Source: a virus
Virus record (IMG/VR): IMGVR_UViG_3300021957_003133
Location: 51,467-115,466 of that record
DNA: 64,000 nucleotides
Direction: 5' to 3' (one strand)
Positions 1 through 64,000 of this stretch are shown one piece after another. Made by a program: the position numbers and the translations under genes. Position 1 is the stretch's first letter. Each line of letters begins with the position of its first letter. The notes under the pieces were generated by a model that worked only from the letters and a program-made list of their open reading frames with translations, was not told the DNA's origin and searched no databases.

Positions 1-1
1 C

Positions 2-1174
2 GGCACTACACAACCAGCAAGCCCAATTACTGGTGACTTATGGTATGACTCAGCTAATGCACAGTTAAAGGTGTGGAGCGGAAGTACTTTTATAACAGTT
101 GGACCTAGCTATACAACATCATCAGGTACATCAGGTGCAGTTGTTGAAACAATATTAGACAGCGGATCAGCAAGTCATGTAGTTGTTAAGTTTTTTATTA
201 GTAACACAGTCACAGCGATATTAAGTAAAGATGCAACATTTACTCCAGCTGTTGGAATTTCAGGATTTACTACAGTAGTTCCGGGCTTTAATTTAAGCTC
301 ATCAATATCGGGAGCGGTATTTACTGGTACAGTAACTAATGCATCAAGTTTGTCGGGTATTACAGCTAGTCAGTTTTTACGTAGCGATCAAGCGGCAAGT
401 ACTTCATATGCATTAACTGTTGGACAGTTGTTGGTCGGAAGTGATTTAACAATCTCTTCAAGCAGTGGCGATATTAACGCCGTTAACGGTACAAGTAATA
501 AAGATTTAAATTTATATGTTAATAAAGGTGGTGTAAGTACCAAAGCACTCGGTATTACAGGATCAACAGCTAAAGTTACAACATCAAATGATTTCCAAGT
601 TACAGGAGCAACCACATTAAGTGGTGCGACTACATGTAGTTCAACACTACAATTAAATGGAGTAACAACGATAGCGGCACAGGCTATCCCAACAGCTGGT
701 AACACTATTGAACTTGGCTCTAGTACTAACAATTTTGCCAACGTGTTTGCAACAACATTCCGTGGTACTGCTATTACTGCAGAATATGCGGATTTGGCTG
801 AGCGTTTTGAAGCAGATGATTCTTACTCACCAGGAACAGTTGTTGAACTTGGCGGAGTAAAAGAAATAACAGCGGCTATGAAAGATTTAAGTGATAAAGT
901 ATTTGGTGTAATTAGTACACGTGCTGGATTCTTAATGAATGGGGCAGCCGGTAATGATCAAACACATCCACCGATAGCAATGGGCGGACGAGTACCTGTC
1001 AGAGTAATTGGTACAGTAGAAAAAGGTGATAGATTAGTTTCAGCTGGTAACGGCTTAGCTAGATCAGCCACTAGAGATGAAGTTACAGCATTCAATGTTA
1101 TTGGTAGAGCACTAGGCAATAAAGACACAGAAGCAGAAGGTACAGTAGAAGCTATCGTTAAGATAAGCAGTTAA
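2..1174 (+). CDS. Tail-fibre-like structural protein, 5' truncated, with C-terminal self-cleavage-type domain
   Basis: The reading frame is open from the first complete codon of the window, so the gene begins upstream; the GTG at 71 is internal. The first residues (Gly-Asp-Leu-Trp-Tyr-Asp then Leu-Lys-Val-Trp) are the short repeat common in marine phage fibre proteins. The middle is Ser/Thr/Ala-rich beta-repeat sequence. The last ~130 residues begin with Glu-Tyr-Ala-Asp-Leu-Ala-Glu-Arg-Phe-Glu and contain Gly-Arg-Val-Pro-Val-Arg-Val, which resembles the Peptidase_G2 / intramolecular chaperone autoproteolytic domain of phage fibres. Role inferred: host-recognition fibre or tail appendage, released by self-cleavage after trimerisation. 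Family assignment rests on motif recognition only. Confidence 0.75.
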   Translation, partial: GTTQPASPITGDLWYDSANAQLKVWSGSTFITVGPSYTTSSGTSGAVVETILDSGSASHVVVKFFISNTVTAILSKDATFTPAVGISGFTTVVPGFNLSSSISGAVFTGTVTNASSLSGITASQFLRSDQAASTSYALTVGQLLVGSDLTISSSSGDINAVNGTSNKDLNLYVNKGGVSTKALGITGSTAKVTTSNDFQVTGATTLSGATTCSSTLQLNGVTTIAAQAIPTAGNTIELGSSTNNFANVFATTFRGTAITAEYADLAERFEADDSYSPGTVVELGGVKEITAAMKDLSDKVFGVISTRAGFLMNGAAGNDQTHPPIAMGGRVPVRVIGTVEKGDRLVSAGNGLARSATRDEVTAFNVIGRALGNKDTEAEGTVEAIVKISS

Positions 1175-1200
1175 TTAAATTCATTTAGGAATATAGAAAC

Positions 1201-2151
1201 ATGGCATACACATCCGGAGGAACTATACAGGCCCAGGACTACAACTGGCTGACATGGGGAGGTAACACCAGTGGTACTTACACTGAATCAGTTAATAACC
1301 TCGCTATAATTTGGGGTCAGGGTACAGGCCAAAAAGGATACGGGCAGGATGTTAGTGCATTCAGTACAGTTTCAGCAACCAATGAAGTAACAGCGGCACA
1401 GTGGAGTGGCTTTATCTATCACCTAAATAAATCATTAGGACACCAGTCCCAGACACAATTAGCAAATGGATCAAACATTGGTATCGTTGCTGGAGCAACT
1501 GTTGAAGCGTTTGCTAACGTACAAACAGCAGTTAACCAAATTAACAGTACTTATTTGACACATCACGCTGTGGGTACAAAAACAACAGGTAGTAACTTAG
1601 ACGAAACACTAAGTTCAACTACTGGACTAAGTATCGGAACAAACTATGACGTAACAGTGACATTTTCTTCAACAGACGCGGCCAGATACTTCTTTAACGC
1701 AGGTGGAGAACTACAATATAGATGTAGTACATACAATAGTGGCGGTAGTGGTAGTGAAAACTCAGTGACACGTATAGTTAACGGCATTGGTGGTGTTAAC
1801 TTTAGAACTACAGACAACGGTGGACGTACTGGTTCAGGTATTACACTAAACACCAATACTACATCGATTGGTTATTACGATCTTACTACCAGTGAACAAA
1901 CGTTAATTAAAGTAACTGATACTACTGCGGCATACACTGCCAGCAATGCTAATTTGAATGTATACTACGTAGGAGCCACAACCAGAGGTGCTAAAGGAAA
2001 TGTAGTTAGATTTAGATTAAATCTAGCAGTTTCCAACAAAACTTGGAACGACACTATCTCAATGGGCTTACGTCACAGAGTGGATATACAGTATCCTTCA
2101 ACAACTTATTTGGCTAATGCCGCAGGCACACCGACACCTGCGTTAGCATAA
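1201..2151 (+). CDS. Probable virion structural protein (tail/fibre associated)
   Basis: A 316-residue protein rich in Gly, Ser, Thr and Asn with no signal peptide or membrane segment. The composition is that of beta-rich phage appendage proteins. The N-terminal part (residues 1-30) is Tyr/Trp/Gly-rich, and a Trp-Ser-Gly-Phe-Ile-Tyr-His-Leu-Asn stretch lies near residue 65. It follows the fibre gene by 26 bp and is followed by a strong hairpin terminator, so it closes the structural transcription unit. No enzymatic motif is visible. The exact virion position cannot be assigned. Confidence 0.6.
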   Translation: MAYTSGGTIQAQDYNWLTWGGNTSGTYTESVNNLAIIWGQGTGQKGYGQDVSAFSTVSATNEVTAAQWSGFIYHLNKSLGHQSQTQLANGSNIGIVAGATVEAFANVQTAVNQINSTYLTHHAVGTKTTGSNLDETLSSTTGLSIGTNYDVTVTFSSTDAARYFFNAGGELQYRCSTYNSGGSGSENSVTRIVNGIGGVNFRTTDNGGRTGSGITLNTNTTSIGYYDLTTSEQTLIKVTDTTAAYTASNANLNVYYVGATTRGAKGNVVRFRLNLAVSNKTWNDTISMGLRHRVDIQYPSTTYLANAAGTPTPALA

Positions 2152-2164
2152 TAAAACGTATACT

Positions 2165-2192
2165 AAAAGCACCTTAAGGGGTGCTTTTTTTT
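2165..2192 (+). terminator. Rho-independent terminator after the structural genes
   Basis: The stem AAAAGCACC (2165-2173) pairs perfectly with GGTGCTTTT (2180-2188) around a 6-nt loop and runs into eight T residues (2185-2192). It sits 14 bp after the stop of the upstream gene and just ahead of the late promoter of the next operon. Confidence 0.9.
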
Positions 2193-2209
2193 GACTCAAA
2201 CTAATGGCC

Positions 2210-2217
2210 GATAAATA
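2210..2217 (+). promoter_or_regulatory. T4-type late promoter octamer (GATAAATA)
   Basis: GATAAATA differs from the T4 late promoter TATAAATA only in its first base. It lies between the terminator and the ATG at 2223 with only 5 nt between octamer and start codon, so the transcript would start at or next to the ATG. No Shine-Dalgarno sequence is present. It is the only such octamer I found on the plus strand and probably drives the whole 2.2-18.2 kb operon. Confidence 0.6.
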
Positions 2218-2222
2218 GTAGT

Positions 2223-2537
2223 ATGAGCGAAATCAATGAACTAGTAGAACAAATCAAGCAGGCAACAGATTTTCAGACTAATAAACAAATTTTACGTGAA
2301 AAGATTAAGACAGACTTACACGTAGCACACAACGGTGGTTTATTTTTAGTTTCTGTTGAACTGATAGCATTCCTTTCAACATGGAATGACGAAGAACTAT
2401 TTGTAGAAGATACATACAACAATCCAATCCCCGTCAATAGACAAGAGTTTCTAACTAAATGCCAAGAACATTATCACTCAGTGATGAATACGTGGCATAT
2501 TGAGTATGCAGAACTTAAACGACAACGCAAAGTCTAG
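2223..2537 (+). CDS. Conserved hypothetical protein, first gene of the late modification operon
   Basis: A 104-residue, acidic, probably helical soluble protein with no membrane segment. I recognise its general look from T4-like marine phages (Gly-Gly-Leu-Phe ... Glu-Leu-Ile-Ala-Phe-Leu core around residues 36-50) but know no function. The start at 2223 follows the late promoter octamer directly and has no ribosome binding site, so translation may be leaderless. Its 3' end overlaps the next gene by about 30 bp. Confidence 0.7.
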   Translation: MSEINELVEQIKQATDFQTNKQILREKIKTDLHVAHNGGLFLVSVELIAFLSTWNDEELFVEDTYNNPIPVNRQEFLTKCQEHYHSVMNTWHIEYAELKRQRKV

Positions 2538-3273
2538 AGGCGTTTTATTATTTGCCTACAACACTGACAGTGTTGACTACGTTAAAATCGCAGAACGTGC
2601 CGCACGATTGATTGAACACAATTTAAAATTACCTGTTACCATTATAACTGATATGCAGAGTCCTCAAACCAATGAGAGGATAGGGTATAAAAACGGTAGC
2701 CAATGGTTTAATGGTGATAGATATCGTGCTTATGAACTCAGTCCTTATGATGAAACTTTATTGTTAGACAGTGACTATTTGATATTTGATAACAGCTTGA
2801 TTAAGATCTTAGACACAGTTGACGATTATAAAATAATGTCAAACAACCAATCACCAACACATAGCCAAGACGGAGATATGGGTGCATTGAGTTTAGCATT
2901 TGTCTGGGCAACTGCGGTAGTATTTAAAAAAACTCAAAAAGCCAAACAGTTATTTGATTTAGTTGGTAGGATACAAAGGAACTACGAATACTACGTAAAG
3001 TTATACCACTTAAGAGAAAATAACTTCCGTAATGATTATGCTTTTGCTATAGCCGATAACATTCTTTCAGGATATCACGCCAGTTCAGGCATACCTTGGT
3101 GTATGTTAACCATCGACCATGCAGTTAAAAAGATTGAAACACAAAACAACAAACTGATAGTGAGAGAAGATAGCAAGGCATACATAATAACAAGACAGAA
3201 TTTACACATCATGGATAAAGATTATCTATTAGGCGATAGCCATCAAAAACTGTTGGATGAAATATGTCTATAG
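2506..3273 (+). CDS. Putative GT-A-type glycosyltransferase
   Basis: About 255 residues. The motif Leu-Leu-Leu-Asp-Ser-Asp-Tyr-Leu-Ile-Phe near residue 90 is a typical metal/nucleotide-sugar binding DxD at the end of a beta-strand. The N-terminal Gly-Val-Leu-Leu-Phe-Ala-Tyr-Asn-Thr-Asp strand fits the first strand of a GT-A fold. The start at ATG 2506 is chosen over an upstream TTG (2500). The gene overlaps both neighbours, which indicates translational coupling. It resembles the next gene in layout (opening Asn-Thr-Asp strand, late DxD-like site), so the two may be diverged paralogues. Sugar and acceptor are unknown; a fibre or host-surface glycan is an inference from context. Confidence 0.6.
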   Translation: MQNLNDNAKSRGVLLFAYNTDSVDYVKIAERAARLIEHNLKLPVTIITDMQSPQTNERIGYKNGSQWFNGDRYRAYELSPYDETLLLDSDYLIFDNSLIKILDTVDDYKIMSNNQSPTHSQDGDMGALSLAFVWATAVVFKKTQKAKQLFDLVGRIQRNYEYYVKLYHLRENNFRNDYAFAIADNILSGYHASSGIPWCMLTIDHAVKKIETQNNKLIVREDSKAYIITRQNLHIMDKDYLLGDSHQKLLDEICL

Positions 3274-4115
3274 ATAGGGGATTTTTAACTATAGCACAGA
3301 ACACAGACGGAGTAGACTATCTACGACTAGCATACGCACAGGCCATGAGTATTAAGTTAACTATGCCTGGTAGTCAATATTGTGTTATTGTTGATCAAGA
3401 CACTAACAAACAAATCACAGACGAGCAAAGACTAGTGTTTGATCATGTTCGAGTTCTAGACAAGGACTATGCCAAACAAGATCAGTGGAAGTTAGCTAAC
3501 GAATGGCAAGTGTTTAATCTAAGTCCTTACAAAGAAACAATAAAAGTAGAAAGCGATATCTTGTTTACACGCAGTATAGAACATTGGTGGCACGCATTTA
3601 GGCTACGCGACATAGTGTTAAGTCTAGGTACACGAAATTTTAAAGGCAAACAAGCCAAGTCGAGAGTGTATAGAAAAATATTTGATGCCAATCAATTGCC
3701 GGACGTTTACAACGGATTGATGTACTTTCGTTATAGCGAAACTGCTAGTGAATTTTTTGAGATAGCAGAACAAGTATTTAAACAATGGGAAACAGTTAAA
3801 GGAAATATATTAAAAGGGTTTAGTTATGAAGAAGCATCAACCGACGTAGTTTATGCCATCGCGGCAAAGACACTAGGAGTTGAACTATGTACATTGCCTG
3901 ATTGTGATTTTATCAACTTTACTCATATGAAAAATGCAATCAATGACTGGCCTGATGATAAATCTTGGACTGAAATGATAATGACAGAAGTAGATCTTCC
4001 AATGATACGTATTAACAATGTTAATCAATATCATCCTGTACACTATCAAGATAAAAACTGGCTCACCGATGAAATAATTGAAAGGTATAAAGAATGTTTA
4101 CACAACAAGAATTAG
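3264..4115 (+). CDS. Putative glycosyltransferase-like protein, paralogue of the preceding gene
   Basis: 283 residues. The opening Gly-Phe-Leu-Thr-Ile-Ala-Gln-Asn-Thr-Asp-Gly-Val-Asp-Tyr parallels the upstream protein. The DxD-equivalent region reads Ile-Lys-Val-Glu-Ser-Asp-Ile-Leu-Phe near residue 97 (E-S-D instead of D-S-D), which may alter metal binding. A following Asn-Gly-Leu-Met-Tyr-Phe strand is also seen in GT-A enzymes. The ATG overlaps the upstream stop by 10 bp. Activity is unproven; a catalytically altered or scaffold paralogue is possible. Confidence 0.55.
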   Translation: MSIDRGFLTIAQNTDGVDYLRLAYAQAMSIKLTMPGSQYCVIVDQDTNKQITDEQRLVFDHVRVLDKDYAKQDQWKLANEWQVFNLSPYKETIKVESDILFTRSIEHWWHAFRLRDIVLSLGTRNFKGKQAKSRVYRKIFDANQLPDVYNGLMYFRYSETASEFFEIAEQVFKQWETVKGNILKGFSYEEASTDVVYAIAAKTLGVELCTLPDCDFINFTHMKNAINDWPDDKSWTEMIMTEVDLPMIRINNVNQYHPVHYQDKNWLTDEIIERYKECLHNKN

Positions 4116-4441
4116 ATCAAGCTATGAAACAATGGCCAGAGATCAATGAAGAGACCGTTGAATATAGATTACACTATGACCATACTGGTTTTATCTACAT
4201 GCAGACGCTACAAAATCATCCAGAGAATACCCAGTATATTGTAGTAGACGAAACTGTTTATTTTGATACCCGAGACTATAAAATAGTTGACGGTAAGCCC
4301 AAAATCATTGACTTACCAACCGGATATCGTGTACAATTAAAGAGTAGCAATAAAGGATATCAAGTGGTCAAAAATCATGCAGGTATCTTGTTGGAAAAAG
4401 AAACATACAACAATGTGGAATACTATGAAGAAAATAGTTGA
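4094..4441 (+). CDS. Hypothetical protein in the late modification operon
   Basis: 115 residues, soluble and Tyr-rich, with no recognised motif. The ATG at 4094 lies inside the 3' end of the previous gene (22-bp overlap), and its own end overlaps the next start at 4425. It is kept as real because codon use and coupling match its neighbours. Function unknown. Confidence 0.6.
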   Translation: MFTQQELDQAMKQWPEINEETVEYRLHYDHTGFIYMQTLQNHPENTQYIVVDETVYFDTRDYKIVDGKPKIIDLPTGYRVQLKSSNKGYQVVKNHAGILLEKETYNNVEYYEENS

Positions 4442-5318
4442 TATAGCTGATTTAGATTGTGTTTACCTCAGCTACGACGAACCTAAAAAAGAAGAGTTTT
4501 GGATTAAAATTTCCAATATGGTTCCTTGGGCAACTCGTGTCGACGGAGTTAAAGGCAGTGATGCCGCACATAAAGCCGCGGCTGATTCTAGCACTACAGA
4601 TAGATTTATTCTAATAGACGGTGATAACTTACCCGACACAGAGTTCTTTAATCAACAGTTGGTATTAGATGACAACAATCAAGATTGTGTATTCCGTTGG
4701 AAAGCCAAGAATAACATAAACGGATTACAGTACGGCAACGGTGGATTAAGTTGTTGGACAAAAGAGTTTATTTACAATATGAAAACTCACGAGAATACAG
4801 ATGGTGATGAAGCCAATGATATAGAGTTTTGCTTTTATGAAAACTATTGGGCAATGCACGACTGCTATTCAACTACATATCCAAATGCTACACCTTTTCA
4901 GGCTTGGCGAGCAGGATTCCGTGAAGGTGTTAAGATGTGTTTAGATAGAGGAACAAAACCTAGTCCAGCAGACTTTAAACAAAAAGCACATGACAGAAAT
5001 TTGGATCACCTCAGCGTATGGCATAATGTAGGTCGAGATGTTGAAAATGGTATATGGGCTATGGCAGGTGCAAGACAAGGCACAGTAATGACTATGTTGT
5101 CAGACTGGGATCATCGAGAAGTACAATGGTTTGACAACTTAGAAAAGATATGGAATGAAGTAGAGTCACAGGATGCTGAAACTATAGCACATGAGAACGG
5201 TACAGAACTCAGAAAATTAGAGTTACCTGCACTTAAATATGATAGCGAACAAAGTAAGTTTTTCAAACATCATTACAAAAGCGGATTTAACAATAAAGGA
5301 ATAATGGAACGTGAGTAA
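4425..5318 (+). CDS. Putative GT-A-like protein related to the C-terminal half of the 16.9-18.2 kb gene
   Basis: 297 residues from ATG 4425, which overlaps the preceding stop; an ORF from 4377 would need a longer overlap and adds a poor N-terminus. Phe-Ile-Leu-Ile-Asp-Gly-Asp-Asn-Leu is a DxD-like site near residue 66. Later blocks Asn-Gly-Leu-Gln-Tyr-Gly, Trp-Arg-Ala-Gly-Phe-Arg-Glu and Ala-Gly-Ala-Arg recur in the same order in the second half of the protein at 16942-18234. The pair is therefore homologous. Function is probably glycan or small-molecule transfer, but no substrate can be read. Confidence 0.6.
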   Translation: MKKIVDIADLDCVYLSYDEPKKEEFWIKISNMVPWATRVDGVKGSDAAHKAAADSSTTDRFILIDGDNLPDTEFFNQQLVLDDNNQDCVFRWKAKNNINGLQYGNGGLSCWTKEFIYNMKTHENTDGDEANDIEFCFYENYWAMHDCYSTTYPNATPFQAWRAGFREGVKMCLDRGTKPSPADFKQKAHDRNLDHLSVWHNVGRDVENGIWAMAGARQGTVMTMLSDWDHREVQWFDNLEKIWNEVESQDAETIAHENGTELRKLELPALKYDSEQSKFFKHHYKSGFNNKGIMERE

Positions 5319-6705
5319 AAGTAAATTTATGAGCTCTGCAGAAGAGATGAAGGAAAAATTAGGGCCTAGTCTCTGCCTGGCAAAATGGCAACAGGTTAGT
5401 TTACATTTACCTACTGGACTCAATAATAGCTGTTATCATCCACCGTTGCATGAAATTGATGTAAAACCGCTAGAGTTCCATCCCAGTGCTTTGCATAATA
5501 CTGTTCATAAGAAAGAGCAACGGAAAAAAATGCTAGAGGGTGAGAAACCTAAAGAGTGTAACTACTGTTGGACTATGGAAGATGCTGGACATCTGAGCGA
5601 TAGACACTATCGTAGTGGTGAGCCCTGGGCCGCAGAACATTATGATAATATTGTTAACCAACCATGGGACAAAGATGTTACTCCAAGTTACGTGGAAGTA
5701 AATTTTAGTCACGGATGCAACCTTGCTTGTAGTTATTGTAGTCCACAGTTTTCAACTGAATGGAATAAAGACATAGAACGCTGGGGTGCTTACCCGACAA
5801 AAAGTCCACATAATGACCCTATGCATTTTAAAGGACGTCGACAACCTATACCAGTTAGAGAAAACAATCCTTATGTAGAAGCATTTTGGCAGTGGTGGCC
5901 CGAGCTATACCCTGAACTTAAACACTTCCGCATGACAGGTGGTGAGCCTCTCATGGACAAAAACACACATAGAGTATTTGACTACATATTAAGTAGTCCT
6001 AAACCAGACTTACACGTTGATGTTACTAGTAATTTTTCAGTAGAGCCAAAACTATTTAATCGCTATATTGACAAGGTGCAACAACTTTGTACTGGAGAAC
6101 GAATAGAACATTTTATGCAATATGTAAGTGTTGACACTGGAATAGCTGAACACGCTGAATATATAAGACATGGGTTAAACTTTAAAAGATTAGAAAACAA
6201 TGTGTATAGATATCTTGAAGAAGTGCCACATAGAAATAGTTTAACATTTATCTTAACCATGAACAATCTTAGCTTATTAGGACTACAAAGACAACTAGAA
6301 TGGATCCTAGAACTAAGACGAGTATATAATACAGACGGTTATCAAAAAATATGGTTTGATACACCGGTGTTAAGAACTCCGAGTTGGCAAAGTCTACAGA
6401 TACTTCCAGAAAGCTATGTAGGTATATTAGAGAATGTTATCAAATGGATGAAACTGCACAAGCTAGATGAAAACAGTGATAGATTTGACGGGTTCAAAGA
6501 TTACGAAATACAGAGAATGGAACGTGATTGTGCTTGGATGAAGAAAGGTAAAAAACTAAATGAAAAATATTTACACGAAACCCGTGCAGACTTTTATAAT
6601 TTTTTCAATGAATATGATAAGCGTAGGAAGATTGACTTTTTGACAGTGTTTCCACAGATGAAAGAGTTCTGGCAGGAGTGCAAATGGCATGCCGAAAATA
6701 GCTAA
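5311..6705 (+). CDS. Twitch-type radical SAM enzyme 1
   Basis: 464 residues from a GTG start overlapping the previous stop. The radical SAM cluster motif CX3CX2C is Cys136-Asn-Leu-Ala-Cys140-Ser-Tyr-Cys143, followed by the SAM-binding Gly-Gly-Glu-Pro at ~210-213. Ahead of it lies a Cys-rich region (Cys22, Cys41, Cys83, Cys86) with a Cys-x-x-Lys-Trp ... Gly ... Cys-x-His-Pro pattern, the kind that holds an auxiliary Fe-S cluster in SPASM/twitch enzymes, here N-terminal to the core. It is closest in design to the next gene. Such enzymes often modify peptides or sugars; the substrate here is unknown. The end overlaps the next start by 17 bp. Confidence 0.85.
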   Translation: MSKSKFMSSAEEMKEKLGPSLCLAKWQQVSLHLPTGLNNSCYHPPLHEIDVKPLEFHPSALHNTVHKKEQRKKMLEGEKPKECNYCWTMEDAGHLSDRHYRSGEPWAAEHYDNIVNQPWDKDVTPSYVEVNFSHGCNLACSYCSPQFSTEWNKDIERWGAYPTKSPHNDPMHFKGRRQPIPVRENNPYVEAFWQWWPELYPELKHFRMTGGEPLMDKNTHRVFDYILSSPKPDLHVDVTSNFSVEPKLFNRYIDKVQQLCTGERIEHFMQYVSVDTGIAEHAEYIRHGLNFKRLENNVYRYLEEVPHRNSLTFILTMNNLSLLGLQRQLEWILELRRVYNTDGYQKIWFDTPVLRTPSWQSLQILPESYVGILENVIKWMKLHKLDENSDRFDGFKDYEIQRMERDCAWMKKGKKLNEKYLHETRADFYNFFNEYDKRRKIDFLTVFPQMKEFWQECKWHAENS

Positions 6706-8044
6706 GGAAACAGACTTAGAGTATAAGCATAGAGTAATTGACATTAAAAGTGAAAGTTTCTGTGCGGCTAAATGGTATAACGCTACTATATGGTTGGGAA
6801 GTGGTATGACTACTAGTTGCCATCATCCGTTGCCACACCCTATTGACATAGAAGCTATTAAAACTAATCCAAGTGCTTTACATAACACTGACAAGAAAAA
6901 ACAAGAACGAGAACAGATGCAGAAAGGTGAACGCCCTAGTGGATGTGAGTACTGCTGGAAAGTAGAAGACATGGGAACTGATGCTATATCAGATAGGGTT
7001 TATAAAACAGTTATATATGAGGACAAAGAAAATGATGAAGCTTTTAACACACCTTGTCAAGAAGATGTTAATCTTAAAACATTAGAGATTGCTTTTGATA
7101 GAACTTGTCAACTTGCTTGTAGTTATTGTAACCCTGCGTTTAGTAGTACTTGGGTTAAAGATGTTAAACGTAACGGAGCATATATTGATTTAGTTTCAGA
7201 TGGTAGGAATCATTTTACTCACACGCACGACAGTAGTCAGTTGTATACTTTTAGTGAAACTAATCCTTACATTGAAGCATTCTTCAAGTGGTGGGAAACA
7301 GACTTACACAAAACATTAAATGAATTACGTATCACTGGTGGCGAACCTCTTATGAGTGGACACACGTGGAAGTTGATTGAATGGTTTAAAACTAATCAAG
7401 GGAGATCAAAAACTAAATTAGCGATTAACAGTAACTTGGCTATCTCTCAAGAAAAGCTCGCAGAGTTTATAGACAGTATACAATCACTTCCACACTTAGA
7501 AGTGTATACCAGTAATGAAAGTGTTGGAGCACAGTCAGAGTATATAAGAGATGGTATAAATTATCTCGAATGGTGTCAAAATATCGAAACCTTAATGGAT
7601 TGTAGTTCTGTAAAAATACTACATGTGATGTTCACTATTAACAGTCTTTGTTTAGACAGCATAACTGATCTATTAGACTATCTTATGAAACTAAAACACC
7701 GGCATGGTAAGTTCAGTCTGAGTTTTAGCTTAAATATATTAAGATTCCCTAGTTTTCAAAGTGCTACAGTACTACCTGATGACATTAGAAATCAGTATAA
7801 AGAAAAATTACAGTCTTGGTTAGATCTAAATAAAGATGATCTAACATTACACGAGTACGAAGTAAATCATGTAGAAAGATTAGTTGATTATTTAGACATA
7901 GTTAAAACTCCGCATGCAGGTGCTGATGAAATAACAACTCTACAGAACGATTTTAAACAGTTTTACAAACAATATGATGAACGTAGAGGAAAGAACTTTA
8001 CAGAAACATTTCCTAGATTAACAGAATGGTATAATACATTATGA
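6689..8044 (+). CDS. Twitch-type radical SAM enzyme 2
   Basis: 451 residues. The CX3CX2C motif is Cys140-Gln-Leu-Ala-Cys144-Ser-Tyr-Cys147, followed further on by Ile-Thr-Gly-Gly-Glu-Pro. The N-terminal Cys set (Cys25, Cys44, Cys86, Cys89) aligns with radical SAM enzyme 1, including Lys-Trp, His-His-Pro and a shared Pro-Ser-Ala-Leu-His-Asn-Thr block, so the two are recent paralogues. The stop overlaps the start of the next small gene as ATGA. Reaction unknown; the two may act sequentially or as a heterodimer. Confidence 0.85.
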   Translation: MPKIAKETDLEYKHRVIDIKSESFCAAKWYNATIWLGSGMTTSCHHPLPHPIDIEAIKTNPSALHNTDKKKQEREQMQKGERPSGCEYCWKVEDMGTDAISDRVYKTVIYEDKENDEAFNTPCQEDVNLKTLEIAFDRTCQLACSYCNPAFSSTWVKDVKRNGAYIDLVSDGRNHFTHTHDSSQLYTFSETNPYIEAFFKWWETDLHKTLNELRITGGEPLMSGHTWKLIEWFKTNQGRSKTKLAINSNLAISQEKLAEFIDSIQSLPHLEVYTSNESVGAQSEYIRDGINYLEWCQNIETLMDCSSVKILHVMFTINSLCLDSITDLLDYLMKLKHRHGKFSLSFSLNILRFPSFQSATVLPDDIRNQYKEKLQSWLDLNKDDLTLHEYEVNHVERLVDYLDIVKTPHAGADEITTLQNDFKQFYKQYDERRGKNFTETFPRLTEWYNTL

Positions 8045-8208
8045 GTGAAGAAATAAGCACACAACGTATTGCAATAAGTACAGACGGCGTTGAAATAGAC
8101 AGCAGTCAAGGTGACTTATTGTCAGAAGCAGTCCTACTTGGCACCATTGTTATAGTAGTAGCTGTATTATACATAGGTAAGAAATGGATAGACAGGAAGT
8201 TTAAATGA
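8041..8208 (+). CDS. Small single-span membrane protein
   Basis: A 55-residue ORF with ATGA overlaps at both ends, linking it to radical SAM genes 2 and 3. Residues ~28-47 form a hydrophobic helix (Ala-Val-Leu-Leu-Gly-Thr-Ile-Val-Ile-Val-Val-Ala-Val-Leu) followed by a basic tail, which predicts an N-out/C-in anchor. The position inside the radical SAM run suggests it could tether a neighbour to the membrane, but this is inference. Confidence 0.7.
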   Translation: MSEEISTQRIAISTDGVEIDSSQGDLLSEAVLLGTIVIVVAVLYIGKKWIDRKFK

Positions 8209-9524
8209 GTGACAAAGAAACAGACGACTACTATAAAAATCACGAGTATCACGATCGTAAACCTGTGTACATTGATGAAAAAGATTTAAGGACAGATCAA
8301 TTAGATAGACTTACAAAGAGTGAAACATTCTGTATGATCCCTTGGATACACATGCATGCATTCCCCAATGGGCAAGCATTTCCTTGCTGTCTTGCTGACA
8401 GTGATCATCCTATAGGCGACTTACATAAGAATACTATTCGAGAAGTATGGAATGACACAGCATACAAAACAATGCGTAAGAATATGCTTGAAGAAAAGAG
8501 CTGTAAAGAATGTACTAAATGTTATGAACAAGAAGATATGGGTTTTGTTAGTATGCGTAATTCATCAAACAAATCTTTTGGACATAATATTGGAATAGTG
8601 GATGACACCAAACCAGATGGTACCTTTGATGATTTCAAACTACGTTACTATGATATTAGATTTAGTAACTTATGCAATATGAGTTGTCGTACCTGTGGTG
8701 GTTGGTTTTCTAGTTCGTGGCATGACGAAGAAACAGCATTATATGGTAAGCGTGAGTATCCTAAATTTATGTTTGCTGGCAAAGACAAAGAAGATATGTG
8801 GAATCAATTACAAGAACACATTCCTTATCTAGAACAAGTATACTTTGCTGGTGGTGAACCTTTGATAATGGAAGAACACTATCGCTTGTTAGATGAACTA
8901 GAAAGACAAGAGTTATTCAATGTTAGACTACAGTATAATACTAACTTTAGTAAGCTAAAACTAAAAACAAAACATGTGTTTGACTATTGGCAGAGATTTA
9001 AAAATGTGTCAGTGGGTGCTAGTTTAGATGCCATGGGAGCTAGAGCAGAATACATGCGTAAAGGCACAGTGTGGGCAGAAACTGTTAGTAATAGAGAACG
9101 GATGTTACAAGAATGTCCTAACACAGACTTTTATGTTAGTAGTACCGTTAGCATTTACAACGCACTACATGTCATGGACTTCCATCGTGACTGGGTTGAA
9201 CGTGGATTAATCAAAGCACAAGACTGGAACATCAATATATTACAGGGTCCTAACAGAGACAGGATTGATGTGCTACCAAAGATTTATAAAGAACAAGTAA
9301 AAGAAAAGATACTAGAACATATTGAATGGTTACGCCCACAGGATCATTTAAATCGTGCTGTTGTTGGTTATGAAAGCATATTGACATTTATGGAAAATCA
9401 AGACCAACAAAACTTGTTACAAGAGTTCTTAGAAGTAAATGATAGACACGACGACTATAGAAAAGAACAGTTTGAAACGGTGTTTCCTGAATACAAGGAG
9501 TTAAGAACATATGTCTCTACCTAA
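8205..9524 (+). CDS. Twitch-type radical SAM enzyme 3
   Basis: 439 residues. The N-terminal half carries Phe-Cys43-Met-Ile-Pro-Trp ... Pro-Asn-Gly ... Pro-Cys61-Cys62, then Cys100, Cys103 and Cys106, the usual auxiliary-cluster pattern of phage twitch proteins. The radical SAM motif is Cys157-Asn-Met-Ser-Cys161-Arg-Thr-Cys164 and Ala-Gly-Gly-Glu-Pro follows. It is linked by ATGA to the small membrane protein upstream and overlaps the next gene by 14 bp. It is more like enzymes 4 and 5 than 1 and 2. Substrate unknown. Confidence 0.85.
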   Translation: MSDKETDDYYKNHEYHDRKPVYIDEKDLRTDQLDRLTKSETFCMIPWIHMHAFPNGQAFPCCLADSDHPIGDLHKNTIREVWNDTAYKTMRKNMLEEKSCKECTKCYEQEDMGFVSMRNSSNKSFGHNIGIVDDTKPDGTFDDFKLRYYDIRFSNLCNMSCRTCGGWFSSSWHDEETALYGKREYPKFMFAGKDKEDMWNQLQEHIPYLEQVYFAGGEPLIMEEHYRLLDELERQELFNVRLQYNTNFSKLKLKTKHVFDYWQRFKNVSVGASLDAMGARAEYMRKGTVWAETVSNRERMLQECPNTDFYVSSTVSIYNALHVMDFHRDWVERGLIKAQDWNINILQGPNRDRIDVLPKIYKEQVKEKILEHIEWLRPQDHLNRAVVGYESILTFMENQDQQNLLQEFLEVNDRHDDYRKEQFETVFPEYKELRTYVST

Positions 9525-10728
9525 GAAAATATGTATGCTACCCTGGATCAGTATCGAAACATCACCTACTGGTACAGCACGTCCTTGCTGTCTGGCTAAG
9601 GATGAAATAACAAAACCTAACGGTGAAAAATATAAGTTAAAAGAAAATACATTAGAAGAAATTTATCATTCAGACTATATGCAAAATCTAAGACAGGAGT
9701 TTTTAGATGGAAATAAACCAGAGACTTGTCAACGCTGTTGGGATGAAGAAGCCGCAGGGCGTACCAGCAAACGTGTTAACAGTCAACTACGTCTAGGACA
9801 ACACTACAAGAAGATTGATTTTCATAATACTGATCCTGATCAACTTTGGTTTTTAGATCTTAAACTAGGAAACATATGTAATTTAAAATGTCGTATATGC
9901 GGAAGTTGGTCAAGTTCAAAGTGGGCAAAAGAAGAAGTAGCATACGTTGACAAGATATGGAAAGGCGATCCTAACTATAGAAGGAAAGAACACCTAGCAT
10001 TTACATATCTCAAAGACGGTGCTTGGCCTCGCGAAAGTATTGACTTTTGGGACAACTTAAAAACACTACTACCTAATATCAAATACTTTGAATTTACTGG
10101 CGGAGAACCTTTCTTGATCAAACAACATTTTGATCTACTAGAATATGCTGTTGAAAAAGGCTATAGTAAAAACATTGAAATACATTACAATACCAATGGC
10201 ACACAGTTTCCTGAGTCTGCAGAGTTGTGGGACAATTTCAAACATGTAGAAATAGCATTCAGTATTGATAATACAAATGAACGTTTTGAGTATGAACGTT
10301 ATGGTGCCAATTGGCTAGAAGTACAAGAGAATATTAAAAAGTTTACAGCTATGCGTAGTAGTAAGATATCAACACAGCTCTGTACTACAATGAATATACA
10401 GAACGTCTACTATCTGCCAGAGCTGTGTGAATGGATCAATACACAGCAATTTGATTTCTTGTTCTTTAATATGTTGCACGATCCTTGGCACATGTGCGTC
10501 AGTAAGATGACCCCGCAAGCACAGAAATTAGTTATAGATAGATTGACTAATCATAACTTTGATCCTAGACACAAGATAGAAGTTATGCGTATAGTTAAGT
10601 TCATTGAACAAGGTGAAGGCAGTGACGGTATAGAGTTTTTAAGACAGATGCAGAGGACCGATGATTATAGAGAACAAAGTTTCATTGACACACATCAAGA
10701 GATAGCTAAGGCAATGGGCTATGAGTAA
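9511..10728 (+). CDS. Twitch-type radical SAM enzyme 4
   Basis: 405 residues. It has Cys8-Met-Leu-Pro-Trp, Pro-Thr-Gly, Pro-Cys26-Cys27, Cys73 and Cys76 before the radical SAM motif Cys123-Asn-Leu-Lys-Cys127-Arg-Ile-Cys130 and Phe-Thr-Gly-Gly-Glu-Pro. The start at 9511 overlaps the upstream stop. It lacks the long N-terminal extension of enzyme 3. Same inferred class: radical chemistry on an unknown substrate, with an N-terminal auxiliary-cluster domain. Confidence 0.85.
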   Translation: MSLPKKICMLPWISIETSPTGTARPCCLAKDEITKPNGEKYKLKENTLEEIYHSDYMQNLRQEFLDGNKPETCQRCWDEEAAGRTSKRVNSQLRLGQHYKKIDFHNTDPDQLWFLDLKLGNICNLKCRICGSWSSSKWAKEEVAYVDKIWKGDPNYRRKEHLAFTYLKDGAWPRESIDFWDNLKTLLPNIKYFEFTGGEPFLIKQHFDLLEYAVEKGYSKNIEIHYNTNGTQFPESAELWDNFKHVEIAFSIDNTNERFEYERYGANWLEVQENIKKFTAMRSSKISTQLCTTMNIQNVYYLPELCEWINTQQFDFLFFNMLHDPWHMCVSKMTPQAQKLVIDRLTNHNFDPRHKIEVMRIVKFIEQGEGSDGIEFLRQMQRTDDYREQSFIDTHQEIAKAMGYE

Positions 10729-11212
10729 TATAGCATTAGGATGTAGCCATACCTACGGTGTAGGAGTAGAAAAAGATGAAGCTTGGCCTAATCTACTTGG
10801 GCTAGTAAATTATGGAGTTCCTGGGTGTAGTACTGATTTAATTTGTCGCACCCTGCCTAAGATTTTAGAGAAAGAACAACCAGACATTGTGTATATACTT
10901 TGGCCTGATTGGACAAGATTTGAATATCGTAAAGATGGAGAATGGATTCAATCACATCCAACAGACAGAAACAGAATTGAATTTATGGAAAGCCACCCAG
11001 AAGAATGGCTACGAGAAAATTTTAAACAGCAGGTAGCACGAGTAAACGAATTGTGTAAAGGTATAAAAGTTAACGCAATGACATTAGATGATTTGATCCC
11101 TTTCATTGACAATGCTGATATGTGGCCGCTCAGTAAATTAGGGCACCACTATGCTCCTGAATGGCACCATTGGGTGGCAGAGATATTTGAGAAACTGAAT
11201 GAAGCAACCTAA
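10721..11212 (+). CDS. Short SGNH-hydrolase-like protein
   Basis: 163 residues. Block I reads Ala-Leu-Gly-Cys-Ser9-His-Thr-Tyr-Gly, the GxSxT-type variant of the GDS motif, and block II is Gly-Val-Pro-Gly-Cys-Ser. The C-terminal Gly-His-His-Tyr-Ala-Pro-Glu-Trp-His-His could supply the catalytic His, but the Asp usually three residues before it is not evident. It is shorter than most SGNH esterases (~200 residues). It overlaps both radical SAM neighbours, so it probably acts on the same product, for example in acyl-group transfer or removal. Confidence 0.6.
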   Translation: MSNIALGCSHTYGVGVEKDEAWPNLLGLVNYGVPGCSTDLICRTLPKILEKEQPDIVYILWPDWTRFEYRKDGEWIQSHPTDRNRIEFMESHPEEWLRENFKQQVARVNELCKGIKVNAMTLDDLIPFIDNADMWPLSKLGHHYAPEWHHWVAEIFEKLNEAT

Positions 11213-12503
11213 GAATAGACCAGAAACGCTGTGTATGGCTCCGTGGACTCATACTTACCTATCGCCACAGACTGAACGTAGAATGTGCTGTGCTAGTCGT
11301 GAGGATGCACAATCATTTGAGCAGTATATAGATACCAAAGCTGGCACAGGCAAATACCAACCAATCACTTTAGAAAAACACTGGAATTCAGACCATATGA
11401 AATCAGTGCGTAAACGCATGATGGCTGGAGAAACCTTAAAGGAATGTGCCGTATGTAACGATAAGCTGTTGAATACTGATGTTTACCGTAGTTATTTCAA
11501 CCGAATGTTTAGCGATAAGTATGATAGTATATGGGACACTACAGATGATACGGGCTACACCACAACAAAGCCTGTAAGCTGGGATTATAGATTCAGCAAT
11601 CTCTGTAACTTTAAGTGTCGCACGTGCGGTGACATGTTGTCAAGTGCATGGGAGTCAGAGCAAAGACAGCATAACACTATCAATTGGGATAATCCTAGAA
11701 ACAATTGGATGAAACCCGACATTAGGAAACAGATATCTGAGTTTCAGGACAATCAAATTGAGAAAGAGTTCGCAGATGCTGTAGAATCTCATCAAATTGA
11801 GGAAGTATATTGGGTTGGTGGTGAGCCATTGATGTACGATCAACACTGGAGATACATGAAACGTATCGTTGATTTAGGAGATGGGAAAAATGTTTACGCT
11901 AGATACAACACAAATCTTAGTCGCATCAATTATCGCGGTATCAACCTCTATACTGATATTCTATCTAGGCTACAGGATTGGCAAATATGTGCAAGCCTTG
12001 ATGGTACAGGAAGAATTGGAGAATATATCAGGACAGGTCTCAACTATCAAACGTGGGTTGAAAACTTTAAGGAAGGTCTTAAGGGAGTTACTAACGATCG
12101 TCAAATGAGAATAGACTTTACACTTACCTTACCGGGTATGTTTGAGGTTAAAGAGATGGACAAGCTAGCTTATAATTTAGATAGTGAGATATTGGCCAAA
12201 GTAATATTCAGTTTCACACCAGACATCATTATGAGTCCGTTAGCACTGCCAAGGAAACTATTAGAAGAGTGGATTGATGATATATTAGAATCCAAGCTAT
12301 GTAAACCTGTACTGATAGATATGCTTACCCAACTAAAAACAAGACCTACGTTCGAAGAACAATGGCCTGATACCTATCAAGAAAGTCTTGCAAAAGGCAA
12401 GCGTCGTGTGTTACAATTAGAGAGTATACGTAAAGATGAATTTACTTTAGCGGATATTTTAAAATCAAGGAAAGAAGTATATGAGTGGTATCAATCAATC
12501 TAA
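11199..12503 (+). CDS. Twitch-type radical SAM enzyme 5
   Basis: 434 residues. Cys12-Met-Ala-Pro-Trp, Cys30-Cys31 and Cys83/Cys86 precede the core motif Cys136-Asn-Phe-Lys-Cys140-Arg-Thr-Cys143; Val-Gly-Gly-Glu-Pro follows. The start lies within the end of the SGNH-like gene and the end overlaps the next gene. It is the fifth member of this family in 7.2 kb. Confidence 0.85.
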   Translation: MKQPKNRPETLCMAPWTHTYLSPQTERRMCCASREDAQSFEQYIDTKAGTGKYQPITLEKHWNSDHMKSVRKRMMAGETLKECAVCNDKLLNTDVYRSYFNRMFSDKYDSIWDTTDDTGYTTTKPVSWDYRFSNLCNFKCRTCGDMLSSAWESEQRQHNTINWDNPRNNWMKPDIRKQISEFQDNQIEKEFADAVESHQIEEVYWVGGEPLMYDQHWRYMKRIVDLGDGKNVYARYNTNLSRINYRGINLYTDILSRLQDWQICASLDGTGRIGEYIRTGLNYQTWVENFKEGLKGVTNDRQMRIDFTLTLPGMFEVKEMDKLAYNLDSEILAKVIFSFTPDIIMSPLALPRKLLEEWIDDILESKLCKPVLIDMLTQLKTRPTFEEQWPDTYQESLAKGKRRVLQLESIRKDEFTLADILKSRKEVYEWYQSI

Positions 12504-13563
12504 GGTTTCAGTAACACTAAGAAATCCTTTAGTTCGCGATGATCAAATAACATATGACATCATCCTGAATGATACCCAATTGGCTAAAGACTGGGTTGAT
12601 GCTCTTAAACAGATATTACAAAACAACAATCTATTAGAAAAGAACTTTTGTTTCTTAGGGTTTCCAGATACACAACGTAATATTAAATATCTCAGTAATG
12701 AACTTAAACAAGCTGTCGACACTATCAATCAATACTTCGACGATTACGAGATTACAGAAACGTACACACCTGAAACACTACGCAACGGCTTAGATCCTAA
12801 TCAAGATCTTATGAATCAATTACATAATCATTTTGAAGTACTGCAAGGAACTGTAGAGAATCTTAGTGATTACTATAGACGTGCTGACCACGAAACAAAG
12901 TATGCCATAAGACAGTTAAACATTATCTGTCACGAGTTAGAAAGTTTGATGTTAAGCTTACGTAAAAAAGTTAACGCTCCTGATTGGGTACGTAGCAGTC
13001 AAATAACTACATTTTTACAGTGTGAAAGATTCGAGTTAACACATGAACATAGACAAGGATTCTTAACCAACGGATATGATAGACAGTTTGGCGGTGTTTA
13101 TATGCACTGGACACAGATAGGTAAAACACTGTTTGAAGTATTCAATGATGAAGGCGCTCCAGAACTAACAGATGCAGTATGTGACGCTATAACACACCTA
13201 CAATACTATTCAGGTGAGTTTGATGTTGAATGGGGTAACACTGTTAACAGAGGAGACAGCACAGTGCCTTGGCATAATCAGGCACAAGATAAATTTGAAC
13301 AATGGTTACGAGATAATCAGTTGGATCCTACGAATACTCAATTGAGTTTAGGATATTTGCCGTTGGGCAATATTGATCTTACTACGTTTGGCACAGACGA
13401 TCCCAATGAGATAAGAGAAATACTAGGACGTTACCTTGATATCTATAAAATTAAAGTTGACGGAGTGTCGAATACTTTCGAATACTGCTGGACTGATGAT
13501 GATTACAAGCAACAACAAATTAATAGGATGATTCCAGGATATGATTTTAGTAGCAGGGGGTGA
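12481..13563 (+). CDS. Conserved hypothetical protein
   Basis: 360 residues, soluble, acidic, with helical predicted stretches in the first half (residues ~95-160) and a Trp/Tyr/His-rich second half containing Val-Pro-Trp-His-Asn. No catalytic signature is recognisable. It overlaps the radical SAM gene upstream (23 bp) and the SGNH gene downstream (23 bp), so it belongs to the same pathway. Possible partner protein or scaffold; function unknown. Confidence 0.65.
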   Translation: MSGINQSKVSVTLRNPLVRDDQITYDIILNDTQLAKDWVDALKQILQNNNLLEKNFCFLGFPDTQRNIKYLSNELKQAVDTINQYFDDYEITETYTPETLRNGLDPNQDLMNQLHNHFEVLQGTVENLSDYYRRADHETKYAIRQLNIICHELESLMLSLRKKVNAPDWVRSSQITTFLQCERFELTHEHRQGFLTNGYDRQFGGVYMHWTQIGKTLFEVFNDEGAPELTDAVCDAITHLQYYSGEFDVEWGNTVNRGDSTVPWHNQAQDKFEQWLRDNQLDPTNTQLSLGYLPLGNIDLTTFGTDDPNEIREILGRYLDIYKIKVDGVSNTFEYCWTDDDYKQQQINRMIPGYDFSSRG

Positions 13564-14359
13564 TAGTTTTGTTTGGGGCAGTGAGTTAGGAGACTGCAAC
13601 CATGATCATGTTGAGACTCTTGGTAGTTCTAGTGGACATAGTAGTCTTACATTTCCAGCTATTTTAGGACAAGACTACGAATACCAATGTTGTGCTTATC
13701 CAGGAAACGGTAATGATACTATTGCTAGAAATGTTATTATAGCATGCGAAAAAAATAAAGAACAAAATCAAGCACAAGTAGTTTCAGTAACATGGACTTT
13801 CCCAGGGAGATACGAATTTCATGTAGAAACTAGTCAAGGTGCTAAATGGGAAACTATTAATTCATGGACAGTAGGTAAGAAATATACTGAAGAATCTGAT
13901 CAACATTTAAATGAATTTGTCGAACAATTTAACGAACATGCTGAAAGTCTGGGTATAGTAAAATTTGCTAAATCTTATTTTGCTAATGTTGGACATTTAG
14001 AGTATTGGGAAACTTATACTGCTATTAAAGAAATAGTATATTTGCAAAATTATCTCAAAGCAAATAATATTCAGTATCTATTTACATGTGCAGATGTTGG
14101 GTTTCTTAATAATCACACAATAAAAGTCGCAGATGATACTATACGTTCGCTGTATAATCAAATTGATTTTGACCGTTGGTACTTGTTTCCTAAAGGTAGC
14201 AGAGCAAACGAAACCACAGTACCAAGAGGTTTTTACCAATGGGCATTGGAAAATAAGTATAGTATAGGCCCGATGAATCACCCGCTAGAGAAAGCACATC
14301 GAGATGCCGCTCTATTAATAAAGGATAAATTTAATGAATTGGTTCAAAAAAATAATTAA
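13541..14359 (+). CDS. SGNH-hydrolase-like protein
   Basis: 272 residues. Block I is Val-Ala-Gly-Gly-Asp-Ser-Phe-Val-Trp-Gly, a clear GDS motif at residues 7-9, and block II-like Tyr-Pro-Gly-Asn-Gly-Asn-Asp follows. A C-terminal Gly-Pro-Met-Asn-His-Pro-Leu offers the catalytic His, but the canonical Asp at His minus 3 is Pro. Expected role: esterase, or acyl- or acetyl-ester chemistry on a glycan or peptide. It overlaps the upstream gene and a 33-codon ORF at its end. Confidence 0.65.
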   Translation: MILVAGGDSFVWGSELGDCNHDHVETLGSSSGHSSLTFPAILGQDYEYQCCAYPGNGNDTIARNVIIACEKNKEQNQAQVVSVTWTFPGRYEFHVETSQGAKWETINSWTVGKKYTEESDQHLNEFVEQFNEHAESLGIVKFAKSYFANVGHLEYWETYTAIKEIVYLQNYLKANNIQYLFTCADVGFLNNHTIKVADDTIRSLYNQIDFDRWYLFPKGSRANETTVPRGFYQWALENKYSIGPMNHPLEKAHRDAALLIKDKFNELVQKNN

Positions 14360-14435
14360 TCGAATAAAGATGGAACTTCGATATCGTAAAAAGTTAAAAG
14401 AACTTAAAAAACGAGATCCGTTTATCTATAAATGA
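14334..14435 (+). CDS. Very small basic protein (33 residues)
   Basis: The frame runs from ATG 14334 inside the end of the SGNH gene to a TGA at 14433-14435 that forms an ATGA overlap with the next gene. The product is strongly basic and Lys/Arg-rich, ending Lys-Lys-Arg-Asp-Pro-Phe-Ile-Tyr-Lys. It fills what would otherwise be a 72-bp gap, and the coupling geometry supports translation. Function unknown. Confidence 0.55.
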   Translation: MNWFKKIINRIKMELRYRKKLKELKKRDPFIYK

Positions 14436-15067
14436 AATTACTAACAGTAGGAGATAGTTTTACTTACGGTGAAGAGCTTGTAGATATAAACAATGCTTGG
14501 CCTTACCTACTAGGTAAACAGATAGACTACGAAGTTACTAATCTAGGAAGTCCAGGATGTAGTAATGCCCGTATGATTCGCAATGTTATAGAAAATGCAG
14601 ACAAGCATGATTTAATTATCATTGCCTGGAGTCATTTTGCTAGATTAGAAGTATCAGATGAGAATGGTACTTATGATCTTTGGCCAGGTGGGTCGGGAGT
14701 ATTCTTTACTGGAGAGTTGAAGTATAGGAAAGAACTAATAAACTATGTAAACAGACACCACAATGATGAATATTTGTATAATCAATACACAACTAATATT
14801 GTGCTAGTACAAAAATATTTAGAATCTAAAGGCAAGCGTTACATCATGATGGATACGTTTGGAAATCATCAAGACAAACAAAGACAGTCTAATGGTTTAA
14901 TCAGTCAAGTAAACGATCAGTATTATATTGGGTGGCCAACAGAAAGCATGATGGAATGGACCTATAAAACACCACAAGGTCCAGCAGGACATTTTTTAGA
15001 AGAAGGACATCAAAAAGTAGCAGAAAAAATCAATGAATATATTAGGAATATCGGCTGGGTTTCATGA
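14432..15067 (+). CDS. SGNH-hydrolase-like protein
   Basis: 211 residues, close to the normal length of SGNH esterases. Block I is Thr-Val-Gly-Asp-Ser-Phe-Thr-Tyr-Gly (Ser at residue 8), block II Leu-Gly-Ser-Pro-Gly-Cys-Ser-Asn, and the C-terminal Gly-His-Phe-Leu-Glu-Glu-Gly-His offers the His. Asp at His minus 3 is missing. It shares this layout with the proteins at 10721, 13541 and 53741. Its 3' end overlaps the carbamoyltransferase gene by 35 bp. Confidence 0.7.
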   Translation: MKLLTVGDSFTYGEELVDINNAWPYLLGKQIDYEVTNLGSPGCSNARMIRNVIENADKHDLIIIAWSHFARLEVSDENGTYDLWPGGSGVFFTGELKYRKELINYVNRHHNDEYLYNQYTTNIVLVQKYLESKGKRYIMMDTFGNHQDKQRQSNGLISQVNDQYYIGWPTESMMEWTYKTPQGPAGHFLEEGHQKVAEKINEYIRNIGWVS

Positions 15068-16523
15068 TGCTGGCATGAGTTGTGTGAGTGATGGTGAAAT
15101 TTTATTTGCCGCACACAGCGAACGTTACAGTAGACAAAAACATGATAGCAAACTGTGCAGTGAAATGCTGTTTGATTGTTTGTCACGAACCGGCTTACCT
15201 GATGTTATTGCCTATTACGAAAGACCCTGGGTTAAAAAAACTAGACAACTGTATGCAGGGCAATGGAACTCTTTATGGTCAGATTGGTCAGTGCGTAGCA
15301 TGATCAATGAGATTGATATAGAAGGGGCTTTAAAACATGTACCCATAAAAACTTATAATCATCACCTGTCACATGCGGCCGCTGGCTTTCAAACATCACC
15401 ATACAAAGACAGCACAGTTGTAGTCATTGATGCCATTGGGGAATGGGACACTATTAGTATATGGGACGCAAGATACGATAGTCAAGGGCAAGCAACATAT
15501 AAAAAATTATGGGGCCAAAAGTATCCACATTCAATTGGGTTAATGTATTCAGCGTTTACTAAAGAAGTTGGACTACGTCCTTTAGATGAAGAATACATTT
15601 TAATGGGAATGGCCGCATACGGGCAAAGTCATTTTAAAGACGCATTTAAAACAGTGTTGTTAGATGAACCCACCAGTTTAACATTTAGACATAATCTACA
15701 TCTTGGGTTACCAGATGGTGGTGAAGGTGGCTATGGAGAAAACTTTGATGTAGCCGCTGGGGCACAAGAACTGGTAGAAGAACTTATCAATGAAGTAATA
15801 CGCATATCTAAAAAATTAGGTATAAGCAAGAACTTAACTTATATGGGTGGTGTGGCTCTAAATTGTTCAGCCAATAGAGACCTAGGACAGTATTATAATA
15901 ATATATGGATTATGCCTAATCCAGGAGATGCTGGCTCAAGTTTAGGTGCCGCGGCATTAACATACGGAAAACAATTAAATTGGAAAGATGCTTATTTAGG
16001 ATATGATATCAAAGGTGAATACCCAGTTAAAGATTTGTTAACAGAATTATTAGAAAACAAGATAGTAGGTGTTGCTAACGGACCTGCAGAGTTTGGTCCT
16101 AGAGCTTTAGGCAACAGAAGTTTACTAGCAGATCCAAGAGGGCCAGAAATAAAAGATCAAGTAAACGAAATTAAACGTAGACAAAAGTTTAGACCATTTG
16201 CTCCTGTTATCTTAGAAGAATACGCCAACGAGTATTTTCAAATGCCTTCGGGTTTTCCTACTAGCGATTATATGCAGGTAACAGCCTTATGCAATTTTCC
16301 TAAACAATTCCCAGCAATTATCCATCACGACGGAACTAGTCGTGTACAAACAGTACCTAAAAATTCACGCAGTGGTATAAGACAATTACTAGAAGCTTGG
16401 CATGTATGGACAGGATGTCCTATGTTACTTAATACTAGCCTTAATATTAGAGGAGAACCAATGGTAAACAGTCGCAGTGACGCAGAAAGATTCCAAGAAC
16501 ATTATGGGATTCGTGTGTTATGA
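15033..16523 (+). CDS. Carbamoyltransferase, NodU/CmcH family
   Basis: 496 residues, somewhat shorter than the usual 550-600. The N-terminal actin-like (Kae1-type) domain begins Ile-Leu-Gly-Ile-Ser-Ala-Gly-Phe-His-Asp-Ala and carries the metal site His-His-Leu-Ser-His-Ala-Ala near residue 110. The C-terminal domain has the hallmark Glu-Phe-Gly-Pro-Arg-Ala-Leu-Gly-Asn-Arg-Ser and Ala-Asp-Pro-Arg. The family uses carbamoyl phosphate and ATP to O-carbamoylate sugars or antibiotic scaffolds. In this operon a carbamoylated glycan or peptide is the likely product. Confidence 0.9.
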   Translation: MNILGISAGFHDAGMSCVSDGEILFAAHSERYSRQKHDSKLCSEMLFDCLSRTGLPDVIAYYERPWVKKTRQLYAGQWNSLWSDWSVRSMINEIDIEGALKHVPIKTYNHHLSHAAAGFQTSPYKDSTVVVIDAIGEWDTISIWDARYDSQGQATYKKLWGQKYPHSIGLMYSAFTKEVGLRPLDEEYILMGMAAYGQSHFKDAFKTVLLDEPTSLTFRHNLHLGLPDGGEGGYGENFDVAAGAQELVEELINEVIRISKKLGISKNLTYMGGVALNCSANRDLGQYYNNIWIMPNPGDAGSSLGAAALTYGKQLNWKDAYLGYDIKGEYPVKDLLTELLENKIVGVANGPAEFGPRALGNRSLLADPRGPEIKDQVNEIKRRQKFRPFAPVILEEYANEYFQMPSGFPTSDYMQVTALCNFPKQFPAIIHHDGTSRVQTVPKNSRSGIRQLLEAWHVWTGCPMLLNTSLNIRGEPMVNSRSDAERFQEHYGIRVL

Positions 16524-16942
16524 AAATATTAATATGCGGATTACCAGGAAGTGGTAAAACAACTTTAGCAAAACCATTTGCGGAACTGTTAGGTGGTGTC
16601 TGGATAAATGCTGATAGTATTAGAAAACAATATGATGATTGGGACTTCAGTGATGAGGGCAGATTACGTCAAGCTGAACGAATGCGTTTACTAGCAGACG
16701 GTGTTGAACTAGCAGGTAAAGTTGCTGTGTGTGATTTTGTTTGCCCTACAGAACAAACACGACAAGCACTTGATGCTGATTATGTAGTATGGATGGATAC
16801 TATTAAGGAAGGACGTTTTAATGATACTAATTTAATATTTAAAAATCCTGATGTTGTCGACTATCGTGTAAGTGCTTGGTTTGACGACACTGATAAGGAA
16901 TTAGTTAAAGTAGTATCAAACTATATAGAGAAAAGTAAATAA
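16520..16942 (+). CDS. P-loop kinase resembling adenylylsulfate (APS) kinase
   Basis: 140 residues. The Walker A motif Gly-Leu-Pro-Gly-Ser-Gly-Lys-Thr-Thr lies at residues 7-15. Asn-Ala-Asp-Ser-Ile-Arg follows, where CysC has Asp-Gly-Asp-Asn-Val-Arg, and Cys-Asp-Phe-Val-Cys-Pro-Thr resembles the CysC Phe-Ile-Ser-Pro region. It is shorter than typical CysC (~180-200). Likely reaction: phosphorylation of APS or of another small metabolite; if APS, it could feed sulfation in the operon. ATGA coupling to both neighbours. Confidence 0.65.
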   Translation: MKILICGLPGSGKTTLAKPFAELLGGVWINADSIRKQYDDWDFSDEGRLRQAERMRLLADGVELAGKVAVCDFVCPTEQTRQALDADYVVWMDTIKEGRFNDTNLIFKNPDVVDYRVSAWFDDTDKELVKVVSNYIEKSK

Positions 16943-18234
16943 TGTACGACATATTCATCATGGATATGGGCGGTCACGACGACAACGTTAAGAGTCTTGT
17001 ACAACGTTTCCCTCACGCTAAGGTGGTAAGATACTACGATAATCATTTAGACACTGTAAAACGCTGTATTTCGCGTTGTAGGACCACATATGCTTGGGTA
17101 ATTTCAAGTTGTTGCGACTATGCTAACTTTGATTTTGACTATCGACCTATACATCATCAAGCCTATCAAATACACTGTTGGGCTAGTGGCAATCAACAGT
17201 TCGGCGACACATTTCTAATACCAAAAGATGAATTCTTAAAGCAACAAGATATAGAACTGTTAGAATGGTATAAAGACATCAATTGGCACCAAGATGGTGT
17301 TCCAAGACTAGCTTGGCCTGTGTTAGAGTGTGAAACAGAAGATATCACCCAGCATTTAAAAGACTGCGAGTTCGATAGCAGTTATGTATGGGTCAACCAA
17401 CGCACAGACTATGATCCTTCACTGTGGAAAGATAGATGTTTTTACAGTTTTAACAAATCCGGTGATGTATCGTTAGCACCGCGTGAAATTCAGACACATT
17501 TAAGCACACAAATCTATGATTATCCATACATTATCAAGCAAAAAGAAGCGTTTTTACCTTCTAAAACGTTGGATATTATCTACATCAGCAATGGCGAGAT
17601 TGAAAGTGATCGTTGGTATGATCATGCAGTATCAACATCGGGTAAAACAATCAAAAGAGTGCAAGATGTTAACGGAAGAGATCTTGCGATCAAACAGGCG
17701 GCCTATTTGAGTACAACACCATGGTTCTTTACTGTGTGGGCTAAGTTAGAAGTCGACACAGATTTTGATTGGCAATGGCAACCAGATTGTCTACAACAAC
17801 CAAAACATTATATATTCCATGCACGTAATCCTGTTAACGGATTACAGTATGGGCACATGGCAATGGTAGCCTATAATCGTGAGTTAGTACTAGAAACACG
17901 TAAGTGGGGATTAGATTTTACCATGAGTAAATTACACGGTGTTGTTCCTATTGTAAGCGGAACTGCTCACTATAATCGTGATCCATTGATGACTTGGCGT
18001 ACAGCATTTCGTGAAGTAGTTAAATTAAAACAAGACAGTGAAACAGGCAACATTGAAAGTCTACATAGACTACAGGTTTGGTTAACTAAAGCTGTTGGTG
18101 AAAATGCAGAATGGAGTCTACGTGGAGCAAAAGATGCTGTTGAATATTATGAAAGCGTTAACGGTATTTTTAATAAGTTAATGTTATCGTTTGATTGGGA
18201 TTGGTTAAAAAGTTATTACGACAAGCGTTACTAA
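16942..18234 (+). CDS. Duplicated GT-A-like protein, end of the late operon
   Basis: 430 residues built of two similar halves: an opening Asp-Ile-Phe-Ile-Met-Asp strand (residue 3) and a second Asp-Ile-Ile-Tyr-Ile-Ser strand (~residue 211), each followed by a Tyr-Ala-Trp / Thr-Pro-Trp strand. The second half contains Asn-Gly-Leu-Gln-Tyr-Gly and Trp-Arg-Thr-Ala-Phe-Arg-Glu blocks shared with the gene at 4425. The start overlaps the kinase stop. The gene ends 4 bp from the convergent minus-strand epimerase gene with no visible terminator between them. Function unknown, probably sugar-related. Confidence 0.6.
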   Translation: MYDIFIMDMGGHDDNVKSLVQRFPHAKVVRYYDNHLDTVKRCISRCRTTYAWVISSCCDYANFDFDYRPIHHQAYQIHCWASGNQQFGDTFLIPKDEFLKQQDIELLEWYKDINWHQDGVPRLAWPVLECETEDITQHLKDCEFDSSYVWVNQRTDYDPSLWKDRCFYSFNKSGDVSLAPREIQTHLSTQIYDYPYIIKQKEAFLPSKTLDIIYISNGEIESDRWYDHAVSTSGKTIKRVQDVNGRDLAIKQAAYLSTTPWFFTVWAKLEVDTDFDWQWQPDCLQQPKHYIFHARNPVNGLQYGHMAMVAYNRELVLETRKWGLDFTMSKLHGVVPIVSGTAHYNRDPLMTWRTAFREVVKLKQDSETGNIESLHRLQVWLTKAVGENAEWSLRGAKDAVEYYESVNGIFNKLMLSFDWDWLKSYYDKRY

Positions 18235-18238
18235 ATCG

Positions 18239-19207
18239 CTACTTCCATTCGTGTTCTTTCCACAGTGAAGGATGTTGTTGATACCATTCATAATACTTTA
18301 CTAGACCCTGTTCAAAATTAACTTGGGGATTGTAACCTAATTCTTTCTTAGCTAGTTCTGAACTAAGTCTACCACGTTTAGGAAATGCTAGGTCACGTTG
18401 ATTTATTTTAATAGTTCCTTTACCTGCGATAGAGATAGCAAGTTCGGCGGCCATTTTCAGTGTCCATAGTTTATCGCTTGAACGTGTTATGTTGTATATT
18501 TTATTTCGAGCTTGTTCACTGGTACTAGCTAGTGCGATTCCTTTTGCTGTGTCTTCTACATAGGTAAAGTCTAAGACTTCATCAGCACCATTTACCTGTA
18601 AGCATTCTCCACGCATTGCTTGAGTTATAAATTTACCAACCACACGATCCTCAACGTCCCATTCACCGTAGACAGCACTTGGACGTACAATGGTATAATC
18701 AAAATGCTTGCTATAATCTTCTACTAACTTTTCTCCAGCATACTTTAAGATAGCATAACTGCCACGAGGGTCGCAGACTGCTGTTTCTGTTACATCATTG
18801 TCGAAGTCACCATAGACCATTGAGCTTGATATATAAACAAATTTTTTAATTGTATATCTCTTACTGGCTTCTAGTAAATTCATTAGGCCCGATGACATCA
18901 CATCACTTGCTAGTACAGGATTTTGATTTGCTATCTTTTGTCTTGGAAAACTTGCTAGGTGTATGACTACATCTGGATTGAATTTCTTAAACACAGTATT
19001 AACAGCAGGGTCTCTGATATCTCCGATGTTTTGTTCACAGTCAACTCGTTTAAGTCTGTGATTGGCAAGATAAACTATTTCCTGCTCTGGAATAATTCCA
19101 TACCCAGTCAAGCTGTCTAAGATCGAACATTGATGTCCTTGTTGTTCAAGTTCTCGGACTACATTGTGTCCTATAAACCCAGCACCACCTGTTAACAGTA
19201 TTCTCAA
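18239..19207 (-). CDS. NAD-dependent nucleotide-sugar epimerase/dehydratase (extended SDR)
   Basis: 322 residues. The Rossmann motif Thr-Gly-Gly-Ala-Gly-Phe-Ile-Gly (residues 6-13) and the catalytic Tyr-Ala-Ile-Leu-Lys (YxxxK) place it in the extended SDR family with UDP-glucose 4-epimerase and related enzymes. Val-Tyr-Gly and the Arg-Pro-Ser-Ala-Val-Tyr-Gly block are also present. The exact sugar cannot be deduced. The start overlaps the MazG-like stop by 4 bp. It may supply nucleotide sugars to the convergent operon's transferases. Confidence 0.85.
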   Translation of the reverse strand: MRILLTGGAGFIGHNVVRELEQQGHQCSILDSLTGYGIIPEQEIVYLANHRLKRVDCEQNIGDIRDPAVNTVFKKFNPDVVIHLASFPRQKIANQNPVLASDVMSSGLMNLLEASKRYTIKKFVYISSSMVYGDFDNDVTETAVCDPRGSYAILKYAGEKLVEDYSKHFDYTIVRPSAVYGEWDVEDRVVGKFITQAMRGECLQVNGADEVLDFTYVEDTAKGIALASTSEQARNKIYNITRSSDKLWTLKMAAELAISIAGKGTIKINQRDLAFPKRGRLSSELAKKELGYNPQVNFEQGLVKYYEWYQQHPSLWKEHEWK

Positions 19208-19569
19208 TCTTGTGTTTTTATGAAAGGTTTAAGATTAGGCCCAACCCATCCTTCAGGTTTAAGAACTTTGCCATCTTCACGTTTTGTAACTTTGCCTGTA
19301 TTGGGATCGATCTTAGCAAAGTTTGTGTCCATTACTTCTTTCCAGGCACCTTGTCCATCAAAGCCGCCTGCTCTGATAGCACCCATAGTAACAACTAAGA
19401 TATCTACTAGTGCATCTAACTGCTCTACTTTATCTTGTGCCATCAATGCTTCAGCAAGTTCTCCAATTTCTTCATTAATGAGACCTAAATACATTTGATA
19501 GTTTTGATCGTTTGCTGGTTGATCGCATGCTTCAGCGAATCGATTAATGTCATTAAATACATCAGTCAT
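19204..19569 (-). CDS. MazG-like nucleotide pyrophosphohydrolase
   Basis: 121 residues from ATG 19569, chosen because AAAGAGGA lies 8 nt upstream; an ATG 33 bp further upstream lacks this. Asn-Glu-Glu-Ile-Gly-Glu-Leu-Ala-Glu-Ala followed by Asp-Ala-Leu-Val-Asp-Ile-Leu-Val is the EExxE...ExxD metal-binding pattern of the all-alpha NTP pyrophosphatase superfamily. Likely hydrolyses NTPs or dNTPs; phage homologues are thought to adjust nucleotide pools or ppGpp signalling. It overlaps the 43-residue ORF upstream. Confidence 0.8.
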   Translation of the reverse strand: MTDVFNDINRFAEACDQPANDQNYQMYLGLINEEIGELAEALMAQDKVEQLDALVDILVVTMGAIRAGGFDGQGAWKEVMDTNFAKIDPNTGKVTKREDGKVLKPEGWVGPNLKPFIKTQD

Positions 19570-19693
19570 TGTTTGGGTCCTCTTTACAATTTGAAAAGTC
19601 ACTTATAAGTTGTAGTAAACGTTTACGTGTAGCTTCGTCATCGATACTGTAAATTGCTGTACGTAAGTTTACAAGAAATGATTGTAGTTTCAT
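19562..19693 (-). CDS. Small hypothetical protein (43 residues)
   Basis: ATG 19693 is preceded by GGAGAT at 9-14 nt, and the frame ends TGA at 19562-19564, overlapping the MazG-like start by 8 bp. The product is a short amphipathic helix-rich peptide with Arg-Lys-Arg-Leu-Leu-Gln-Leu. It fills the gap between thyA and the MazG-like gene. Function unknown. Confidence 0.55.
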   Translation of the reverse strand: MKLQSFLVNLRTAIYSIDDEATRKRLLQLISDFSNCKEDPNND

Positions 19694-19705
19694 TGATAAT
19701 ATCTC

Positions 19706-20530
19706 CTATACCGCCATAGGGGCTTTTATTGAATCCATTGGATTGTAGTTGTCTAATTTAAAGTCGGTCATAGTAAATTCGTTAATATTTTTAATCTTAG
19801 TATTCATAATTAATGTCGGAGCAGGTAATGGTTCACGTTGGAGTTGTTCTTTTACCTGCCCTAAATGGTTCAAATATATGTGAGCGTCTCCTAACACGTG
19901 AACGAGCTCGCCTACCCGAAGGTCACACACCTGTGCAATCATGTGTGTGAATAAGGCATAAGATGCTATGTTAAAAGGTACTCCTAAAAACATATCACAG
20001 GATCGCTGATATATTTGACACGACAACTTTTGATCACTGCTAACATAAAATTGTGCAAAGCAATGACATGGCGGCAAAGCCATTTGATCTAATTCGCCTG
20101 GATTCCACGCAGTTAAGATATGTCTGCGGCTTTCAGGATTTGTTTTTATTGATTCTATTAGTTCTTGTAGTTGATCTATAACCAAACGATCAGTTTCCCA
20201 CTCTCTCCATTGCTTGCCATACACAGGACCTAGGTCATTGCTACCAAAGTCTTTGGCATTAGCTGTCCATATAGTTTTCTTTTCTTCGTCTCTTGTACCA
20301 TGTAGTATTTCTGCTAGTCTACGTTCGTCTGTTGATCCTTCTATAAACCATAACAGTTCACTTAAACAACTTTTGAATGCTAATTTTTTTGTAGTTACTG
20401 CTGGGAATGATTTAGATAGATCATAGCGTTGTTGCATGCCAAATACTGACAATGTACCCACACCCGTTCTATCAGTACGAGTTTCACCGTTGTCTAAGAT
20501 ATGTTGTAAAGAATCGAGGTAGGTTTTCAT
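19706..20530 (-). CDS. thyA: Thymidylate synthase
   Basis: 274 residues, normal length. The catalytic Cys lies in Leu-Pro-Pro-Cys155-His-Cys; Arg-Thr-Asp-Arg-Thr-Gly (residues 18-23), Tyr-Gly-Lys-Gln-Trp-Arg-Glu-Trp, Gln-Arg-Ser-Cys-Asp and Gly-Asp-Ala-His-Ile-Tyr are all conserved ThyA blocks. It converts dUMP to dTMP with methylene-tetrahydrofolate, and the adjacent DHFR recycles the dihydrofolate. A sigma70-type promoter ends 6 nt before the ATG and there is no Shine-Dalgarno sequence, predicting a leaderless mRNA. Confidence 0.97.
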   Translation of the reverse strand: MKTYLDSLQHILDNGETRTDRTGVGTLSVFGMQQRYDLSKSFPAVTTKKLAFKSCLSELLWFIEGSTDERRLAEILHGTRDEEKKTIWTANAKDFGSNDLGPVYGKQWREWETDRLVIDQLQELIESIKTNPESRRHILTAWNPGELDQMALPPCHCFAQFYVSSDQKLSCQIYQRSCDMFLGVPFNIASYALFTHMIAQVCDLRVGELVHVLGDAHIYLNHLGQVKEQLQREPLPAPTLIMNTKIKNINEFTMTDFKLDNYNPMDSIKAPMAV

Positions 20531-20536
20531 AGTATT

Positions 20537-20565
20537 AGTATACTAAAGATCTGTCATCCTGTCAA
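20537..20565 (-). promoter_or_regulatory. Sigma70-type promoter of thyA
   Basis: TTGACA (20560-20565), a 17-bp spacer, and TATACT (20537-20542). The -35 box overlaps the end of the DHFR gene. Six nucleotides separate the -10 box from the thyA ATG, so transcription should begin at the start codon. Confidence 0.85.
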
Positions 20566-21053
20566 TTAAAAGATATTCGATTCCATGTTTCGTAGGTACA
20601 GTTATGTCCAGGACGTACTGAATAAAGTCTAAAATCTAATAGATATTGCTCTAGATCAATCCGTGTATCACTGAACCAAGCACCTTTTATTCTAGTCAAG
20701 TAAACACGCTCAACTATGTTTTGTGTAGCTTCGTATATTGATTTACCGCCAATAACAAATACTTTCTTGTCTGGAAATCTTTCTTTTATCTCTGTTACTT
20801 CTTGACTGATGTCACCATTGATAGTACGTGCCTGTATAACATTAAGTTTACGATTAGTAACTACAAAATTAGCCCTATTAGGTAATGGATTCGGCATCAT
20901 TGGGTCGTCCCAAGTGTTACGACCCATGACTACAATTTGATTTTCTGTGTGTTTTTTAAACTGATATAAATCTTCGCTGTTCTTAGGCCACGGCAGTGTT
21001 CCGTTATTACCAATACCGCCTTGACTCGTTGATGCTAATATACTACAGATCAT
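20562..21053 (-). CDS. folA: Dihydrofolate reductase
   Basis: 163 residues. Gly-Gly-Ile-Gly-Asn-Asn-Gly-Thr-Leu-Pro-Trp (M20-loop region), Val-Val-Met-Gly-Arg-Asn-Thr-Trp and Val-Phe-Val-Ile-Gly-Gly are diagnostic DHFR blocks. It reduces dihydrofolate produced by ThyA. The ATG overlaps the preceding stop (ATGA), with AAAGGA upstream. Confidence 0.95.
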   Translation of the reverse strand: MICSILASTSQGGIGNNGTLPWPKNSEDLYQFKKHTENQIVVMGRNTWDDPMMPNPLPNRANFVVTNRKLNVIQARTINGDISQEVTEIKERFPDKKVFVIGGKSIYEATQNIVERVYLTRIKGAWFSDTRIDLEQYLLDFRLYSVRPGHNCTYETWNRISFN

Positions 21054-21403
21054 AATCCTTTAAGTGCCTTGTCTGTAGCAGGTTGTACTTCATGTTGTAC
21101 CTTGTCGATATCAACAAAAAAGTCAACATTCTTAATGTAAATATCAAGTTCGTTGAACTTTTCGTCGAGCATTGACTCGATATCATCTGGATCTTGCCCA
21201 TCAGATATCAAATCTTTAACATTAATAGTAATTTGAGTTCCATCAACCAATGATACCAATATTTTTTGTAGTATACTTATTGGTACTTCTTTCTTGTCAA
21301 CTCCGTTAACTATGTCCTGCCAGCTCTTTCTTTTATTGATATTGAGCTTTTTAGCTTTACTGCGTTTACGCGGTTGCTTTGGTTTTTTTGGATTTTCCGA
21401 CAT
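21050..21403 (-). CDS. Conserved hypothetical protein, basic N-terminus
   Basis: 117 residues. The first 35 are Lys/Arg/Pro-rich (possible nucleic acid contact); the rest is acidic with Val-Asp-Gly-Thr-Gln-Ile-Thr-Ile and a Pro-Asp-Asp-Ile-Glu helix. The start lies 38 bp inside the preceding gene and the end couples to folA. Function unknown. Confidence 0.65.
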   Translation of the reverse strand: MSENPKKPKQPRKRSKAKKLNINKRKSWQDIVNGVDKKEVPISILQKILVSLVDGTQITINVKDLISDGQDPDDIESMLDEKFNELDIYIKNVDFFVDIDKVQHEVQPATDKALKGL

Positions 21404-22055
21404 TTTTAGCCTTTTTTGCTTTTGGTTTTAAAGATTTCGCCTCACTTTTTAAACGTGTTGCTTCTGCTAACAATGTCTTAGCCTGAGCCTCCATCTGTTT
21501 AGCTTGTGATAGGCTCATTTCAGCTAAGTCAGAATCTGATAATGCTTTATCTCGACCAGCAGGTTGATTACCACCAACACTACTATTTACCGGCGGAGGA
21601 GTTTGTCTATACGCTTCACCCACCTCACGACCTTGATTTTTATCTGGGTCTGCCATTCCACGACCTGCATCAATCTCAGCCATCTTTTTAATAGCTTCAT
21701 CACCACCTGCCATCTGATCTAAGATTTTATTTAATTCGTCTAAACGAACGCTAGATTTAGCATTAGGTGTTAATATAACTTGTTTAGTCTGTACTTTTTT
21801 AAAAAATCCACCACCGTGTATTGATCCAAGAAGATTTTGACCATCTGGCATAATATGTCTAAATAAGGCATCAGCTAGTTGTTGTGCTTGCTGTCCTTCT
21901 TGACCTTCTACAACTTTCATTACTTCGTCATGTATCATTGAAGGTAGCATGTCGCTATACATAACCAACGCCATGTGATCTTCTCCTGGTACTTTATTAT
22001 ATGCCACGATAACTTTTTTCTCTCCGTGTCTTCCAATATGTTTTAATATAGCCAT
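21366..22055 (-). CDS. Conserved hypothetical protein with coiled-coil, Lys-rich tail
   Basis: 229 residues. The N-terminal ~120 residues are a compact domain (Gly-Arg-His-Gly-Glu-Lys-Lys-Val ... Asp-His-Met-Ala-Leu-Val-Met-Tyr). A Pro/Gly linker follows, then a heptad-like Ala/Leu/Glu/Lys coiled coil and a Lys-Ala tail. It lies downstream of the VWA/MoxR pair and is probably cotranscribed with it. A scaffold or adaptor role is possible; function unknown. Confidence 0.65.
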   Translation of the reverse strand: MAILKHIGRHGEKKVIVAYNKVPGEDHMALVMYSDMLPSMIHDEVMKVVEGQEGQQAQQLADALFRHIMPDGQNLLGSIHGGGFFKKVQTKQVILTPNAKSSVRLDELNKILDQMAGGDEAIKKMAEIDAGRGMADPDKNQGREVGEAYRQTPPPVNSSVGGNQPAGRDKALSDSDLAEMSLSQAKQMEAQAKTLLAEATRLKSEAKSLKPKAKKAKNVGKSKKTKATA

Positions 22056-22357
22056 TACTTTTTCTCCGTAGTTTTTGCTTGTTCGGGTGCTGTTTGATTT
22101 GGTGTTATAGCACCAACACTTGTTAAAAATTTAATTAATTTATTATATAATTCACCAACCTGTGCCAGCTCGTCTGCTTGGAATGCACCTCTTTGTGACG
22201 TTAAGTTTATTATCTGAGCAACTGTAACTAAGTCTGTTAGTGTTAGTCCTATTGCATTTTCTGGTGTTACATTCTGTTGAGTAGTACTTGGTTTAGCCTT
22301 AGGCTTACTTTTTGTAGTAACCTTTGCTTTTGATTTTACTTCTTTCTTTGTAGCCAT
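22055..22357 (-). CDS. Conserved hypothetical protein, Lys-rich N-terminus
   Basis: 100 residues. Residues 1-27 are Lys/Thr/Ser-rich and disordered; residues ~37-85 form helices (Leu-Thr-Asp-Leu-Val-Thr-Val-Ala-Gln-Ile-Ile). AAGGAG precedes the ATG at suitable spacing, and the stop overlaps the next ATG. Function unknown. Confidence 0.65.
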   Translation of the reverse strand: MATKKEVKSKAKVTTKSKPKAKPSTTQQNVTPENAIGLTLTDLVTVAQIINLTSQRGAFQADELAQVGELYNKLIKFLTSVGAITPNQTAPEQAKTTEKK

Positions 22358-22420
22358 TGTTATAATTCTCCTTAAGGAACAATTATATTTAACAGCATAG
22401 CGATGGATGGAAAAATTTTC

Positions 22421-22711
22421 TTATGACGGTAAATTTTTATCTAGTGAAGGAAGTACAAGACTAAAGTAAGTAGCTTCGCCATGCAACTCAAAGCCTACTA
22501 TTTGCTTTCGATCAACTTTACCAGAGTCTGCAACTACATCAATGTTTCCTACATAAAAACGCCCTCGGAGATTCTCGTAAAGCCAATCTGATATTTGCTT
22601 ATTTGTTACTCCAGATAAGTTAATTATAACTTGTTCGAAGTGTGGAGGTAGGTGGGCTAATTCTCTAAGCTGATGTACATTGAGTGGATTTGGAGTACCA
22701 TCTTTAAGCAC
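22421..22711 (-). CDS. Hypothetical protein downstream of the VWA gene
   Basis: 96 residues, alpha/beta pattern, with no recognised motif. The start overlaps the VWA gene stop by 8 bp, indicating coupling. The 63-bp gap after it holds only the ribosome binding site of the next gene. Confidence 0.6.
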   Translation of the reverse strand: MLKDGTPNPLNVHQLRELAHLPPHFEQVIINLSGVTNKQISDWLYENLRGRFYVGNIDVVADSGKVDRKQIVGFELHGEATYFSLVLPSLDKNLPS

Positions 22712-23996
22712 TATCTTTTCCTAAATCATAATATGTAGTAATACCAAACGGTGCTTCGATTGTAGTTGATCCGTGTATCACAAACAGTGTATCACAGTAG
22801 TTAGGATCTCCCCATGAATCCCATGGATAACCATCTGTAAACATCACAAACTTTTTAGGTTCGAGACCTTCGGATTTCATGTATTCCCAATTACTGTCAA
22901 AGTCAGTACCACCACCACCGATACATTCATAATCTAACAGTTCGTCGATGTTATCTTCTGTGAATATTTGTGGATTATGTACGGCTGTATCGAAGCACCA
23001 TATATGTAAATTAAAACTACCAAATGCCTCCATGATGCCTTTAACTTCGCTTTTAATGTTATGCAGTGTTTCATCACTCATCGAACCAGATGTATCAATT
23101 GAAAGTGCGATGTCAATCTTTTGTTCTAAATCGTTGCCCGGCAGTATAGCATCCATGTGCCATCCTCTACGACTAGGACGGGCAAATGTATAGTCTGCTT
23201 TGATAGTACTTAATAACTGCTGTTGTAGCAACTCGTTCCAATTTAATTGTGGTGCAGTTAAATCTTTAATCATTTTCCTTACACCACTAGGTAGATTATC
23301 AGCACCCGAGCTTTGTGCGGCTGTCATCACAGCTTCTTTCATTTCGTCTCTGATCTCTTTTCTCTCAGCCGCTGATATTTTCGGCTTAGCACTGCTTTTA
23401 TCTTTGCCATCTCCATCCCCGTCTTTACCTTTACCGGAATCACCTTCGCCATTTTCTTCTCCATCCAAATGTTCATCTATTAATTGATCTAATAGATCAT
23501 CTACATTAATTTTCTCAGCATTTTCGTATAAGTCATCATACACTTCCTCAGCACTCATATTACGATACTTTGTATCAAACAAACCAATTGGAATCTTTTC
23601 ACCAATACGTTGATCTACTAGGTCTTGATTTACACAATAGTCGTCAGCTATGTTCCATAACCTAGGATCTCTGTCTCCACGTCTTCCCATATGATCATAG
23701 ACGCAGTGTAACACTTCGTGACCAATAAGAAACTCTAATTGTTTACTTGGTAATGTTTTAATAAATTCTGAATTGTAGTAAAACTTACGACCGTCTGTTG
23801 CGGCTGTTCCACACCATGCATCAGCGTTAACGATTTCTAAACGTGTAGCTAGATTACCAAAGAAAGGTGCTTTTAGTAATAGTGCGATACGAGCACCAAT
23901 GATTTTCTCACGTGCATCAGCATCAGTTTTTGGATTTGTTTTACAACCTACGAAGTTTTTAAATTCTTCTTTGTTTGCTGTGGTGTCTTTACTCAT
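22704..23996 (-). CDS. VWA-domain protein with N-terminal metallopeptidase-like domain (DUF2201 type)
   Basis: 430 residues. The N-terminal domain has Gly-His93-Glu94-Val-Leu-His97-Cys-Val-Tyr-Asp-His, an HExxH zinc site with a nearby further His. The middle is acidic and Gly/Asp/Lys-rich. The C-terminal domain opens Ile-Ala-Leu-Ser-Ile-Asp-Thr-Ser-Gly-Ser-Met-Ser, the MIDAS motif (DxSxS) of VWA-like domains. This is the DUF2201 layout, usually encoded beside MoxR ATPases, as here. Such pairs act as chaperone-like machines that insert metals or remodel complexes. It has its own promoter 30 bp upstream. Confidence 0.85.
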   Translation of the reverse strand: MSKDTTANKEEFKNFVGCKTNPKTDADAREKIIGARIALLLKAPFFGNLATRLEIVNADAWCGTAATDGRKFYYNSEFIKTLPSKQLEFLIGHEVLHCVYDHMGRRGDRDPRLWNIADDYCVNQDLVDQRIGEKIPIGLFDTKYRNMSAEEVYDDLYENAEKINVDDLLDQLIDEHLDGEENGEGDSGKGKDGDGDGKDKSSAKPKISAAERKEIRDEMKEAVMTAAQSSGADNLPSGVRKMIKDLTAPQLNWNELLQQQLLSTIKADYTFARPSRRGWHMDAILPGNDLEQKIDIALSIDTSGSMSDETLHNIKSEVKGIMEAFGSFNLHIWCFDTAVHNPQIFTEDNIDELLDYECIGGGGTDFDSNWEYMKSEGLEPKKFVMFTDGYPWDSWGDPNYCDTLFVIHGSTTIEAPFGITTYYDLGKDSA

Positions 23997-24026
23997 TGTC
24001 GGCTCATTCCTTTATTGTATATATGT

Positions 24027-24055
24027 ATTATACTGTCAATCTAACCAAAAGTCAA
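24027..24055 (-). promoter_or_regulatory. Sigma70-type promoter of the VWA gene
   Basis: TTGACT (24050-24055), 17-bp spacer, perfect TATAAT (24027-24032), about 30 bp before the ATG. The spacer starts with TTTGGTTA, shared with the promoter at 26632. Confidence 0.85.
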
Positions 24056-24057
24056 CT

Positions 24058-24129
24058 AAAAAGGAGGAAGGATGCTCTAGGTCCAGCTTGTAAGTTAGGA
24101 GCAGTTGGACCGATTGAAACACCCTTCCT
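24058..24129 (-). terminator. Structured RNA, probable terminator after the MoxR gene
   Basis: Read on the minus strand, 24129-24120 and 24074-24065 form a 10-bp stem (one G-U pair that would be A-C on the plus strand). It encloses a second hairpin, GGTCCA/TGGACC (24111-24106 with 24085-24080), extendable by 2 bp past a mismatch. CC and five T residues follow (24062-24058). It starts 5 bp after the MoxR stop. It may be a bulky rho-independent terminator or an unrecognised structured RNA. Confidence 0.5.
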
Positions 24130-24134
24130 GTGAA

Positions 24135-25226
24135 CTATGCTACTGCTTGAACGATATACTTACCAAAGCGTTTATGAAACTCATCAAATGATTTTACTTT
24201 GTTTGGAATAAATGGCAAGTTGTAAACAGTTAGAGCTACTCTCACTCCCATAACAGTAAGCTCTGTTGTAAAGTTGTCCATCATAAATCTAAAGAAATTA
24301 TCTACCATGGTATGCCATACTTCATCTTTCTTATCGGTTTTCTTATTATAGGCCTTGAGCTCATAGCACATCGACACAGTCAGAGAATACATAGCTGATA
24401 CTTCTTTTACTTCTAAAGTCTTTACTTTTCCCTCTAAGATCTCAGTGGGATTAGGCATCTTACCTGCAATCTTTCTATGAGCCATAAACTTAATAGCAGT
24501 ACCATCTCCAACAGTACCACTTACTAGATCAGTTTCGACATCAGTAGGAAGATCGTCCCCTAATAGATCACTAACAAATGTCCATGAACGAGGCGTAGCA
24601 AAAGCACGTGAGCTTGATTTAGGATCAAAGTCAAATAAATCTTGTTTAGCAAACGACACGTACCCTACAACATCTTTATGTATGCCATTACTAACTGCCC
24701 ACTTCTGCCACGACTCAAAATCTACTCTCATTTCTAAATGCACAAAACGATTACTTAGTGGTGCTGGCATTTTATAAGTAACACCTTTATCACCTTCTCT
24801 GTTACCAGCGGCAACAATAACAACGTTATCTGGAAGTTCGTACTTACCAATACGTCTGTTTAACACTAGCTGATAAGCCGCGGCCTGTACACTAGGAGCC
24901 GCTGAGTTCATCTCATCAAAGAATAATACTACGATAGGATATTTTGCGGCTAACTCTTTGCTTGGAAGATCAATTGGAGGTGCCCAATCCATTAGACCGT
25001 TGTCTTTGTTATAAAATGGAATACCTCTGATATCTGTTGGATCCATCTGACCTAAACGTAGATCAATCATATGACCTTTCATTTCGTCAGTAATACTTTG
25101 CACTAATTCTGATTTACCTATACCTGGAGGCCCCCAAAGAAAGATTGGACGCTTACGATCAAAACATCTACTTATTGCTACTTGTGCTTCTTCACTTGTG
25201 ACTGTTCTATTCTCTGTTGCTGACAT
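24135..25226 (-). CDS. MoxR-family AAA+ ATPase
   Basis: 363 residues. Walker A is Trp-Gly-Pro-Pro-Gly-Ile-Gly-Lys-Ser (residues 31-39). Walker B is Val-Val-Leu-Phe-Phe-Asp-Glu-Met-Asn. Ala-Ala-Gly-Asn-Arg (sensor 1) and Leu-Ser-Asn-Arg-Phe (arginine finger region) follow. MoxR ATPases act with VWA partners as chaperones for metal-cofactor enzymes or membrane complexes, and the partner lies just downstream. TAGGAG precedes the ATG, and its own promoter lies 46 bp upstream. Confidence 0.9.
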   Translation of the reverse strand: MSATENRTVTSEEAQVAISRCFDRKRPIFLWGPPGIGKSELVQSITDEMKGHMIDLRLGQMDPTDIRGIPFYNKDNGLMDWAPPIDLPSKELAAKYPIVVLFFDEMNSAAPSVQAAAYQLVLNRRIGKYELPDNVVIVAAGNREGDKGVTYKMPAPLSNRFVHLEMRVDFESWQKWAVSNGIHKDVVGYVSFAKQDLFDFDPKSSSRAFATPRSWTFVSDLLGDDLPTDVETDLVSGTVGDGTAIKFMAHRKIAGKMPNPTEILEGKVKTLEVKEVSAMYSLTVSMCYELKAYNKKTDKKDEVWHTMVDNFFRFMMDNFTTELTVMGVRVALTVYNLPFIPNKVKSFDEFHKRFGKYIVQAVA

Positions 25227-25271
25227 ATTTTGCTCCTAACTAAATTTGTCTAAATTTTAACTTACAAAAAC

Positions 25272-25300
25272 AGTATAGCACCAAATTGACTATTTGTCAA
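25272..25300 (-). promoter_or_regulatory. Sigma70-type promoter of the MoxR gene
   Basis: TTGACA (25295-25300), 17-bp spacer, TATACT (25272-25277). The -35 region is part of an inverted repeat TTGAC-5nt-GTCAA (25286-25300) that could also be an operator. Confidence 0.85.
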
Positions 25301-25307
25301 TCACTCT

Positions 25308-25484
25308 TTAATGTAACCCGATCGGTGCATCATACACCACAGTCAATCCTTGATCTGACTTTCTCCTCATATATTCAGCCATCATTATTACGCCATTGAC
25401 AATATGTTCGACTTCTTCCTGGGTTTCTATTGGTTCTCGATCTCCCCAAATAGCTTTTACGATACGTTCTTGTTCTTCAGTCAT
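25308..25484 (-). CDS. Small hypothetical protein
   Basis: 58 residues from ATG 25484, which has AAGAGGA at ideal spacing overlapping the previous stop; a 27-bp longer start lacks this. Acidic N-terminal helix, no motif. Function unknown. Confidence 0.65.
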   Translation of the reverse strand: MTEEQERIVKAIWGDREPIETQEEVEHIVNGVIMMAEYMRRKSDQGLTVVYDAPIGLH

Positions 25485-25485
25485 A

Positions 25486-25734
25486 TTAATCCTCTTTTTC
25501 AAATAATTCAAACTGTTCAGGTAAACTATATACTTTTACCATCTCAACCAATGGATCGTTAAAGTCTGTTTCAATTAATTCTGGGTCGTCATAGTAGTCA
25601 TAAAAGTCACCAGTGTCACTGTCCTCAATATCACCACTGTTAACTTTTTCCCAAGCTTCTTTCTCAGAGTCTGCCTTGACATATTCGTATTCAGTATAAA
25701 TTACTCTACGTTCAAATGTATAATTATTAGCCAT
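25486..25734 (-). CDS. Small acidic hypothetical protein
   Basis: 82 residues from ATG 25734, which overlaps the upstream stop as TAATG. It begins Met-Ala-Asn-Asn-Tyr-Thr-Phe-Glu and has a Tyr-Val-Lys-Ala-Asp-Ser-Glu-Lys-Glu-Ala-Trp block seen in small phage proteins with a DpnD/PcfM-like beta-alpha fold. The second half is very acidic (Asp-Phe-Tyr-Asp-Tyr-Tyr-Asp-Asp). A nucleic-acid mimic is conceivable, but there is no direct evidence. Confidence 0.6.
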   Translation of the reverse strand: MANNYTFERRVIYTEYEYVKADSEKEAWEKVNSGDIEDSDTGDFYDYYDDPELIETDFNDPLVEMVKVYSLPEQFELFEKED

Positions 25735-25880
25735 TAAAAAATAATAATTCCTTTTAAACTTAAATATACTGCGGACAAATACCATAATAACACAGTTCCA
25801 GATCCTACGAATACTATTATAAATCCCAAACTACATTGAGTATCTAAGGCGTCTTCTTTATCTTGTTTACAGTCTCTCAT
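25734..25880 (-). CDS. Small membrane protein (48 residues)
   Basis: The frame starts at ATG 25880 (ATGA overlap with the gene upstream) and ends at TAA 25734-25736 (TAATG overlap with the gene downstream). Residues ~17-41 are hydrophobic (Ser-Leu-Gly-Phe-Ile-Ile-Val-Phe-Val-Gly-Ser-Gly-Thr-Val-Leu-Leu), one or two short membrane spans. Function unknown. Confidence 0.65.
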   Translation of the reverse strand: MRDCKQDKEDALDTQCSLGFIIVFVGSGTVLLWYLSAVYLSLKGIIIF

Positions 25881-26146
25881 TTTTTAAACAATCTGGTAAC
25901 CAGATCGATAGCCTCTTGTTTAGTTGTAGTTTCTGAAGAATTAAGTTCATCTAGTTCCTTTAATAGTTTTTTTCTTTCTTCACTGCTTAACTCCTTCAAC
26001 CTTGGCAGTATCACCTGATCATAGAATTCGCGTCGTTCATTTTCTTTTTTAAGTGTTGTATGTTTTTCAGTTCCAATAAGATCCCAAACGACAAAAGCCA
26101 AAATACATAAACCAAGCCACTCGTACCAAGTAAAGTTAAATTCCAT
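25877..26146 (-). CDS. Membrane-anchored helical protein
   Basis: 89 residues. Residues ~7-24 form one transmembrane span, followed by a charged Lys/Glu helix with heptad character (Leu-Lys-Glu-Leu-Ser-Ser-Glu-Glu-Arg-Lys-Lys-Leu). It is coupled at both ends (ATGA-type overlap at the 3' end, 1-bp overlap at the 5' end). A cytoplasmic-facing membrane protein; a role in lysis or membrane remodelling is only a possibility. Confidence 0.65.
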   Translation of the reverse strand: MEFNFTWYEWLGLCILAFVVWDLIGTEKHTTLKKENERREFYDQVILPRLKELSSEERKKLLKELDELNSSETTTKQEAIDLVTRLFKK

Positions 26147-26580
26147 TATGATATCACCTTGCCAGTGAAAACATCAACAACTTCTTCATCACCAAACTCA
26201 GCACGCATTTCCATTTGCTCTTCTTCTGAGTAACCATGTTTCTCACGCATAGCTTGATAACGTCCAAGAAACTCTTGAGTTTCAATTGAGTTTTGTTTAG
26301 TTGAACGCTCAAACATTTCCCAAGTAATTGTACCGTCAACCACAGCCATTTCTAAGATGTCTGTTGGAGGAATGTTATTTGATGATATCCAACGAACTTC
26401 ACCTTGTTTACCAAGTTTCCATTCCTTGTTACCTAACACAGCAACACCGTCACGGTGCCATTCACCTTCTGTTACAGAACCACCTCTGATTGCTTCGCCT
26501 TTGTAGTTTAATTTTAGTGCAGTAGAGTTGTATTTTTCTTGTAGTATTTCTAGTGTTGGATTTTCAGTTGTGTGTGTCAT
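26146..26580 (-). CDS. Conserved hypothetical protein
   Basis: 144 residues, soluble. It contains Trp-His-Arg-Asp-Gly-Val-Ala-Val-Leu-Gly and a C-terminal helical Glu/Met-rich region. Start with TTAGGAG about 10 nt upstream, in the same leader style as the MoxR gene. First gene of a promoter-led group. Function unknown. Confidence 0.65.
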   Translation of the reverse strand: MTHTTENPTLEILQEKYNSTALKLNYKGEAIRGGSVTEGEWHRDGVAVLGNKEWKLGKQGEVRWISSNNIPPTDILEMAVVDGTITWEMFERSTKQNSIETQEFLGRYQAMREKHGYSEEEQMEMRAEFGDEEVVDVFTGKVIS

Positions 26581-26631
26581 TTTGTCTGCTCCTAAGTAAT
26601 AAAAAATGTCTTTTCCTTATTTCTTACTTAC

Positions 26632-26660
26632 AGTATATGACAAATTTAACCAAAAGTCAA
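26632..26660 (-). promoter_or_regulatory. Sigma70-type promoter
   Basis: TTGACT (26655-26660), 17-bp spacer beginning TTTGGTTA, TATACT (26632-26637), about 51 bp before the ATG at 26580. Confidence 0.85.
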
Positions 26661-26678
26661 CCAAAATATTGATTTATT

Positions 26679-26768
26679 TTAAAAGAATAAGTACCAAGCT
26701 AGGACAAGGACAGCTATTTGTGCAGATATTAGTAATACACCAAAAATCCAATGTAAGAATTTCTCCAT
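26679..26768 (-). CDS. Tiny hydrophobic protein (29 residues)
   Basis: ATG 26768 overlaps the upstream stop as TAATG and the frame ends TAA at 26679-26681, immediately before the next promoter. Nearly the whole peptide is a membrane helix (Phe-Leu-His-Trp-Ile-Phe-Gly-Val-Leu-Leu-Ile). Translational coupling is the main evidence. Confidence 0.5.
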   Translation of the reverse strand: MEKFLHWIFGVLLISAQIAVLVLAWYLFF

Positions 26769-27016
26769 TAGCCGAACAGATGTCTTGCAACACCGAAGCC
26801 GTATATGACAGTCATTAAGATATTAATAGTTATGAGACTCCATTCTTTCCATTTCCAGGCTACCCAAGTCCACCCAAAACCAGCAAGCCAACCAAACCAT
26901 ACGTTTAACGGATATATATCCATAGCACTCATAGCGGCACATCCTACTGCTAGTGCAGTAGATATCCATTTGGTCCACCATATCAGTCTTTCTTCGTAGT
27001 CTATAATTTCATTCAT
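26768..27016 (-). CDS. Small multi-span membrane protein
   Basis: 82 residues, Trp-rich, with about three hydrophobic segments (residues ~15-33, 37-53, 58-78). The start codon lies 8 nt from a perfect-spacer promoter with no Shine-Dalgarno sequence, so it is probably leaderless. It could be a holin-type or membrane-modifying protein; not assignable. Confidence 0.65.
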   Translation of the reverse strand: MNEIIDYEERLIWWTKWISTALAVGCAAMSAMDIYPLNVWFGWLAGFGWTWVAWKWKEWSLITINILMTVIYGFGVARHLFG

Positions 27017-27024
27017 AGTGTTTT

Positions 27025-27053
27025 AGTATATTATCATTTTTCCTGATTGTCAA
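27025..27053 (-). promoter_or_regulatory. Sigma70-type promoter
   Basis: TTGACA (27048-27053), 17-bp spacer, TATACT (27025-27030), 8 nt before the ATG at 27016. It lies inside the 3' end of the upstream gene. Confidence 0.8.
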
Positions 27054-27429
27054 GATACTGCTGTAGGTTGTTTCCATGTAGTGCCATCATCATTGCTTCA
27101 CTTTCACCAAACAATACTATAGTTTGTGCATTCAGCAAGTAGTACGGACTAGTGACAAATCTTTCAAGTTGAACAAATGTTTTAGGTCTATACTTTTCTG
27201 TTGTTTTAAATTTAAACACAGGCACTTTAGCTTGAATCAACATTCGATATGCCATTTTAGTCAATCGAAGACTGTCTGGATTTACTGGATTAAACCACCA
27301 AGTTTTCGGCTCATCCAAGCTGTTGTAGTGCAACTTATCACGTCCTAAGGACTGAAATGGATTTAGTATATAATCTTTTTGGAATTTAGTTTGCCAAATA
27401 ACCTGCAATGACTCGCTAGTTCGTGCCAT
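27034..27429 (-). CDS. Conserved hypothetical protein
   Basis: 131 residues, basic and aromatic-rich, with no recognised motif. The start touches the stop of the preceding gene. Trp-Trp-Phe-Asn-Pro and Val-Gln-Leu-Glu-Arg-Phe-Val are notable surface blocks. Function unknown. Confidence 0.6.
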   Translation of the reverse strand: MARTSESLQVIWQTKFQKDYILNPFQSLGRDKLHYNSLDEPKTWWFNPVNPDSLRLTKMAYRMLIQAKVPVFKFKTTEKYRPKTFVQLERFVTSPYYLLNAQTIVLFGESEAMMMALHGNNLQQYLDNQEK

Positions 27430-27717
27430 TTAGGCGACCACTACAGTCCCGCTATTTAATAGCACCACAGTGAATAAGTCACATTTAAATAATGCGTTTA
27501 ATTTTTTAGCTAGGTTGTGTGCATGCCCAGGATTACTGAATGAAACTTTTTTATATTTTGGTCCAGGATACTGCACTAGGATATTCTGAGTCTTAAGATT
27601 GATAGGTTTGCCGTCATAGAAAACTGCCCAAATACCATCTGAGCTTAAAATTTGATCACTCTTATAGGTTGTTTTGTTTACGTGTTCTAAAAGTACATTG
27701 GGTTTAGGTCTTGACAT
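27430..27717 (-). CDS. Hypothetical protein with late promoter
   Basis: 95 residues, alpha/beta pattern; a Lys-Pro-Ile-Asn-Leu ... Pro-Gly-Pro-Lys-Tyr-Lys-Lys-Val region and a His-Ala-His-Asn-Leu-Ala-Lys-Lys-Leu helix. Preceded by a late-type octamer 27 bp upstream. Function unknown. Confidence 0.6.
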   Translation of the reverse strand: MSRPKPNVLLEHVNKTTYKSDQILSSDGIWAVFYDGKPINLKTQNILVQYPGPKYKKVSFSNPGHAHNLAKKLNALFKCDLFTVVLLNSGTVVVA

Positions 27718-27744
27718 TACTTACTCTCTAATATTAACTACTAT

Positions 27745-27752
27745 TATTTATG
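27745..27752 (-). promoter_or_regulatory. T4-type late promoter octamer (CATAAATA)
   Basis: CATAAATA on the minus strand, 27 bp before the ATG at 27717. Unlike most octamers in this window it leaves room for a normal leader. Confidence 0.5.
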
Positions 27753-27772
27753 CCTATTATCAGAGTATTTAA

Positions 27773-27988
27773 TTAGAAATCGCCACCATCAAAATCCACA
27801 TTTACTGCTTGATTATCTTCTTTTTGTATGTTGGTAAGGTCGTTGATTTTAGTAAGTAATGCAAAAAGATCACTATGTATGTTACGTGCATCCGTTGGAG
27901 TTAACACTAATTCTTTAGCGTTAGTCTGATTCATAGCCTTAATTTTCTCGTTAAACTTCTTCAGATGCAGACTTAATTGTTGTTCCAT
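27773..27988 (-). CDS. Small hypothetical protein
   Basis: 71 residues from ATG 27988, which has ACGGAG at good spacing; the ORF could extend 66 bp upstream but that part lies inside the neighbour. Helical, with a Leu-Thr-Pro-Thr-Asp-Ala-Arg block and acidic tail. Function unknown. Confidence 0.6.
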   Translation of the reverse strand: MEQQLSLHLKKFNEKIKAMNQTNAKELVLTPTDARNIHSDLFALLTKINDLTNIQKEDNQAVNVDFDGGDF

Positions 27989-28454
27989 GTAGGGCTCCGT
28001 TAGCAATACGCAAATTTTCTTGCATTTCTTCCAATGACTGATATGGACCAGCATAAGCGTATCGATTTAATGTAATTAGTTTTGGGCAGTAACTTTTAAC
28101 CCACCCATTGTTAAATTTAAGTATATAATATCCAGCACAGAAAAAACTTTTACTTTTTTTTCCTTTAGTAAATACTGGCAATTTTCTAGGAACGTCCCAA
28201 AGAATATTTTGTGCTTTGTAGTCACACGGAAATCCGTAGATACCATGCGATTCTTTTGGTTTGTTTTTGATCGTTGTTTCTACAACAATGTTGTATCTGT
28301 CACTGAGACGTTTTAAACTAGTAAACTGTTCCCTTTCGTCATCGTGCGTGTAAACAACACCTTTTTGGTTAGCTAATATAGTCCCTATTTTATTGCCGTT
28401 ATCTTCAACTACCCAACATTTATTTTTAACTATTGCTTTTGCTAGTAAGCTCAT
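27951..28454 (-). CDS. Conserved hypothetical protein
   Basis: 167 residues from ATG 28454, chosen because AAGGAGG lies about 7 nt upstream; the longer frame runs back into queD. Beta-rich, with Gly-Tyr-Tyr-Ile-Leu-Lys-Phe and a C-terminal Gly-Pro-Tyr-Gln-Ser-Leu-Glu-Glu-Met helix. It directly follows queD (1-bp gap), which suggests cotranscription but not function. Confidence 0.65.
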   Translation of the reverse strand: MSLLAKAIVKNKCWVVEDNGNKIGTILANQKGVVYTHDDEREQFTSLKRLSDRYNIVVETTIKNKPKESHGIYGFPCDYKAQNILWDVPRKLPVFTKGKKSKSFFCAGYYILKFNNGWVKSYCPKLITLNRYAYAGPYQSLEEMQENLRIANGALHGTTIKSASEEV

Positions 28455-28455
28455 C

Positions 28456-28908
28456 TTACCCTCCTTGATATATCGCTGAGTTAGCACCATGCTCTGCACA
28501 CTCTACTGAATGTACCCAGCAACGATCGTTTGTTTGTTCTCTAATTAATTTGTCTGCAAACACAAATGCGTGTTCTGCAAACTTCTCTGCACCAACTCCG
28601 TCCATTACTACAATCTCTGCTAGGTCAAACAGTTCAAGTTCTTTAAATTTTTCTAAGAAAGGGTCATTCTTATCAATCGCTGTCTTATGATCAAAGTGAT
28701 CTTCTAACCATTTCTTAACCTGTTTAAGTCCACCAAAGTCTACTGCCCAGTTTTTATTATCTAGTTCACTACAAGCAAACGTAAATTTAAATTGTAAACT
28801 GTAGCCATGTAATAAATGACAGTGTGAATGATCAGCATTAGGTTGCCTAAAGCAGGCTGATAAACCAATGTTGTGTCCGTACGTTTTAGTTGAATAATAT
28901 GTTGCCAT
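28456..28908 (-). CDS. queD: 6-pyruvoyl-tetrahydropterin / 6-carboxytetrahydropterin synthase family (QueD)
   Basis: 150 residues. T-fold signatures: Cys30-His-Leu-Leu-His34-Gly-Tyr36, Val-Asp-Phe-Gly-Gly-Leu-Lys, Phe-Asp-His-Lys-Thr and Glu-His-Gly-Ala-Asn-Ser-Ala. The family makes 6-carboxy-tetrahydropterin from the FolE product, the second step toward 7-deazaguanines. Oddity: the usual HGH zinc pair reads His-Gly-Tyr, and the earlier zinc His position reads Ser-Ala-Cys19, so metal binding is altered compared with bacterial QueD. CTAGGAG precedes the start. Confidence 0.88.
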   Translation of the reverse strand: MATYYSTKTYGHNIGLSACFRQPNADHSHCHLLHGYSLQFKFTFACSELDNKNWAVDFGGLKQVKKWLEDHFDHKTAIDKNDPFLEKFKELELFDLAEIVVMDGVGAEKFAEHAFVFADKLIREQTNDRCWVHSVECAEHGANSAIYQGG

Positions 28909-28979
28909 CGCTTTCTCCTAGTCTAATAAGCGGCAGAGTATTTAAAGAGGGTTGACACTGATAAGTCCTCTGTAGTAAT

Positions 28980-29008
28980 ATTATATTGTCATTTGTGGCC
29001 GAAGTCAA
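28980..29008 (-). promoter_or_regulatory. Sigma70-type promoter of queD
   Basis: TTGACT (29003-29008), 17-bp spacer, perfect TATAAT (28980-28985), 71 bp before the queD ATG. The intervening leader holds no obvious hairpin. Confidence 0.85.
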
Positions 29009-29568
29009 AATAAATTTTCAACTATCTGATTTTGTTTTTTCATCATACTAAAATAAAACTTTAATGTATTAAAAGCATCTTGATCTGCTCTGTGTTGCTC
29101 ACCATCAAAAGGTATGCTAAACTTTGCCATTGCTTCTGACAATCCACCTTTAGGATCTGAATTACTACTGAACATCATAAAGTTAAAGATAGTTTTAAGA
29201 TCAATGATACGACCACCTAGATGTTCAAATGCTACATTACGTTCCTGGAACTCTTTGCGTAGTACTGAAACATCATCAAACCCCCATACCACACAGTTTA
29301 ACCAAGGTCTATGTTCTTTTATTAAAGCTTCAAGTTCTTGTGCTATGTATTCGTGACTATAACTTTCAGTACGAATATCGTGATCAGTGATACCTGTTAA
29401 TCTTGTTATGTAAGGGTCAATGGGTTCTTTTGGATCTACATACCATTTGGTTGTTACATAGTTTTCAGGTTTTTGACAAGCATTGCCGATAGCAACACCT
29501 ACTTGTATAATCTTATTGCTGGGTTGATTTAATTCTAAATCGATTGATATAAAGTTTTGTTTATTCAC
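29005..29568 (-). CDS. DnaQ-like 3'-5' exonuclease (DEDDh)
   Basis: 187 residues. Exo I is Ile-Ser-Ile-Asp-Leu-Glu-Leu (D10, E12 region), Exo II Val-Val-Trp-Gly-Phe-Asp, and Exo III His-Arg-Ala-Asp-Gln-Asp-Ala, the DEDDh arrangement. It lies next to the 5'-3' exonuclease gene, so both probably serve replication or host DNA degradation. Its start overlaps the upstream stop by 4 bp. Confidence 0.85.
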   Translation of the reverse strand: MNKQNFISIDLELNQPSNKIIQVGVAIGNACQKPENYVTTKWYVDPKEPIDPYITRLTGITDHDIRTESYSHEYIAQELEALIKEHRPWLNCVVWGFDDVSVLRKEFQERNVAFEHLGGRIIDLKTIFNFMMFSSNSDPKGGLSEAMAKFSIPFDGEQHRADQDAFNTLKFYFSMMKKQNQIVENLF

Positions 29569-30566
29569 ACCATTTCTAAATCTGGATAACTAGCACTCAT
29601 CCAGTGAGCCATAGCGGCCGCATTATCTCCCAATTTAACTAAATTATATTTTCCACAGAATTTAAGAAACTGTGCTCCAATCATTTGTTTTTGCTTGACA
29701 TTCATCCCTACAGCTATAGTTTCGGCTATCTGTACTTTAACATCTTCAGGCTGTGCTGTAAGATCTACTAGAGTGCAATTACGGTTGTAGTCATCTAGCA
29801 CACGGTGTTCAACTTCGTTATGATCTACCCATCGCTGTAACATTAAGTTGTTCCAATTAAACCCTTTTTTCTTCTTATCTGCAAATGCTTCTAATAGTCC
29901 AACTTTATTTTTACTTCCTTTCTCTCTAACACCTGGATAAGCTGAAAACACATTATCACTTGAGTCTCCTCTCATACATTTTTTAAACAAGAGATACTCT
30001 GGATCTGGTACTACCTTGGGCTCTTTAGTTTTCTTATCTATCACACGCTCACCTTTTTTATTAAAAATACCTTCAATGGTGTGTAGTTCATCTGATATAC
30101 CGTTGTACTGTTTAACATTGCCTGCCAGTAACTGATAAAAGTCAGAGTCTGAACTTACAATAACGTGTTCATCCTTAGGATGACTCTGTATCCATCCTGC
30201 TATCAAATCATCAGCTTCTAGATTAGGATGTTGTAAAGTAGTACAATTAGTTTTTTCTCTAATAAACTCGTTTATATTATCAAAGGCTTCCCAAAACAGT
30301 TTATCTTCTTCAGCTTCTGTTTCTGTTAGTGCTTGTCTAGCCACTGATCTATTCTTTTTGTAAGGCTCATAAAAGTCTTTACGCCATGAGCGGCCTTCTA
30401 AACAAAATATAACATGATTGGCCTGTTGATCTCTCCAAGCTTTGTTTATGCTAGCTAGTGTAACATGCATCGCAAAGGCTACTTTTTCTTCTGGACTAGC
30501 GGCTCTATAGGCAGAGTGTCTAGCTCTAAAGAATGTGTTTGCAGTGTCTATTAATAAATATTTCAA
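29565..30566 (-). CDS. rnh: 5'-3' exonuclease / RNase H (flap nuclease family, T4 Rnh-like)
   Basis: 333 residues. Leu-Leu-Ile-Asp-Thr-Ala-Asn and Leu-Glu-Ala-Asp-Asp-Leu-Ile-Ala, then Ser-Ser-Asp-Ser-Asp-Phe-Tyr-Gln-Leu and Gly-Asp-Ser-Ser-Asp-Asn-Val, are the acidic metal-binding blocks of the FEN/5'-3' exonuclease family. In T4 this protein removes RNA primers from lagging-strand fragments. Size matches phage homologues (~305-335). Confidence 0.85.
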   Translation of the reverse strand: MKYLLIDTANTFFRARHSAYRAASPEEKVAFAMHVTLASINKAWRDQQANHVIFCLEGRSWRKDFYEPYKKNRSVARQALTETEAEEDKLFWEAFDNINEFIREKTNCTTLQHPNLEADDLIAGWIQSHPKDEHVIVSSDSDFYQLLAGNVKQYNGISDELHTIEGIFNKKGERVIDKKTKEPKVVPDPEYLLFKKCMRGDSSDNVFSAYPGVREKGSKNKVGLLEAFADKKKKGFNWNNLMLQRWVDHNEVEHRVLDDYNRNCTLVDLTAQPEDVKVQIAETIAVGMNVKQKQMIGAQFLKFCGKYNLVKLGDNAAAMAHWMSASYPDLEMV

Positions 30567-30931
30567 CTAATCTCCGATCTACCATTGCCAAGATCACGTT
30601 TGTTTGTCTGTGCTTGACGTATTTCTGGATCTGCTTGCTCTTGTTCAAAATTCTCCATTACTACATTACGACATACTGATTGGAACCAGTTGTCGACAAT
30701 GTCGTTGTCAGTTTTACCTTGATACCCAGCTTTCATTAATCTAGCTACAAAGATATCGTTCCAGTCTAGTTCAAATGCTCCGTCACTAGGATTATCTGGG
30801 TCAATTTCCATACTAAGAACAGTAATATAAGGCTCTTTATTTTTGTCTGCTAGTTCCTTATCTGACAGTTTCTTTTTATTTTTCTTAGGCTCTTCTTTCT
30901 TACCTATTAGTTTCTTAAGTTTATCTAACAT
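30563..30931 (-). CDS. Conserved hypothetical protein
   Basis: 122 residues. A Lys-rich N-terminus (residues 1-30) is followed by an acidic domain with Leu-Ser-Met-Glu-Ile-Asp-Pro-Asp-Asn-Pro and Glu-Leu-Asp-Trp-Asn. It resembles conserved proteins next to the exonuclease in marine T4-like phages. Function unknown. Confidence 0.65.
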   Translation of the reverse strand: MLDKLKKLIGKKEEPKKNKKKLSDKELADKNKEPYITVLSMEIDPDNPSDGAFELDWNDIFVARLMKAGYQGKTDNDIVDNWFQSVCRNVVMENFEQEQADPEIRQAQTNKRDLGNGRSEIS

Positions 30932-30932
30932 A

Positions 30933-32015
30933 TTATTCCCATCCTATTTTCTCCCAGGGTACGTTTTTATTACCAAAGTGTCCGTAAACACAGTTCTCAC
31001 TATAGTTATTATACTTGAATAAATCAAATCTGTCAATGATTCCTAACGGTGTTAAATCAACATTGGATCTAATAAACTTTTCTATAGAACGATTATGCCC
31101 ATTTGATTCTATGTATATTGATGTAGGTTCTTTAACACCAATAGCATAACTTAACTGTATTTGACACCAGTCAGCCATTTCACTAGCTACTACATTTTTT
31201 GCTAGCCAACGAGACATATAAGCCGCCGAACGATCTACTTTAGTTGGATCCTTACCGCTAAATGCGCCTCCACCGTGTGGTGCCCAACCTCCATAAGTAT
31301 CTACGATAATTTTTCTACCTGTTAATCCCGAATCTCCATCTGGACCACCTACTACAAAGTTACCAGTAGGATTGAGATGCCATACAGTATCATCATCTAC
31401 CAGATGCCCTAACACTGATTGTGCAATCAGTTTTGTTTCTTTTCTAGCCTCTTCACAATCGCCTTCAGTGTGTTGAGTGCTTATTACCACTTGGTCGATA
31501 CGCTGTATTTGATCACCTCTATATTCAACACTGACTTGACTTTTAGCATCTGGCAAGAATATATCATTGTTTTGTCTTGCTTGCTTTAGTCGTTTAAGTA
31601 TCTCATGGCTGTAATAGATAGGTGCAGGCAAGTATGCTTCATTATCTCTATTAGCATATCCAAACATAATACCTTGATCACCTGCCCCAAAATCGTCTGT
31701 ACCTAAGGCAATGTCAGCTGATTGGCTATGTATATGATTGTCTATTTCTAATGTATTCCAATGGAATCCTTCTTGTTCATAACCAATCTTTTTTACTGTA
31801 TCTCTAACTATTTGATTAACATCAACAACATTAAAGTTTTTAACTTCACCAGCTAGTGTTACGTGATTTGTTGCTACTAATGTTTCAATCGCTACTCTTG
31901 TTGTGCGATCACCTTCTGTTAACCCAGCATCTACTAAGGCATCGGATATCTGATCTGCTACTTTATCTGGATGTCCGTCTGATACTGATTCACTTGTAAA
32001 TATATATTTGTCCAA
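30933..32015 (-). CDS. metK: S-adenosylmethionine synthetase
   Basis: 360 residues (bacterial MetK ~384). Glu-Ser-Val-Ser-Asp-Gly-His-Pro-Asp-Lys (residues 9-18), Gly-Ala-Gly-Asp-Gln-Gly and Gly-Gly-Ala-Phe-Ser-Gly-Lys-Asp-Pro-Thr-Lys-Val-Asp-Arg-Ser are the ATP/methionine-binding blocks. It makes SAM, which the window's seven radical SAM enzymes, methyltransferase-like proteins and SpeD-like enzyme would consume. It ends next to the Lys-rich gene and starts 1 bp after queE. Confidence 0.95.
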   Translation of the reverse strand: MDKYIFTSESVSDGHPDKVADQISDALVDAGLTEGDRTTRVAIETLVATNHVTLAGEVKNFNVVDVNQIVRDTVKKIGYEQEGFHWNTLEIDNHIHSQSADIALGTDDFGAGDQGIMFGYANRDNEAYLPAPIYYSHEILKRLKQARQNNDIFLPDAKSQVSVEYRGDQIQRIDQVVISTQHTEGDCEEARKETKLIAQSVLGHLVDDDTVWHLNPTGNFVVGGPDGDSGLTGRKIIVDTYGGWAPHGGGAFSGKDPTKVDRSAAYMSRWLAKNVVASEMADWCQIQLSYAIGVKEPTSIYIESNGHNRSIEKFIRSNVDLTPLGIIDRFDLFKYNNYSENCVYGHFGNKNVPWEKIGWE

Positions 32016-32879
32016 TTATTTTCCCCAACTGTTTCCCCAAAGATCAACGTGTAATCTTGGGCTATAATTGTAGCCACGTTTCATACACTCGTCTGCTACA
32101 TTAAATTTATTATTTTCATATACTGATACAACACCACCTACAGGCATAATATATACTACACCTTTAAGTCCGGCTTCTCTATATGCTTTGACAGCACGAT
32201 CAACTTCGTCAAAGTCCTTAGGATTTTCAACTACAAACTTGAGATAGGTTGTGCCATACTGCTCATAGTCAGCAACAATCTCAGGCTTAACAGCATCTTC
32301 CCACTTCTCGCCACTAGCACTTAACTTAGCACTAACTGAAAATGTTATATCGCTGTGATAACTATCACCTCGTGCCTTACTCCAAGATTTCATATACTCA
32401 CCAAACTCTGGATGTATCTTTTGTGTGCCGTTAGTTTCAAATGTTATATTAATCAAATCTTTCATCTTGTCATTTTCTAATAACTCAGGAAAAGCACGTT
32501 GCCAGCCTAGTAAAGGTTCGCCGCCTGTAATTACTAAGTGTACATCATTACCGTTAGATTGTACCCATTTATTGTTTGGTGTTAGTTGTGTTAATCTATC
32601 TGCTACTGCTTCTGTCTGTAACATAGGTGACAAATGTTTGAATCTTGGATCCCATGATGCATAACTATCGCACCCTGTATCTACTAAAGGTAATCCTTCG
32701 TATTGATTAAATAGTTCTACTTTAACTTCGTCACGCTCTGTTGACAGTTCGCCTCTATTCATACCAAAGCCGCCACATGTGAAGTTACAACCAAATGTAC
32801 GCAAGAATATACTAGGAACGCCTACAAAACGTCCTTCGCCTTGTGCTGAATAAAATATTTCACTAATTTTAAGTTTCAT
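32016..32879 (-). CDS. queE: 7-carboxy-7-deazaguanine synthase (QueE), phage type with long cluster loop
   Basis: 287 residues. Ser-Ala-Gln-Gly-Glu-Gly-Arg near the N-terminus and Ile-Thr-Gly-Gly-Glu-Pro-Leu-Leu are QueE features. The [4Fe-4S] cysteines are Cys31, Cys35 and Cys70 (followed by Asp-Ser-Tyr-Ala-Ser-Trp), i.e. CX3CX34C instead of the usual CX3CX2C. The enzyme is a radical SAM ring-contractase converting the QueD product to 7-carboxy-7-deazaguanine. AAAGGCG ribosome binding site; promoter 23 bp upstream. Confidence 0.9.
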   Translation of the reverse strand: MKLKISEIFYSAQGEGRFVGVPSIFLRTFGCNFTCGGFGMNRGELSTERDEVKVELFNQYEGLPLVDTGCDSYASWDPRFKHLSPMLQTEAVADRLTQLTPNNKWVQSNGNDVHLVITGGEPLLGWQRAFPELLENDKMKDLINITFETNGTQKIHPEFGEYMKSWSKARGDSYHSDITFSVSAKLSASGEKWEDAVKPEIVADYEQYGTTYLKFVVENPKDFDEVDRAVKAYREAGLKGVVYIMPVGGVVSVYENNKFNVADECMKRGYNYSPRLHVDLWGNSWGK

Positions 32880-32901
32880 TTACGCCTTTCGTTAATAGTT
32901 T

Positions 32902-32930
32902 ATTATACACTTATTTAGGTCGTATGTCAA
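32902..32930 (-). promoter_or_regulatory. Sigma70-type promoter of queE-metK
   Basis: TTGACA (32925-32930), 17-bp spacer, perfect TATAAT (32902-32907). It should drive queE, metK and the following small gene and exonuclease genes. Confidence 0.87.
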
Positions 32931-33388
32931 TGTTCCCATGGAAAAACTATCCATTCATCTTTTTCTGATTTGTCTATTTCAGTAGCACAATAGTCTACTT
33001 CCTGACAGAAACCACTGGACAAGTTGTCAAATAATACAGCAAACTTAACATTATGTTGCGGAGTTTGATTTAACTTCCAATCATTGACGATCCAGTTAAG
33101 TGTTGCTCCAGTATCATTAATGTCATCTAACACTAATATTTTTTTGCCTTCACGTGCATCATCTTGCATCCATAGATTATCATCTGTGTCTATGTGATCT
33201 CTAAGACTAACCTTTAGTGCGTGCATCGGTATATCCAATCTATGACTCATATATACTGCTGGCATTAATCCTCCGCGAGTCAACCCAACTATATAATCGG
33301 GTCTAAAGTTATCTTTATACATTTCAAAGCTCACTCGATTGACATAGTCATCAATAGTGGGCCATCCTACGTAACGTTTATTATCCAC
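32927..33388 (-). CDS. Phosphoribosyltransferase family protein
   Basis: 153 residues. The PRPP-binding loop is Ile-Leu-Val-Leu-Asp-Asp-Ile-Asn-Asp-Thr-Gly-Ala-Thr-Leu. The N-terminal Val-Gly-Leu-Thr-Arg-Gly-Gly-Leu is the usual second block. The size fits Gpt/xanthine-guanine-type or similar salvage enzymes; which base is used cannot be told. The start lies inside the preceding gene's end (8-bp overlap). Confidence 0.85.
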   Translation of the reverse strand: MDNKRYVGWPTIDDYVNRVSFEMYKDNFRPDYIVGLTRGGLMPAVYMSHRLDIPMHALKVSLRDHIDTDDNLWMQDDAREGKKILVLDDINDTGATLNWIVNDWKLNQTPQHNVKFAVLFDNLSSGFCQEVDYCATEIDKSEKDEWIVFPWEH

Positions 33389-33707
33389 GGTATGCCCTTA
33401 TGTTTGATATTTTACCATCAACAAATGTAATTACATCAACCACTAACAGTGTATCTGTGTCGTCTATTAAAACACTGAGTTCAGCAGTTATAGTATCCAT
33501 TTCTTGGTATATTGCCAATGGAGTTACTTCGATAGTTTCTACTGCATCAAATATTGTTTGATTGGCCGCTAGTACATCTGTACGACCTTCTGCACTTGTT
33601 TCCCAATCACGTAAGACAACATCGTCTGTAAACATTGCATCAAGCCCATTGATATCTTTACTACTGAATGTAGTAAAATACTGTGTTGCTAACTCTTTTA
33701 ATTCCAT
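33381..33707 (-). CDS. SnoaL-like (NTF2-fold) protein
   Basis: 108 residues. Tyr-Phe-Thr-Thr-Phe-Ser-Ser-Lys-Asp ... Leu-Asp-Ala-Met-Phe-Thr-Asp-Asp-Val-Val-Leu-Arg-Asp-Trp is the SnoaL-like helix-strand start, and the C-terminus ends with Phe-Val-Asp-Gly-Lys-Ile-Ser-Asn-Ile-Arg-Ala-Tyr. Such small cone-shaped domains bind small ligands or act as isomerases or cyclases. Role here unknown. It directly follows the subtilase gene. Confidence 0.75.
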   Translation of the reverse strand: MELKELATQYFTTFSSKDINGLDAMFTDDVVLRDWETSAEGRTDVLAANQTIFDAVETIEVTPLAIYQEMDTITAELSVLIDDTDTLLVVDVITFVDGKISNIRAYRG

Positions 33708-33708
33708 A

Positions 33709-36700
33709 TTAAAAACTCCATTGTAAAGAAACTCCGACGATGTTATTAGTTTCGCCTTCTTGATTTAAGTAATTCAATTGATGTTCCCCATAAGTTACTA
33801 GTTCTAAATCACTATCATCACTTTTAAATTTATAATACATACCTACATTATATGCATTTACATCTGGTGACATATCAACTGAACTTCTATCATATGCTAT
33901 GCTACCATCTCTATAGTACCCAACTGGTACACTAACATCAACAGTACCTTCGTGTATAGTAACGGGCTGACTAAATGTAGTACCAATACTGTGTTCATCC
34001 ACAGTGTAGTCTAATCCTACATTCCAGCTGTATGATTGTGTGTCACTGACGTCAGTTACTAGTCCTGTTTTATTCATACCACTTTGTGTGTATCCATACC
34101 ACACACCCCCAAACATGCTTAGTCTCTTATTTAACTTCTGGGTACCAGTTATGTTAGTGTATGTGGTATAACTGTCTTCCATTTCACCTAAGGCACCATT
34201 AATTTCGTTACCCATCCAAGCTTGATCTTCGTTTAGCATACCAAAACCAACTCTTACTGATAAATCATTGGTATACTTTGTGGTGTGCCCAAATTCAAAG
34301 TTACCGACACCAGTGTCTTGATTCATTTTCATAGTCATATCAATAAATGATGTACCATCTTGATCTGTTGCTAAACTAACCTTGCTACTTGAAGTATAAT
34401 AATTTAGATTATCATATGGATTATGGTCTGTAAAGAACTGGCCTTTGCTTATTGGATTAAATGGTGTAGCTTTCTTTTTCTTAGTGTTACTTCCGTAACT
34501 CATGTCAACATAATAATCACGACCAAACTCATCAGTAACCATAACACTGCTTAACGCACCTACATCTGATAATCCGTCTGAACCACTTGCTAAAAATGAT
34601 CCACTTATAGGAATAGTTTTTCCATATCTACCATCTACAGGAATACCAACAACACCATATGGTCTGGTAGCCGCTTCTAAATCTAGCAGTCCAGCACCCA
34701 TTATGTCCTTATCATACCCTGGTAAATCTTTATTAGCAGTAGCAGTTAATAATTTAACGATATTACTACCGGTCATTAACGGCCATTGTTGATGTATAAT
34801 AGCAACAGCACCCGAAACAACTGCGGCCGCTTCTGATGTTCCTGTACCTATTACATACCCATCTCCACTGGTATGTCCTGGACTGTACATGTTGCCTGGT
34901 GCTAGTATATAAAAATCACTCATTCTATATGTGTCATTACAATTACCATCACTGGTAACATTGAACCCTTGGCATATATGTCCGGCCTTGTTACTGTAAC
35001 TAGCAACAGTACCTGCGTCAATATCATATGCACCAACTACTAGCATTTGTCCGTTCATATACAGTGAACCGTCTTCTCGGGTAGCATAGGCCATTGGAGC
35101 TGGATTTTCAGGAAATGCTAGCCCCGAGTTACCAGCCGAGACAACAACAACCATTTCACTATTGCCTAAAGCTGAAGACCATCTTTTAGGATCCTCGTTA
35201 TTATAAAATCCTGTGCTTCTTCTTCCGGTATGGTAATATTCTATGTATTTAGGATCACTGTTGCTCCAACTTCCATCTTTTAGTTGTACCCACTTACTTT
35301 GATAGTTATTAGAGTATCCTGCGTTGGCACTTATATTTGCTACAGTAGCATCTATACTAGCACCCCAAGCAATAGCATCTCTGGCTTGACTGAATCCGAT
35401 CCTACTACTATTAGTTACTTTGGCTATAGCTAGATCAGCGTCAGGGGCAACACCAACCATGCCAACACCATCTCTACTTGCTCCTGCGATACCAGCCATT
35501 TTAGTACCATGGCCGACATTGTCGATGATGTCCGTTTCCCCTCTAAGGAAGTTCTTTTTATCTGTTATCCTTCCTTTGAATTCATTATGTTCTTCATTGA
35601 TACCACTGTCAATGATAAGAATTTTACTGCCCTTACCTGTATACCCTCTATCCCAAGCGGATTGAGCTTTAATTGCACTTAAAAAGTTGTCATTTGTTTT
35701 ACCAGGAGCAAGATCATCAGCAATATATTCTCGTTCAAAATCTGTCCTAGTATCTACAACCTCTTCTTCAACAGGCTCTTCTACTGTAGTTTCTTCTTCA
35801 ACAAGCTCTTCTGTATCACCGTATACTGAAGCTAATAATCGAGCCTCCTCAGCTAACCTTGCATCTTCTTCTGCTTTTAATTCGGCTTCTCTGGCCGCTT
35901 TAGCATCTGCAACTTCTTTGGCCGCAATTTCTTCTGCTGTACGTACAGATTCTAATTCATCAGCAATACGTTTAGCCTCGGCTTCATCAGCAATACGTTT
36001 AGCTTCTAATTCATCAGCTATTCTTTTAGCTTCAGCGGCATCGGCTATTCTTTTTGCTTCTAGTTCGTCAGCAATACGTTTAGCTTCTAATCTATCGGAT
36101 TCTTCTTTAGCGATTCGAATTGCTTCGGCTTCGTCAGCTAGTCTTTTAGCTTCGGCTTCGTCAGCTAGTCTTTTAGCTTCTAATTCATCAGCTAGTCTTT
36201 TAGCTTCAACGGCATCAGCTAACCTTTTTGCTTCTAATTCATCAGCTATTCTTTTTGCTTCTTCTGCTAATCTAGCAACTTCTGCCAACCTTGCTATTTC
36301 TGCAAGTGCTAGTTCATCAGCTATTCTTTTAGCTTCAGCTTCTTCTGCTAATCTTTTAGCTTCGGCTTCTAACCTGGCAACTTCAGCTAATCTAGCCTCT
36401 TCAGCTATTCTTGCAAGCTCAGCTAATCTAGCCACTTCTGCTAAACGTGCTTCTTCAGCTACCCTTGCGATTTCAGCTAATCTAGCAACTTCAGCTAATC
36501 TAGCAATTTCATCTAAACGAGCAACCTCGGCCAATCTAGCAACCTCTGCTAACCGTGCTTCTTCAGCTAATCTGGCTTCTTCAGCTACCCTTGCAACTTC
36601 TGCTAACCGTGCTTCTTCAGCTACCCTTGCGATTTCAGCTAATCTAGCAACTTCTGCTAAACGTGTTTCCTCAGCTTTCAATCGGGCAATTTCAGCTAAT

Positions 36701-37053
36701 CTGGCTTCTTCTGCTAATCTAGCAACTTCGGCTTTTTCTAGTTCTTGTGCTATTTTTTCTGCTTTGGCTATGTCAGCTAGACGTTTGGCTTCAATGGCTT
36801 CTGAAGAGCGTAATATGCCTGGACTACTATAAGGATTGGGTATACCGTAGACTCTTTCAAGTTCTGCAGATTGATCATATTTAATTTGATCATCTTGTGC
36901 TTTTATTCTGGCTCGATACGCCTCTTTAGCGTCAATGACTTCCTGTTTGGCTTTGGCTATACGTTCAGCTTTAGTTAAAGCCTCTGCCTGTGACGGAAAG
37001 CTAGTTACGATACCAGCGGCTACTAAAACTGCTATTATCTGCTTGATTTTCAT
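33709..37053 (-). CDS. Secreted subtilisin-like protease with coiled-coil repeat and autotransporter-type beta-barrel
   Basis: 1114 residues from ATG 37053 (AAAGGG ~6 nt upstream). A signal peptide occupies ~1-25 (Val-Leu-Val-Ala-Ala-Gly-Ile ... Ser-Gln-Ala-Glu-Ala). Residues ~88-410 are long Ala/Arg/Leu/Glu helical repeats. The S8 domain has Asp~481 (Ile-Asp-Ser-Gly-Ile), His~514 (Gly-His-Gly-Thr) and Ser~741 (Gly-Thr-Ser-Glu-Ala-Ala), a full triad. The last ~260 residues alternate polar and hydrophobic, with many Tyr/Gly, ending Gly-Val-Ser-Leu-Gln-Trp-Ser-Phe, a terminal aromatic as in outer-membrane barrels. This is the layout of classical (type Va) autotransporter proteases. A bacterial gene acquired by the phage is the simplest reading; surface display on the infected cell is inferred. 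Confidence 0.85.
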   Translation of the reverse strand: MKIKQIIAVLVAAGIVTSFPSQAEALTKAERIAKAKQEVIDAKEAYRARIKAQDDQIKYDQSAELERVYGIPNPYSSPGILRSSEAIEAKRLADIAKAEKIAQELEKAEVARLAEEARLAEIARLKAEETRLAEVARLAEIARVAEEARLAEVARVAEEARLAEEARLAEVARLAEVARLDEIARLAEVARLAEIARVAEEARLAEVARLAELARIAEEARLAEVARLEAEAKRLAEEAEAKRIADELALAEIARLAEVARLAEEAKRIADELEAKRLADAVEAKRLADELEAKRLADEAEAKRLADEAEAIRIAKEESDRLEAKRIADELEAKRIADAAEAKRIADELEAKRIADEAEAKRIADELESVRTAEEIAAKEVADAKAAREAELKAEEDARLAEEARLLASVYGDTEELVEEETTVEEPVEEEVVDTRTDFEREYIADDLAPGKTNDNFLSAIKAQSAWDRGYTGKGSKILIIDSGINEEHNEFKGRITDKKNFLRGETDIIDNVGHGTKMAGIAGASRDGVGMVGVAPDADLAIAKVTNSSRIGFSQARDAIAWGASIDATVANISANAGYSNNYQSKWVQLKDGSWSNSDPKYIEYYHTGRRSTGFYNNEDPKRWSSALGNSEMVVVVSAGNSGLAFPENPAPMAYATREDGSLYMNGQMLVVGAYDIDAGTVASYSNKAGHICQGFNVTSDGNCNDTYRMSDFYILAPGNMYSPGHTSGDGYVIGTGTSEAAAVVSGAVAIIHQQWPLMTGSNIVKLLTATANKDLPGYDKDIMGAGLLDLEAATRPYGVVGIPVDGRYGKTIPISGSFLASGSDGLSDVGALSSVMVTDEFGRDYYVDMSYGSNTKKKKATPFNPISKGQFFTDHNPYDNLNYYTSSSKVSLATDQDGTSFIDMTMKMNQDTGVGNFEFGHTTKYTNDLSVRVGFGMLNEDQAWMGNEINGALGEMEDSYTTYTNITGTQKLNKRLSMFGGVWYGYTQSGMNKTGLVTDVSDTQSYSWNVGLDYTVDEHSIGTTFSQPVTIHEGTVDVSVPVGYYRDGSIAYDRSSVDMSPDVNAYNVGMYYKFKSDDSDLELVTYGEHQLNYLNQEGETNNIVGVSLQWSF
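35838..36795. repeat. Degenerate 15-48 bp tandem repeats coding a coiled coil
   Basis: About 320 codons made of variations on Glu-Ala-Arg-Leu-Ala-Glu-Val-Ala-Arg-Leu-Ala and Glu-Ala-Lys-Arg-Ile-Ala-Asp-Glu-Leu. On the plus strand the DNA reads as repeated GCTAATCTAGCAACTTC-like units. The first part favours the Arg-Leu-Ala-Glu type and the second the Lys-Arg-Ile/Leu-Ala-Asp type, so two successive expansions are likely. Length probably varies between strains through recombination. Confidence 0.85.
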
Positions 37054-37086
37054 CAAATACCCTTTGATTAATTAAGATACTAGTAT

Positions 37087-37115
37087 ATTATAACACCAAA
37101 CTGTTATAAAATCAA
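37087..37115 (-). promoter_or_regulatory. Sigma70-type promoter of the subtilase gene
   Basis: TTGATT (37110-37115), 17-bp spacer, perfect TATAAT (37087-37092), 33 bp before the ATG. The spacer ends TTTGGTGT, like the one at 25272. Confidence 0.8.
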
Positions 37116-37120
37116 GTATT

Positions 37121-37855
37121 TTATCTAGGAGCAAATTCTTGTTGTAGTTTAATATTATCCATAAACTCTTTCTTAGTAGCTGGATCGTCTTTGAATGCAC
37201 CTTTGAGTACAGTAGTCTGTGTTAGACTTGAATGTGCCATAACACCTCTATTTTCAACACAACCGTGTGTTGCTTGTACATAAACACCTAGGTGTTCTGC
37301 ACCTGTTGCTTTCTGTATCTCACGTACAATATCGTTTGCAAGTTCTTCTTGTAGTGTACCTCTGCTAGCACACCATTGTGCTATTCTTGTGTACTTTGAT
37401 AAGCCAATAAGTTTATCACTAGCAATAATACCAATGTACGCAGTACCTTTTACAGTCTGATGATGATGTGAACACATGCTTGTGAGTTCACTTCTGACTA
37501 CCAACATACCCTCATAACGATCATCGCTATCATTAGGAAATGCAGTTGCGTCTGGCATAGGTTCATATCTACCTGACATTATTTCATTGATATACATTTT
37601 AGCTAAACGTTTAGCTGTACCTTTTGAGTTTGGATCGTTGTGTCTATCAATCAATAATGAATCAAGTACACCTTCAAACTTGTTTGCGAGTTCATCTATT
37701 AGTATTTCTTTCTCACCATGATGAATGTGTTTTGAAATATTGTCACCTGCCCAATATCTGTCACCTGCTTTTTTAATTCTTTCTCTAATATCTTTACTGA
37801 CTGGTTGAGTACGTTGCTCAAGCTCTGACCAATCTATTCTGTTTTCTACTGACAT
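37121..37855 (-). CDS. folE: GTP cyclohydrolase I
   Basis: 244 residues. The zinc site is Ser-Met-Cys128-Ser-His-His131-His plus the Cys in Ala-Thr-His-Gly-Cys-Val-Glu. Gly-Leu-Ser-Lys-Tyr-Thr-Arg-Ile-Ala and Val-Tyr-Val-Gln-Ala-Thr-His are conserved. It makes dihydroneopterin triphosphate, the entry point for QueD/QueE and for folate. Slightly longer than the usual 185-222 owing to N- and C-terminal extensions. GGAG lies 8 nt before the ATG. Confidence 0.93.
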   Translation of the reverse strand: MSVENRIDWSELEQRTQPVSKDIRERIKKAGDRYWAGDNISKHIHHGEKEILIDELANKFEGVLDSLLIDRHNDPNSKGTAKRLAKMYINEIMSGRYEPMPDATAFPNDSDDRYEGMLVVRSELTSMCSHHHQTVKGTAYIGIIASDKLIGLSKYTRIAQWCASRGTLQEELANDIVREIQKATGAEHLGVYVQATHGCVENRGVMAHSSLTQTTVLKGAFKDDPATKKEFMDNIKLQQEFAPR

Positions 37856-37910
37856 GTTTCTTTCTCCGAGTTATTGACGACGAGGATGTCGTTGTTTATT
37901 ATTACATACT

Positions 37911-37939
37911 ATTATATAGGCCTAGTATAGTAAAGTCAA
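37911..37939 (-). promoter_or_regulatory. Sigma70-type promoter of folE
   Basis: TTGACT (37934-37939), 17-bp spacer, perfect TATAAT (37911-37916), 55 bp before the ATG. Confidence 0.87.
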
Positions 37940-37961
37940 ATCTTTTTGGTAGTATTACTTA

Positions 37962-39842
37962 TTAGTTGGTGATTTCGATTGAAAGTTTTTCTAATTTAGA
38001 TCTAGCTGTAGGTATTTCTGTAAATGTGTTTACTAACTCATGTCGTTCGTGTAAGAGGGAAAATGATCCACTACCTTTCCAATATTTCTTAATAAATTCT
38101 TTTTTAGCTAGTTTCTGAGTAATTTGATACTTTACCTCTTTCTGAACAAATGTAACTATATCAAATTGACTAGTAAATTCAATACTACTATTTAAAGAGA
38201 CATCAAATATATAGTTTTTTTGTAACTCTTGCACAGCATCTGCAGTTTGATTATTGCATTTTGTAAGTTTTCTAAAGGCTTCTATAGCCAATTGCATAAT
38301 CTTATTTTTTAGTTTAAAGAAAGGCTGGTAACTAAGGTAATCAAGTCTTCCGGTATCCCTATACTTAGGATCTTTTATCCTACCAGTATTAAATACCTCA
38401 TATAACAACGACTTAATAAGATTCAGTTGTACACTTGCATCAGGATCAGCATACATAAGTCTTTCCATCTCTAAATAGAAATCTAGCATAGATACTTTGA
38501 ACTGTTTATTTGCAATTTGGCTAATAATATAGCTGTATCCGGTACTGTGTATATGATTTATTATTTGACTGAACAAATAACAATCAATTATTTCATCTGA
38601 TGACATCGTTGATGTTCCGGTTACAATTTCACTATTTTCTAATATTTGAAAGTCACTTTCAGAGGACGGAGCAACGGAATTAAGATCCGGAGTCAGCACC
38701 GATGTAATTTTATATTTTTCTCTGTAAACAACATTGGCCATCTCAGTATTTGGTAGTATGCTACACATAAATACATCAAATATTTTATGCTTGCCTTCGT
38801 CTAATCTGCCGGTCATTGCCTCATACCAAGACTCTTTAGTTTCCAATGGTAGGCCAACGATGTATTCCTGCTCATGAGATATATTATTTTCATCAGCAAA
38901 TTTGATTAAATTTGCAATATCTTTTTCTGGAAGATTTTTTCTCTTGATAGCTTTAAGTGTATCCACATTATCTGATTGTAGGCTTATATTAAATCCTGTG
39001 TCTTGATTCAAGAGCAGAACTATGTCGTCCATCTCTTTGTTATATTTTTTAGCATATGACACCCAAATTGATTCTACATACCCATGATCAATTCCTTCTC
39101 TAATAATCTTTGCGGCGGCGAGGTCTCTTTGTTTGAAGATACCAAAATTAGCATCAGCAACATTAACATGTATTAATGTCTTTTTATTTTTGGTCCAATC
39201 AATATCATCCTGTAGTCGGTCTAATCCCATGTTATACACTTTACTAGCTGTTAGACTGCCCCAATCACAGAAAGAACAAGAGTACGGACAACCACGATTG
39301 GTTTCTATCGTCGCGGCCCAATAAAGTTCGGGGTTGTCATCTAGTAGTTGATTAAATACTCCACTGCCATATGGACTAGGTAATATAGTAAGATCATTGA
39401 TTCGTTCTCTTTGGTATATTTTCTGCAGATTTTTATTTATGAAATCTTCAAGTAATTGCTTAAAATTAATTTCACCTTCTGCAATGATTATTGAATCAAT
39501 ATGCGTGTGTTGGTCTATGGTTTGTTTATTGATATGCGGACCACCAAATACTATCTTACAATTAGGGTATCTTAGTTTAATTTTTTTGCTTAGTGCTATA
39601 TTATAATTAAAATTCCAAACGTAACAACTAAAACCGACCATATCAGGGTCGTCTAATCTATCAGTTAGTTCGTCGATTGGCTCTTTGACCGCTAGTATTT
39701 CTTTAAGATTAATGTGATTAGTTATTTCTTTAAATTGAATTACATATGCCCACAAACATCCAATACTATAGGGTAGCCAGGCAAGAAGTCTGCCGTCAAC
39801 ACCTTCAAGATTGCTAGGCTGGATAAGATATATATTCTTCAT
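37962..39842 (-). CDS. Cobalamin-binding-type radical SAM protein
   Basis: 626 residues. The N-terminal ~150 residues form a Rossmann-like B12-binding-type domain (Val-Gly-Phe-Ser-Cys-Tyr-Val-Trp; Val-Phe-Gly-Gly-Pro-His), although no clear DxHxxG is seen. The radical SAM motif is Cys185-Pro-Tyr-Ser-Cys189-Ser-Phe-Cys192-Asp-Trp-Gly. The C-terminal ~200 residues are helical and unassigned. Such enzymes often methylate unreactive carbons or rearrange sugars. The ATG abuts a late-type octamer (7 nt) with no Shine-Dalgarno, so it is a leaderless candidate. It heads a surface-modification-like group. Confidence 0.8.
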   Translation of the reverse strand: MKNIYLIQPSNLEGVDGRLLAWLPYSIGCLWAYVIQFKEITNHINLKEILAVKEPIDELTDRLDDPDMVGFSCYVWNFNYNIALSKKIKLRYPNCKIVFGGPHINKQTIDQHTHIDSIIIAEGEINFKQLLEDFINKNLQKIYQRERINDLTILPSPYGSGVFNQLLDDNPELYWAATIETNRGCPYSCSFCDWGSLTASKVYNMGLDRLQDDIDWTKNKKTLIHVNVADANFGIFKQRDLAAAKIIREGIDHGYVESIWVSYAKKYNKEMDDIVLLLNQDTGFNISLQSDNVDTLKAIKRKNLPEKDIANLIKFADENNISHEQEYIVGLPLETKESWYEAMTGRLDEGKHKIFDVFMCSILPNTEMANVVYREKYKITSVLTPDLNSVAPSSESDFQILENSEIVTGTSTMSSDEIIDCYLFSQIINHIHSTGYSYIISQIANKQFKVSMLDFYLEMERLMYADPDASVQLNLIKSLLYEVFNTGRIKDPKYRDTGRLDYLSYQPFFKLKNKIMQLAIEAFRKLTKCNNQTADAVQELQKNYIFDVSLNSSIEFTSQFDIVTFVQKEVKYQITQKLAKKEFIKKYWKGSGSFSLLHERHELVNTFTEIPTARSKLEKLSIEITN

Positions 39843-39849
39843 GATATAG

Positions 39850-39857
39850 TATTTATT
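39850..39857 (-). promoter_or_regulatory. T4-type late promoter octamer (AATAAATA)
   Basis: AATAAATA followed by CTATATC and the ATG at 39842; the same 18-bp string occurs before the gene at 52793. No ribosome binding site in between. Confidence 0.6.
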
Positions 39858-39866
39858 GGTTAGTGA

Positions 39867-40442
39867 TTAACCTAAAATAATAGGTTCGTGCTGATCTAAG
39901 AAAGCAGATACTTCCTTATAACTGCGGCGAAACTTAAATTGTAGTGCTTCTCTCGAACCGTTACATTGAATCTCATGAGGTAAGCTTGGGTCTATTAACC
40001 AAGCAGTGTTTACTATAGACGGGTATGAGTAAGGAACATCATTGTCCCAGCTGGTAGTAACAGCATCGGGGTCTTCACAGCTAATAACGAAATTTATATT
40101 GCATACGTCCGATGAGTCTTTGTAATCCGTATGTTTTTTTACATTTTGTAAAGATTTATGATAAAGTATAATAGGATCAAAGTCTGCAAAAAGATCTATT
40201 GCTTGTTTGGCCCACGGAAGTTTAGAAAGCAATAGATCACCACTTAAAAATCCCCAATTTTTTGAATGGATGCCGGTATGATCAACAGCTAAGGTAGTGT
40301 TCCCAAAAAGATATCGTTTTGCATAATCAGTATCATAATCAACATCGGGCGTACAATGTTTACTTTTTTCATATATGATATCATGTATTTTTCTTACATC
40401 AGCCCAATCTTGATGTATGGTTATGTCTACTGATCTTATCAT
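39867..40442 (-). CDS. Putative 2-oxoglutarate/Fe(II) oxygenase-like protein
   Basis: 191 residues from ATG 40442, whose ATGA overlap with the small gene upstream decides the start; the ORF could run 48 bp further. Lys-Lys-His-Thr-Asp-Tyr gives an HxD, Leu-Pro-His-Glu-Ile gives the distal His, and Ser-Arg-Glu-Ala-Leu-Gln-Phe supplies an Arg, which fits a 2OG oxygenase or aspartyl-hydroxylase core. Assignment is by motif spacing only. It may hydroxylate a sugar or peptide made by its neighbours. Confidence 0.5.
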   Translation of the reverse strand: MIRSVDITIHQDWADVRKIHDIIYEKSKHCTPDVDYDTDYAKRYLFGNTTLAVDHTGIHSKNWGFLSGDLLLSKLPWAKQAIDLFADFDPIILYHKSLQNVKKHTDYKDSSDVCNINFVISCEDPDAVTTSWDNDVPYSYPSIVNTAWLIDPSLPHEIQCNGSREALQFKFRRSYKEVSAFLDQHEPIILG

Positions 40443-40573
40443 ATTAGTACAAATATCACTAGGAATACTGCGACTACATACAAAGCCCATTTCTCAGGTC
40501 CTTCTATGTTACCGCGTTTTTTAGATTCGTTACGTGCTTGTCTCCAAACGTCTTTCCAATCGATCTTCTTCAT
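40439..40573 (-). CDS. Small single-span membrane protein (44 residues)
   Basis: ATG 40573 lies 7 nt after a late-type octamer, without Shine-Dalgarno, and the TGA at 40439-40441 overlaps the next ATG. The N-terminal half is basic (Trp-Lys-Asp-Val-Trp-Arg-Gln-Ala-Arg-Asn) and the last ~18 residues are a hydrophobic helix. A C-tail-anchored protein; function unknown. Confidence 0.65.
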   Translation of the reverse strand: MKKIDWKDVWRQARNESKKRGNIEGPEKWALYVVAVFLVIFVLI

Positions 40574-40580
40574 AGTAAAG

Positions 40581-40588
40581 TATTTATG
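40581..40588 (-). promoter_or_regulatory. T4-type late promoter octamer (CATAAATA)
   Basis: CATAAATA, then CTTTACT and the ATG at 40573. It lies just inside the intergenic end of the DegT-like gene. Confidence 0.6.
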
Positions 40589-40591
40589 AAC

Positions 40592-41179
40592 TTACCAGAT
40601 ACTAAGTTTTCTTAAATCAGGATATTGTTTGAATTTATATTGTTCTTGATGAGAGCCTAGTAGTTCTAGCCCTCTTTTAGCTTCTTCAGGTGTAGGACGA
40701 TAATGATATCCCATTTGGAATGTTTTTTGTTTGGACCAAGGAGTTATTGATAAGTCTCTACCATCGTAACACATAAGCTTTAATTTTTTGTGAAGCTCTT
40801 GATCATCTAGTAGGATAGCACCACCACGCCCAATAGTCATTGGTTTATCATAACCAAAACTCAAACACATTATCTGCCCAGCTTTGTACATATTTTCATA
40901 TAAAGCTCTAGCACTATCCCATATGTTTGTATGCCAAAAGTAATACATACCATTCCAGTTGATGTTATCGTTAAACTCATATTCAACATCAATCTTTTTA
41001 AGCATCATTGGTATTGAAATATAAGTGTGGGGAGTAAGCTGAGTTCTTTTGTAACCTGTTGCTAGAAATGATAGCTCAAGTGCGTGTGTACAACAATCAG
41101 TCATTACTGCGTACTTGGCACCCGTGTATTCTGCTAGTGCTTGTTCAAATTCTGTTATGAGATCAAATGGATTACTCAA
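40592..41179 (-). CDS. Short DegT/DnrJ/EryC1-type aminotransferase-like protein
   Basis: 195 residues, about half the usual ~370. Ala-Leu-Ala-Glu-Tyr-Thr-Gly-Ala-Lys-Tyr-Ala-Val is the family N-terminus, and Cys-Leu-Ser-Phe-Gly-Tyr-Asp-Lys-Pro ... Gly-Arg-Gly-Gly-Ala-Ile-Leu is the PLP-lysine block (canonical Ser-Phe ... Lys ... Gly-Gly-Ala). The C-terminal domain is missing and the gene ends cleanly. It might work as a mini-enzyme or with a partner, or be a sensor remnant. It overlaps the GT gene by 8 bp. Confidence 0.7.
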   Translation of the reverse strand: MSNPFDLITEFEQALAEYTGAKYAVMTDCCTHALELSFLATGYKRTQLTPHTYISIPMMLKKIDVEYEFNDNINWNGMYYFWHTNIWDSARALYENMYKAGQIMCLSFGYDKPMTIGRGGAILLDDQELHKKLKLMCYDGRDLSITPWSKQKTFQMGYHYRPTPEEAKRGLELLGSHQEQYKFKQYPDLRKLSIW

Positions 41180-42260
41180 TGTTGTCTAGCAATTCTTGTG
41201 CTGAAAAGAATTTTTCAGTAAGACTGTGTGCCTGTGCTTTAACTAGATGTATATTAGTATCATAGTTTTCTACAAACCAACGAACAGTTTCTACGATAAA
41301 CGTTTTGTTCTTTTGATAGCTGTCCCAACTTTCAGTCCATTCGCTTGGATACTTAAACTTATTAGTATACATTTCACTATAACTTAATCTATCAGGAACA
41401 AATGGTACACTATCGACTACTGCTCCTTCGTAACAGCTGATACCTAGTGTTTCCTGCAAGTTAGCACTAAAAACCATTTTACTTTCGCCAAGTAATTTAT
41501 GATATTCATCTTTACTCAATGACTGCTCTTGACATATTACCCAGTCAAATTGTGGCAAACTTTTAGCTAAGTCTTTAAATATATCTACCTGTTTCTCTGG
41601 TGCTATACGATGTGGAAATAATACAAGATCTCGTTTAGCAAGACCTTTGTATTCGTTGAGTGTATCACTCATATACTCCATAGGCCAACCTGTACGCACA
41701 ATCTTTTTCTGATACTTCCATATAGCTAGTTGCCCATCTCTTTCTTTAGCAAGATCCATACCTAACAAGTTCTCGCAGAACATATCAATATGAAAGTCTG
41801 TGGCAAAGTAGTTATGATCAATTGATTCAAAGAAAGCGTGCTCAGTGTGTCTTACCCAATTAGCATCACCTATCAGTCTACCTAAGAAGTCCTGCGGGTC
41901 ATATGATCCAGCGTGCCATAGTGCATGTATAGTTACTTTTATTCCAAGTAACTCACTCATATACTTTAGGTTAATGATACCAGGATGCCAAGCGTCAGTA
42001 AAGATAACGTGATCCCCACTGTGTACTTTACCACTAGTGAACAAGCGACTGAGTTCCTCAACTTGTCTAGCCTTGTATATGTTAGTACCACCAAAGTTAA
42101 GAAAAGCGCCAGGAGTAGTGGCATTGGGAATATCACTAGGTCCTTCAATAATTGTAACATTGTGTCCGTTGTCCTTTAATAGTTTAGGTACGTGAGTTTT
42201 CCATTGTCCAGTGTATCTGGATTCAACTGCTTCTAGATCAACTAAGAACACATTGCTCAC
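41172..42260 (-). CDS. GT-B-type glycosyltransferase
   Basis: 362 residues. Two Rossmann-like halves; the C-terminal half has Leu-Phe-Pro-His-Arg-Ile-Ala-Pro-Glu-Lys-Gln and Ser-Ala-Asn-Leu-Gln-Glu-Thr-Leu-Gly-Ile-Ser-Cys-Tyr-Glu-Gly, the EX7E-like donor-binding region of GT4-type enzymes. Donor and acceptor unknown. With the DegT-like and radical SAM genes it suggests modification of a surface or virion glycan, or of DNA. Confidence 0.75.
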   Translation of the reverse strand: MSNVFLVDLEAVESRYTGQWKTHVPKLLKDNGHNVTIIEGPSDIPNATTPGAFLNFGGTNIYKARQVEELSRLFTSGKVHSGDHVIFTDAWHPGIINLKYMSELLGIKVTIHALWHAGSYDPQDFLGRLIGDANWVRHTEHAFFESIDHNYFATDFHIDMFCENLLGMDLAKERDGQLAIWKYQKKIVRTGWPMEYMSDTLNEYKGLAKRDLVLFPHRIAPEKQVDIFKDLAKSLPQFDWVICQEQSLSKDEYHKLLGESKMVFSANLQETLGISCYEGAVVDSVPFVPDRLSYSEMYTNKFKYPSEWTESWDSYQKNKTFIVETVRWFVENYDTNIHLVKAQAHSLTEKFFSAQELLDNIE

Positions 42261-42688
42261 AGTGTTATTCTCTGTGAAGGTCTTGTAGTATTGTATTCAG
42301 TTTCACTACCATTTTCGTTATCTTCTGCAACTGAAATTTTAACATCTCTAGCTGGATACTTTTCAGCAATCTTCAAGTAAAGTGCATCTGATATCATTTC
42401 ACAGCTTTGATAGTCAAGTTCTAATTCACCACCTGTTTGATATAAACTTTCACACCAGCGTTTGAACTGTATAAACTCTAGATCTCTGTCATCGTGGAAT
42501 ACTTGTATCCAAACACGGAAATGGAATATGTGTCTGTGAGGATGACCTAAGAAACTAACGTCTGCTAGTTTAGGATCATCAAGTGCGGCTGGATAATAGT
42601 GAATACCTTCACGCTGGAAAGTAACCCATATCATCTTTCTAGCATCAGCCATGATTTTGTCTACACGTTCTCTTTGTTCTTGGTTCAT
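42257..42688 (-). CDS. Divergent T-fold protein, QueD/PTPS-like
   Basis: 143 residues. His-Pro-His-Arg-His-Ile-Phe-His-Phe-Arg-Val matches the metal-binding HxH strand, and Ile-Ser-Val-Ala-Glu-Asp-Asn-Glu-Asn-Gly matches the terminal Val-x-Glu strand of PTPS/QueD enzymes. Between them lies Cys-Glu-Met-Ile-Ser-Asp-Ala-Leu, parallel to the helix of QueD. It may be a second pterin enzyme or a repurposed one. The start overlaps the preceding stop and the end overlaps the GT gene. Confidence 0.5.
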   Translation of the reverse strand: MNQEQRERVDKIMADARKMIWVTFQREGIHYYPAALDDPKLADVSFLGHPHRHIFHFRVWIQVFHDDRDLEFIQFKRWCESLYQTGGELELDYQSCEMISDALYLKIAEKYPARDVKISVAEDNENGSETEYNTTRPSQRITL

Positions 42689-42882
42689 AGTTCGTCTAAT
42701 GCCTCTAACATGTCATGTGCATGTGCAATTTTTTCTAATTCTTTCTCTACTGTTTCTGAATAATCAATATGCTCTGCAACACCTTGTGGATTATTTATAA
42801 ACAGTGTGATATTAGTTTTGCTAATTTCAATTTGATTCTCATACTTTGCTCTAAGATTATTAAGTATCACTGATGTTGCCAT
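42685..42882 (-). CDS. Small hypothetical protein
   Basis: 65 residues, helical, acidic C-terminus (Lys-Glu-Leu-Glu-Lys-Ile-Ala-His). Coupled at both ends by 1-4 bp overlaps. Function unknown. Confidence 0.6.
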   Translation of the reverse strand: MATSVILNNLRAKYENQIEISKTNITLFINNPQGVAEHIDYSETVEKELEKIAHAHDMLEALDEL

Positions 42883-43406
42883 TATTCTTCCTCCTTAATG
42901 ATTTCGTCTTTTCCATATTCTGACCATATAGTCATTCGATCGTAACTTTTTAATTTGTCTAATGAATGACACCACACACCGTCATTGGTTGCATTAAAGT
43001 CTATGTCATCTATCTTAATAGTAGTGTTATCGTTATACTGCTCAATGTTAGGTAGTTTAACTGATATCTGTGTTATGAAACCTTCAAACTCATTGAGTTG
43101 TTCTAACCATTTACACTTCTTTTGAACGTGCTTAATGTCTAAGTCCAATGTTACTTTATAACCTAAACGTAAGACATGTTCAATTTGACGTACCCACTCA
43201 CCAATGTTCTCTCCATCAAATGATTGGTTGGCTCCGAAGTATACATGATCGCATTCATGTTTTGTGGCGATATCGGTAATTTGCTCCGGAGCCATAACTC
43301 CAACAACAAACAGTGTGCGTAAATTAAATGCAGGCGTAACTTCTACTTCATCACCCACAAAATATTTTACGTCTGTTGCACTACCTGTTGCGTAATCTCT
43401 TTTCAT
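42882..43406 (-). CDS. Conserved hypothetical protein, possible TIM-barrel fragment
   Basis: 174 residues from ATG 43406, which lies 6 nt after a promoter -10 box; no Shine-Dalgarno, so probably leaderless. Strand-helix alternation (Leu-Phe-Val-Val-Gly-Val; Val-Tyr-Phe-Gly-Ala-Asn; Val-Thr-Leu-Asp-Leu-Asp-Ile) suggests an alpha/beta fold. It lies between the T-fold gene and the DpdA-like region, so a link to deazaguanine chemistry is possible but unproven. Confidence 0.6.
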   Translation of the reverse strand: MKRDYATGSATDVKYFVGDEVEVTPAFNLRTLFVVGVMAPEQITDIATKHECDHVYFGANQSFDGENIGEWVRQIEHVLRLGYKVTLDLDIKHVQKKCKWLEQLNEFEGFITQISVKLPNIEQYNDNTTIKIDDIDFNATNDGVWCHSLDKLKSYDRMTIWSEYGKDEIIKEEE

Positions 43407-43412
43407 AATAGT

Positions 43413-43441
43413 ATTATACAGTATATTATGTTCAAAGTCAA
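43413..43441 (-). promoter_or_regulatory. Sigma70-type promoter
   Basis: TTGACT (43436-43441), 17-bp spacer, perfect TATAAT (43413-43418), 6 nt before the ATG at 43406. The -35 box overlaps the end of the HIT gene. Confidence 0.85.
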
Positions 43442-43785
43442 TACTTCTGTTTCTCAGCAATAACACCACGTACACCGCCTCTAGGATCTGCACAATCGCC
43501 GTCTGTGCGTGGAATCATGTGTATATGAGGATACATAACAGTCTGTCCTGCTGACTCGCCTATGTTTTGTCCTATGTTAAATCCAGTGCAATATTCTTTT
43601 TGAAATAGATCTATACCCCATTCGTATGCGGCCAAGTATGTGATCATAAAACAGTTAGGAGTATCTTGCTTAGGAACAAACAGCAAGTGTCCTTTGGTTA
43701 CAGGATACTTGTCTTCAAACACTAGATAATCTTTATTCTCTACTAAAGGTGTTGATTCGTACCAGGGAGTGTCTTCTAGTTTCAT
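43438..43785 (-). CDS. HIT-family nucleotide hydrolase-like protein
   Basis: 115 residues. Gly-His-Leu-Leu-Phe-Val-Pro-Lys and Asn-Ile-Gly-Glu-Ser-Ala-Gly-Gln-Thr-Val ... Pro-His-Ile-His-Met-Ile-Pro-Arg are HIT-fold blocks. The last segment has two His rather than the full HxHxH triad. The family cleaves dinucleoside polyphosphates or AMP conjugates. ATGA coupling to the upstream small gene. Confidence 0.8.
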   Translation of the reverse strand: MKLEDTPWYESTPLVENKDYLVFEDKYPVTKGHLLFVPKQDTPNCFMITYLAAYEWGIDLFQKEYCTGFNIGQNIGESAGQTVMYPHIHMIPRTDGDCADPRGGVRGVIAEKQKY

Positions 43786-43904
43786 ATCTTTTTGTTAATC
43801 CATCTAATGATTGCGTAAACAACGAGACCAAGTATTATATACATAATCCCATCGAACCAACTAATGTCGTTTAATAAATCTGCTGTAATAAATGATAAGT
43901 CCAT
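43782..43904 (-). CDS. Small single-span membrane protein (40 residues)
   Basis: ATG 43904 to TGA 43782-43784, which overlaps the HIT ATG. Residues ~17-34 are hydrophobic (Ile-Met-Tyr-Ile-Ile-Leu-Gly-Leu-Val-Val-Tyr-Ala-Ile-Ile), with a basic C-terminus. Function unknown. Confidence 0.6.
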   Translation of the reverse strand: MDLSFITADLLNDISWFDGIMYIILGLVVYAIIRWINKKI

Positions 43905-43905
43905 T

Positions 43906-44088
43906 TTATACTATTCCTTTTTCGAGGTCTTGTTCTATCTTTTGTATGTGTGCTTTGACCTGTGCTTTTTCCATCTTCATCTTATTAAGACTAACATCAT
44001 CTAGGTAATCAGTGTACCCTTGTGAGCACTTTTGGTCAAGTTCTCGGTGTTTAATTTTAAGTGCTTCTAAATGATCTAAATTGCTCAT
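43906..44088 (-). CDS. DUF465/YdcH-like helical hairpin protein
   Basis: 60 residues, two helices: Leu-Lys-Ile-Lys-His-Arg-Glu-Leu-Asp and Leu-Asn-Lys-Met-Lys-Met-Glu-Lys-Ala ... Ile. This is the pattern of the small DUF465 family. The start overlaps the DpdA-like stop by 4 bp. Function unknown. Confidence 0.6.
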   Translation of the reverse strand: MSNLDHLEALKIKHRELDQKCSQGYTDYLDDVSLNKMKMEKAQVKAHIQKIEQDLEKGIV

Positions 44089-45656
44089 GTTTCCTCCATT
44101 TCGAGTTTGTCTAATTTATCTTCATCTAATTCAACTTCTTGGTCTGTGGTTTCCTCCTCTGCTTCTTGTTCAAACAAATTACTAAACATAGCACTAGCGT
44201 TAACAGTTTTCTTGCCAATGGCACCTCTGGTACCTATAATCGACATCCAAAACTTACTGAATTCTTCAATGATTGCCAATGCTTCACTTTTGTCTGCTGT
44301 AGCAAATATTGCGTCAACAATGTCTTTAAAGTATAAACGATCAAAACTTTCTTGAACTAACATCTTAGGAACTATACCGTTATCATACTTGATGTTTGCT
44401 TGTTGCACGGCATTCAAATGACTCCAAACATTATGCCCCATCTGTAATGCGTAGCTAAATGAGTCCCATGATGTTTTACCTTCTTTACCTATTTTATTTA
44501 GGTCACCTGGAGCATAGTGACAAATATCATTTATCTGCAATCTAGCACTTATAGGAGATTCAGTAAAGTTTTCAAATATTTTATCTTGTAGTACAGCATC
44601 TCTCAAACGTCTAGTATCTGTTGCATATTTCTTATCATCAACACTAGGCACCATTCTGTAAGTCCATTTTGCTCTGTCTTCAGTTTCTGTTTGTATATAC
44701 ACCTGCCCGTTGGCACTAGCTAAGAAAGGTGACGCACAATCAAATGATATAGTAAAGTTAGGATTAACGTATTTCCTAACTGCACGTTGTACATCAGTTA
44801 ATAAACATGCCCACTCTAGTTTCGATGTTCCTAAAAAGTGCATCCAATCATGTAAGCCTTCTTGTAACAGATTATCATGCCTTAGTTCAACTAGTCTGCG
44901 TAAGACTAAATGTATATCACACATATTCTGTCCACCCATTGCCCAACCATTGAATGGTTTTTCATATTGCGTAGGATCACAGTATTTTTTCATCCTATCA
45001 TACCAATCATCTGCTTCTGCGTGATTCTCACCTTGTAATACATTTAAGAACTTACACGCACCAGTACGGTTAGCCATAAAGTAGTCGTTGTTTATATAAG
45101 TTCCTTCAACGGCCTCAATATATGAAGTTATGCCTGTTTTCTCACGTCCATTAGGACTACGACATACCCATGCTGGAATATCTAATATCATACCATAGTC
45201 CATATAAGCATCCATCCACGCTAGCACTTGCTCACGTTTCTTTTGTGCTTTAGGACACGCAGGGTTTTTCCAATCACCTTCCCATACACCTTTACCTATC
45301 TGGAACCCGCCACTGTCACCTAATACAAAACTATTAGCTCGATCTCTATTACGTATCATATCTTCTTTTGGTGCATGCTTGTTAATATCTAATTCAGCAT
45401 GTCCTGCTGAGTACAAAGCCCATTTATAAGGGAAGTATGCTTCATCTTTATTAAGCCAATTTAATCCTTCTACGCCATTTTCGAAATCTTTAGGAACACG
45501 TCCCATTGGAACATAATTACCATTGTCGTACTTTTTGTTGTCAGGTTCTTTATGCCTTTGCTTACCTATATACGTAGCATAAAATCCACTAAGTGCTGGT
45601 AAGAATACTGCATAGTCCTTTTGTTTTGCTGTTAAGTTGTCTATTTCAAATGTCAT
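44085..45656 (-). CDS. dpdA: DpdA-like DNA 7-deazaguanine transglycosylase (TGT fold)
   Basis: 523 residues. Phe-Val-Leu-Gly-Asp114-Ser-Gly-Gly-Phe-Gln-Ile is the catalytic Asp motif of tRNA-guanine transglycosylases; Ile-Leu-Asp-Ile-Pro-Ala, Gly-Gly-Gln-Asn and His-Phe-Leu-Gly-Thr further along fit the TIM-barrel. The CxCxxC zinc motif of bacterial TGT is not seen and an acidic C-terminal tail is present, both more like phage DpdA. It would exchange guanine in DNA for a 7-deazaguanine made by FolE-QueD-QueE. DNA rather than tRNA as target is inferred from phage context. Confidence 0.8.
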   Translation of the reverse strand: MTFEIDNLTAKQKDYAVFLPALSGFYATYIGKQRHKEPDNKKYDNGNYVPMGRVPKDFENGVEGLNWLNKDEAYFPYKWALYSAGHAELDINKHAPKEDMIRNRDRANSFVLGDSGGFQIGKGVWEGDWKNPACPKAQKKREQVLAWMDAYMDYGMILDIPAWVCRSPNGREKTGITSYIEAVEGTYINNDYFMANRTGACKFLNVLQGENHAEADDWYDRMKKYCDPTQYEKPFNGWAMGGQNMCDIHLVLRRLVELRHDNLLQEGLHDWMHFLGTSKLEWACLLTDVQRAVRKYVNPNFTISFDCASPFLASANGQVYIQTETEDRAKWTYRMVPSVDDKKYATDTRRLRDAVLQDKIFENFTESPISARLQINDICHYAPGDLNKIGKEGKTSWDSFSYALQMGHNVWSHLNAVQQANIKYDNGIVPKMLVQESFDRLYFKDIVDAIFATADKSEALAIIEEFSKFWMSIIGTRGAIGKKTVNASAMFSNLFEQEAEEETTDQEVELDEDKLDKLEMEET

Positions 45657-46387
45657 TATTTGCTTTGTGCTGGTAATATATAATTGTAAGTTGCTAATCC
45701 ACTGTTTACAGTAATCTGTGCCGCTCCTTCATCTGATATACTAAATGTTTTATCGCCCGATAAACCTAAGATTGCTATCACAGCATTTACTGGCCATGCC
45801 CATGCTTTTGTCAATGTCCCAGTAATATCACCTTGGAACACAAAGTTGCCTGCATGACTTGAATGATCACCAAAGAATAATTTAAGATCTGTTCCTTCAG
45901 TTTTAGCTGTAAAGTTAAGTTCCTCAGCATTAGCCTGAGCCATGAACTTTAATCTTTGTATGTTTGCAACACTAGGTTCAAACTCTACATTCCACGATAC
46001 CTGTCTCATTTTTACAGTTTTAAGTTTATCATTGACAATTTCTTGACTCATAAAACGATAGTTATTTTTAAAGTCTCCGTTTGCATTTTCAAAATTAAGT
46101 CCAACTGCTACATTTTCACCGTTGCGTTCTTGTGTAGCAAGTTCTATTTTAGCATTATCTTTATATTCTGAAATACCTAAAATAGTGCTTAGTTTACCAA
46201 GATTGGGCATACCAAATGTACCTTTAAATTCTGGCACTGCGTTGTTTAATTTTGCTTGTACAATAACACTACGATCTTCTGCTAATGCTTCGATCGCTGT
46301 TTCTGTATCTGTTCCTGTAATTTTAACTAGGTCAATTATACCTAGTCCATATGTGTTCTTAACAATGTCTAATAGATGATCTTTCAT
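45656..46387 (-). CDS. Probable sliding clamp (gp45-like)
   Basis: 243 residues (T4 gp45 is 228). Beta-rich with two similar halves. Val-Pro-Glu-Phe-Lys-Gly-Thr-Phe-Gly-Met-Pro-Asn-Leu-Gly-Lys-Leu-Ser-Thr resembles the gp45 segment around its Leu-Asn-Gly-Phe-Leu turn, and Ser-Val-Ala-Asn-Ile-Gln-Arg-Leu-Lys-Phe-Met its second-domain helix. It lies near gp43 and has its own promoter. Identification is by size, pattern and location, not by an exact motif. Confidence 0.65.
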   Translation of the reverse strand: MKDHLLDIVKNTYGLGIIDLVKITGTDTETAIEALAEDRSVIVQAKLNNAVPEFKGTFGMPNLGKLSTILGISEYKDNAKIELATQERNGENVAVGLNFENANGDFKNNYRFMSQEIVNDKLKTVKMRQVSWNVEFEPSVANIQRLKFMAQANAEELNFTAKTEGTDLKLFFGDHSSHAGNFVFQGDITGTLTKAWAWPVNAVIAILGLSGDKTFSISDEGAAQITVNSGLATYNYILPAQSK

Positions 46388-46408
46388 TTAGTTCTCCTTT
46401 GATATATT

Positions 46409-46437
46409 ATTATATACATATTATTTAGGTTTTGCAA
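46409..46437 (-). promoter_or_regulatory. Sigma70-type promoter of the clamp gene
   Basis: TTGCAA (46432-46437), 17-bp spacer, perfect TATAAT (46409-46414), 21 bp before the ATG, which has AAAGGAG. Confidence 0.78.
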
Positions 46438-46451
46438 GTAGTTTGATAAAT

Positions 46452-47387
46452 TTAATTTGGCGACTTTAATACTACCTTTCCTAGAGCTTGATGTAACTTT
46501 GATGTAGTTAGTTTACCAGGTTTTTTAATCTCTGCAAAACTACCAAATTCATCATAATCTGTTAACGCCACAATCTCGTATCCTATTTTTTCAACTAGTT
46601 GTTTAAGTTTGTTTGCGTTATAGTAACTAATTTTTTGATCTTCGCAGTGATCTATTAGATTACTAGTTATGCAGTCGTTAAACCCAAACATCAAAACTCC
46701 TCCTGGTCTTAACAAATCAAATATCCTAGTAATTGCAAGTTCTACATAATCACTATGCAAATATTTAAATGCCCACAAACAAAACACTAGACTAAATTGT
46801 CCTTGCGGAAAACTTCGGAAATTTAAATTTCTAAGTTCATACGATCTTAATCTATTCTGGTATCCACGTGGGTACTCTTCTACGATATCATTCAATGCAC
46901 TTAAAGAAGTTCCTGTAATATACAACGGATCCATGGTTGTCATCGGTTTAATCCATTCAGCATCATTGGGGAATATTTGCAATCCTGGATACCGCCAGTT
47001 ACTACCGTAGAGTCTGACTTTATTTTTTATGTCTTCTTTAACTTTATCTGGTATTTGTAATTTCAATAAATGTTGATATACGATATCAACCGTAAAGATT
47101 TCTTTATATTCTTCAAACATTTCGTCTGACCATTTGTTAATATCATTATCAACTTCGACAATGAGCTCTTGTAATTGATCAGTAACTTTATCGTATTCTT
47201 TTGCTAATGTTTCACACTGCTGATGCATTGATAATAAGCTGTCTGAGTATTGGTTGAAGGTTTCTCTTGTAGTTACTAGTGTTCTATCTAGTAATCCGAT
47301 GTTATCAGATAGAGGAGTACGAGTTAATCTACTGTTGATTAAATCTAGTAAAAGTTTTCGATAGAGACATAAGTCTCTCAGTTTCAT
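46452..47387 (-). CDS. SAM-dependent methyltransferase-like protein
   Basis: 311 residues from ATG 47387, 13 bp after the gp43 stop; a longer frame would lie inside gp43. The N-terminal half is helical; the second half has Phe-Ser-Leu-Val-Phe-Cys-Leu-Trp-Ala-Phe-Lys-Tyr-Leu and Leu-Leu-Arg-Pro-Gly-Gly-Val-Leu-Met-Phe-Gly, the motif 4/5 region of class I methyltransferases. The glycine-rich SAM loop is weak. The substrate is unknown and cannot be inferred from the location. Confidence 0.65.
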   Translation of the reverse strand: MKLRDLCLYRKLLLDLINSRLTRTPLSDNIGLLDRTLVTTRETFNQYSDSLLSMHQQCETLAKEYDKVTDQLQELIVEVDNDINKWSDEMFEEYKEIFTVDIVYQHLLKLQIPDKVKEDIKNKVRLYGSNWRYPGLQIFPNDAEWIKPMTTMDPLYITGTSLSALNDIVEEYPRGYQNRLRSYELRNLNFRSFPQGQFSLVFCLWAFKYLHSDYVELAITRIFDLLRPGGVLMFGFNDCITSNLIDHCEDQKISYYNANKLKQLVEKIGYEIVALTDYDEFGSFAEIKKPGKLTTSKLHQALGKVVLKSPN

Positions 47388-47400
47388 AGTCGGGTTCGTA

Positions 47401-50067
47401 TTATTCAAATGTAAACAGGTCGTCAAATGTTGTTGAAATCTGTGTATTTTCACTTATCTTCCAGTTCAATACACCTAATAAGTTTTCTACTTTTTGATCT
47501 ACGATACCAGTCTCCATGGCGGCATCATCAAATGGAAGTTCTTTAAACCAATCGGGTATATGTGTTTCATCAATTGGATATCCAACACTGGTATATCCTA
47601 AAGGATTGTCTTTGAGTTTACACACAATAGTTTTCATTCCATCAACTATGCTCATTGAATAGTTGTCACTGTGCATACGTCTTAGATTATTCCAGTTCAT
47701 TGCGGCTCTAACGTGTCCAGGCATATTTGCTTTACCTAGTCGTTCTTCTTCTTTACTATATTTTGTTAGGTTGTTGACACGCTTAGGAGTTCCTTTTTCC
47801 CAAGCTGGGCGTTCTGTAAACAGTAGCTTAAACTCTCTTACTTTGGCAATTAGCCGTTCTCTATCAGCACCAGTCAGTGTTTCTAACAGTACTTCACTCA
47901 AGAAGTCCTGTACTACCTTAGGTGTATCTGAACGCTTTAAGTCCAAGCCCATAGCTTTTACTTTGCCAGGTGAACCGTGACTGTCTAATCTGTTACCTTC
48001 CATATCATAGATAAGCACAGCATAACGTTTCTTCTTGATAAACAGTCCTTTCAATGCTACTAGTTCTCTACCACCTCTAATTAGCTCGCCCTGTTTGCGT
48101 GTAACGTGGAATGCTTTTTCACAGAATGCTGGAAAGCTGGCATTGACTTGATCTGAAATTGAATCATATAGTTGAACTGCGATGTCTTTGTTCCATTCCA
48201 TCTTGCCTGCTTCAACATCATCTTTGACAGCGGGCCACGCAGTAAAATAACAACTATCAGTATCACCATACACTATACTTTCTCCAACGTGATCATATTC
48301 GCCCATGATACATTCATTAATATAAGCATCCATATGGCGTGCAATAACACGTCCAGTCAGTGTTGTTGATTGACCAATACGATGATCAAAGAATCTACAA
48401 CCTGGATTAAGCAGTGCACCATACAAACTATTTAGGTTAATCTTCTTAACTAGCTGTCGCTTATCCCAGAATGCTGTGTCTTCTTTGTTTTCAGTTTTGA
48501 TGCTTTCACGCATCTTACTTTGCATTTCCTTACGTTCTGCGTACCATCGTTCCAATAGTCCTGGAATGATACCTTTTGTTTCGTTGTTAAAGATGGTTCC
48601 GTTAGCACTCAGTATCCAAGGTTTGTTACTATCAAATATTAGCCTCCATACATCCGCGGCACTTAATACATCACTTTCACCGTTCTTCCAGTCGATAGTT
48701 ATTTCAGTGCCTGGCTCACCATTCATAACAGCAGTGTATTCCATACTACCAAACACATTCTCCCAAGCATCAGCAAATGACTTGCCTTCTTGTTGTTTAG
48801 TTTTAATATGATGTTCAGTCATAGTAGGTCTTAGCTGTCCTATAATAGTTTCTGGACCCATATTCAAAGCACGAATAGCCGACGGATAAAGTGAATTAAT
48901 ATCAATAGCACCTATGTAGTCATGCATACCTTTCTTAGGAAACGCCACATAAGCACCTGCGGCCTGTGTAGTGCCTTCATCGCCAAATTTTCTATTAGGA
49001 ACTATCATACCTAACTGATGTGCTTCGTTGATAATAGCTTGTTCAGTAACAGCAACAGCACCCATTGTTGTTTGTAGTAGTACTGTGTTGTCATGTGCTA
49101 ATTCATTAGCAAGATCAATAAATCTTAATTTCTTGTCTAATTTATCTAATAGAGCAGTATCTTGTCTATTATACTCAATGAACTTTTCAAAATCTTTATT
49201 ATATAGTTGATCTAGGGTACCTTCATATGGAGTTTTTGTTTCTGCTAGTTCAAACTCAGCAATAGCATCCAACGAGTAACTATGTCTTTCTTCGTATGTA
49301 TATTTTCTATACAGTTGCATATAATCTAAATGCACACGACCAATCAAATCAAATGTTAAGTTGCTGGCTCCAAAGCGTTCAAACTCACGTTTCTTAGGAA
49401 ATTGATTCCATAAACAAAAACGTCTGGTATCATCTTTTGACAGCACACGATTAGTTCTCATTACCATGTAGGGAATATCAAATCCTTCTGAGTTCCACCC
49501 ACTCAATATATCAGCATCTTCAATTATATCTAAGAAAGTTTTTATAAGATCTTCTTCACGTTCCATTAAAAAGCAATTATCATACTTGCTAGCAATTTCT
49601 TCGGCAGTTTCCCAACTCATTGACTTAGGTGGGATCACCATAGTAACTAGTTTTTCCATCCAATCAAGATATACTGATACTGCTGTAATTGGATTAAAAG
49701 GATCATCGGGCTTACTAAATCCTCTTACTGGATCAAAGTCAACCTCAATATCAAAAAATGCTGTTTGTAGTTTAGGTGACGGCTTGCCTAGATAATTATT
49801 CTCTAAGCAACGGAATACAGGATTAATATCACTTTCCCAAGTCTGCTTGCCTGAGTTTACTTTTAATTCTCTGTGAAACTCTTTTGAATTTTTAGTTTGG
49901 AATCGATCTACAGGAGTACCATATATGGTACGGTGTTTACCCTTAGGAGCATCATAATAAAATACATACTCTGCTGGGTATTCTACATATTCTCTTTGGC
50001 CATTGTTGCGTTCAACAATGTATATACGATCTTTTTGCCTGTCAAACAGGGCATCTACGTAACTCAT
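47401..50067 (-). CDS. 43: DNA polymerase, family B (T4 gp43 type)
   Basis: 888 residues (T4 gp43 is 898). The exonuclease domain has Phe-Phe-Asp106-Ile-Glu108; later Asp-Ile-Asn-Ser-Leu-Tyr-Pro-Ser-Ala-Ile (motif A), Lys-Lys-Ile-Asn-Leu-Asn-Ser-Leu-Tyr-Gly-Ala-Leu (motif B) and Tyr-Gly-Asp-Thr-Asp-Ser (motif C). It replicates the phage genome with an editing function. AAAGGAG lies 5 nt before the ATG. The leader carries a small hairpin that could be an autoregulatory operator as in T4. Confidence 0.98.
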   Translation of the reverse strand: MSYVDALFDRQKDRIYIVERNNGQREYVEYPAEYVFYYDAPKGKHRTIYGTPVDRFQTKNSKEFHRELKVNSGKQTWESDINPVFRCLENNYLGKPSPKLQTAFFDIEVDFDPVRGFSKPDDPFNPITAVSVYLDWMEKLVTMVIPPKSMSWETAEEIASKYDNCFLMEREEDLIKTFLDIIEDADILSGWNSEGFDIPYMVMRTNRVLSKDDTRRFCLWNQFPKKREFERFGASNLTFDLIGRVHLDYMQLYRKYTYEERHSYSLDAIAEFELAETKTPYEGTLDQLYNKDFEKFIEYNRQDTALLDKLDKKLRFIDLANELAHDNTVLLQTTMGAVAVTEQAIINEAHQLGMIVPNRKFGDEGTTQAAGAYVAFPKKGMHDYIGAIDINSLYPSAIRALNMGPETIIGQLRPTMTEHHIKTKQQEGKSFADAWENVFGSMEYTAVMNGEPGTEITIDWKNGESDVLSAADVWRLIFDSNKPWILSANGTIFNNETKGIIPGLLERWYAERKEMQSKMRESIKTENKEDTAFWDKRQLVKKINLNSLYGALLNPGCRFFDHRIGQSTTLTGRVIARHMDAYINECIMGEYDHVGESIVYGDTDSCYFTAWPAVKDDVEAGKMEWNKDIAVQLYDSISDQVNASFPAFCEKAFHVTRKQGELIRGGRELVALKGLFIKKKRYAVLIYDMEGNRLDSHGSPGKVKAMGLDLKRSDTPKVVQDFLSEVLLETLTGADRERLIAKVREFKLLFTERPAWEKGTPKRVNNLTKYSKEEERLGKANMPGHVRAAMNWNNLRRMHSDNYSMSIVDGMKTIVCKLKDNPLGYTSVGYPIDETHIPDWFKELPFDDAAMETGIVDQKVENLLGVLNWKISENTQISTTFDDLFTFE

Positions 50068-50112
50068 TTATACTCCTTTTTGTGCGACTTCTAGCTCACA
50101 CACACTCTTCAT

Positions 50113-50125
50113 GCCCACTGTGGGC
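50113..50125 (-). promoter_or_regulatory. Hairpin in the gp43 mRNA leader, possible translational operator
   Basis: GCCCA/TGGGC with a 3-nt loop, about 46 nt before the gp43 ATG and within ~10 nt of the predicted transcript start. T4 gp43 represses its own translation through a leader hairpin, but that one overlaps the ribosome binding site, which this one does not. Confidence 0.4.
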
Positions 50126-50140
50126 GTAACTCTTACTATT

Positions 50141-50169
50141 ATTATACTTTACTTCAACAACTAAGTCAA
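50141..50169 (-). promoter_or_regulatory. Sigma70-type promoter of gene 43
   Basis: TTGACT (50164-50169), 17-bp spacer, perfect TATAAT (50141-50146), 73 bp before the gp43 ATG. Confidence 0.87.
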
Positions 50170-50427
50170 CTATAAAGTTCGACCAGCAGTTTCTAACACA
50201 GTTGTTAGTGTTTCGTGATCTGTGTTTGTGTCTGTAAATGAGGATTTTTGTGCAATTTTAATTGCTTTTTTAAGAATACTTGGTTTAACTTGTAGTTCTT
50301 CAGCTACAGCTTTTACAGTATCACTAAGCCCAGCATTCAAATCTTCTACTTCTGAAAGTACTTGAATCCCTTCGTTAATTAACTGAACCAGCTTTGCTTT
50401 TTGTTCTGAATTGAATACTTCTGACAT
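50170..50427 (-). CDS. Small helical protein, possibly DsbA-like dsDNA-binding protein
   Basis: 85 residues. Size and helical layout resemble T4 DsbA (89 residues, binds DNA at late promoters): Asn-Ser-Glu-Gln-Lys-Ala-Lys-Leu, Asp-Thr-Val-Lys-Ala-Val-Ala-Glu-Glu-Leu and Pro-Ser-Ile-Leu-Lys-Lys-Ala-Ile-Lys form a helix-turn-helix-like core. A clear promoter and AAGGAG precede it. Similarity to DsbA is by pattern only. Confidence 0.55.
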   Translation of the reverse strand: MSEVFNSEQKAKLVQLINEGIQVLSEVEDLNAGLSDTVKAVAEELQVKPSILKKAIKIAQKSSFTDTNTDHETLTTVLETAGRTL

Positions 50428-50459
50428 ATTAATGCCTCCTTGATTTATAGTTATAAAAT

Positions 50460-50488
50460 ATTATACTATAATTACTTATTGTTTGCAA
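50460..50488 (-). promoter_or_regulatory. Sigma70-type promoter of the DsbA-like gene
   Basis: TTGCAA (50483-50488), 17-bp spacer, perfect TATAAT (50460-50465), 32 bp before the ATG. Confidence 0.78.
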
Positions 50489-50895
50489 CAACTTTGTAGA
50501 ATTTTTGATACAGTAGTGAACTCAACAGCTAATTCATCATACAATGTTTCAGGTGGGCGTCTTAGGAATGCTCTAGTAACATAGGCTGTTTGCCCCATTT
50601 CTTGATAATAACTTTCTGTGGGCCATTTTGACTTACCCCAACCCAATGAATGTACCAGAAGACATTCATCCCCTACTTCTTTTAGAATCGGTATTCGTTC
50701 TCTAATTGGTTTGTGTGTGCTTTCTAGTAATTTAATACAGACGGGTTCTGTATTAATCTGTGGCTTGTCCATGTAGTTAGCAAACAGGTGTACAAGGTAC
50801 GCTTCGAGATCGTCTTCGAGGTCGATTAACAACATGTCTTCTGCTCTTTTAACAGCATCATAGCTGTGTTTCAGATAATGCTCGTAGTTTGTCAT
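50476..50895 (-). CDS. Hypothetical protein
   Basis: 139 residues from ATG 50895, 1 bp after the upstream stop; a longer frame would lie in the preceding gene. Helical, with a Cys-rich end (Ser-Cys-Cys-Lys-Gln). Ser-Leu-Gly-Trp-Gly-Lys-Ser and Leu-Arg-Arg-Pro-Pro-Glu-Thr are notable. Function unknown. Confidence 0.6.
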   Translation of the reverse strand: MTNYEHYLKHSYDAVKRAEDMLLIDLEDDLEAYLVHLFANYMDKPQINTEPVCIKLLESTHKPIRERIPILKEVGDECLLVHSLGWGKSKWPTESYYQEMGQTAYVTRAFLRRPPETLYDELAVEFTTVSKILQSCCKQ

Positions 50896-50896
50896 T

Positions 50897-51322
50897 TTAC
50901 CACTTACGACATGACCAATATCTTGCTTTAGTTTTTGGCCCAGGACTATCGCAATTATGTCTAGCACGGAAACTTTTACGTGCCGCAGGGTTATTTTTTC
51001 TAATACGCATTGTTTTGCCTTTTACACTTGACCCACCGTGTCCAAAATTTACTTTTTTAATGTTACCTGTTTTAGGATCCTTAACATAAACTTTAAACTT
51101 CTTAACATCACCTTGCATAGGTTTGTTTAGTTGGACTTTACGTCCTTGATATTCTGCTTCTTCAAGAGTTTCTTCTACGTCTCCGTAAGCTTCAAAGAAT
51201 TTGTCATCATCTTCGTAAGTTTCTTCTGATTCAGCATGCATTGCCGCCATATGTTTTTTGTACTTTTCGGTACCTTTCTTATGTGGGCTCTTGCCTTCGT
51301 TTAAGATTTCATTAATTTTCAT
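50897..51322 (-). CDS. Virion-linked conserved protein with capsid-targeting-like N-terminus
   Basis: 141 residues. It starts Met-Lys-Ile-Asn-Glu-Ile-Leu-Asn-Glu-Gly, with a Leu-x-Glu site like T4 gp21 cleavage sites. The C-terminal ~70 residues (Val-Tyr-Val-Lys-Asp-Pro-Lys-Thr-Gly ... Arg-Lys-Ser-Phe-Arg-Ala-Arg-His-Asn-Cys) form a basic, Cys-containing domain that I recognise as common in marine phages (DUF5872-like). Probably a packaged DNA-binding protein, by inference. Ends one base before the following gene's ATG. Confidence 0.7.
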   Translation of the reverse strand: MKINEILNEGKSPHKKGTEKYKKHMAAMHAESEETYEDDDKFFEAYGDVEETLEEAEYQGRKVQLNKPMQGDVKKFKVYVKDPKTGNIKKVNFGHGGSSVKGKTMRIRKNNPAARKSFRARHNCDSPGPKTKARYWSCRKW

Positions 51323-51326
51323 GATA

Positions 51327-51569
51327 TTAGCCTTCTATTGTTTCTAATGTTATTGTTTCTGATATCGGTTCTTTTTCAGGAACTGCATGTGGTGTAGCTT
51401 TGTTTTTTGCTCCGCAATCAAGTTTTAAAAGTAGTATAGCACATAGTAAAGGATTTGGTTTCTTTTTATCTTGTGTTTGCACTTGTTCAGTGTCAACAGT
51501 GTCTTGTACAGTTGTACACCCAGATTGAAGCATTAATATTACTACTAATACAAAAAATAATATTTTCAT
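51327..51569 (-). CDS. Small lipoprotein
   Basis: 80 residues. A signal sequence (Phe-Phe-Val-Leu-Val-Val-Ile-Leu-Met) ends in the lipobox Leu-Gln-Ser-Gly-Cys17-Thr. The mature part is short and Pro/Glu-rich. With the membrane peptide encoded directly upstream (overlapping by 4 bp) it could form an o-/i-spanin pair for outer membrane disruption, but the partner is short for a spanin. Confidence 0.75.
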   Translation of the reverse strand: MKILFFVLVVILMLQSGCTTVQDTVDTEQVQTQDKKKPNPLLCAILLLKLDCGAKNKATPHAVPEKEPISETITLETIEG

Positions 51570-51712
51570 CTATTTGGCTCCACATGTAAGGTGCATATAG
51601 TACCTGGCTCTGTACATTTTAGTATTGTGTCATAGTCTATTAGATAACCATTAGCTATATGACTAAGTCCTAGTATTACAGACGCAATAATAATTGCCTT
51701 ACTTGTTGTCAT
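51566..51712 (-). CDS. Small secreted or membrane peptide (48 residues)
   Basis: ATG 51712 overlaps the upstream stop (ATGA) and the TGA overlaps the lipoprotein ATG. Residues ~4-20 are a hydrophobic signal or anchor, followed by a short region with two Cys (Leu-Lys-Cys ... Ile-Cys). Possible partner of the lipoprotein. Confidence 0.6.
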   Translation of the reverse strand: MTTSKAIIIASVILGLSHIANGYLIDYDTILKCTEPGTICTLHVEPNR

Positions 51713-52284
51713 TTCTTCTTACCACTTTTCATATTAGCACACCAGTGATACATTTTTGCTTTTTCACCAGATGCTTTTTTTGCCTTTGCTCTTAAGTCTG
51801 TTACTGAACCTTTACAACTAGCACCAGCCTTTTTTACTCTACCTGGACGACTTTTACCTTTTTTTTTACCGTCGGCGAAGTTTTCGTTCATACTAGCACG
51901 TTTGCCCCAATCTAAACTTATTTTGTCATCTGTGATTGGACCACCTGCGGCCCATGTTTCACATGTACGTGCTGAATGACATTTAAAATGATGCATCCAA
52001 CAGTACCCAAGTTTACCGTAGTCATCGGATGTTTTACCAGGCATACATTTTTCCATCCTTGGTGATACATCAAACGCTACACAGTTACCACATAGGCTTT
52101 CTTTAGCTGATTCTTCTGTAGTGTCCCAAAGTTTAGCGGCCTTCTTCCAATAGTCAGCTGGGTTTTTAAAGTTCAATGGTCCATACATATAATTCTTGAT
52201 TGTTGAATTTCTATTGTCTGTATTAATAGCTATGTCCTGTGTAGCTGGCGGACATTTTGCTTCAAGTATTTCCTGGACTTTCAC
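51709..52284 (-). CDS. Cys-rich virion-linked protein with capsid-targeting-like N-terminus
   Basis: 191 residues from GTG 52284, whose GTGA overlap with the upstream stop decides the start; the N-terminus then reads Met-Lys-Val-Gln-Glu-Ile-Leu-Glu-Ala. The core Cys-Gly-Asn-Cys-Val-Ala-Phe ... Gly-Tyr-Cys-Trp ... Cys-His-Ser-Ala-Arg-Thr-Cys is a metal- or Fe-S-type Cys cluster found in marine phages. The basic tail ends His-Trp-Cys-Ala-Asn-Met-Lys. Function unknown. Confidence 0.65.
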   Translation of the reverse strand: MKVQEILEAKCPPATQDIAINTDNRNSTIKNYMYGPLNFKNPADYWKKAAKLWDTTEESAKESLCGNCVAFDVSPRMEKCMPGKTSDDYGKLGYCWMHHFKCHSARTCETWAAGGPITDDKISLDWGKRASMNENFADGKKKGKSRPGRVKKAGASCKGSVTDLRAKAKKASGEKAKMYHWCANMKSGKKK

Positions 52285-52793
52285 TGATTTTCTCCAATTA
52301 TTGGTTTTACTTCCATAAACTCTGGACACTGTTTGTTGAACAATCGCATAATAATACCAGCTTCACTGTTAGCTTCGTTTTCAGCATCGCTACCAGTCAT
52401 CCAACTATCGTCGACAAGTTTGCTATCACAGTCTTGTTTATAGTGTACCATTTCGTGTGCGAGTGTTCTAAGAATATCAACAGGATGTCTGTCAGAAATA
52501 CTTAGATGTATATTCTTGTTGTTTGGATCATAGCCGCCAAAGCTGGCTTGATGTGTACCTGTTTGTTTTTTGCAAAGATGTATTTTAGGAAGTTTTGTTA
52601 TATTTAGATGCTTACAAGCGATAGGCAGTAGTTGTCGAAATCCTTCCATGAGATCTAGATCGTGTTTTTGTTCTTCGTTTGTTTTTTTCTTACCGTCGCA
52701 ATGAGCTTGCTGACTAAACCCTTTTGGGTTTGAACAGTCGATTGAACGCTTATATTTCTCCGTCCATTTTTCAAATAAGTCTAAAGCTAGCAT
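52281..52793 (-). CDS. Zinc metallopeptidase-like protein with capsid-targeting-like N-terminus
   Basis: 170 residues. It starts Met-Leu-Ala-Leu-Asp-Leu-Phe-Glu-Lys (Leu-Phe-Glu site). Asp-Cys-Ser-Asn-Pro-Lys-Gly-Phe-Ser-Gln-Gln-Ala-His-Cys is a separate small motif recurring in marine phage proteins. Leu-Ala-His113-Glu114-Met-Val-His117-Tyr is the HExxH zinc site. The ATG is 7 nt from a late octamer and lacks Shine-Dalgarno. Likely packaged peptidase; target unknown. Confidence 0.75.
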   Translation of the reverse strand: MLALDLFEKWTEKYKRSIDCSNPKGFSQQAHCDGKKKTNEEQKHDLDLMEGFRQLLPIACKHLNITKLPKIHLCKKQTGTHQASFGGYDPNNKNIHLSISDRHPVDILRTLAHEMVHYKQDCDSKLVDDSWMTGSDAENEANSEAGIIMRLFNKQCPEFMEVKPIIGENQ

Positions 52794-52800
52794 GATATAG

Positions 52801-52808
52801 TATTTATT
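52801..52808 (-). promoter_or_regulatory. T4-type late promoter octamer (AATAAATA)
   Basis: AATAAATA, CTATATC, then the ATG at 52793, the same string as at 39857-39840. Implies leaderless late transcription of the metallopeptidase gene and those behind it. Confidence 0.6.
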
Positions 52809-53370
52809 TCAGACCAATCTTCATAAAACGATTGTATTGGGTACCTTCCACACATTCTAAAGGCATTTGTTTAAGGCAGTAAGTTTCAACTAACGGATAA
52901 GCTTCATCAAATACTGTCAGTGTTTGATATAAATTTTCTTTGTTCCCCCGTTGTTGGTCTCTACCTTGTAATGCTACTATGGTTCCATTAGGGATATTGT
53001 CAAACCATTCTTGACCTTCGATATCATTGGTGCTGGTATTAATTACTAACGAATCGTTGTCTTTGAATTTGGTATTATTGCAGTCCTGCGTAACTGGCAC
53101 GACTTTTTCGCAACAAGCGTTTTGTTTGGCATATTCGGTATTTTTAGGGTCAATATCTATCAAAAATAGCTTATTACATACAATATTTCGGTCTAATATG
53201 TACTGTGCTATACTTCCGTACCAACTACCTAAAGCATATACATTGTCAAATTTATCATGCCCTAATCGTTTAAGAGTCCGACATAACCATAGCTTACCTA
53301 GATTGAGATCTTGACTCATGCTACCGGCTGGGGTGTTCGGAGAACTTTCAAAGAGTTCAATAGCTATCAT
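52804..53370 (-). CDS. Methyltransferase-fold protein with capsid-targeting-like N-terminus
   Basis: 188 residues. Met-Ile-Ala-Ile-Glu-Leu-Phe-Glu-Ser resembles the start of T4 Alt (Leu-Phe-x-Glu style). The rest has Val-Tyr-Ala-Leu-Gly-Ser-Trp-Tyr-Gly-Ser-Ile and Leu-Ile-Asp-Ile-Asp, motifs I and II of class I methyltransferases, then Val-Ile-Asn-Thr-Ser-Thr-Asn-Asp (motif IV-like). The start overlaps the upstream stop by 4 bp. Substrate unknown. Confidence 0.65.
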   Translation of the reverse strand: MIAIELFESSPNTPAGSMSQDLNLGKLWLCRTLKRLGHDKFDNVYALGSWYGSIAQYILDRNIVCNKLFLIDIDPKNTEYAKQNACCEKVVPVTQDCNNTKFKDNDSLVINTSTNDIEGQEWFDNIPNGTIVALQGRDQQRGNKENLYQTLTVFDEAYPLVETYCLKQMPLECVEGTQYNRFMKIGLK

Positions 53371-53744
53371 TTGGTTCCCTTTGTTTTTATCTGTCGTATC
53401 CTTCCTGGAGTACGTACTCTTACTGGTTTAGTTACTTTCCTTTTAAATCTTTTAGGAGTTTCGCCTCTCCATTTATTTAATTTTTTAACTGTTCTACTAG
53501 CACGTGATCTTGTTTTAGTACGATTACTTTTAAAAGCCTGCATTTTGTGTGTTCTAGCTCTAACTTTCTTAAATCTATTTGACTTTGCTACATCTAATGC
53601 TTGGTTACAGTTACTGACATCCGGTACCGTTCTTCCTTTACGTTGCCCAGTTTCACATCTCCAAAAGAGGTTGATATGCCCTGTGTTAGGATTACGCCTA
53701 AACACAGCTCTATGCTCTTTAACTATAAACTCTTTTGCTCTCAT
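53367..53744 (-). CDS. Highly basic packaged-type protein
   Basis: 125 residues, very rich in Lys and Arg throughout, starting Met-Arg-Ala-Lys-Glu-Phe-Ile-Val-Lys-Glu. Asn-Pro-Asn-Thr-Gly-His-Ile-Asn-Leu-Phe-Trp-Arg-Cys forms a small N-terminal domain. Composition and N-terminus fit a T4 internal-protein-like DNA-associated virion protein. ATGA coupling at both ends. Confidence 0.7.
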   Translation of the reverse strand: MRAKEFIVKEHRAVFRRNPNTGHINLFWRCETGQRKGRTVPDVSNCNQALDVAKSNRFKKVRARTHKMQAFKSNRTKTRSRASRTVKKLNKWRGETPKRFKRKVTKPVRVRTPGRIRQIKTKGTK

Positions 53745-54415
53745 AATTTAAAGTAATCAATGAATAACCTAGCTATTCTTTTATGTCCTAGTTCATTTGG
53801 ATGTGTTCTGCATCCTTCAAAATACTGTCCTTGGAAGTCTTCCTCGGCTGGTCCGTCCCACAGATCAGCATTGTATGTTTGGAACAACCTTAAAAACTTA
53901 TTTCTTTCGGTTAGTATTTCTGTTAAGCTTTTACTATCTAAAAACTTTTTTCTATCAATGGCTAATCCGAATTCATGTATTTTATCAATCTGACCGTAGT
54001 TATGTATCATACTATACCGACACCCTTGATCATTTAATATCTTTTGTATGGTATAAACAAACACAGCGTGGTGATATTCAAACCACCTCAAACTTTTATT
54101 ACCTAAGAACTCTTTATACCGTTTAGTTAAGTTGCCGGTCCCTTCCATACTATACATATTATGGAATCCGTCTTCTTCACTTTCATCATACCATCTTACA
54201 TCTGGCGGAATAATTACAGTAACTATGTCATCGTTTTCTATTTGCTTAACATTTGCTACAATAGTTTGTAACACATTGCCAAGACTAAATCCTTCTACTC
54301 CATAATTACTATATTCTACACCTAACTGCTGAGCCATCCAGTGCGGATACGGTTTTTCACCTTCATTTAATTCAGCTCCGTATGCCCAACTATCTCCAAA
54401 TGCTATTATTTTCAT
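53741..54415 (-). CDS. SGNH-hydrolase-like protein
   Basis: 224 residues. Block I is Ala-Phe-Gly-Asp-Ser9-Trp-Ala-Tyr-Gly; block V reads Cys-Arg-Thr-His-Pro-Asn-Glu-Leu-Gly-His, where the usual Asp three residues before His is Cys. It is related to the three SGNH proteins of the plus-strand operon but lies in the cargo cassette. It has no targeting-like N-terminus. Confidence 0.7.
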   Translation of the reverse strand: MKIIAFGDSWAYGAELNEGEKPYPHWMAQQLGVEYSNYGVEGFSLGNVLQTIVANVKQIENDDIVTVIIPPDVRWYDESEEDGFHNMYSMEGTGNLTKRYKEFLGNKSLRWFEYHHAVFVYTIQKILNDQGCRYSMIHNYGQIDKIHEFGLAIDRKKFLDSKSLTEILTERNKFLRLFQTYNADLWDGPAEEDFQGQYFEGCRTHPNELGHKRIARLFIDYFKL

Positions 54416-54496
54416 ATTATTGTATGCCCACTTCGGTGTTTTAATCCTAGGCAGGAGCCTCCTAACATAACGGTCCTATGGCTATGTTCTTTTATA

Positions 54497-54504
54497 TATT
54501 TATT
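54497..54504 (-). promoter_or_regulatory. T4-type late promoter octamer (AATAAATA)
   Basis: AATAAATA overlaps the stop codon of the upstream gene, 81 nt before the SGNH ATG. The 84-bp intergenic space also holds a short imperfect palindrome AGGAGCCTCCT (54456-54466) of unknown role. Confidence 0.45.
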
Positions 54505-55717
54505 GCTCTTTAGGTGGCGGAACGTACTCTACAGTTATTTTACCGTCTTTGAGTGTTACCTGTATCTGTCTGTATATTGTAGTTGGTAATCCATCTTGTC
54601 TATCTATTGCGTTTTCTACACTAATACTAAACACATTTTCTAAATCGCCTATGTATTGATTACGTCCGTCATCTTCCTCAATTTGTCTAGCTAGTTCACG
54701 CACTTCATCTACAGTTATATCAAGGGCACCGTAAACATTACCATAATATGCACTAGCAGAATCATTGTATTCTGTGTATGAAGGATAATCATCTTTGTAT
54801 TCACCTTCTTCATCAACGTAACCCTCGTCTCGAAGATACTCATAATACCCGTCATCGCTCATTTCCCAATCCATCATAACTTCATTTAAGAATTCTAAAC
54901 TCATCTGTTTAATTTCTTCACAGGCTTTCCTAAGTTCATCTTCATTAGGGAAAAATATTATACGTCCACCCAAGTCTGGGTCAACAGTTAGCCACCACTC
55001 TCTAAAGTCTTCACCGAAGCGTTCTATTAAATCTCCTGCGTCTACGTCACGATCCTGTTCGTCCATGTACTGTCCAGACTCTGGATGTACCTGATACTTT
55101 TCACCTTCGTATTGGGCTTTGGTAGGAAGTAAGATGTACATTGGGCCATCTCGATTGTATCTATCAAACATATTGTTACTGTCTGCGGCTGTACACCAGC
55201 GTGTGCCTTGTCCATAGTAGCAAGCGGCACTGGTATCTTCAGGCTGTATGACACGCACACCTGCGTCTTTATAAATTTCTTTTGCTTGACCTTTATCTCG
55301 CTGTTCCTTGCCTTCAGGTTCTTCATATTGATCAACTGCATCATAGAATGATTTTAAATCTTTAAATCTATTAAAGTCTGAGTGTTCAGGTTTAAGTAAT
55401 TTTTTAACTGCTAGAGTAGCAAACTTGGTTAGATAGTCACGCATTGTACTACCTATGTCTTCCCATTTGAGTAAACCGTTGGCATACATACGAGCAAGTG
55501 CCTGTGTATACTTTTTCTGTTTAGTAGGATCGCCCACTTCAATTTGATTTTTAAGTATCATCTCAGCGGCTTCTACAGGAGTTAAGTTGTCCTGTATATT
55601 TTTTCTAACAGCACCCGGAACAGTGTTATCAGCCATAGCAGTATTAACTAGCTTGGCGGCAAATGCCTGTGCTGTTTTTGATCTATCGTATTCTATTATA
55701 AAGTGTCTTGCTCTCAT
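54500..55717 (-). CDS. Cargo-type protein with Trp-Cys-Thr domain, paralogue of the gene at 56573
   Basis: 405 residues. The start Met-Arg-Ala-Arg-His-Phe-Ile-Ile-Glu-Tyr has an Ile-Ile-Glu cleavage-like site. The central domain (~150-230) reads Ala-Cys-Tyr-Tyr-Gly-Gln-Gly-Thr-Arg-Trp-Cys-Thr-Ala-Ala, then Tyr-Ile-Leu-Leu-Pro-Thr-Lys and Met-Asp-Glu-Gln-Asp-Arg. The same order occurs in the paralogue. The C-terminal part is acidic and unlike the paralogue. Domain function unknown to me. Confidence 0.7.
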   Translation of the reverse strand: MRARHFIIEYDRSKTAQAFAAKLVNTAMADNTVPGAVRKNIQDNLTPVEAAEMILKNQIEVGDPTKQKKYTQALARMYANGLLKWEDIGSTMRDYLTKFATLAVKKLLKPEHSDFNRFKDLKSFYDAVDQYEEPEGKEQRDKGQAKEIYKDAGVRVIQPEDTSAACYYGQGTRWCTAADSNNMFDRYNRDGPMYILLPTKAQYEGEKYQVHPESGQYMDEQDRDVDAGDLIERFGEDFREWWLTVDPDLGGRIIFFPNEDELRKACEEIKQMSLEFLNEVMMDWEMSDDGYYEYLRDEGYVDEEGEYKDDYPSYTEYNDSASAYYGNVYGALDITVDEVRELARQIEEDDGRNQYIGDLENVFSISVENAIDRQDGLPTTIYRQIQVTLKDGKITVEYVPPPKEQ

Positions 55718-55718
55718 T

Positions 55719-56573
55719 TTACTTCCTAAATATTGATACTACGATTGGGTATTCACCGTCACCCGCTATTAATTGTTCGTATGCTTTCTTACCTTGACGT
55801 TGTTCGTGATCACGCCATACTTCATCAATCACTGCATCTGGATCCTCACAGTAATCTTCGTCTGATTGACAATCATCAGTAAAGCCTTCAACGTGTACTA
55901 CCCAAGTGTTGCCTTTACTATCTTTAATCTCATCAACTGAAACGTCTTCTGGTGATCTTCCTTCAATCCACCTTTCTACTTCAGGTGGCAACGGCTTTTC
56001 TTCATCTTCATTTACTTGTTCATCCCAAGGTGTAACTAGTCCCCAACTGTCTGGATTTCTTTGTAGCGTATCTATGTTAATAAGACCATAGGGCTTAAAA
56101 TCTAAATCTATTAGATGACGTTCAAACCATAGTACTTCATCACCATAGCCTTCTGCGTTTTGTTCATCATTAGTAACATTAATAACTGCTGTTCCTTCGA
56201 CTTCTTTCTGTAGTTCCCATGCTTCTTCATCATCAATACCTAAGTAATCCATTACTTCATTGTCCATTGGTATTGGAACAGCACTAGGCTTAGGTAATCC
56301 ACCTCGTCTAATGTTATCAGCTTCTTGTTTACTAATGCCACGATACCAGCCAGCATCGTCCTCACCTTCTGCAACTACTTTTTTTAAATCGTGTTCAACA
56401 CCCTTAGATAAATCTTTTGTGTGATGCTTGTGTGGCAACGCAAATGTTTCACCGGTATCATCATTCTTATATACTTCGTGACTACCGTGTGCTCTTTCTT
56501 TATGAAAGTTATTCTTTTTTAATATCTTTTCTGCCTCACGATGTGACATTTCTTTAAATTCTTGATATCTCAT
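55719..56573 (-). CDS. HicA-like toxin domain fused to a possible ADP-ribosyltransferase-like domain
   Basis: 284 residues. After Met-Arg-Tyr-Gln-Glu-Phe-Lys-Glu, residues ~12-70 match the HicA mRNA-interferase pattern: Glu-Ala-Glu-Lys-Ile-Leu-Lys-Lys-Asn ... Gly-Ser-His-Glu-Val-Tyr-Lys ... Leu-Pro-His-Lys ... Asp-Leu-Ser-Lys-Gly. The catalytic-type His of Gly-Ser-His is present. Then Trp-Tyr-Arg-Gly-Ile-Ser ... Ile-Asn-Val-Thr-Asn-Asp ... Ala-Glu-Gly-Tyr resembles the Arg and STS regions of ADP-ribosyltransferases, weaker evidence. No HicB antitoxin is seen nearby. Confidence 0.6.
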   Translation of the reverse strand: MRYQEFKEMSHREAEKILKKNNFHKERAHGSHEVYKNDDTGETFALPHKHHTKDLSKGVEHDLKKVVAEGEDDAGWYRGISKQEADNIRRGGLPKPSAVPIPMDNEVMDYLGIDDEEAWELQKEVEGTAVINVTNDEQNAEGYGDEVLWFERHLIDLDFKPYGLINIDTLQRNPDSWGLVTPWDEQVNEDEEKPLPPEVERWIEGRSPEDVSVDEIKDSKGNTWVVHVEGFTDDCQSDEDYCEDPDAVIDEVWRDHEQRQGKKAYEQLIAGDGEYPIVVSIFRK

Positions 56574-57895
56574 TATGCTCTCTCCGGCTCCCCACCTACG
56601 TATCCTGTTACTGACATTGGATAACCATAACTATCTAACAGTTGGTTAATCGCTTTCTCATACTGTTCTTCAGCTAAACTACTCGTTTGAGCTTCATCTT
56701 CTATTCGTACCATACCTTTTAAGAATTTTTCTAATTTCTCAACTTCAGGCTCATTACTTAATTCCTCAGCCTTTTCAAAATCAACACTACTAACTGTAAG
56801 AACTGCTGATTCTGGTTCTTCGCCTAGTTCAGCATATGTTAAACCTAAACAATCATCACTTGTTGCGTCAAACCAACCGTAGGCTATGTATTCTGTACCT
56901 GCTAGATTTGCCCAACTGTTGCCTTTCATCATGTTCTTTTCAACTAACATGTCAATGGTACTACGACTAATCTCCCAGGTGTCTAATGAAGTTCCAGGTT
57001 GATTTAGACTTAGAGTATACATATCACCGTGCATTACACGATTATTAATTATCTTTGCATCAGTCTCTTTTTTCCACTCAGCATAATCTTCATCAGTCAT
57101 TAGTGCTGGTATAGTTTTACGTTTAGCCCAATCAGTTATTGTTTTAATATTACGTATTGAAGGATACTGTTCTAGTACCTTGTACATATCTACTTCACGA
57201 TCTTGCTCGTCCATAAACTGTCCACTTTGGAAATGGAACTGATACTTTTCACCCTCATACTTGGGTTTAGTAGGCATTATGATATACATGTCGCCCATCT
57301 TGTGATACTGATCAAACATATTGTTACTACGTGCCGCAGTACACCATTTAGTACCTTGCCCATAATAACAAGCCGCCGCTTTGTCTTTAGGCACTATAAC
57401 TCTAATCTCACTGTCACGATATATTTCACGACTGCTACCTCTGTCTGTAACAGGTGCTTCTAAGTCTTCTTCACTGTAATCTGCCATTGCTGTTAATAGA
57501 TTAACAGGCTGTTTCATTTGATTAATGTCTTTGTGTTCAGGCTTTAGTTTCTTTCTTAACTTGAGAGTCACATACTTTTCTAGTGCATCTCTCATTTTAC
57601 TCTTAATGTCTTCTAATGGAATAATTTCTTTTGAATACATACGGGCCAACCATTGACTGTATTCTTTATTTTTTGTAGGATCTCCCATTTCAATCTGAGT
57701 AAACACTTTGTTTAATAAATCTTGTTTGTCGTTAGGATGTAGTTCTTTCCAACTACCGCTACGTGAGTGTAAGTTCCATATATCTAAATCGGCACGAGGT
57801 TGCTTATCTCTCTGTAGTGCTTGTATGATTTTTTCACCATGCACCTGCTGAGTTTTTTCTCTGGAGTACTCTAAGATAAATTGTTTTGCTCTCAT
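56573..57895 (-). CDS. Cargo-type protein with Trp-Cys-Thr domain, paralogue of the gene at 54500
   Basis: 440 residues, starting Met-Arg-Ala-Lys-Gln-Phe-Ile-Leu-Glu-Tyr. The central domain has Ala-Cys-Tyr-Tyr-Gly-Gln-Gly-Thr-Lys-Trp-Cys-Thr-Ala-Ala, Met-Phe-Asp-Gln-Tyr, Glu-Lys-Tyr-Gln-Phe-His and Phe-Met-Asp-Glu-Gln-Asp. The flanks (helical N-terminal part, Leu/Glu-rich C-terminal part) differ from the paralogue. It overlaps its neighbours by 1-4 bp. A conserved Trp-Cys-Thr-Ala core suggests an enzymatic Cys, but this is inference. Confidence 0.7.
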   Translation of the reverse strand: MRAKQFILEYSREKTQQVHGEKIIQALQRDKQPRADLDIWNLHSRSGSWKELHPNDKQDLLNKVFTQIEMGDPTKNKEYSQWLARMYSKEIIPLEDIKSKMRDALEKYVTLKLRKKLKPEHKDINQMKQPVNLLTAMADYSEEDLEAPVTDRGSSREIYRDSEIRVIVPKDKAAACYYGQGTKWCTAARSNNMFDQYHKMGDMYIIMPTKPKYEGEKYQFHFQSGQFMDEQDREVDMYKVLEQYPSIRNIKTITDWAKRKTIPALMTDEDYAEWKKETDAKIINNRVMHGDMYTLSLNQPGTSLDTWEISRSTIDMLVEKNMMKGNSWANLAGTEYIAYGWFDATSDDCLGLTYAELGEEPESAVLTVSSVDFEKAEELSNEPEVEKLEKFLKGMVRIEDEAQTSSLAEEQYEKAINQLLDSYGYPMSVTGYVGGEPERA

Positions 57896-58626
57896 TTTTT
57901 AAATATATTTCCTTTTGTATCTTCGGCTATAACATGTACTTTGCCGTCGTATTTAAATTTTATATATGGATCCTGTGATATAGATATCTTAGTATCTGCT
58001 TGCATAATAATATATTCTTCTTCGTCAACCCAAGTAATAGTTTTAATAATCCATTCTGGTATATAACCGCCTGACTCTAAATCTTTCTGTAGTCCACTAA
58101 ACATTGGATGTTTAATTCTAGTTGTTTTATAACCTTCTTTATCTTTAAACAATATCTTACCTAGGTCTTTTGTCAATGCCGGATCATGTACATCCATGTA
58201 ACCTGAACAACCACCACTAGCTCTAATACCAGTTTTGTGTGTAAACAAGTCACCCATAGCTGTTTCTCCAACTATACGAACATAACTATCTGTTTCCATT
58301 CTAACACGTGTTGATATTTCAGTGTTTTGTGTTCTGTCTGTTAATTTAAATGTTGCTACATGTTGTACTGGATTAGCATCAATGACCAAGTAAAGTTTAA
58401 CAAAACGATCAGTATTAACAGTAATAGTTACAGGTACCTGAGCACCACTGGCCGCTCTTTTAGGACCCGATATTGTTAACTCATCATTTTTATCTAGTTC
58501 AACTGCTGTTCTAACACCAAACATTCTTTCTTGTATGTAAGGCCATAGATCAGGATTAAAATGTTTGTCGTCATACGCAAACACCTGACTTGTAAACAAC
58601 ATTAACGCTATTAGTAATAGTTTCAT
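57892..58626 (-). CDS. SoxYZ-like carrier protein, quinoprotein-dehydrogenase-associated type
   Basis: 244 residues from ATG 58626, right after the upstream stop. Signal peptide 1-17 (ending Val-Phe-Ala). A SoxY-like beta-sandwich contains Val-Pro-Val-Thr-Ile and Leu-Tyr-Leu-Val-Ile-Asp-Ala-Asn-Pro, and its carrier swinging arm is Ala-Ser-Gly-Gly-Cys140-Ser-Gly. A SoxZ-like domain follows (His-Pro-Met ... Ile-Pro-Glu-Trp-Ile-Ile). Fused SoxYZ carriers of this kind accompany PQQ-dependent dehydrogenases in the periplasm. Role in infection unknown. Confidence 0.8.
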   Translation of the reverse strand: MKLLLIALMLFTSQVFAYDDKHFNPDLWPYIQERMFGVRTAVELDKNDELTISGPKRAASGAQVPVTITVNTDRFVKLYLVIDANPVQHVATFKLTDRTQNTEISTRVRMETDSYVRIVGETAMGDLFTHKTGIRASGGCSGYMDVHDPALTKDLGKILFKDKEGYKTTRIKHPMFSGLQKDLESGGYIPEWIIKTITWVDEEEYIIMQADTKISISQDPYIKFKYDGKVHVIAEDTKGNIFKK

Positions 58627-58627
58627 A

Positions 58628-58963
58628 TTATGACTTTGCCTTATCAAATAGCATGGCTAATATCATAGCACCAATACCTGTGACTAATGCTTCTGTCCAC
58701 CACGCACCAAAGTGACTAGATACAAAGATTAAATCAGCGCCTGCTGTTGCAACTCCTGTAAGCCAAACTATAGTCCATTTGTTATCCAATTTTGGTATAA
58801 AACTTGCTAATAGGACAACTAGTCCTGCTATTGCTCCTGTCTTAGAAGCAACTCCAGCATGATATAAACTTAGTACACTCAAGTCACCTTGAACCATACA
58901 AACCATACAAGCTGTCCAAGCTTCACTAAACTTTTGAAACCATAGCTTAAATTTAATTTTCAT
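58628..58963 (-). CDS. Multi-span membrane protein
   Basis: 111 residues with about four hydrophobic segments (residues ~15-35, 43-58, 64-82, 88-105). TAAGGAG precedes the ATG. It is coupled to the SoxYZ-like gene by a 1-bp gap. No family recognised; a partner of the carrier or a membrane component of virion release are alternatives. Confidence 0.65.
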   Translation of the reverse strand: MKIKFKLWFQKFSEAWTACMVCMVQGDLSVLSLYHAGVASKTGAIAGLVVLLASFIPKLDNKWTIVWLTGVATAGADLIFVSSHFGAWWTEALVTGIGAMILAMLFDKAKS

Positions 58964-58966
58964 ATG

Positions 58967-59338
58967 TTACTCCTTAACAGGATAGTATGCTGGTATTTGT
59001 TGCATACCTAACTGTTTTGCTTTAAAAGCACGGTGGTTCCCATCTATTATAACACCATTATGGTCAATTACAATAGGTCTTGCTAGTATTTCTTCTTTAC
59101 TGATTCTATCAATTGTGTCATCATCAAAGTCTTGTATACGATTATATGGATCCGATGTTTCATCATCATCATAGTCTTTTACTTTGACCATTGACATAGG
59201 TACTCGATCCATGTCCCAATCTGGATGATCAGTTACTGCGTGATCTAAATGATCTGACCAATCGTGATGTTGTTGCTTAACGTATTTTAAAACATCAGTA
59301 TTCAGATAACTTTCAATTATGAACTCAGTTGCTCGCAT
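58967..59338 (-). CDS. ParB-like nuclease-domain protein with capsid-targeting-like N-terminus
   Basis: 123 residues. Met-Arg-Ala-Thr-Glu-Phe-Ile-Ile-Glu-Ser gives the Ile-Ile-Glu site. The C-terminal half has Ala-Arg-Pro-Ile-Val-Ile-Asp ... Val-Ile-Ile-Asp-Gly99-Asn-His-Arg102-Ala-Phe-Lys-Ala, the GxxR signature of ParB/Srx-fold proteins (which use CTP or ATP or act as nucleases). The size is only the core domain. Likely packaged; target unknown. Confidence 0.7.
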   Translation of the reverse strand: MRATEFIIESYLNTDVLKYVKQQHHDWSDHLDHAVTDHPDWDMDRVPMSMVKVKDYDDDETSDPYNRIQDFDDDTIDRISKEEILARPIVIDHNGVIIDGNHRAFKAKQLGMQQIPAYYPVKE

Positions 59339-59676
59339 TATATCGTTTTATCCTTGAGCATATCTTTTACTATTGGGTACGTCTTACTCTGATTTGGCAT
59401 ACCTTGTAAAAATCTTAATATATTATTAAACTCCACTCTTGCTTCTTCTTTCATTCCTGCACTGCTTAATTCTTTGATATTTTTTATTGCTCGAAATATG
59501 CTTAAAGCTATACCACCAGCTTTTTTAGCTTGCTCTTGAGATTGTGGTTCAGATTTTTGCATTGGATTATCTGTCATCGATGCCATAGCTGGATCGTACG
59601 TCAATGCGGCTAACAAAGCGGCTATTGCCGCATTAGTTCTTATACCTTCGTTTACTATGATTTCTTCAGCTTTCAT
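59338..59676 (-). CDS. Small cargo-type protein
   Basis: 112 residues from ATG 59676. Met-Lys-Ala-Glu-Glu-Ile-Ile-Val-Asn-Glu-Gly fits the shared N-terminus. The rest is helical with an Ala-Ala-Ile-Ala-Ala-Leu-Leu-Ala-Ala-Leu segment. The start is 6 nt after a promoter -10 box and lacks Shine-Dalgarno; an in-frame GTG 15 bp upstream is the alternative. Function unknown. Confidence 0.6.
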   Translation of the reverse strand: MKAEEIIVNEGIRTNAAIAALLAALTYDPAMASMTDNPMQKSEPQSQEQAKKAGGIALSIFRAIKNIKELSSAGMKEEARVEFNNILRFLQGMPNQSKTYPIVKDMLKDKTI

Positions 59677-59682
59677 AACTTT

Positions 59683-59711
59683 ATTATACACTCTTTGTTA
59701 ATATTTGTCTA
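59683..59711 (-). promoter_or_regulatory. Sigma70-type promoter, likely leaderless
   Basis: TAGACA (59706-59711), 17-bp spacer, perfect TATAAT (59683-59688), 6 nt before the ATG at 59676. The -35 box has one mismatch and lies in the upstream coding end. Confidence 0.55.
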
Positions 59712-60418
59712 AACCATTCACCAGTACCAGGCAAACATGCTCGATCCTCTGGAAGTACCAGTTGTGCTTTTTCAAATGATTCTTTAGCATCCTTAACTAA
59801 TTGTTCATAGTTAGGATCGTTTTTAATTTTCCTAATAATACTTTCAACTGATTGCATATCTTTCACAGTACCACCTAAAAGTTTATCTGCTATTTCTTGA
59901 GGGTCTTTAGTAATTACCTCATTACTGGCACGGCTTATTAAGCCATACTTTTGACTCCATTTTAATCCGTAGAACTTAGCAATACTTGATAATAAAATAT
60001 GTCTATGCAATCCCTTATAAGGCGACCCTTCCGGAGAACCTGTTAGACTAAATTTCTGCCATTCTGGATCACCAAACATAAAGTCTACTTGTACGTAACC
60101 ATTAGCTTCATCGCCTAAGATAGGTGCTTTATAATGTACTGAGTCTCCACTCTTACGTAGGTCTTCTGCTTTAACTTTCTTACCTAGCAATTGATTAATT
60201 AGTGTTTGCTTATCTATTTTGGTTTCATCAACACCTAGATCCAAATCACCTGATGTTTCCTTGCGTCCAGTTGATCCTAACATGTTGTCTACAAGATTGA
60301 GTCCTGTTAATCGTTCTAACCACTGTACTGTAGGAACAACATTATCACGTGTAATACGTTGTGTTAAAGGTTCACCCTTTTCATTTTTAAAAACATTACC
60401 GCCTTCTAGTAATATCAT
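59684..60418 (-). CDS. Nucleotidyltransferase-fold protein
   Basis: 244 residues. Gly48-Ser49-Thr-Gly-Arg-Lys-Glu-Thr-Ser-Gly-Asp58-Leu-Asp60-Leu is the GS...DxD signature of the polymerase-beta-type nucleotidyltransferase fold, and Val-Gln-Val-Asp-Phe-Met supplies the third Asp. It begins Met-Ile-Leu-Leu-Glu-Gly, which has a Leu-Leu-Glu site but a shorter targeting-like segment. Likely transfers NMP to an unknown acceptor, possibly an RNA or protein of the host. Confidence 0.7.
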   Translation of the reverse strand: MILLEGGNVFKNEKGEPLTQRITRDNVVPTVQWLERLTGLNLVDNMLGSTGRKETSGDLDLGVDETKIDKQTLINQLLGKKVKAEDLRKSGDSVHYKAPILGDEANGYVQVDFMFGDPEWQKFSLTGSPEGSPYKGLHRHILLSSIAKFYGLKWSQKYGLISRASNEVITKDPQEIADKLLGGTVKDMQSVESIIRKIKNDPNYEQLVKDAKESFEKAQLVLPEDRACLPGTGEWFRQILTKSV

Positions 60419-61386
60419 TTTTTCGTCCTTTTACTAACGTATTTTGCATGCGGAACTTTAAGATTCTTTTTACCGTACACTTTACCAATTTTATGTCTAT
60501 AACTTAGATTGTTTGGATCTAATCCATAAAAATGATCCATTGATTCATCCATTTCTTTAATCACATACTGCTCGTCCCACATTTTGTTCAATGTTCTTTC
60601 AGGATACTTAGTTTCCGCATTAGGATCGAATTGACTAGCACTTGGATCCAGCACAGTTGTTCCCATCTTAACTACATAGTGTTTCCAATATTTTTTAGGT
60701 ATTTCTTTCCATCGCTCATCTGCTTTACTGTCATCACCTTGATAACCTGCTACCTGTATCAGTTTAGCATCTAGTCCTTTTTGTTTAGCACGAGTGTATA
60801 ATTGTTCAGCATAGTCGTAGCACTTGTTGAACTCATCTTCTTTTAATGCAACTGTGCTATATGCTTGATCTAACTGATCTTTAACTATTTGTAGACTGTC
60901 CTCATCAGCTTGATATTTAATTCCAATACCACCAGCTTTCCTCCAGGCATCTATGTTTGTTCCTTTGTCATCTATTAGTATGTTAGGTGTCTGCCCATTG
61001 GTTGCAAATTGTGCCTTATTGCTAGTAATCTGTATTGTTTGAGGTTGAGGGTTAAGATGTTCTTTGATCCAAATCTTTTTCCATTTTTCACTGTTAGCAT
61101 AGTCGTTACGCAATGGAGAACTACAAATACTGTAACTGCCGGCATAACTGATTGCAAGATTTACTAATTGGTCTGCTGTAGGGAATTTAGGTAGTCTAGC
61201 AAAGAAGTCCGTTCCTATTAGGCTATCTAATATCGGATCAACTTTGGCCGCTGGTATGTCTCTATATGATTCTACATCTGCTAGTTTAGCGTACTCAGCA
61301 AAAAAGTTCGCAAGAACACCATCCATATCTAGATAGATTATAGTGTCCTTAGTTGCTTTAATTTTTACTAGTTCACTTGCTCTCAT
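60415..61386 (-). CDS. HAD-type phosphatase fused to a papain-like domain
   Basis: 323 residues. Ile-Tyr-Leu-Asp20-Met-Asp22-Gly-Val-Leu is HAD motif I, and Ile-Leu-Ile-Asp139-Asp140 is motif IV. The second domain has Asn-Lys-Cys189-Tyr-Asp-Tyr-Ala, Trp-Lys-His236-Tyr-Val-Val and Val-Leu-Asp247-Pro-Ser-Ala, a Cys-His-Asp arrangement seen in papain/transglutaminase folds. Met-Arg-Ala-Ser-Glu-Leu-Val-Lys at the start is a weak version of the shared N-terminus. ATG 6 nt after a late octamer; no Shine-Dalgarno. Confidence 0.7.
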   Translation of the reverse strand: MRASELVKIKATKDTIIYLDMDGVLANFFAEYAKLADVESYRDIPAAKVDPILDSLIGTDFFARLPKFPTADQLVNLAISYAGSYSICSSPLRNDYANSEKWKKIWIKEHLNPQPQTIQITSNKAQFATNGQTPNILIDDKGTNIDAWRKAGGIGIKYQADEDSLQIVKDQLDQAYSTVALKEDEFNKCYDYAEQLYTRAKQKGLDAKLIQVAGYQGDDSKADERWKEIPKKYWKHYVVKMGTTVLDPSASQFDPNAETKYPERTLNKMWDEQYVIKEMDESMDHFYGLDPNNLSYRHKIGKVYGKKNLKVPHAKYVSKRTKK

Positions 61387-61392
61387 AACTAG

Positions 61393-61400
61393 TATTTATC
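61393..61400 (-). promoter_or_regulatory. T4-type late promoter octamer (GATAAATA)
   Basis: GATAAATA, CTAGTT, then the ATG at 61386, with no ribosome binding site. It would drive the cargo cassette from its upstream end. Confidence 0.6.
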
Positions 61401-61410
61401 GTGGTTTGAA

Positions 61411-61779
61411 CTATCCGGCTTGTCTAGTGAGATAGTTAATTCTGGTTTTTGTTGGTCTGAAAAACTCATCAACAGTATCATTCACAGTCTCAACATCAAA
61501 CTGTTTACACGAAAATACGTCTAGATATAGGTCACCAGTCGAATCAATAAAGTGAGCTACGATAGTTGATGTAACAATAATCTGTACAGCAGTTAGTCCA
61601 GCTTTATCTGGAAATTCTGCCGCGGTGTATTCTATGTGTGTATCGCCGATAGGTTTCATATCAATACGTACCAATAACGCATCAATAAAGTCTTTAACTA
61701 CTGTAGCATCTTTGATATTATCTCGATTGCAATCGTGGCAATCTAAAGTGAGGTGATACCCCCAATACAATGAACTCAT
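61411..61779 (-). CDS. SpeD-like S-adenosylmethionine decarboxylase
   Basis: 122 residues, the size of prokaryotic SpeD. Ser71, His76 and Cys91 have exactly the +5 and +20 spacing of the pyruvoyl Ser, His and Cys of prokaryotic AdoMet decarboxylase (Ser63/His68/Cys83 in Thermotoga). The residue before Ser is Thr, not Glu, so self-processing may differ. Leu-Tyr-Leu-Asp-Val-Phe-Ser-Cys is typical. It would make decarboxylated SAM for polyamines. AGGAG precedes the start. Confidence 0.75.
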   Translation of the reverse strand: MSSLYWGYHLTLDCHDCNRDNIKDATVVKDFIDALLVRIDMKPIGDTHIEYTAAEFPDKAGLTAVQIIVTSTIVAHFIDSTGDLYLDVFSCKQFDVETVNDTVDEFFRPTKTRINYLTRQAG

Positions 61780-61805
61780 TGAACTCTCCTAATTGAAATA
61801 TTATA

Positions 61806-62261
61806 TTACTTACCTTCCATTAGTTTAACAGCTTTGTTATACGCTGTCAAGTTAATGGCGCCTTCACGCAAAAGTTTTTCTCTATTAACTAAATGTTTTG
61901 CTTCAACTTCATCTTTTGATCCACCAAAGTATGCTACACAATGTCCTGATTCAATCATTACATCTGTTGCCATTTTGCCGTCATTGGTTATAAAGTCACC
62001 TAATATACGTCCAAACTTACCTTTGGCATCATACTTCTTACATTTTAGAACTGATTTTTTACCTAGCAATGATTTAAGTTTATCCTTTGCGGCTAACCCA
62101 AATACTTTTTCTACTTTGTCTCTTGTGCGACTTTCTGGTGTGTCAATGCCCATTATGCGAACACGTTCTTTAACTAATACTACGCCAAAGCCTAGGTCAA
62201 TGTCTACATCGACAGTGTCGCCATCTACTACTCTTTTAATTGTTACTGCATATTCGTACAT
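61806..62261 (-). CDS. Thermonuclease-type (SNase-like) nuclease
   Basis: 151 residues. Val-Val-Asp-Gly-Asp-Thr-Val-Asp, then Val-Arg-Ile-Met-Gly-Ile-Asp-Thr-Pro-Glu-Ser-Arg and Gly-Arg-Ile-Leu-Gly-Asp form the SNase active-site set (Asp, Arg, Glu, Arg). No signal peptide, so it acts inside the cell, probably on host nucleic acid. A late octamer lies 33 bp upstream. Confidence 0.88.
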   Translation of the reverse strand: MYEYAVTIKRVVDGDTVDVDIDLGFGVVLVKERVRIMGIDTPESRTRDKVEKVFGLAAKDKLKSLLGKKSVLKCKKYDAKGKFGRILGDFITNDGKMATDVMIESGHCVAYFGGSKDEVEAKHLVNREKLLREGAINLTAYNKAVKLMEGK

Positions 62262-62294
62262 GTTTAATCATCCCCAGTTTAACTGTTAATGATA

Positions 62295-62302
62295 TATTTA
62301 TA
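62295..62302 (-). promoter_or_regulatory. T4-type late promoter octamer (TATAAATA, exact)
   Basis: Perfect T4 late consensus TATAAATA on the minus strand, 33 bp before the nuclease ATG and directly after the stop of the upstream gene. Confidence 0.65.
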
Positions 62303-62906
62303 TCACAGGAATCCAAGTATTAAGGAGGTAAGGAGTAGATTGTATGTAGTGCATAGGAACGAAATCCATTGAAACACCTATCCTTGGTTCGTCTTGTTGC
62401 CATTCATTGACCATATGTGTATCACCTTCATCTTCGTATATGCTGAATGTATTATTTTCAGCGTGGTGATCAAATATTTTTCCATCTGCCCACTTGTATC
62501 TGGTAACAGAGGGTTCAGTATTAATGTAGTATGAAGCAACATAAGTTTCGTCTAAGTCACTGAGTGCTTTCCAATGATTATGCCAAGGTATGCTTTCACC
62601 TTTTTGTTGATAGTTTAACCAAGCGTGTACATAATATTTGTTGTCGTAGGTATTAATCTTATTAAATTCACTACAGACTTTTCGATACAGTTCGTTGATA
62701 CTGGTGTAAGGGAACGTAAACACATTATAGAAATCGTGTAGTCGTGAACTGGTAGGTGCCTGTTCTAACTGTTTGCTCAGTGCGTTCTCATACTTTTTAG
62801 CGTGGGGGACTTCTTGTTTGCCGTATGCTTTTGTGACTTTGTTGTTTATTCTACGACAATCTTTTGTTAGTTGTTTGAGGTCTAGATCAAATTCTATGAT
62901 CTTCAT
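62298..62906 (-). CDS. Putative 2-oxoglutarate/Fe(II) oxygenase-like protein
   Basis: 202 residues. Ile-Pro-Trp-His-Asn-His-Trp, then Thr-His-Met-Val and Pro-Arg-Ile-Gly-Val-Ser-Met-Asp-Phe-Val have the spacing of a 2OG-oxygenase core (metal His, distal His, 2OG Arg), although the usual HxD reads HxH. It overlaps the desaturase stop by 4 bp. Substrate unknown. Confidence 0.5.
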   Translation of the reverse strand: MKIIEFDLDLKQLTKDCRRINNKVTKAYGKQEVPHAKKYENALSKQLEQAPTSSRLHDFYNVFTFPYTSINELYRKVCSEFNKINTYDNKYYVHAWLNYQQKGESIPWHNHWKALSDLDETYVASYYINTEPSVTRYKWADGKIFDHHAENNTFSIYEDEGDTHMVNEWQQDEPRIGVSMDFVPMHYIQSTPYLLNTWIPVI

Positions 62907-63652
62907 TTACTTAATATCCTAGTTATTTCGTATGTTATATCACGTTCACCAGAATCGCTGTGAATGTCTAAGCTTGGATTATCGTGATGATTTTTATGCC
63001 ACGTTTCTCCAAAGCTGAACCACATATAGTTTTTAGTATTGCTTGGCCCTAGGCTATCGTGTTGTAGTAATAACACCAAAGCCACAGCCCATAAAGTTAA
63101 GCTGGCTGGTATAGCCCAAGCAAATAAAAATAATTCCCAACTGATTAGATACATTATAAAAGCATTACCAAATACAAATAGCCAATAGTATTCGTGTACC
63201 CAATGATACTGTCTCATTAATCCAATTAAGTTTTTACTAAACACGATGTCATTGCCGTGTATAAATTTGTGATAGCAAAAGAAAACACTACGCCATCCTC
63301 TAGTTCTACCGTGTGGATCGTTTGCTTGATCTGAATGCCTATGATGTATATTGTGTACAGCAACAAAACTCAATGGTGAACCTAGTCCAGGCATAAAAGC
63401 ACACCAAGCCACGAACCATTCAACAGGTTTACGCATTTCAAAGTACCTATGACTAAAGTACCTGTGCATTCCTATGTTGTTGCCTATACAGAGATATAAG
63501 AAATAAAATACAAAACTAACTAACCACCAATACCAATCTGCTCCTACACCTAGTACGAGGAATACAGGTAACAATAACTGTATCATTGTCATCCATACAT
63601 AGTTAGGTTTTAATAGATACTTAATCACGGTTAGGTTGCCCTTGCCAATCAA
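62903..63652 (-). CDS. Membrane fatty-acid desaturase (delta-9 type)
   Basis: 249 residues with about four membrane spans. The three His boxes are His-Arg-Tyr-Phe-Ser-His, His-Asn-Ile-His-His-Arg-His and His-Lys-Asn-His-His, the acyl-CoA/acyl-lipid desaturase pattern. It would introduce double bonds into host membrane lipids. It overlaps the next desaturase by 32 bp. Confidence 0.9.
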   Translation of the reverse strand: MIGKGNLTVIKYLLKPNYVWMTMIQLLLPVFLVLGVGADWYWWLVSFVFYFLYLCIGNNIGMHRYFSHRYFEMRKPVEWFVAWCAFMPGLGSPLSFVAVHNIHHRHSDQANDPHGRTRGWRSVFFCYHKFIHGNDIVFSKNLIGLMRQYHWVHEYYWLFVFGNAFIMYLISWELFLFAWAIPASLTLWAVALVLLLQHDSLGPSNTKNYMWFSFGETWHKNHHDNPSLDIHSDSGERDITYEITRILSK

Positions 63653-64000
63653 ATTCAGGTTTAAATAATTTACTAGTTTGATATGTCCAATCTATTTCGC
63701 CTGGATTAATTGCTGTGTCAGGAGCCGCTGGGTGTAAATGATGATTCAAATGTAATCCTTCGTATAGGTAGTCCCAACGATGTAACGGTGAGTTGTTAGC
63801 TTCTAAGTGCCAATGCTGTCTCCATACTGCCCAACCTATTCCCCAACAGGCCGCACTAGCAGGAATCAACCATACAAATAAAAATAACTTGTAATCAATC
63901 CACCACAATATACCTGCGTTGATTAAAAGAAATGGTATGTAAAATTTATGTAGTAGAGCATATTTTCTGCCTAGTCTAGCGATATGTTTACTAAACACAG
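63621..64000 (-). CDS. Second membrane desaturase, truncated by the window end
   Basis: The frame is open to the last base, so the N-terminal part lies outside. The visible 125 residues carry the third His box Gly-Leu-His-Leu-Asn-His-His-Leu-His-Pro and hydrophobic spans; the segment Val-Phe-Ser-Lys-His-Ile-Ala-Arg-Leu parallels Val-Phe-Ser-Lys-Asn-Leu-Ile-Gly-Leu of the neighbour. The GTG at 63998 is internal. Tandem homologue of the desaturase at 62903. Confidence 0.75.
   Translation of the reverse strand, partial: VFSKHIARLGRKYALLHKFYIPFLLINAGILWWIDYKLFLFVWLIPASAACWGIGWAVWRQHWHLEANNSPLHRWDYLYEGLHLNHHLHPAAPDTAINPGEIDWTYQTSKLFKPEFDWQGQPNRD

Follow-up and report, generated by a model that had tools for sequence, protein, structure and literature searches.

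Analysis of 64,000 nucleotides of viral DNA (the window, bases 51467-115466 of a virus record of 115,466 bases) identified a phage gene whose product appears to be an exported, barrel-bearing and surface-directed protease of type V-like design, made in the infected Gram-negative cell. This reading, which is built on sequence comparison and structural models, is given a probability of about 60%. The features of the gene and of its immediate surroundings are listed in Table 1. The open reading frame on the minus strand starts with ATG at 37053 and stops at 33709-33711, and no other S8 match occurs anywhere in the record.

Table 1. Features of the protease gene and its surroundings, with positions in the window
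Feature	Residues	Position	Strand	Basis or description
Whole protease gene	1-1114	33709..37053	-	Signal peptide, helical rod, S8 protease, linker, outer-membrane barrel
Sec-type signal peptide (MKIKQIIAVLVAAGIVTSFPSQA)	1-23	36985..37053	-	Sequence inspection; without lipobox cysteine
Helical rod (331 residues)	85-415	35809..36801	-	Tandem repeats, salt-bridge excess
Subtilase	473-788	34690..35637	-	PF00082, E=3.5e-32, full profile 1-288
Linker (78 residues)	789-866	34456..34689	-	AlphaFold2, mostly low confidence
Short helices	867-882	34408..34455	-	DSSP H44-53 and H56-59 of the C-terminal model; candidate pore-filling linker helix
Outer-membrane beta-barrel	888-1112	33718..34392	-	AlphaFold2; 12-13 strand elements; Phe1114 ends the protein
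GTP cyclohydrolase I (folE-like)		37121..37855	-	PF01227, E=1.1e-37; upstream neighbour in most relatives of the window's lineage
SnoaL/NTF2-like protein		33381..33707	-	PF12680, E=1.5e-13; downstream neighbour in most relatives of the window's lineage
Sigma70-like site		37087..37115	-	TTGATT-17-TATAAT, TG before the second hexamer; ends 34 bases upstream of the start

Subtilase domain

Comparison of 17 aligned homologues revealed Asp482, His515, Asn642 (oxyanion) and Ser740 to be invariant wherever present. The PF00082 match, the triad and the oxyanion asparagine place the protein in family S8, and the complete Asp-His-Ser S8 domain that the earlier note had described is thereby confirmed. 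In the window's subgroup the usual GTSMAxP motif is replaced by GTSEAAA, a change that could bear on activity and that counts somewhat against the preferred reading. Cys694 and Cys705, the only two cysteines of the protein, are kept in all viral rows of the alignment; such a pair is consistent with a disulfide formed outside the cytoplasm, that is, in an oxidising compartment. The domain also matched the passenger structure of SSP (8e7f) in sequence, and a weak, partial match to NCBIfam EprS was found over the S8 part. A Foldseek search with a two-domain model returned subtilisins (TM about 0.86 by target), and since the listed neighbours were all subtilases, the barrel was modelled separately.

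Signal peptide and helical rod

The Sec signal peptide proposed in the earlier note was found by inspection at the N-terminus, and a comparable peptide is present in all relatives with a complete N-terminus. The segment that follows is rich in alanine (about 29%) and glutamic acid (about 22%), the rest being mainly arginine, leucine and lysine. Its DNA consists of tandem units of 18, 27 and 54 bp, of which the 18 and 27 bp units give periods of 6 and 9 residues. Opposite-charge pairs reach a net value of 62 at i/i+3 and 52 at i/i+4 against about -2 +/- 8 in shuffled sequences, an excess of about 8 SD and 6 SD, respectively. No power was found at the heptad period of 3.5 residues in the rod; a strong 3-residue component was found instead. 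The missing heptad signal and the salt-bridge pattern of a single helix speak against a coiled coil. Thus, of the 320-residue coiled-coil repeat reported earlier the long repeat stands and the coiled coil is not supported, and a single-alpha-helix is the likelier form suggested by these patterns. At 1.5 A per residue such a rod could be up to about 50 nm long.

Two further matches in this region were set aside. The match to PF05403 (Plasmodium HRP) lies under the Pfam cut-off and is compositional, and the opposite-strand reading frame at 35687-36832 (381 amino acids) was attributed to the composition of the repeat. Most relatives lack the rod or have a short one, and in complete copies anything from a few residues to more than 400 separates the signal peptide from the protease. 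One phage relative (L036) carries a long repeat of its own, with a period unlike that of the window's rod.

C-terminal barrel

AlphaFold2 folded residues 824-1114 into an all-beta barrel (pLDDT 77.4, pTM 0.76), as the earlier note had expected, and not into a soluble fold. All listed structural neighbours of this model in VIA-align are outer-membrane barrels, with Z scores of 12-15, so that the barrel fold is well supported. The highest scores belong to the COG4313 channel (15.3), KdgM (15.1) and FapF (14.5), followed by the NalP translocator (14.0; rmsd 3.5 over 199 residues), EspP (13.2) and EstA (12.3). Porin-like barrels (COG4313 channel, KdgM) therefore score equal to or slightly above NalP, and the ranking does not separate a translocator from a porin. 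The alignment with NalP (1uyn) starts at residue 37 of the C-terminal model. Hydrophobicity alternates in many of the strands and fails to do so in some. The protein ends in LQWSF, in agreement with the Trp-Ser-Phe end noted earlier, and phage rows with a complete C-terminus end in phenylalanine or tyrosine, one phage type adding a histidine.

Profile searches of the barrel for PF03797 gave no Pfam match even at E=1, the control, a Salmonella plasmid S8 autotransporter, being detected at 4.9e-57; TIGR01414 likewise gave no match. Comparison by hhalign showed no relation to the barrel of the Salmonella EprS-type control (0.5%), but an S8 protein from Sphingomonas has a barrel that did match (probability 95.7, E=9.5e-9). 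Weak matches of the barrel profile to coronavirus spike S2 fragments among PDB sequences (E 0.005-0.9) were taken as chance. No beta-helix stalk is predicted between protease and barrel in the AlphaFold2 models.

The closeness of the barrel to porin-like channels as much as to autotransporter translocators, and the lack of a classical autotransporter signature, would also suit a barrel that is a mere outer-membrane anchor. The protease would then face the periplasm and degrade envelope proteins, aiding lysis or envelope takeover, and the rod would span or fill the periplasm. TolA is a periplasmic helical rod, and the composition of the window's rod recalls rods of this kind. However, an N-terminal passenger followed by a short helix and a C-terminal barrel is the order seen in type Va systems, and with little or no rod in most relatives, spanning the periplasm cannot be the core function. 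We consider a periplasmic protease unlikely and retain the surface-directed protease as the preferred reading.

Comparison with known systems

The subtilisin-like type Va proteins NalP, SphB1, SSP and EprS likewise have a signal peptide, an N-terminal S8 passenger, a helix and a C-terminal barrel. The phage protein has the classical type Va order of signal peptide, passenger and C-terminal translocator, together with the terminal aromatic residue, but its barrel is without the PF03797/TIGR01414 signature of the translocator. The type V design proposed in the earlier note accordingly holds for domain order and predicted barrel and not for membership of the PF03797 family. Group 15 of the subtilisin-like autotransporters has a beta-helix stalk of about 200 amino acids between protease and barrel (PMC9289746), where the phage protein has its short and mostly low-confidence linker. 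NalP and SphB1 carry an N-terminal lipid anchor, and these and similar subtilisin-like autotransporters process surface proteins, some doing so while held by a lipid tether (PMC9289746). The phage-encoded protein has no such anchor and instead has a variable helical rod ahead of the protease.

In unnamed alphaproteobacterial proteins with S8 domain and barrel (such as L043, L044, L054 and L045) both protease and barrel are homologous to those of the phage. Several bacterial versions have a lipobox followed by a Gly-rich sequence, whereas the phage signal peptides are without a lipobox. Phage porins and lysogenic-conversion proteins are predicted or known to alter the host outer membrane. N4-like phages encode proteins with a YadA-anchor domain, to which the same applies (PMC10654107). 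None of these three kinds has a protease passenger, unlike the phage S8 protein. PHROG 3677 and the Bacillus phage subtilases have the S8 catalytic domain in common with it, and its barrel is unmatched in deposited phages. A literature search of the open PMC set turned up no description of an S8 autotransporter encoded by a phage. The S8 autotransporter-like kind is known; what is new is that it is encoded by a phage, has a barrel of an unrecognised family, lacks stalk and lipid anchor and carries variable rods.

Relatives in phages and genomic setting

Three scans of viral contigs identified 34 loci on 33 contigs, with 32-100% identity by best segment. The signal peptide, the S8 domain and the barrel with its aromatic end are kept in all complete viral copies. 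Values of dN/dS were 0.08-0.16 for seven pairs, including 0.15 against L006 over residues 541-1114; by these ratios the gene is under purifying selection. In 50,697 deposited phage records tblastn found no match to the barrel, the matches being confined to the S8 region. The view that such a gene is rare in lytic phages therefore applies to the barrel in deposited records but does not extend to uncultured T4-like phages, in which the gene recurs. In a viral structure library, an S8 protein of an uncultured Caudovirales matched the barrel (TM 0.75), and another viral protein is named autotransporter beta-domain protein.

The record encodes a T4-type DNA polymerase (phrog_262, E=2.6e-193), nearest to those of the Rhizobiales jumbo phages Phosso and Atu_ph07 (47-52% identity). 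These relatives have genomes of 470-490 kb, which makes it probable that the record covers only part of a genome. Relatives of the window's lineage have a common gene order with folE, SnoaL, phosphoribosyltransferase, QueE-like and SAM synthetase neighbours. Seven other loci (L026-L030, L034, L035) have almost no neighbours in common with the window; among them L026, L028, L029 and L035 share a different arrangement, which includes helicase, primase and exonuclease genes, and make up a second T4-like lineage.

Because the contigs come from metagenomes and Alphaproteobacteria often carry homologues, the gene might be bacterial and the contigs chimeric or wrongly assigned. We find this explanation barely credible, given that independent contigs repeat the gene order along with the T4-like DNA polymerase and related genes, and that in the other lineage the protease lies beside phage helicase and primase genes. 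Virions of some phages include proteases or enzymes that digest surfaces, a precedent for a virion-associated protease that would act on the host surface during adsorption. The signal peptide and the outer-membrane barrel, however, suit export in the host and not assembly in the cytoplasm, and the gene is set among nucleotide-metabolism genes and not among tail genes; a virion-borne protease is thus very improbable.

Two loci (L037, 2927-4954; L038, 8340-10385) have the flanks of the window's lineage and a protease that groups with the L026-L035 lineage, which suggests replacement of the protease in place. In L025 (1-1365) a stretch of the linker region is duplicated within the protease reading frame, by assembly error or by real duplication.

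Bacterial relatives and origin

A first scan of genome contigs found no bacterial relative of the protein; a wider alignment then found some. The closest in genome contigs are two Hylemonella assemblies, with 44% identity in the S8 part, in addition to alphaproteobacterial assemblies. One Hylemonella copy adjoins branched-chain amino-acid transporter genes. With the nearest bacterial protein only 44% identical over the protease part, the recent transfer from a host raised in the earlier note is not borne out. Among sampled genomes, the barrel profile matched 43 of 289 in the class to which L044 belongs (Alphaproteobacteria) and 3 of 300 in the order that includes Hylemonella. This barrel family is common in Alphaproteobacteria and unrecognised by Pfam, and the secretion capacity of the class is therefore likely undercounted.

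In the maximum-likelihood tree the phage rows, Hylemonella and the alphaproteobacterial-type L043, L044 and L054 form one group (100/100), and Hylemonella is sister to the phage L036 (100/100). The tree and the bacterial matches make a bacterial origin of the gene likely. The relationships also require at least one additional phage-bacterium exchange, which for Hylemonella may have gone in either direction.

Expression

Sigma70-like sites occur in the region at chance level (57 against 52.0 +/- 6.7 expected). In L008-L018, L023 and L031 the protease starts about 10 bases after folE, and for most relatives the two genes lie too close together to leave room for a promoter. Promoter-like sequence was also found upstream of the protease in L020, L027 and L036. 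The promoter of its own that had been ascribed to the gene thus exists as a site but is not conserved. Because the protease starts directly after folE in relatives, its expression with the folE cluster is more likely, as far as gene arrangement indicates, and would probably be early or middle. The late promoter TATAAATA was looked for just upstream of the gene and was absent.

Proposed function

As a surface-directed protease, the protein would be exported by Sec with removal of the signal peptide, and the host assembly machinery would insert the barrel in the outer membrane, as in type V systems. The barrel, with the short helix in or near its pore, may then pass the protease and the N-terminal rod to the cell surface, again as in type V systems. 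The protease would stay attached or be freed by cleavage in the linker. Signal peptides kept across relatives, together with the retained cysteine pair, argue for export. Since neither PF03797 nor an EprS-type barrel was matched, secretion by the classical mechanism is proposed by analogy. We infer the passage to the surface, the activity, the substrate and the benefit.

The most likely use, put forward tentatively, is that the protease trims host surface proteins during infection, including phage receptors and adhesins, and so would limit wasteful re-adsorption or superinfection. A more extended scenario, on balance doubtful, is that T4-like phages took the S8 protease and translocator from Proteobacteria, lost the lipid anchor and added helical rods of variable form, arriving at a protease-based superinfection exclusion that had not been described before. 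The same anatomy would serve a surface-bound or released protease that feeds the infected cell or harms competitors or grazers and leaves phage receptors unaltered, and the window has metabolic-type genes, such as those for SoxYZ-like and SAM synthetase proteins. A short lytic infection, however, would give little time for extracellular food to pay, and nutrition or defence appears distinctly unlikely. Protease action on the host surface would suggest that lytic phages give the dying cell a secreted or surface-displayed enzyme, so that host takeover would reach the cell exterior, and it makes the gene a candidate through which uncultured phages may remodel the host surface.

Other genes in the window

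At 30933-37855 (minus strand) GTP cyclohydrolase I, a QueE-like radical SAM protein and a full SAM synthetase are clustered, as in 7-deazaguanine pathways. A SoxY-SoxZ fusion-like protein, of a sulfur-oxidation type, is encoded at 57892-58647 (minus strand; PF13501 E=4.5e-25, PF08770 E=1.6e-16). At least four radical-SAM proteins in a row (5311-12503, plus strand) are accompanied by a Nol-like carbamoyltransferase (15033-16523), and together they look like a surface-sugar or small-molecule pathway. A protein of 284 amino acids (55719-56573, minus strand) has a HicA-toxin-like N-terminus (PF07927 E=1.7e-8), and the proteins flanking it (54500-55717 and 56573-57895) have PHROG hits in common. 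A weak match to Peptidase_G2, the IMC autoproteolytic cleavage domain of a kind found in tail-spike-like proteins, was found at 71-1174 (plus strand). At about 18200 in the window, GC skew and gene direction turn from the plus to the minus strand.

What the first reader, a model, noticed from the sequence alone, without database searches (positions are those of the whole stretch)
50897..61386. A cassette of about twelve unrelated proteins shares a T4-like capsid-targeting peptide
Starts at 51322, 52284, 52793, 53370, 53744, 55717, 56573, 57895, 59338, 59676 (and weaker at 60418 and 61386) all begin M-[RK/L/I]-x-x-[E/D/Q/H]-[F/I/L]-[I/L/F]-x-E. T4 internal proteins and Alt start with a similar peptide that targets them to the prohead and is cut by gp21 after [L/I]-x-E; at least seven of these N-termini contain such a site. 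The bodies are unrelated: metallopeptidase, methyltransferase-fold, ParB-like, nucleotidyltransferase, HAD+papain-like, HicA-like, basic DNA-binding. This suggests a modular set of packaged and injected effectors. The peptide role is known in T4; its use here is inference.
Basis: partly seen in the sequence, partly recalled or inferred. Interest (0 to 1): 0.88.

Follow-up and report, generated by a model that had tools for sequence, protein, structure and literature searches.

The report
Shared packaging tag on phage proteins
In this ocean virus of bacteria, about ten unrelated proteins start with the same short peptide, which on the evidence is an address label that loads them into the virus head to be cut and then delivered with the DNA; the same kind of label marks the enzymes already found in particles of a related virus.

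Summary
Ten cassette ORFs start with M-x-x-x-[EDQH]-[FIL]-…-E; two more are degenerate. A fixed motif hits 7/16 cassette ORFs against 2/90 elsewhere (p=1.4e-5).

Five tests support a prohead-targeting, protease-cut peptide:
(1) The same motif, blind on T4, hits 9/278 ORFs: IPII, IPIII, Alt, gp21, gp22, gp24, gp2, gp61.1, one false positive.
(2) The small core protein next to the portal starts with the same kind of peptide in about 45 relatives.
(3) In 78 related contigs the tag marks 46/435 genes upstream of DNA polymerase against 3/500 downstream (p=5e-13), on at least 22 groups of bodies.
(4) The 'HVA1' module stands alone in three phages without gp21; in gp21 phages it follows a conserved [LIMV]-x-E|A junction (49/62, background 7%).
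(5) In cyanophage S-CREM2 the four best tag scores of 223 genes are all proteins found in virions by published mass spectrometry (PMC10665884).

Injection and effector action are untested; PA5oct virion data miss significance. The principle is known from T4; new are clade-specific 'dialects', enzyme and polyprotein cargo, and an explanation for enzymes in cyanophage virions.

The parts
50897..51322 (-). Tagged HVA1-family protein (phrog_7595), 141 aa, basic; tag MKINEILNE at 51296-51322; second predicted cut LEE|A at 51158-51166 just before the HVA1 module
51709..52284 (-). Tagged basic protein (GTG start), tag MKVQEILE at 52261-52284
52281..52793 (-). Tagged zincin-type metallopeptidase (HEMVH; weak M91 and phage metalloprotease hits), tag MLALDLFE at 52770-52793; ATAAATA late-promoter-like motif just upstream
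52804..53370 (-). Tagged methyltransferase-like protein (fold assignment by eye, no Pfam hit), tag MIAIELFE at 53347-53370
53367..53744 (-). Tagged very basic protein (net +34), tag MRAKEFIVKE at 53715-53744
54500..55717 (-). Tagged 'YGQGTxWCTA' protein, paralog 2, tag MRARHFIIE at 55691-55717
55719..56573 (-). Tag MRYQEFKE (56550-56573) + HicA toxin-like domain + internal site VAE|G (56367-56375) + second domain; in L005 the tag joins the second domain directly
56573..57895 (-). Tagged 'YGQGTxWCTA' protein, paralog 1, tag MRAKQFILE at 57869-57895; PA5oct homolog EST35_0205 is annotated as detected in virions by ESI-MS/MS
58967..59338 (-). Tagged ParB-like protein, tag MRATEFIIE at 59312-59338
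59338..59676 (-). Tag MKAEEIIVNE (59647-59676) followed at once by a hydrophobic, signal-peptide-like stretch
59684..60418 (-). Nucleotidyltransferase-like protein (GSTGRKETSGDLDLG); degenerate tag MILLE|GGN, with full tags in homologs L006/L008
60415..61386 (-). HAD 5'-nucleotidase + C-terminal domain; degenerate tag MRASELVKI; ATAAATA motif just upstream
57892..58626 (-). Untagged SoxY-SoxZ fusion with ordinary signal peptide, inside the cassette
53741..54415 (-). Untagged GDSL-type esterase-like protein inside the cassette

Best explanation
The shared N-terminal peptide is a capsid-targeting propeptide of the T4 type. During head assembly it docks unrelated cargo proteins into the prohead scaffold core. 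The phage's own gp21-type protease then cuts after [hydrophobic]-x-E, removing the tag and in some cases separating linked domains. The cargo stays in the head and most likely enters the next host with the DNA, to act before phage genes are expressed. Shown here: the shared peptide, its statistical excess, its presence on a core protein, the protease gene, the conserved cut sites, and the match of tag to virion proteins in S-CREM2. Inferred: docking mechanics, actual cleavage in this phage, injection, and the roles of individual cargo.
For: Window excess. Blind T4 control recovers IPII, IPIII, Alt, gp21, gp22, gp24 and gp2 among 9 hits in 278 ORFs. The small core protein beside the portal carries the same peptide across about 45 gp23 relatives, found with the N-terminus removed from the query. 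Cassette-side excess in relatives: 46/435 against 3/500 distinct genes, p=5e-13, excluding near-identical contigs; matched internal-start null 1/485. At least 22 clusters of bodies. HVA1 module alone in phages without S77 protease, and after [LIMV]-x-E|A in gp21 phages. gp23 L-x-E site 82/82. S-CREM2: the only four genes above threshold are all virion proteins by MS (p=0.0023; virion table in PMC10665884). Domain swap behind the tag, L005 vs window. Tag followed by Pfam TAT_signal and GH19 in L165.
Against: PA5oct virion MS: the two best tag scores are virion proteins, but overall 4 of the top 10 against 91/438 is not significant (p=0.13). The window-trained profile ranks T4 IPII/IPIII only 14-15 of 128 and Alt 63, so only the looser pattern is shared with T4. 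Many core-protein tags lack the cutting Glu, so targeting and cutting are separable. The S-CREM2 authors allow that the enzymes could be contaminants. No virion data exist for this phage. The S-CREM2 profile contains no S-CREM2 sequence but was built after I had seen its N-termini.
Confidence: 0.82

Rival explanations
1. The peptide only docks the proteins into the prohead as structural or scaffold-like internal proteins, with no delivery into the host.
For: Core proteins share the peptide and often lack the Glu; several cargo are small basic proteins.
Against: Cargo includes enzymes and a HicA toxin-like domain; in S-CREM2 the tagged virion proteins include a SAM hydrolase and a kinase; T4 IPI-III act in the host cytoplasm (PMC12373910, PMC9391042).
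Confidence: 0.12
2. The peptide is a cytoplasmic address, for example to a phage replication compartment, the membrane or a protease, unrelated to the head.
For: Cassette lies next to DNA polymerase; short N-terminal addresses of that sort exist.
Against: Same motif picks head proteins in T4, sits on a head core protein, and tracks virion content in S-CREM2.
Confidence: 0.03
3. Common descent or composition bias: the N-termini resemble each other by recent duplication or by a general preference for M-K/R starts.
For: Two bodies are paralogs.
Against: Internal-start and downstream-gene nulls are about 20-fold lower; bodies fall into at least 22 clusters; codons differ at shared residues.
Confidence: 0.03

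Closest known systems
T4 internal proteins IPI, IPII, IPIII and their capsid-targeting sequence (CTS)
   Same: Short N-terminal peptide shared by otherwise unrelated proteins; ends in a gp21-type site; works with the prohead core (PMC3012670, PMC12373910, PMC5694885).
   Different: Different peptide dialect (MRAxEFIxE, MxxxELFE, not MKTYQEFIAEA); about ten genes in one block; cargo includes enzymes, a HicA-like domain and multi-domain proteins with internal sites.
T4 Alt ADP-ribosyltransferase
   Same: Enzyme packaged by an N-terminal peptide (MELITELFDE), close to the window's MIAIELFE and MLALDLFE.
   Different: No Alt homolog was found in the cassette; the ADP-ribosyltransferase idea for 55719-56573 could not be tested (model pLDDT 44).
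Non-structural virion proteins of cyanophages (S-CREM2, S-SCSM1, S-CBWM1)
   Same: Tagged SAM hydrolase, kinase, cytidylyltransferase and small proteins found in S-CREM2 virions; relatives of the cytidylyltransferase are tagged in Melnitz, S-SSM7 and L009.
   Different: Published without a recognised targeting peptide and with contamination left open (PMC10665884, PMC9602691).
Phage P1 DarB N-terminal packaging signal; polyvalent proteins
   Same: N-terminal signal packages an anti-restriction protein (PMC9024508); multi-domain effector proteins thought to be packaged (PMC5512222).
   Different: P1 Dar proteins show no common N-terminal consensus; the signal is not shared across cargo.

Membership tests
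T4-type CTS internal proteins | Short N-terminal peptide shared by unrelated bodies | tested here: met
T4-type CTS internal proteins | gp21-type (Peptidase_S77) prohead protease in the same genome | tested here: met
   L002:8358-8999, PF03420 E=3e-26, phrog_207 E=2e-57
T4-type CTS internal proteins | [LI]-x-E cut site at the end of the peptide | tested here: met
   [LIVF]-x-E within the first 10 residues of all ten clear tags; absent or degenerate at 60418 and 61386
T4-type CTS internal proteins | Same peptide type on prohead core components | tested here: met
   Core protein beside portal in this phage, PA5oct and about 45 relatives
T4-type CTS internal proteins | Sequence profile of the T4 CTS itself | tested here: not met
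   Window-trained profile ranks IPII/IPIII 14-15 of 128 and Alt 63; hence a variant, not the same CTS
T4-type CTS internal proteins | Presence in virions | tested here: inconclusive
   No data for this phage; met in S-CREM2, not significant in PA5oct
T4-type CTS internal proteins | Cleavage shown and injection into the host | not testable with these tools
   needs semi-tryptic MS and delivery assays

The most novel reading that the evidence does not exclude
Large T4-related phages of many hosts run a general 'tag, pack, cut, deliver' platform: any protein gains entry to the head by acquiring the clade's tag, polyproteins are split inside the head by the prohead protease at module boundaries, and some cargo (tag+TAT+GH19 lysozyme in L165) carries a hidden export signal that works only after the tag is cut off, sending injected enzymes on to the periplasm.
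Probability: 0.35. Interest if true: 0.88.

Novelty: new variant of a known kind. Interest (0 to 1): 0.72.

Why it matters
It gives a sequence rule for predicting which of the many unknown genes of marine and jumbo T4-like phages act at the instant of infection. It offers a targeting explanation for enzymes (SAM hydrolase, kinase, cytidylyltransferase, perhaps Cas9) seen in cyanophage virions but left as possible contaminants. It also turns a long list of hypothetical genes into candidate injected anti-defence or host-takeover proteins that can be tested one by one.

Tried and rejected
PA5oct virion enrichment: 4/10 top-scoring, p=0.13, not claimed. Window-trained profile on T4: does not rank the IPs first. 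Correlating tag with S77 in fragmentary contigs: only 5 of 41 fragments show S77, uninformative; only the seven complete annotated records were used. Structure models of 56573-57895 (pLDDT 47) and 55719-56573 (pLDDT 44) are too poor; Foldseek gave nothing below E=0.5. Late-promoter scan: ATAAATA motif before two cassette genes and about a dozen late genes, too weak to carry weight. Near-identical DNA in the phage collection: none. Single-linkage clustering of bodies merges 57 proteins through small shared Cys/basic modules, so 22 is a coarse count.

Full report
WHAT IS THERE. The window is bases 51467-115466 of a 115,466-base virus record. The other half holds a T4-type head module: gp23 (PF07068, E=7e-97), a gp22-like scaffold, gp21 protease (PF03420, E=3e-26), a 283-aa acidic core-like protein and a small ORF, then the portal-like gp20 (the portal is assigned by eye). 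The closest cultured gp23 proteins are those of large T4-related phages (Vibrio 2.275.O, Sinorhizobium Phosso, PA5oct, GAP32, CBB; 64-68% identity). The cassette (50897-61386, minus strand) sits beside DNA polymerase.

OBSERVATION. Ten ORFs begin with the described peptide, and two more are degenerate. A regex fixed early (M, 1-4 residues, [EDQHN][FILV][ILFV], 0-1 residue, E) hits 0.85% of internal start codons. It hits 7/16 ORFs in the cassette, 3/13 in the head module and 2/90 elsewhere (p=1.4e-5 for cassette vs elsewhere). Looser members (MRAKEFIVKE, MKAEEIIVNE, MRYQEFKE) are additional. Codons differ at shared residues, so selection is on the peptide.

LINK TO THE HEAD. The ORF between gp20 and the core protein (L002:10003-10242) starts MNILEFFETA. 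I searched with its body and the PA5oct homolog, first 14 residues removed. This found 50 ORFs, nearly all in the gp23 loci and nearly all beginning M-[NILFK]-[ILF]-x-E-[FILMV]-[FYL]. The PA5oct member begins MKINDIITEGYY and is annotated as seen by ESI-MS/MS; compare the window's MKINEILNEGKS. So the cassette peptide is also worn by a conserved head-core protein. Many core members lack the Glu, which suggests that docking and cutting are separable.

BLIND T4 CONTROL. Applied to all of T4 the same regex hits 9 of 278 ORFs: IPII, IPIII, Alt, gp21, gp22, gp24, gp2, gp61.1 (MKTFKEFIKED) and segE. Six are known gp21 substrates (established knowledge); gp24 is described with a short N-terminal propeptide (PMC5694885). 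A position-specific profile trained on the window's clade does not rank the T4 IPs first, so each clade has its own dialect.

RELATIVES. Around DNA polymerase in 80 contigs, a profile trained on the window and five contigs finds tags in 59/501 genes upstream and 3/539 downstream; the matched internal-start null is 1/485. After removing near-identical contigs and duplicates this is 46/435 against 3/500, p=5e-13, with 28 of 50 informative contigs carrying at least one tag. Bodies fall into at least 22 clusters. They include a GH19 enzyme, a GP88-like protein, a large GNAT-containing protein, a cytidylyltransferase fused to a 5'-nucleotidase and others with no hit. In L005 the tag MRFYEIIRE joins directly a domain that in the window lies behind tag + HicA + VVAE|G.

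CUT SITES. All 82 gp23 proteins keep an L-x-E site 19 residues before the conserved LPVIRR. The HVA1 module gives the sharpest test. In CRP-902, HTVC202P and Aegir, whose complete records have no Peptidase_S77, the protein is the bare module starting MA[KT]Y. In the window phage, Melnitz, C48C1, HTVC008M and immuto, which have S77, it follows an N-terminal region and a junction LEE|A, LTE|A, MME|S or LDE|G. Over 62 distinct junctions, [LIMVF]-x-E occurs in 49 (background 7.2% in the same linkers) and P1' is Ala in 59. The predicted cut would release the form found alone elsewhere. This is inference from sequence; no cleavage was observed.

VIRION EVIDENCE. S-CREM2 has a published virion proteome with coordinates (PMC10665884). 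With a profile made from Melnitz, HTVC008M, C48C1 and T4 N-termini (no S-CREM2 sequence, but made after I had seen S-CREM2), exactly four of 223 genes pass threshold 5 and all four are virion proteins: cytidylyltransferase MKNFSSFLTEA, ORF136 MQTFSMFFSED, SAM hydrolase MKDFDSFLEEF, kinase MKRFDAFLTEE (p=0.0023). ORF13 MKDLHSFLTEQ is also a virion protein, and the virion Cas9 has LRFASFMAEA about 16 residues in. The authors recognised no signal and left contamination open. PA5oct agrees only weakly: the two top scores are virion proteins, overall p=0.13. Its homolog of the window's WCTA protein (29% identity) is annotated as MS-detected.

MECHANISM. Most likely the tag docks cargo into the scaffold core, gp21 cuts after h-x-E, and cargo remains with DNA and enters the next host, as for T4 IPI-III and Alt (PMC3012670, PMC12373910). 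Steps up to packaging are well supported by comparison; delivery and roles are inferred. L165:7272-7907 is notable: tag MRATEFVTE, then a Pfam TAT signal at residues 9-29, then GH19. An alternative start at the internal Met is possible. The window's 59338-59676 also has a hydrophobic stretch right behind its tag.

KNOWN OR NEW. The principle is known from T4; CTS-sharing among T-even IPs is established. No paper found here describes the peptide in marine or jumbo T4-like phages (open-access library only). I rate it a new variant of a known kind.

Noticed in passing
window 57892-58626 (-): SoxY-SoxZ fusion with signal peptide inside the cassette (PF13501 4e-25, PF08770 1.5e-16), untagged; suggests a sulfur-oxidising host.
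   Followed up: no
L165:7272-7907: Packaging tag directly followed by a Pfam-recognised TAT signal and a GH19 lysozyme domain: a possible hidden export signal freed by prohead protease.
   Followed up: partly
T4 NC_000866 18966-19130 (L268): T4 gp61.1, hypothetical, begins MKTFKEFIKED, very like the T4 internal-protein targeting peptide.
   Followed up: no
S-CREM2 OR473000 7704-10313 (L272): Virion-detected Cas9-like protein with tag-like LRFASFMAEA about 16 residues inside the annotated start; the true start may differ.
   Followed up: partly
window 50170-50427 (-): 85-aa protein conserved directly upstream of DNA polymerase in relatives; the PA5oct counterpart (216266-216541) is annotated as MS-detected.
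   Followed up: no
L015:13342-15294, L009:9083-12463, L161:2097-5873: Tagged multi-domain proteins (cytidylyltransferase + HVA1; cytidylyltransferase + 5'-nucleotidase; GNAT domains + HAD) that look like polyproteins.
   Followed up: partly
L018 (Flavobacterium phage immuto): A different repeated N-terminus MKKSQLRQIIKEAL on several neighbouring proteins: perhaps another clade dialect.
   Followed up: no
window 5311-16523: Run of radical-SAM-like and SGNH/GDSL-like genes (by eye) after the tail fibre region, not studied.
   Followed up: no
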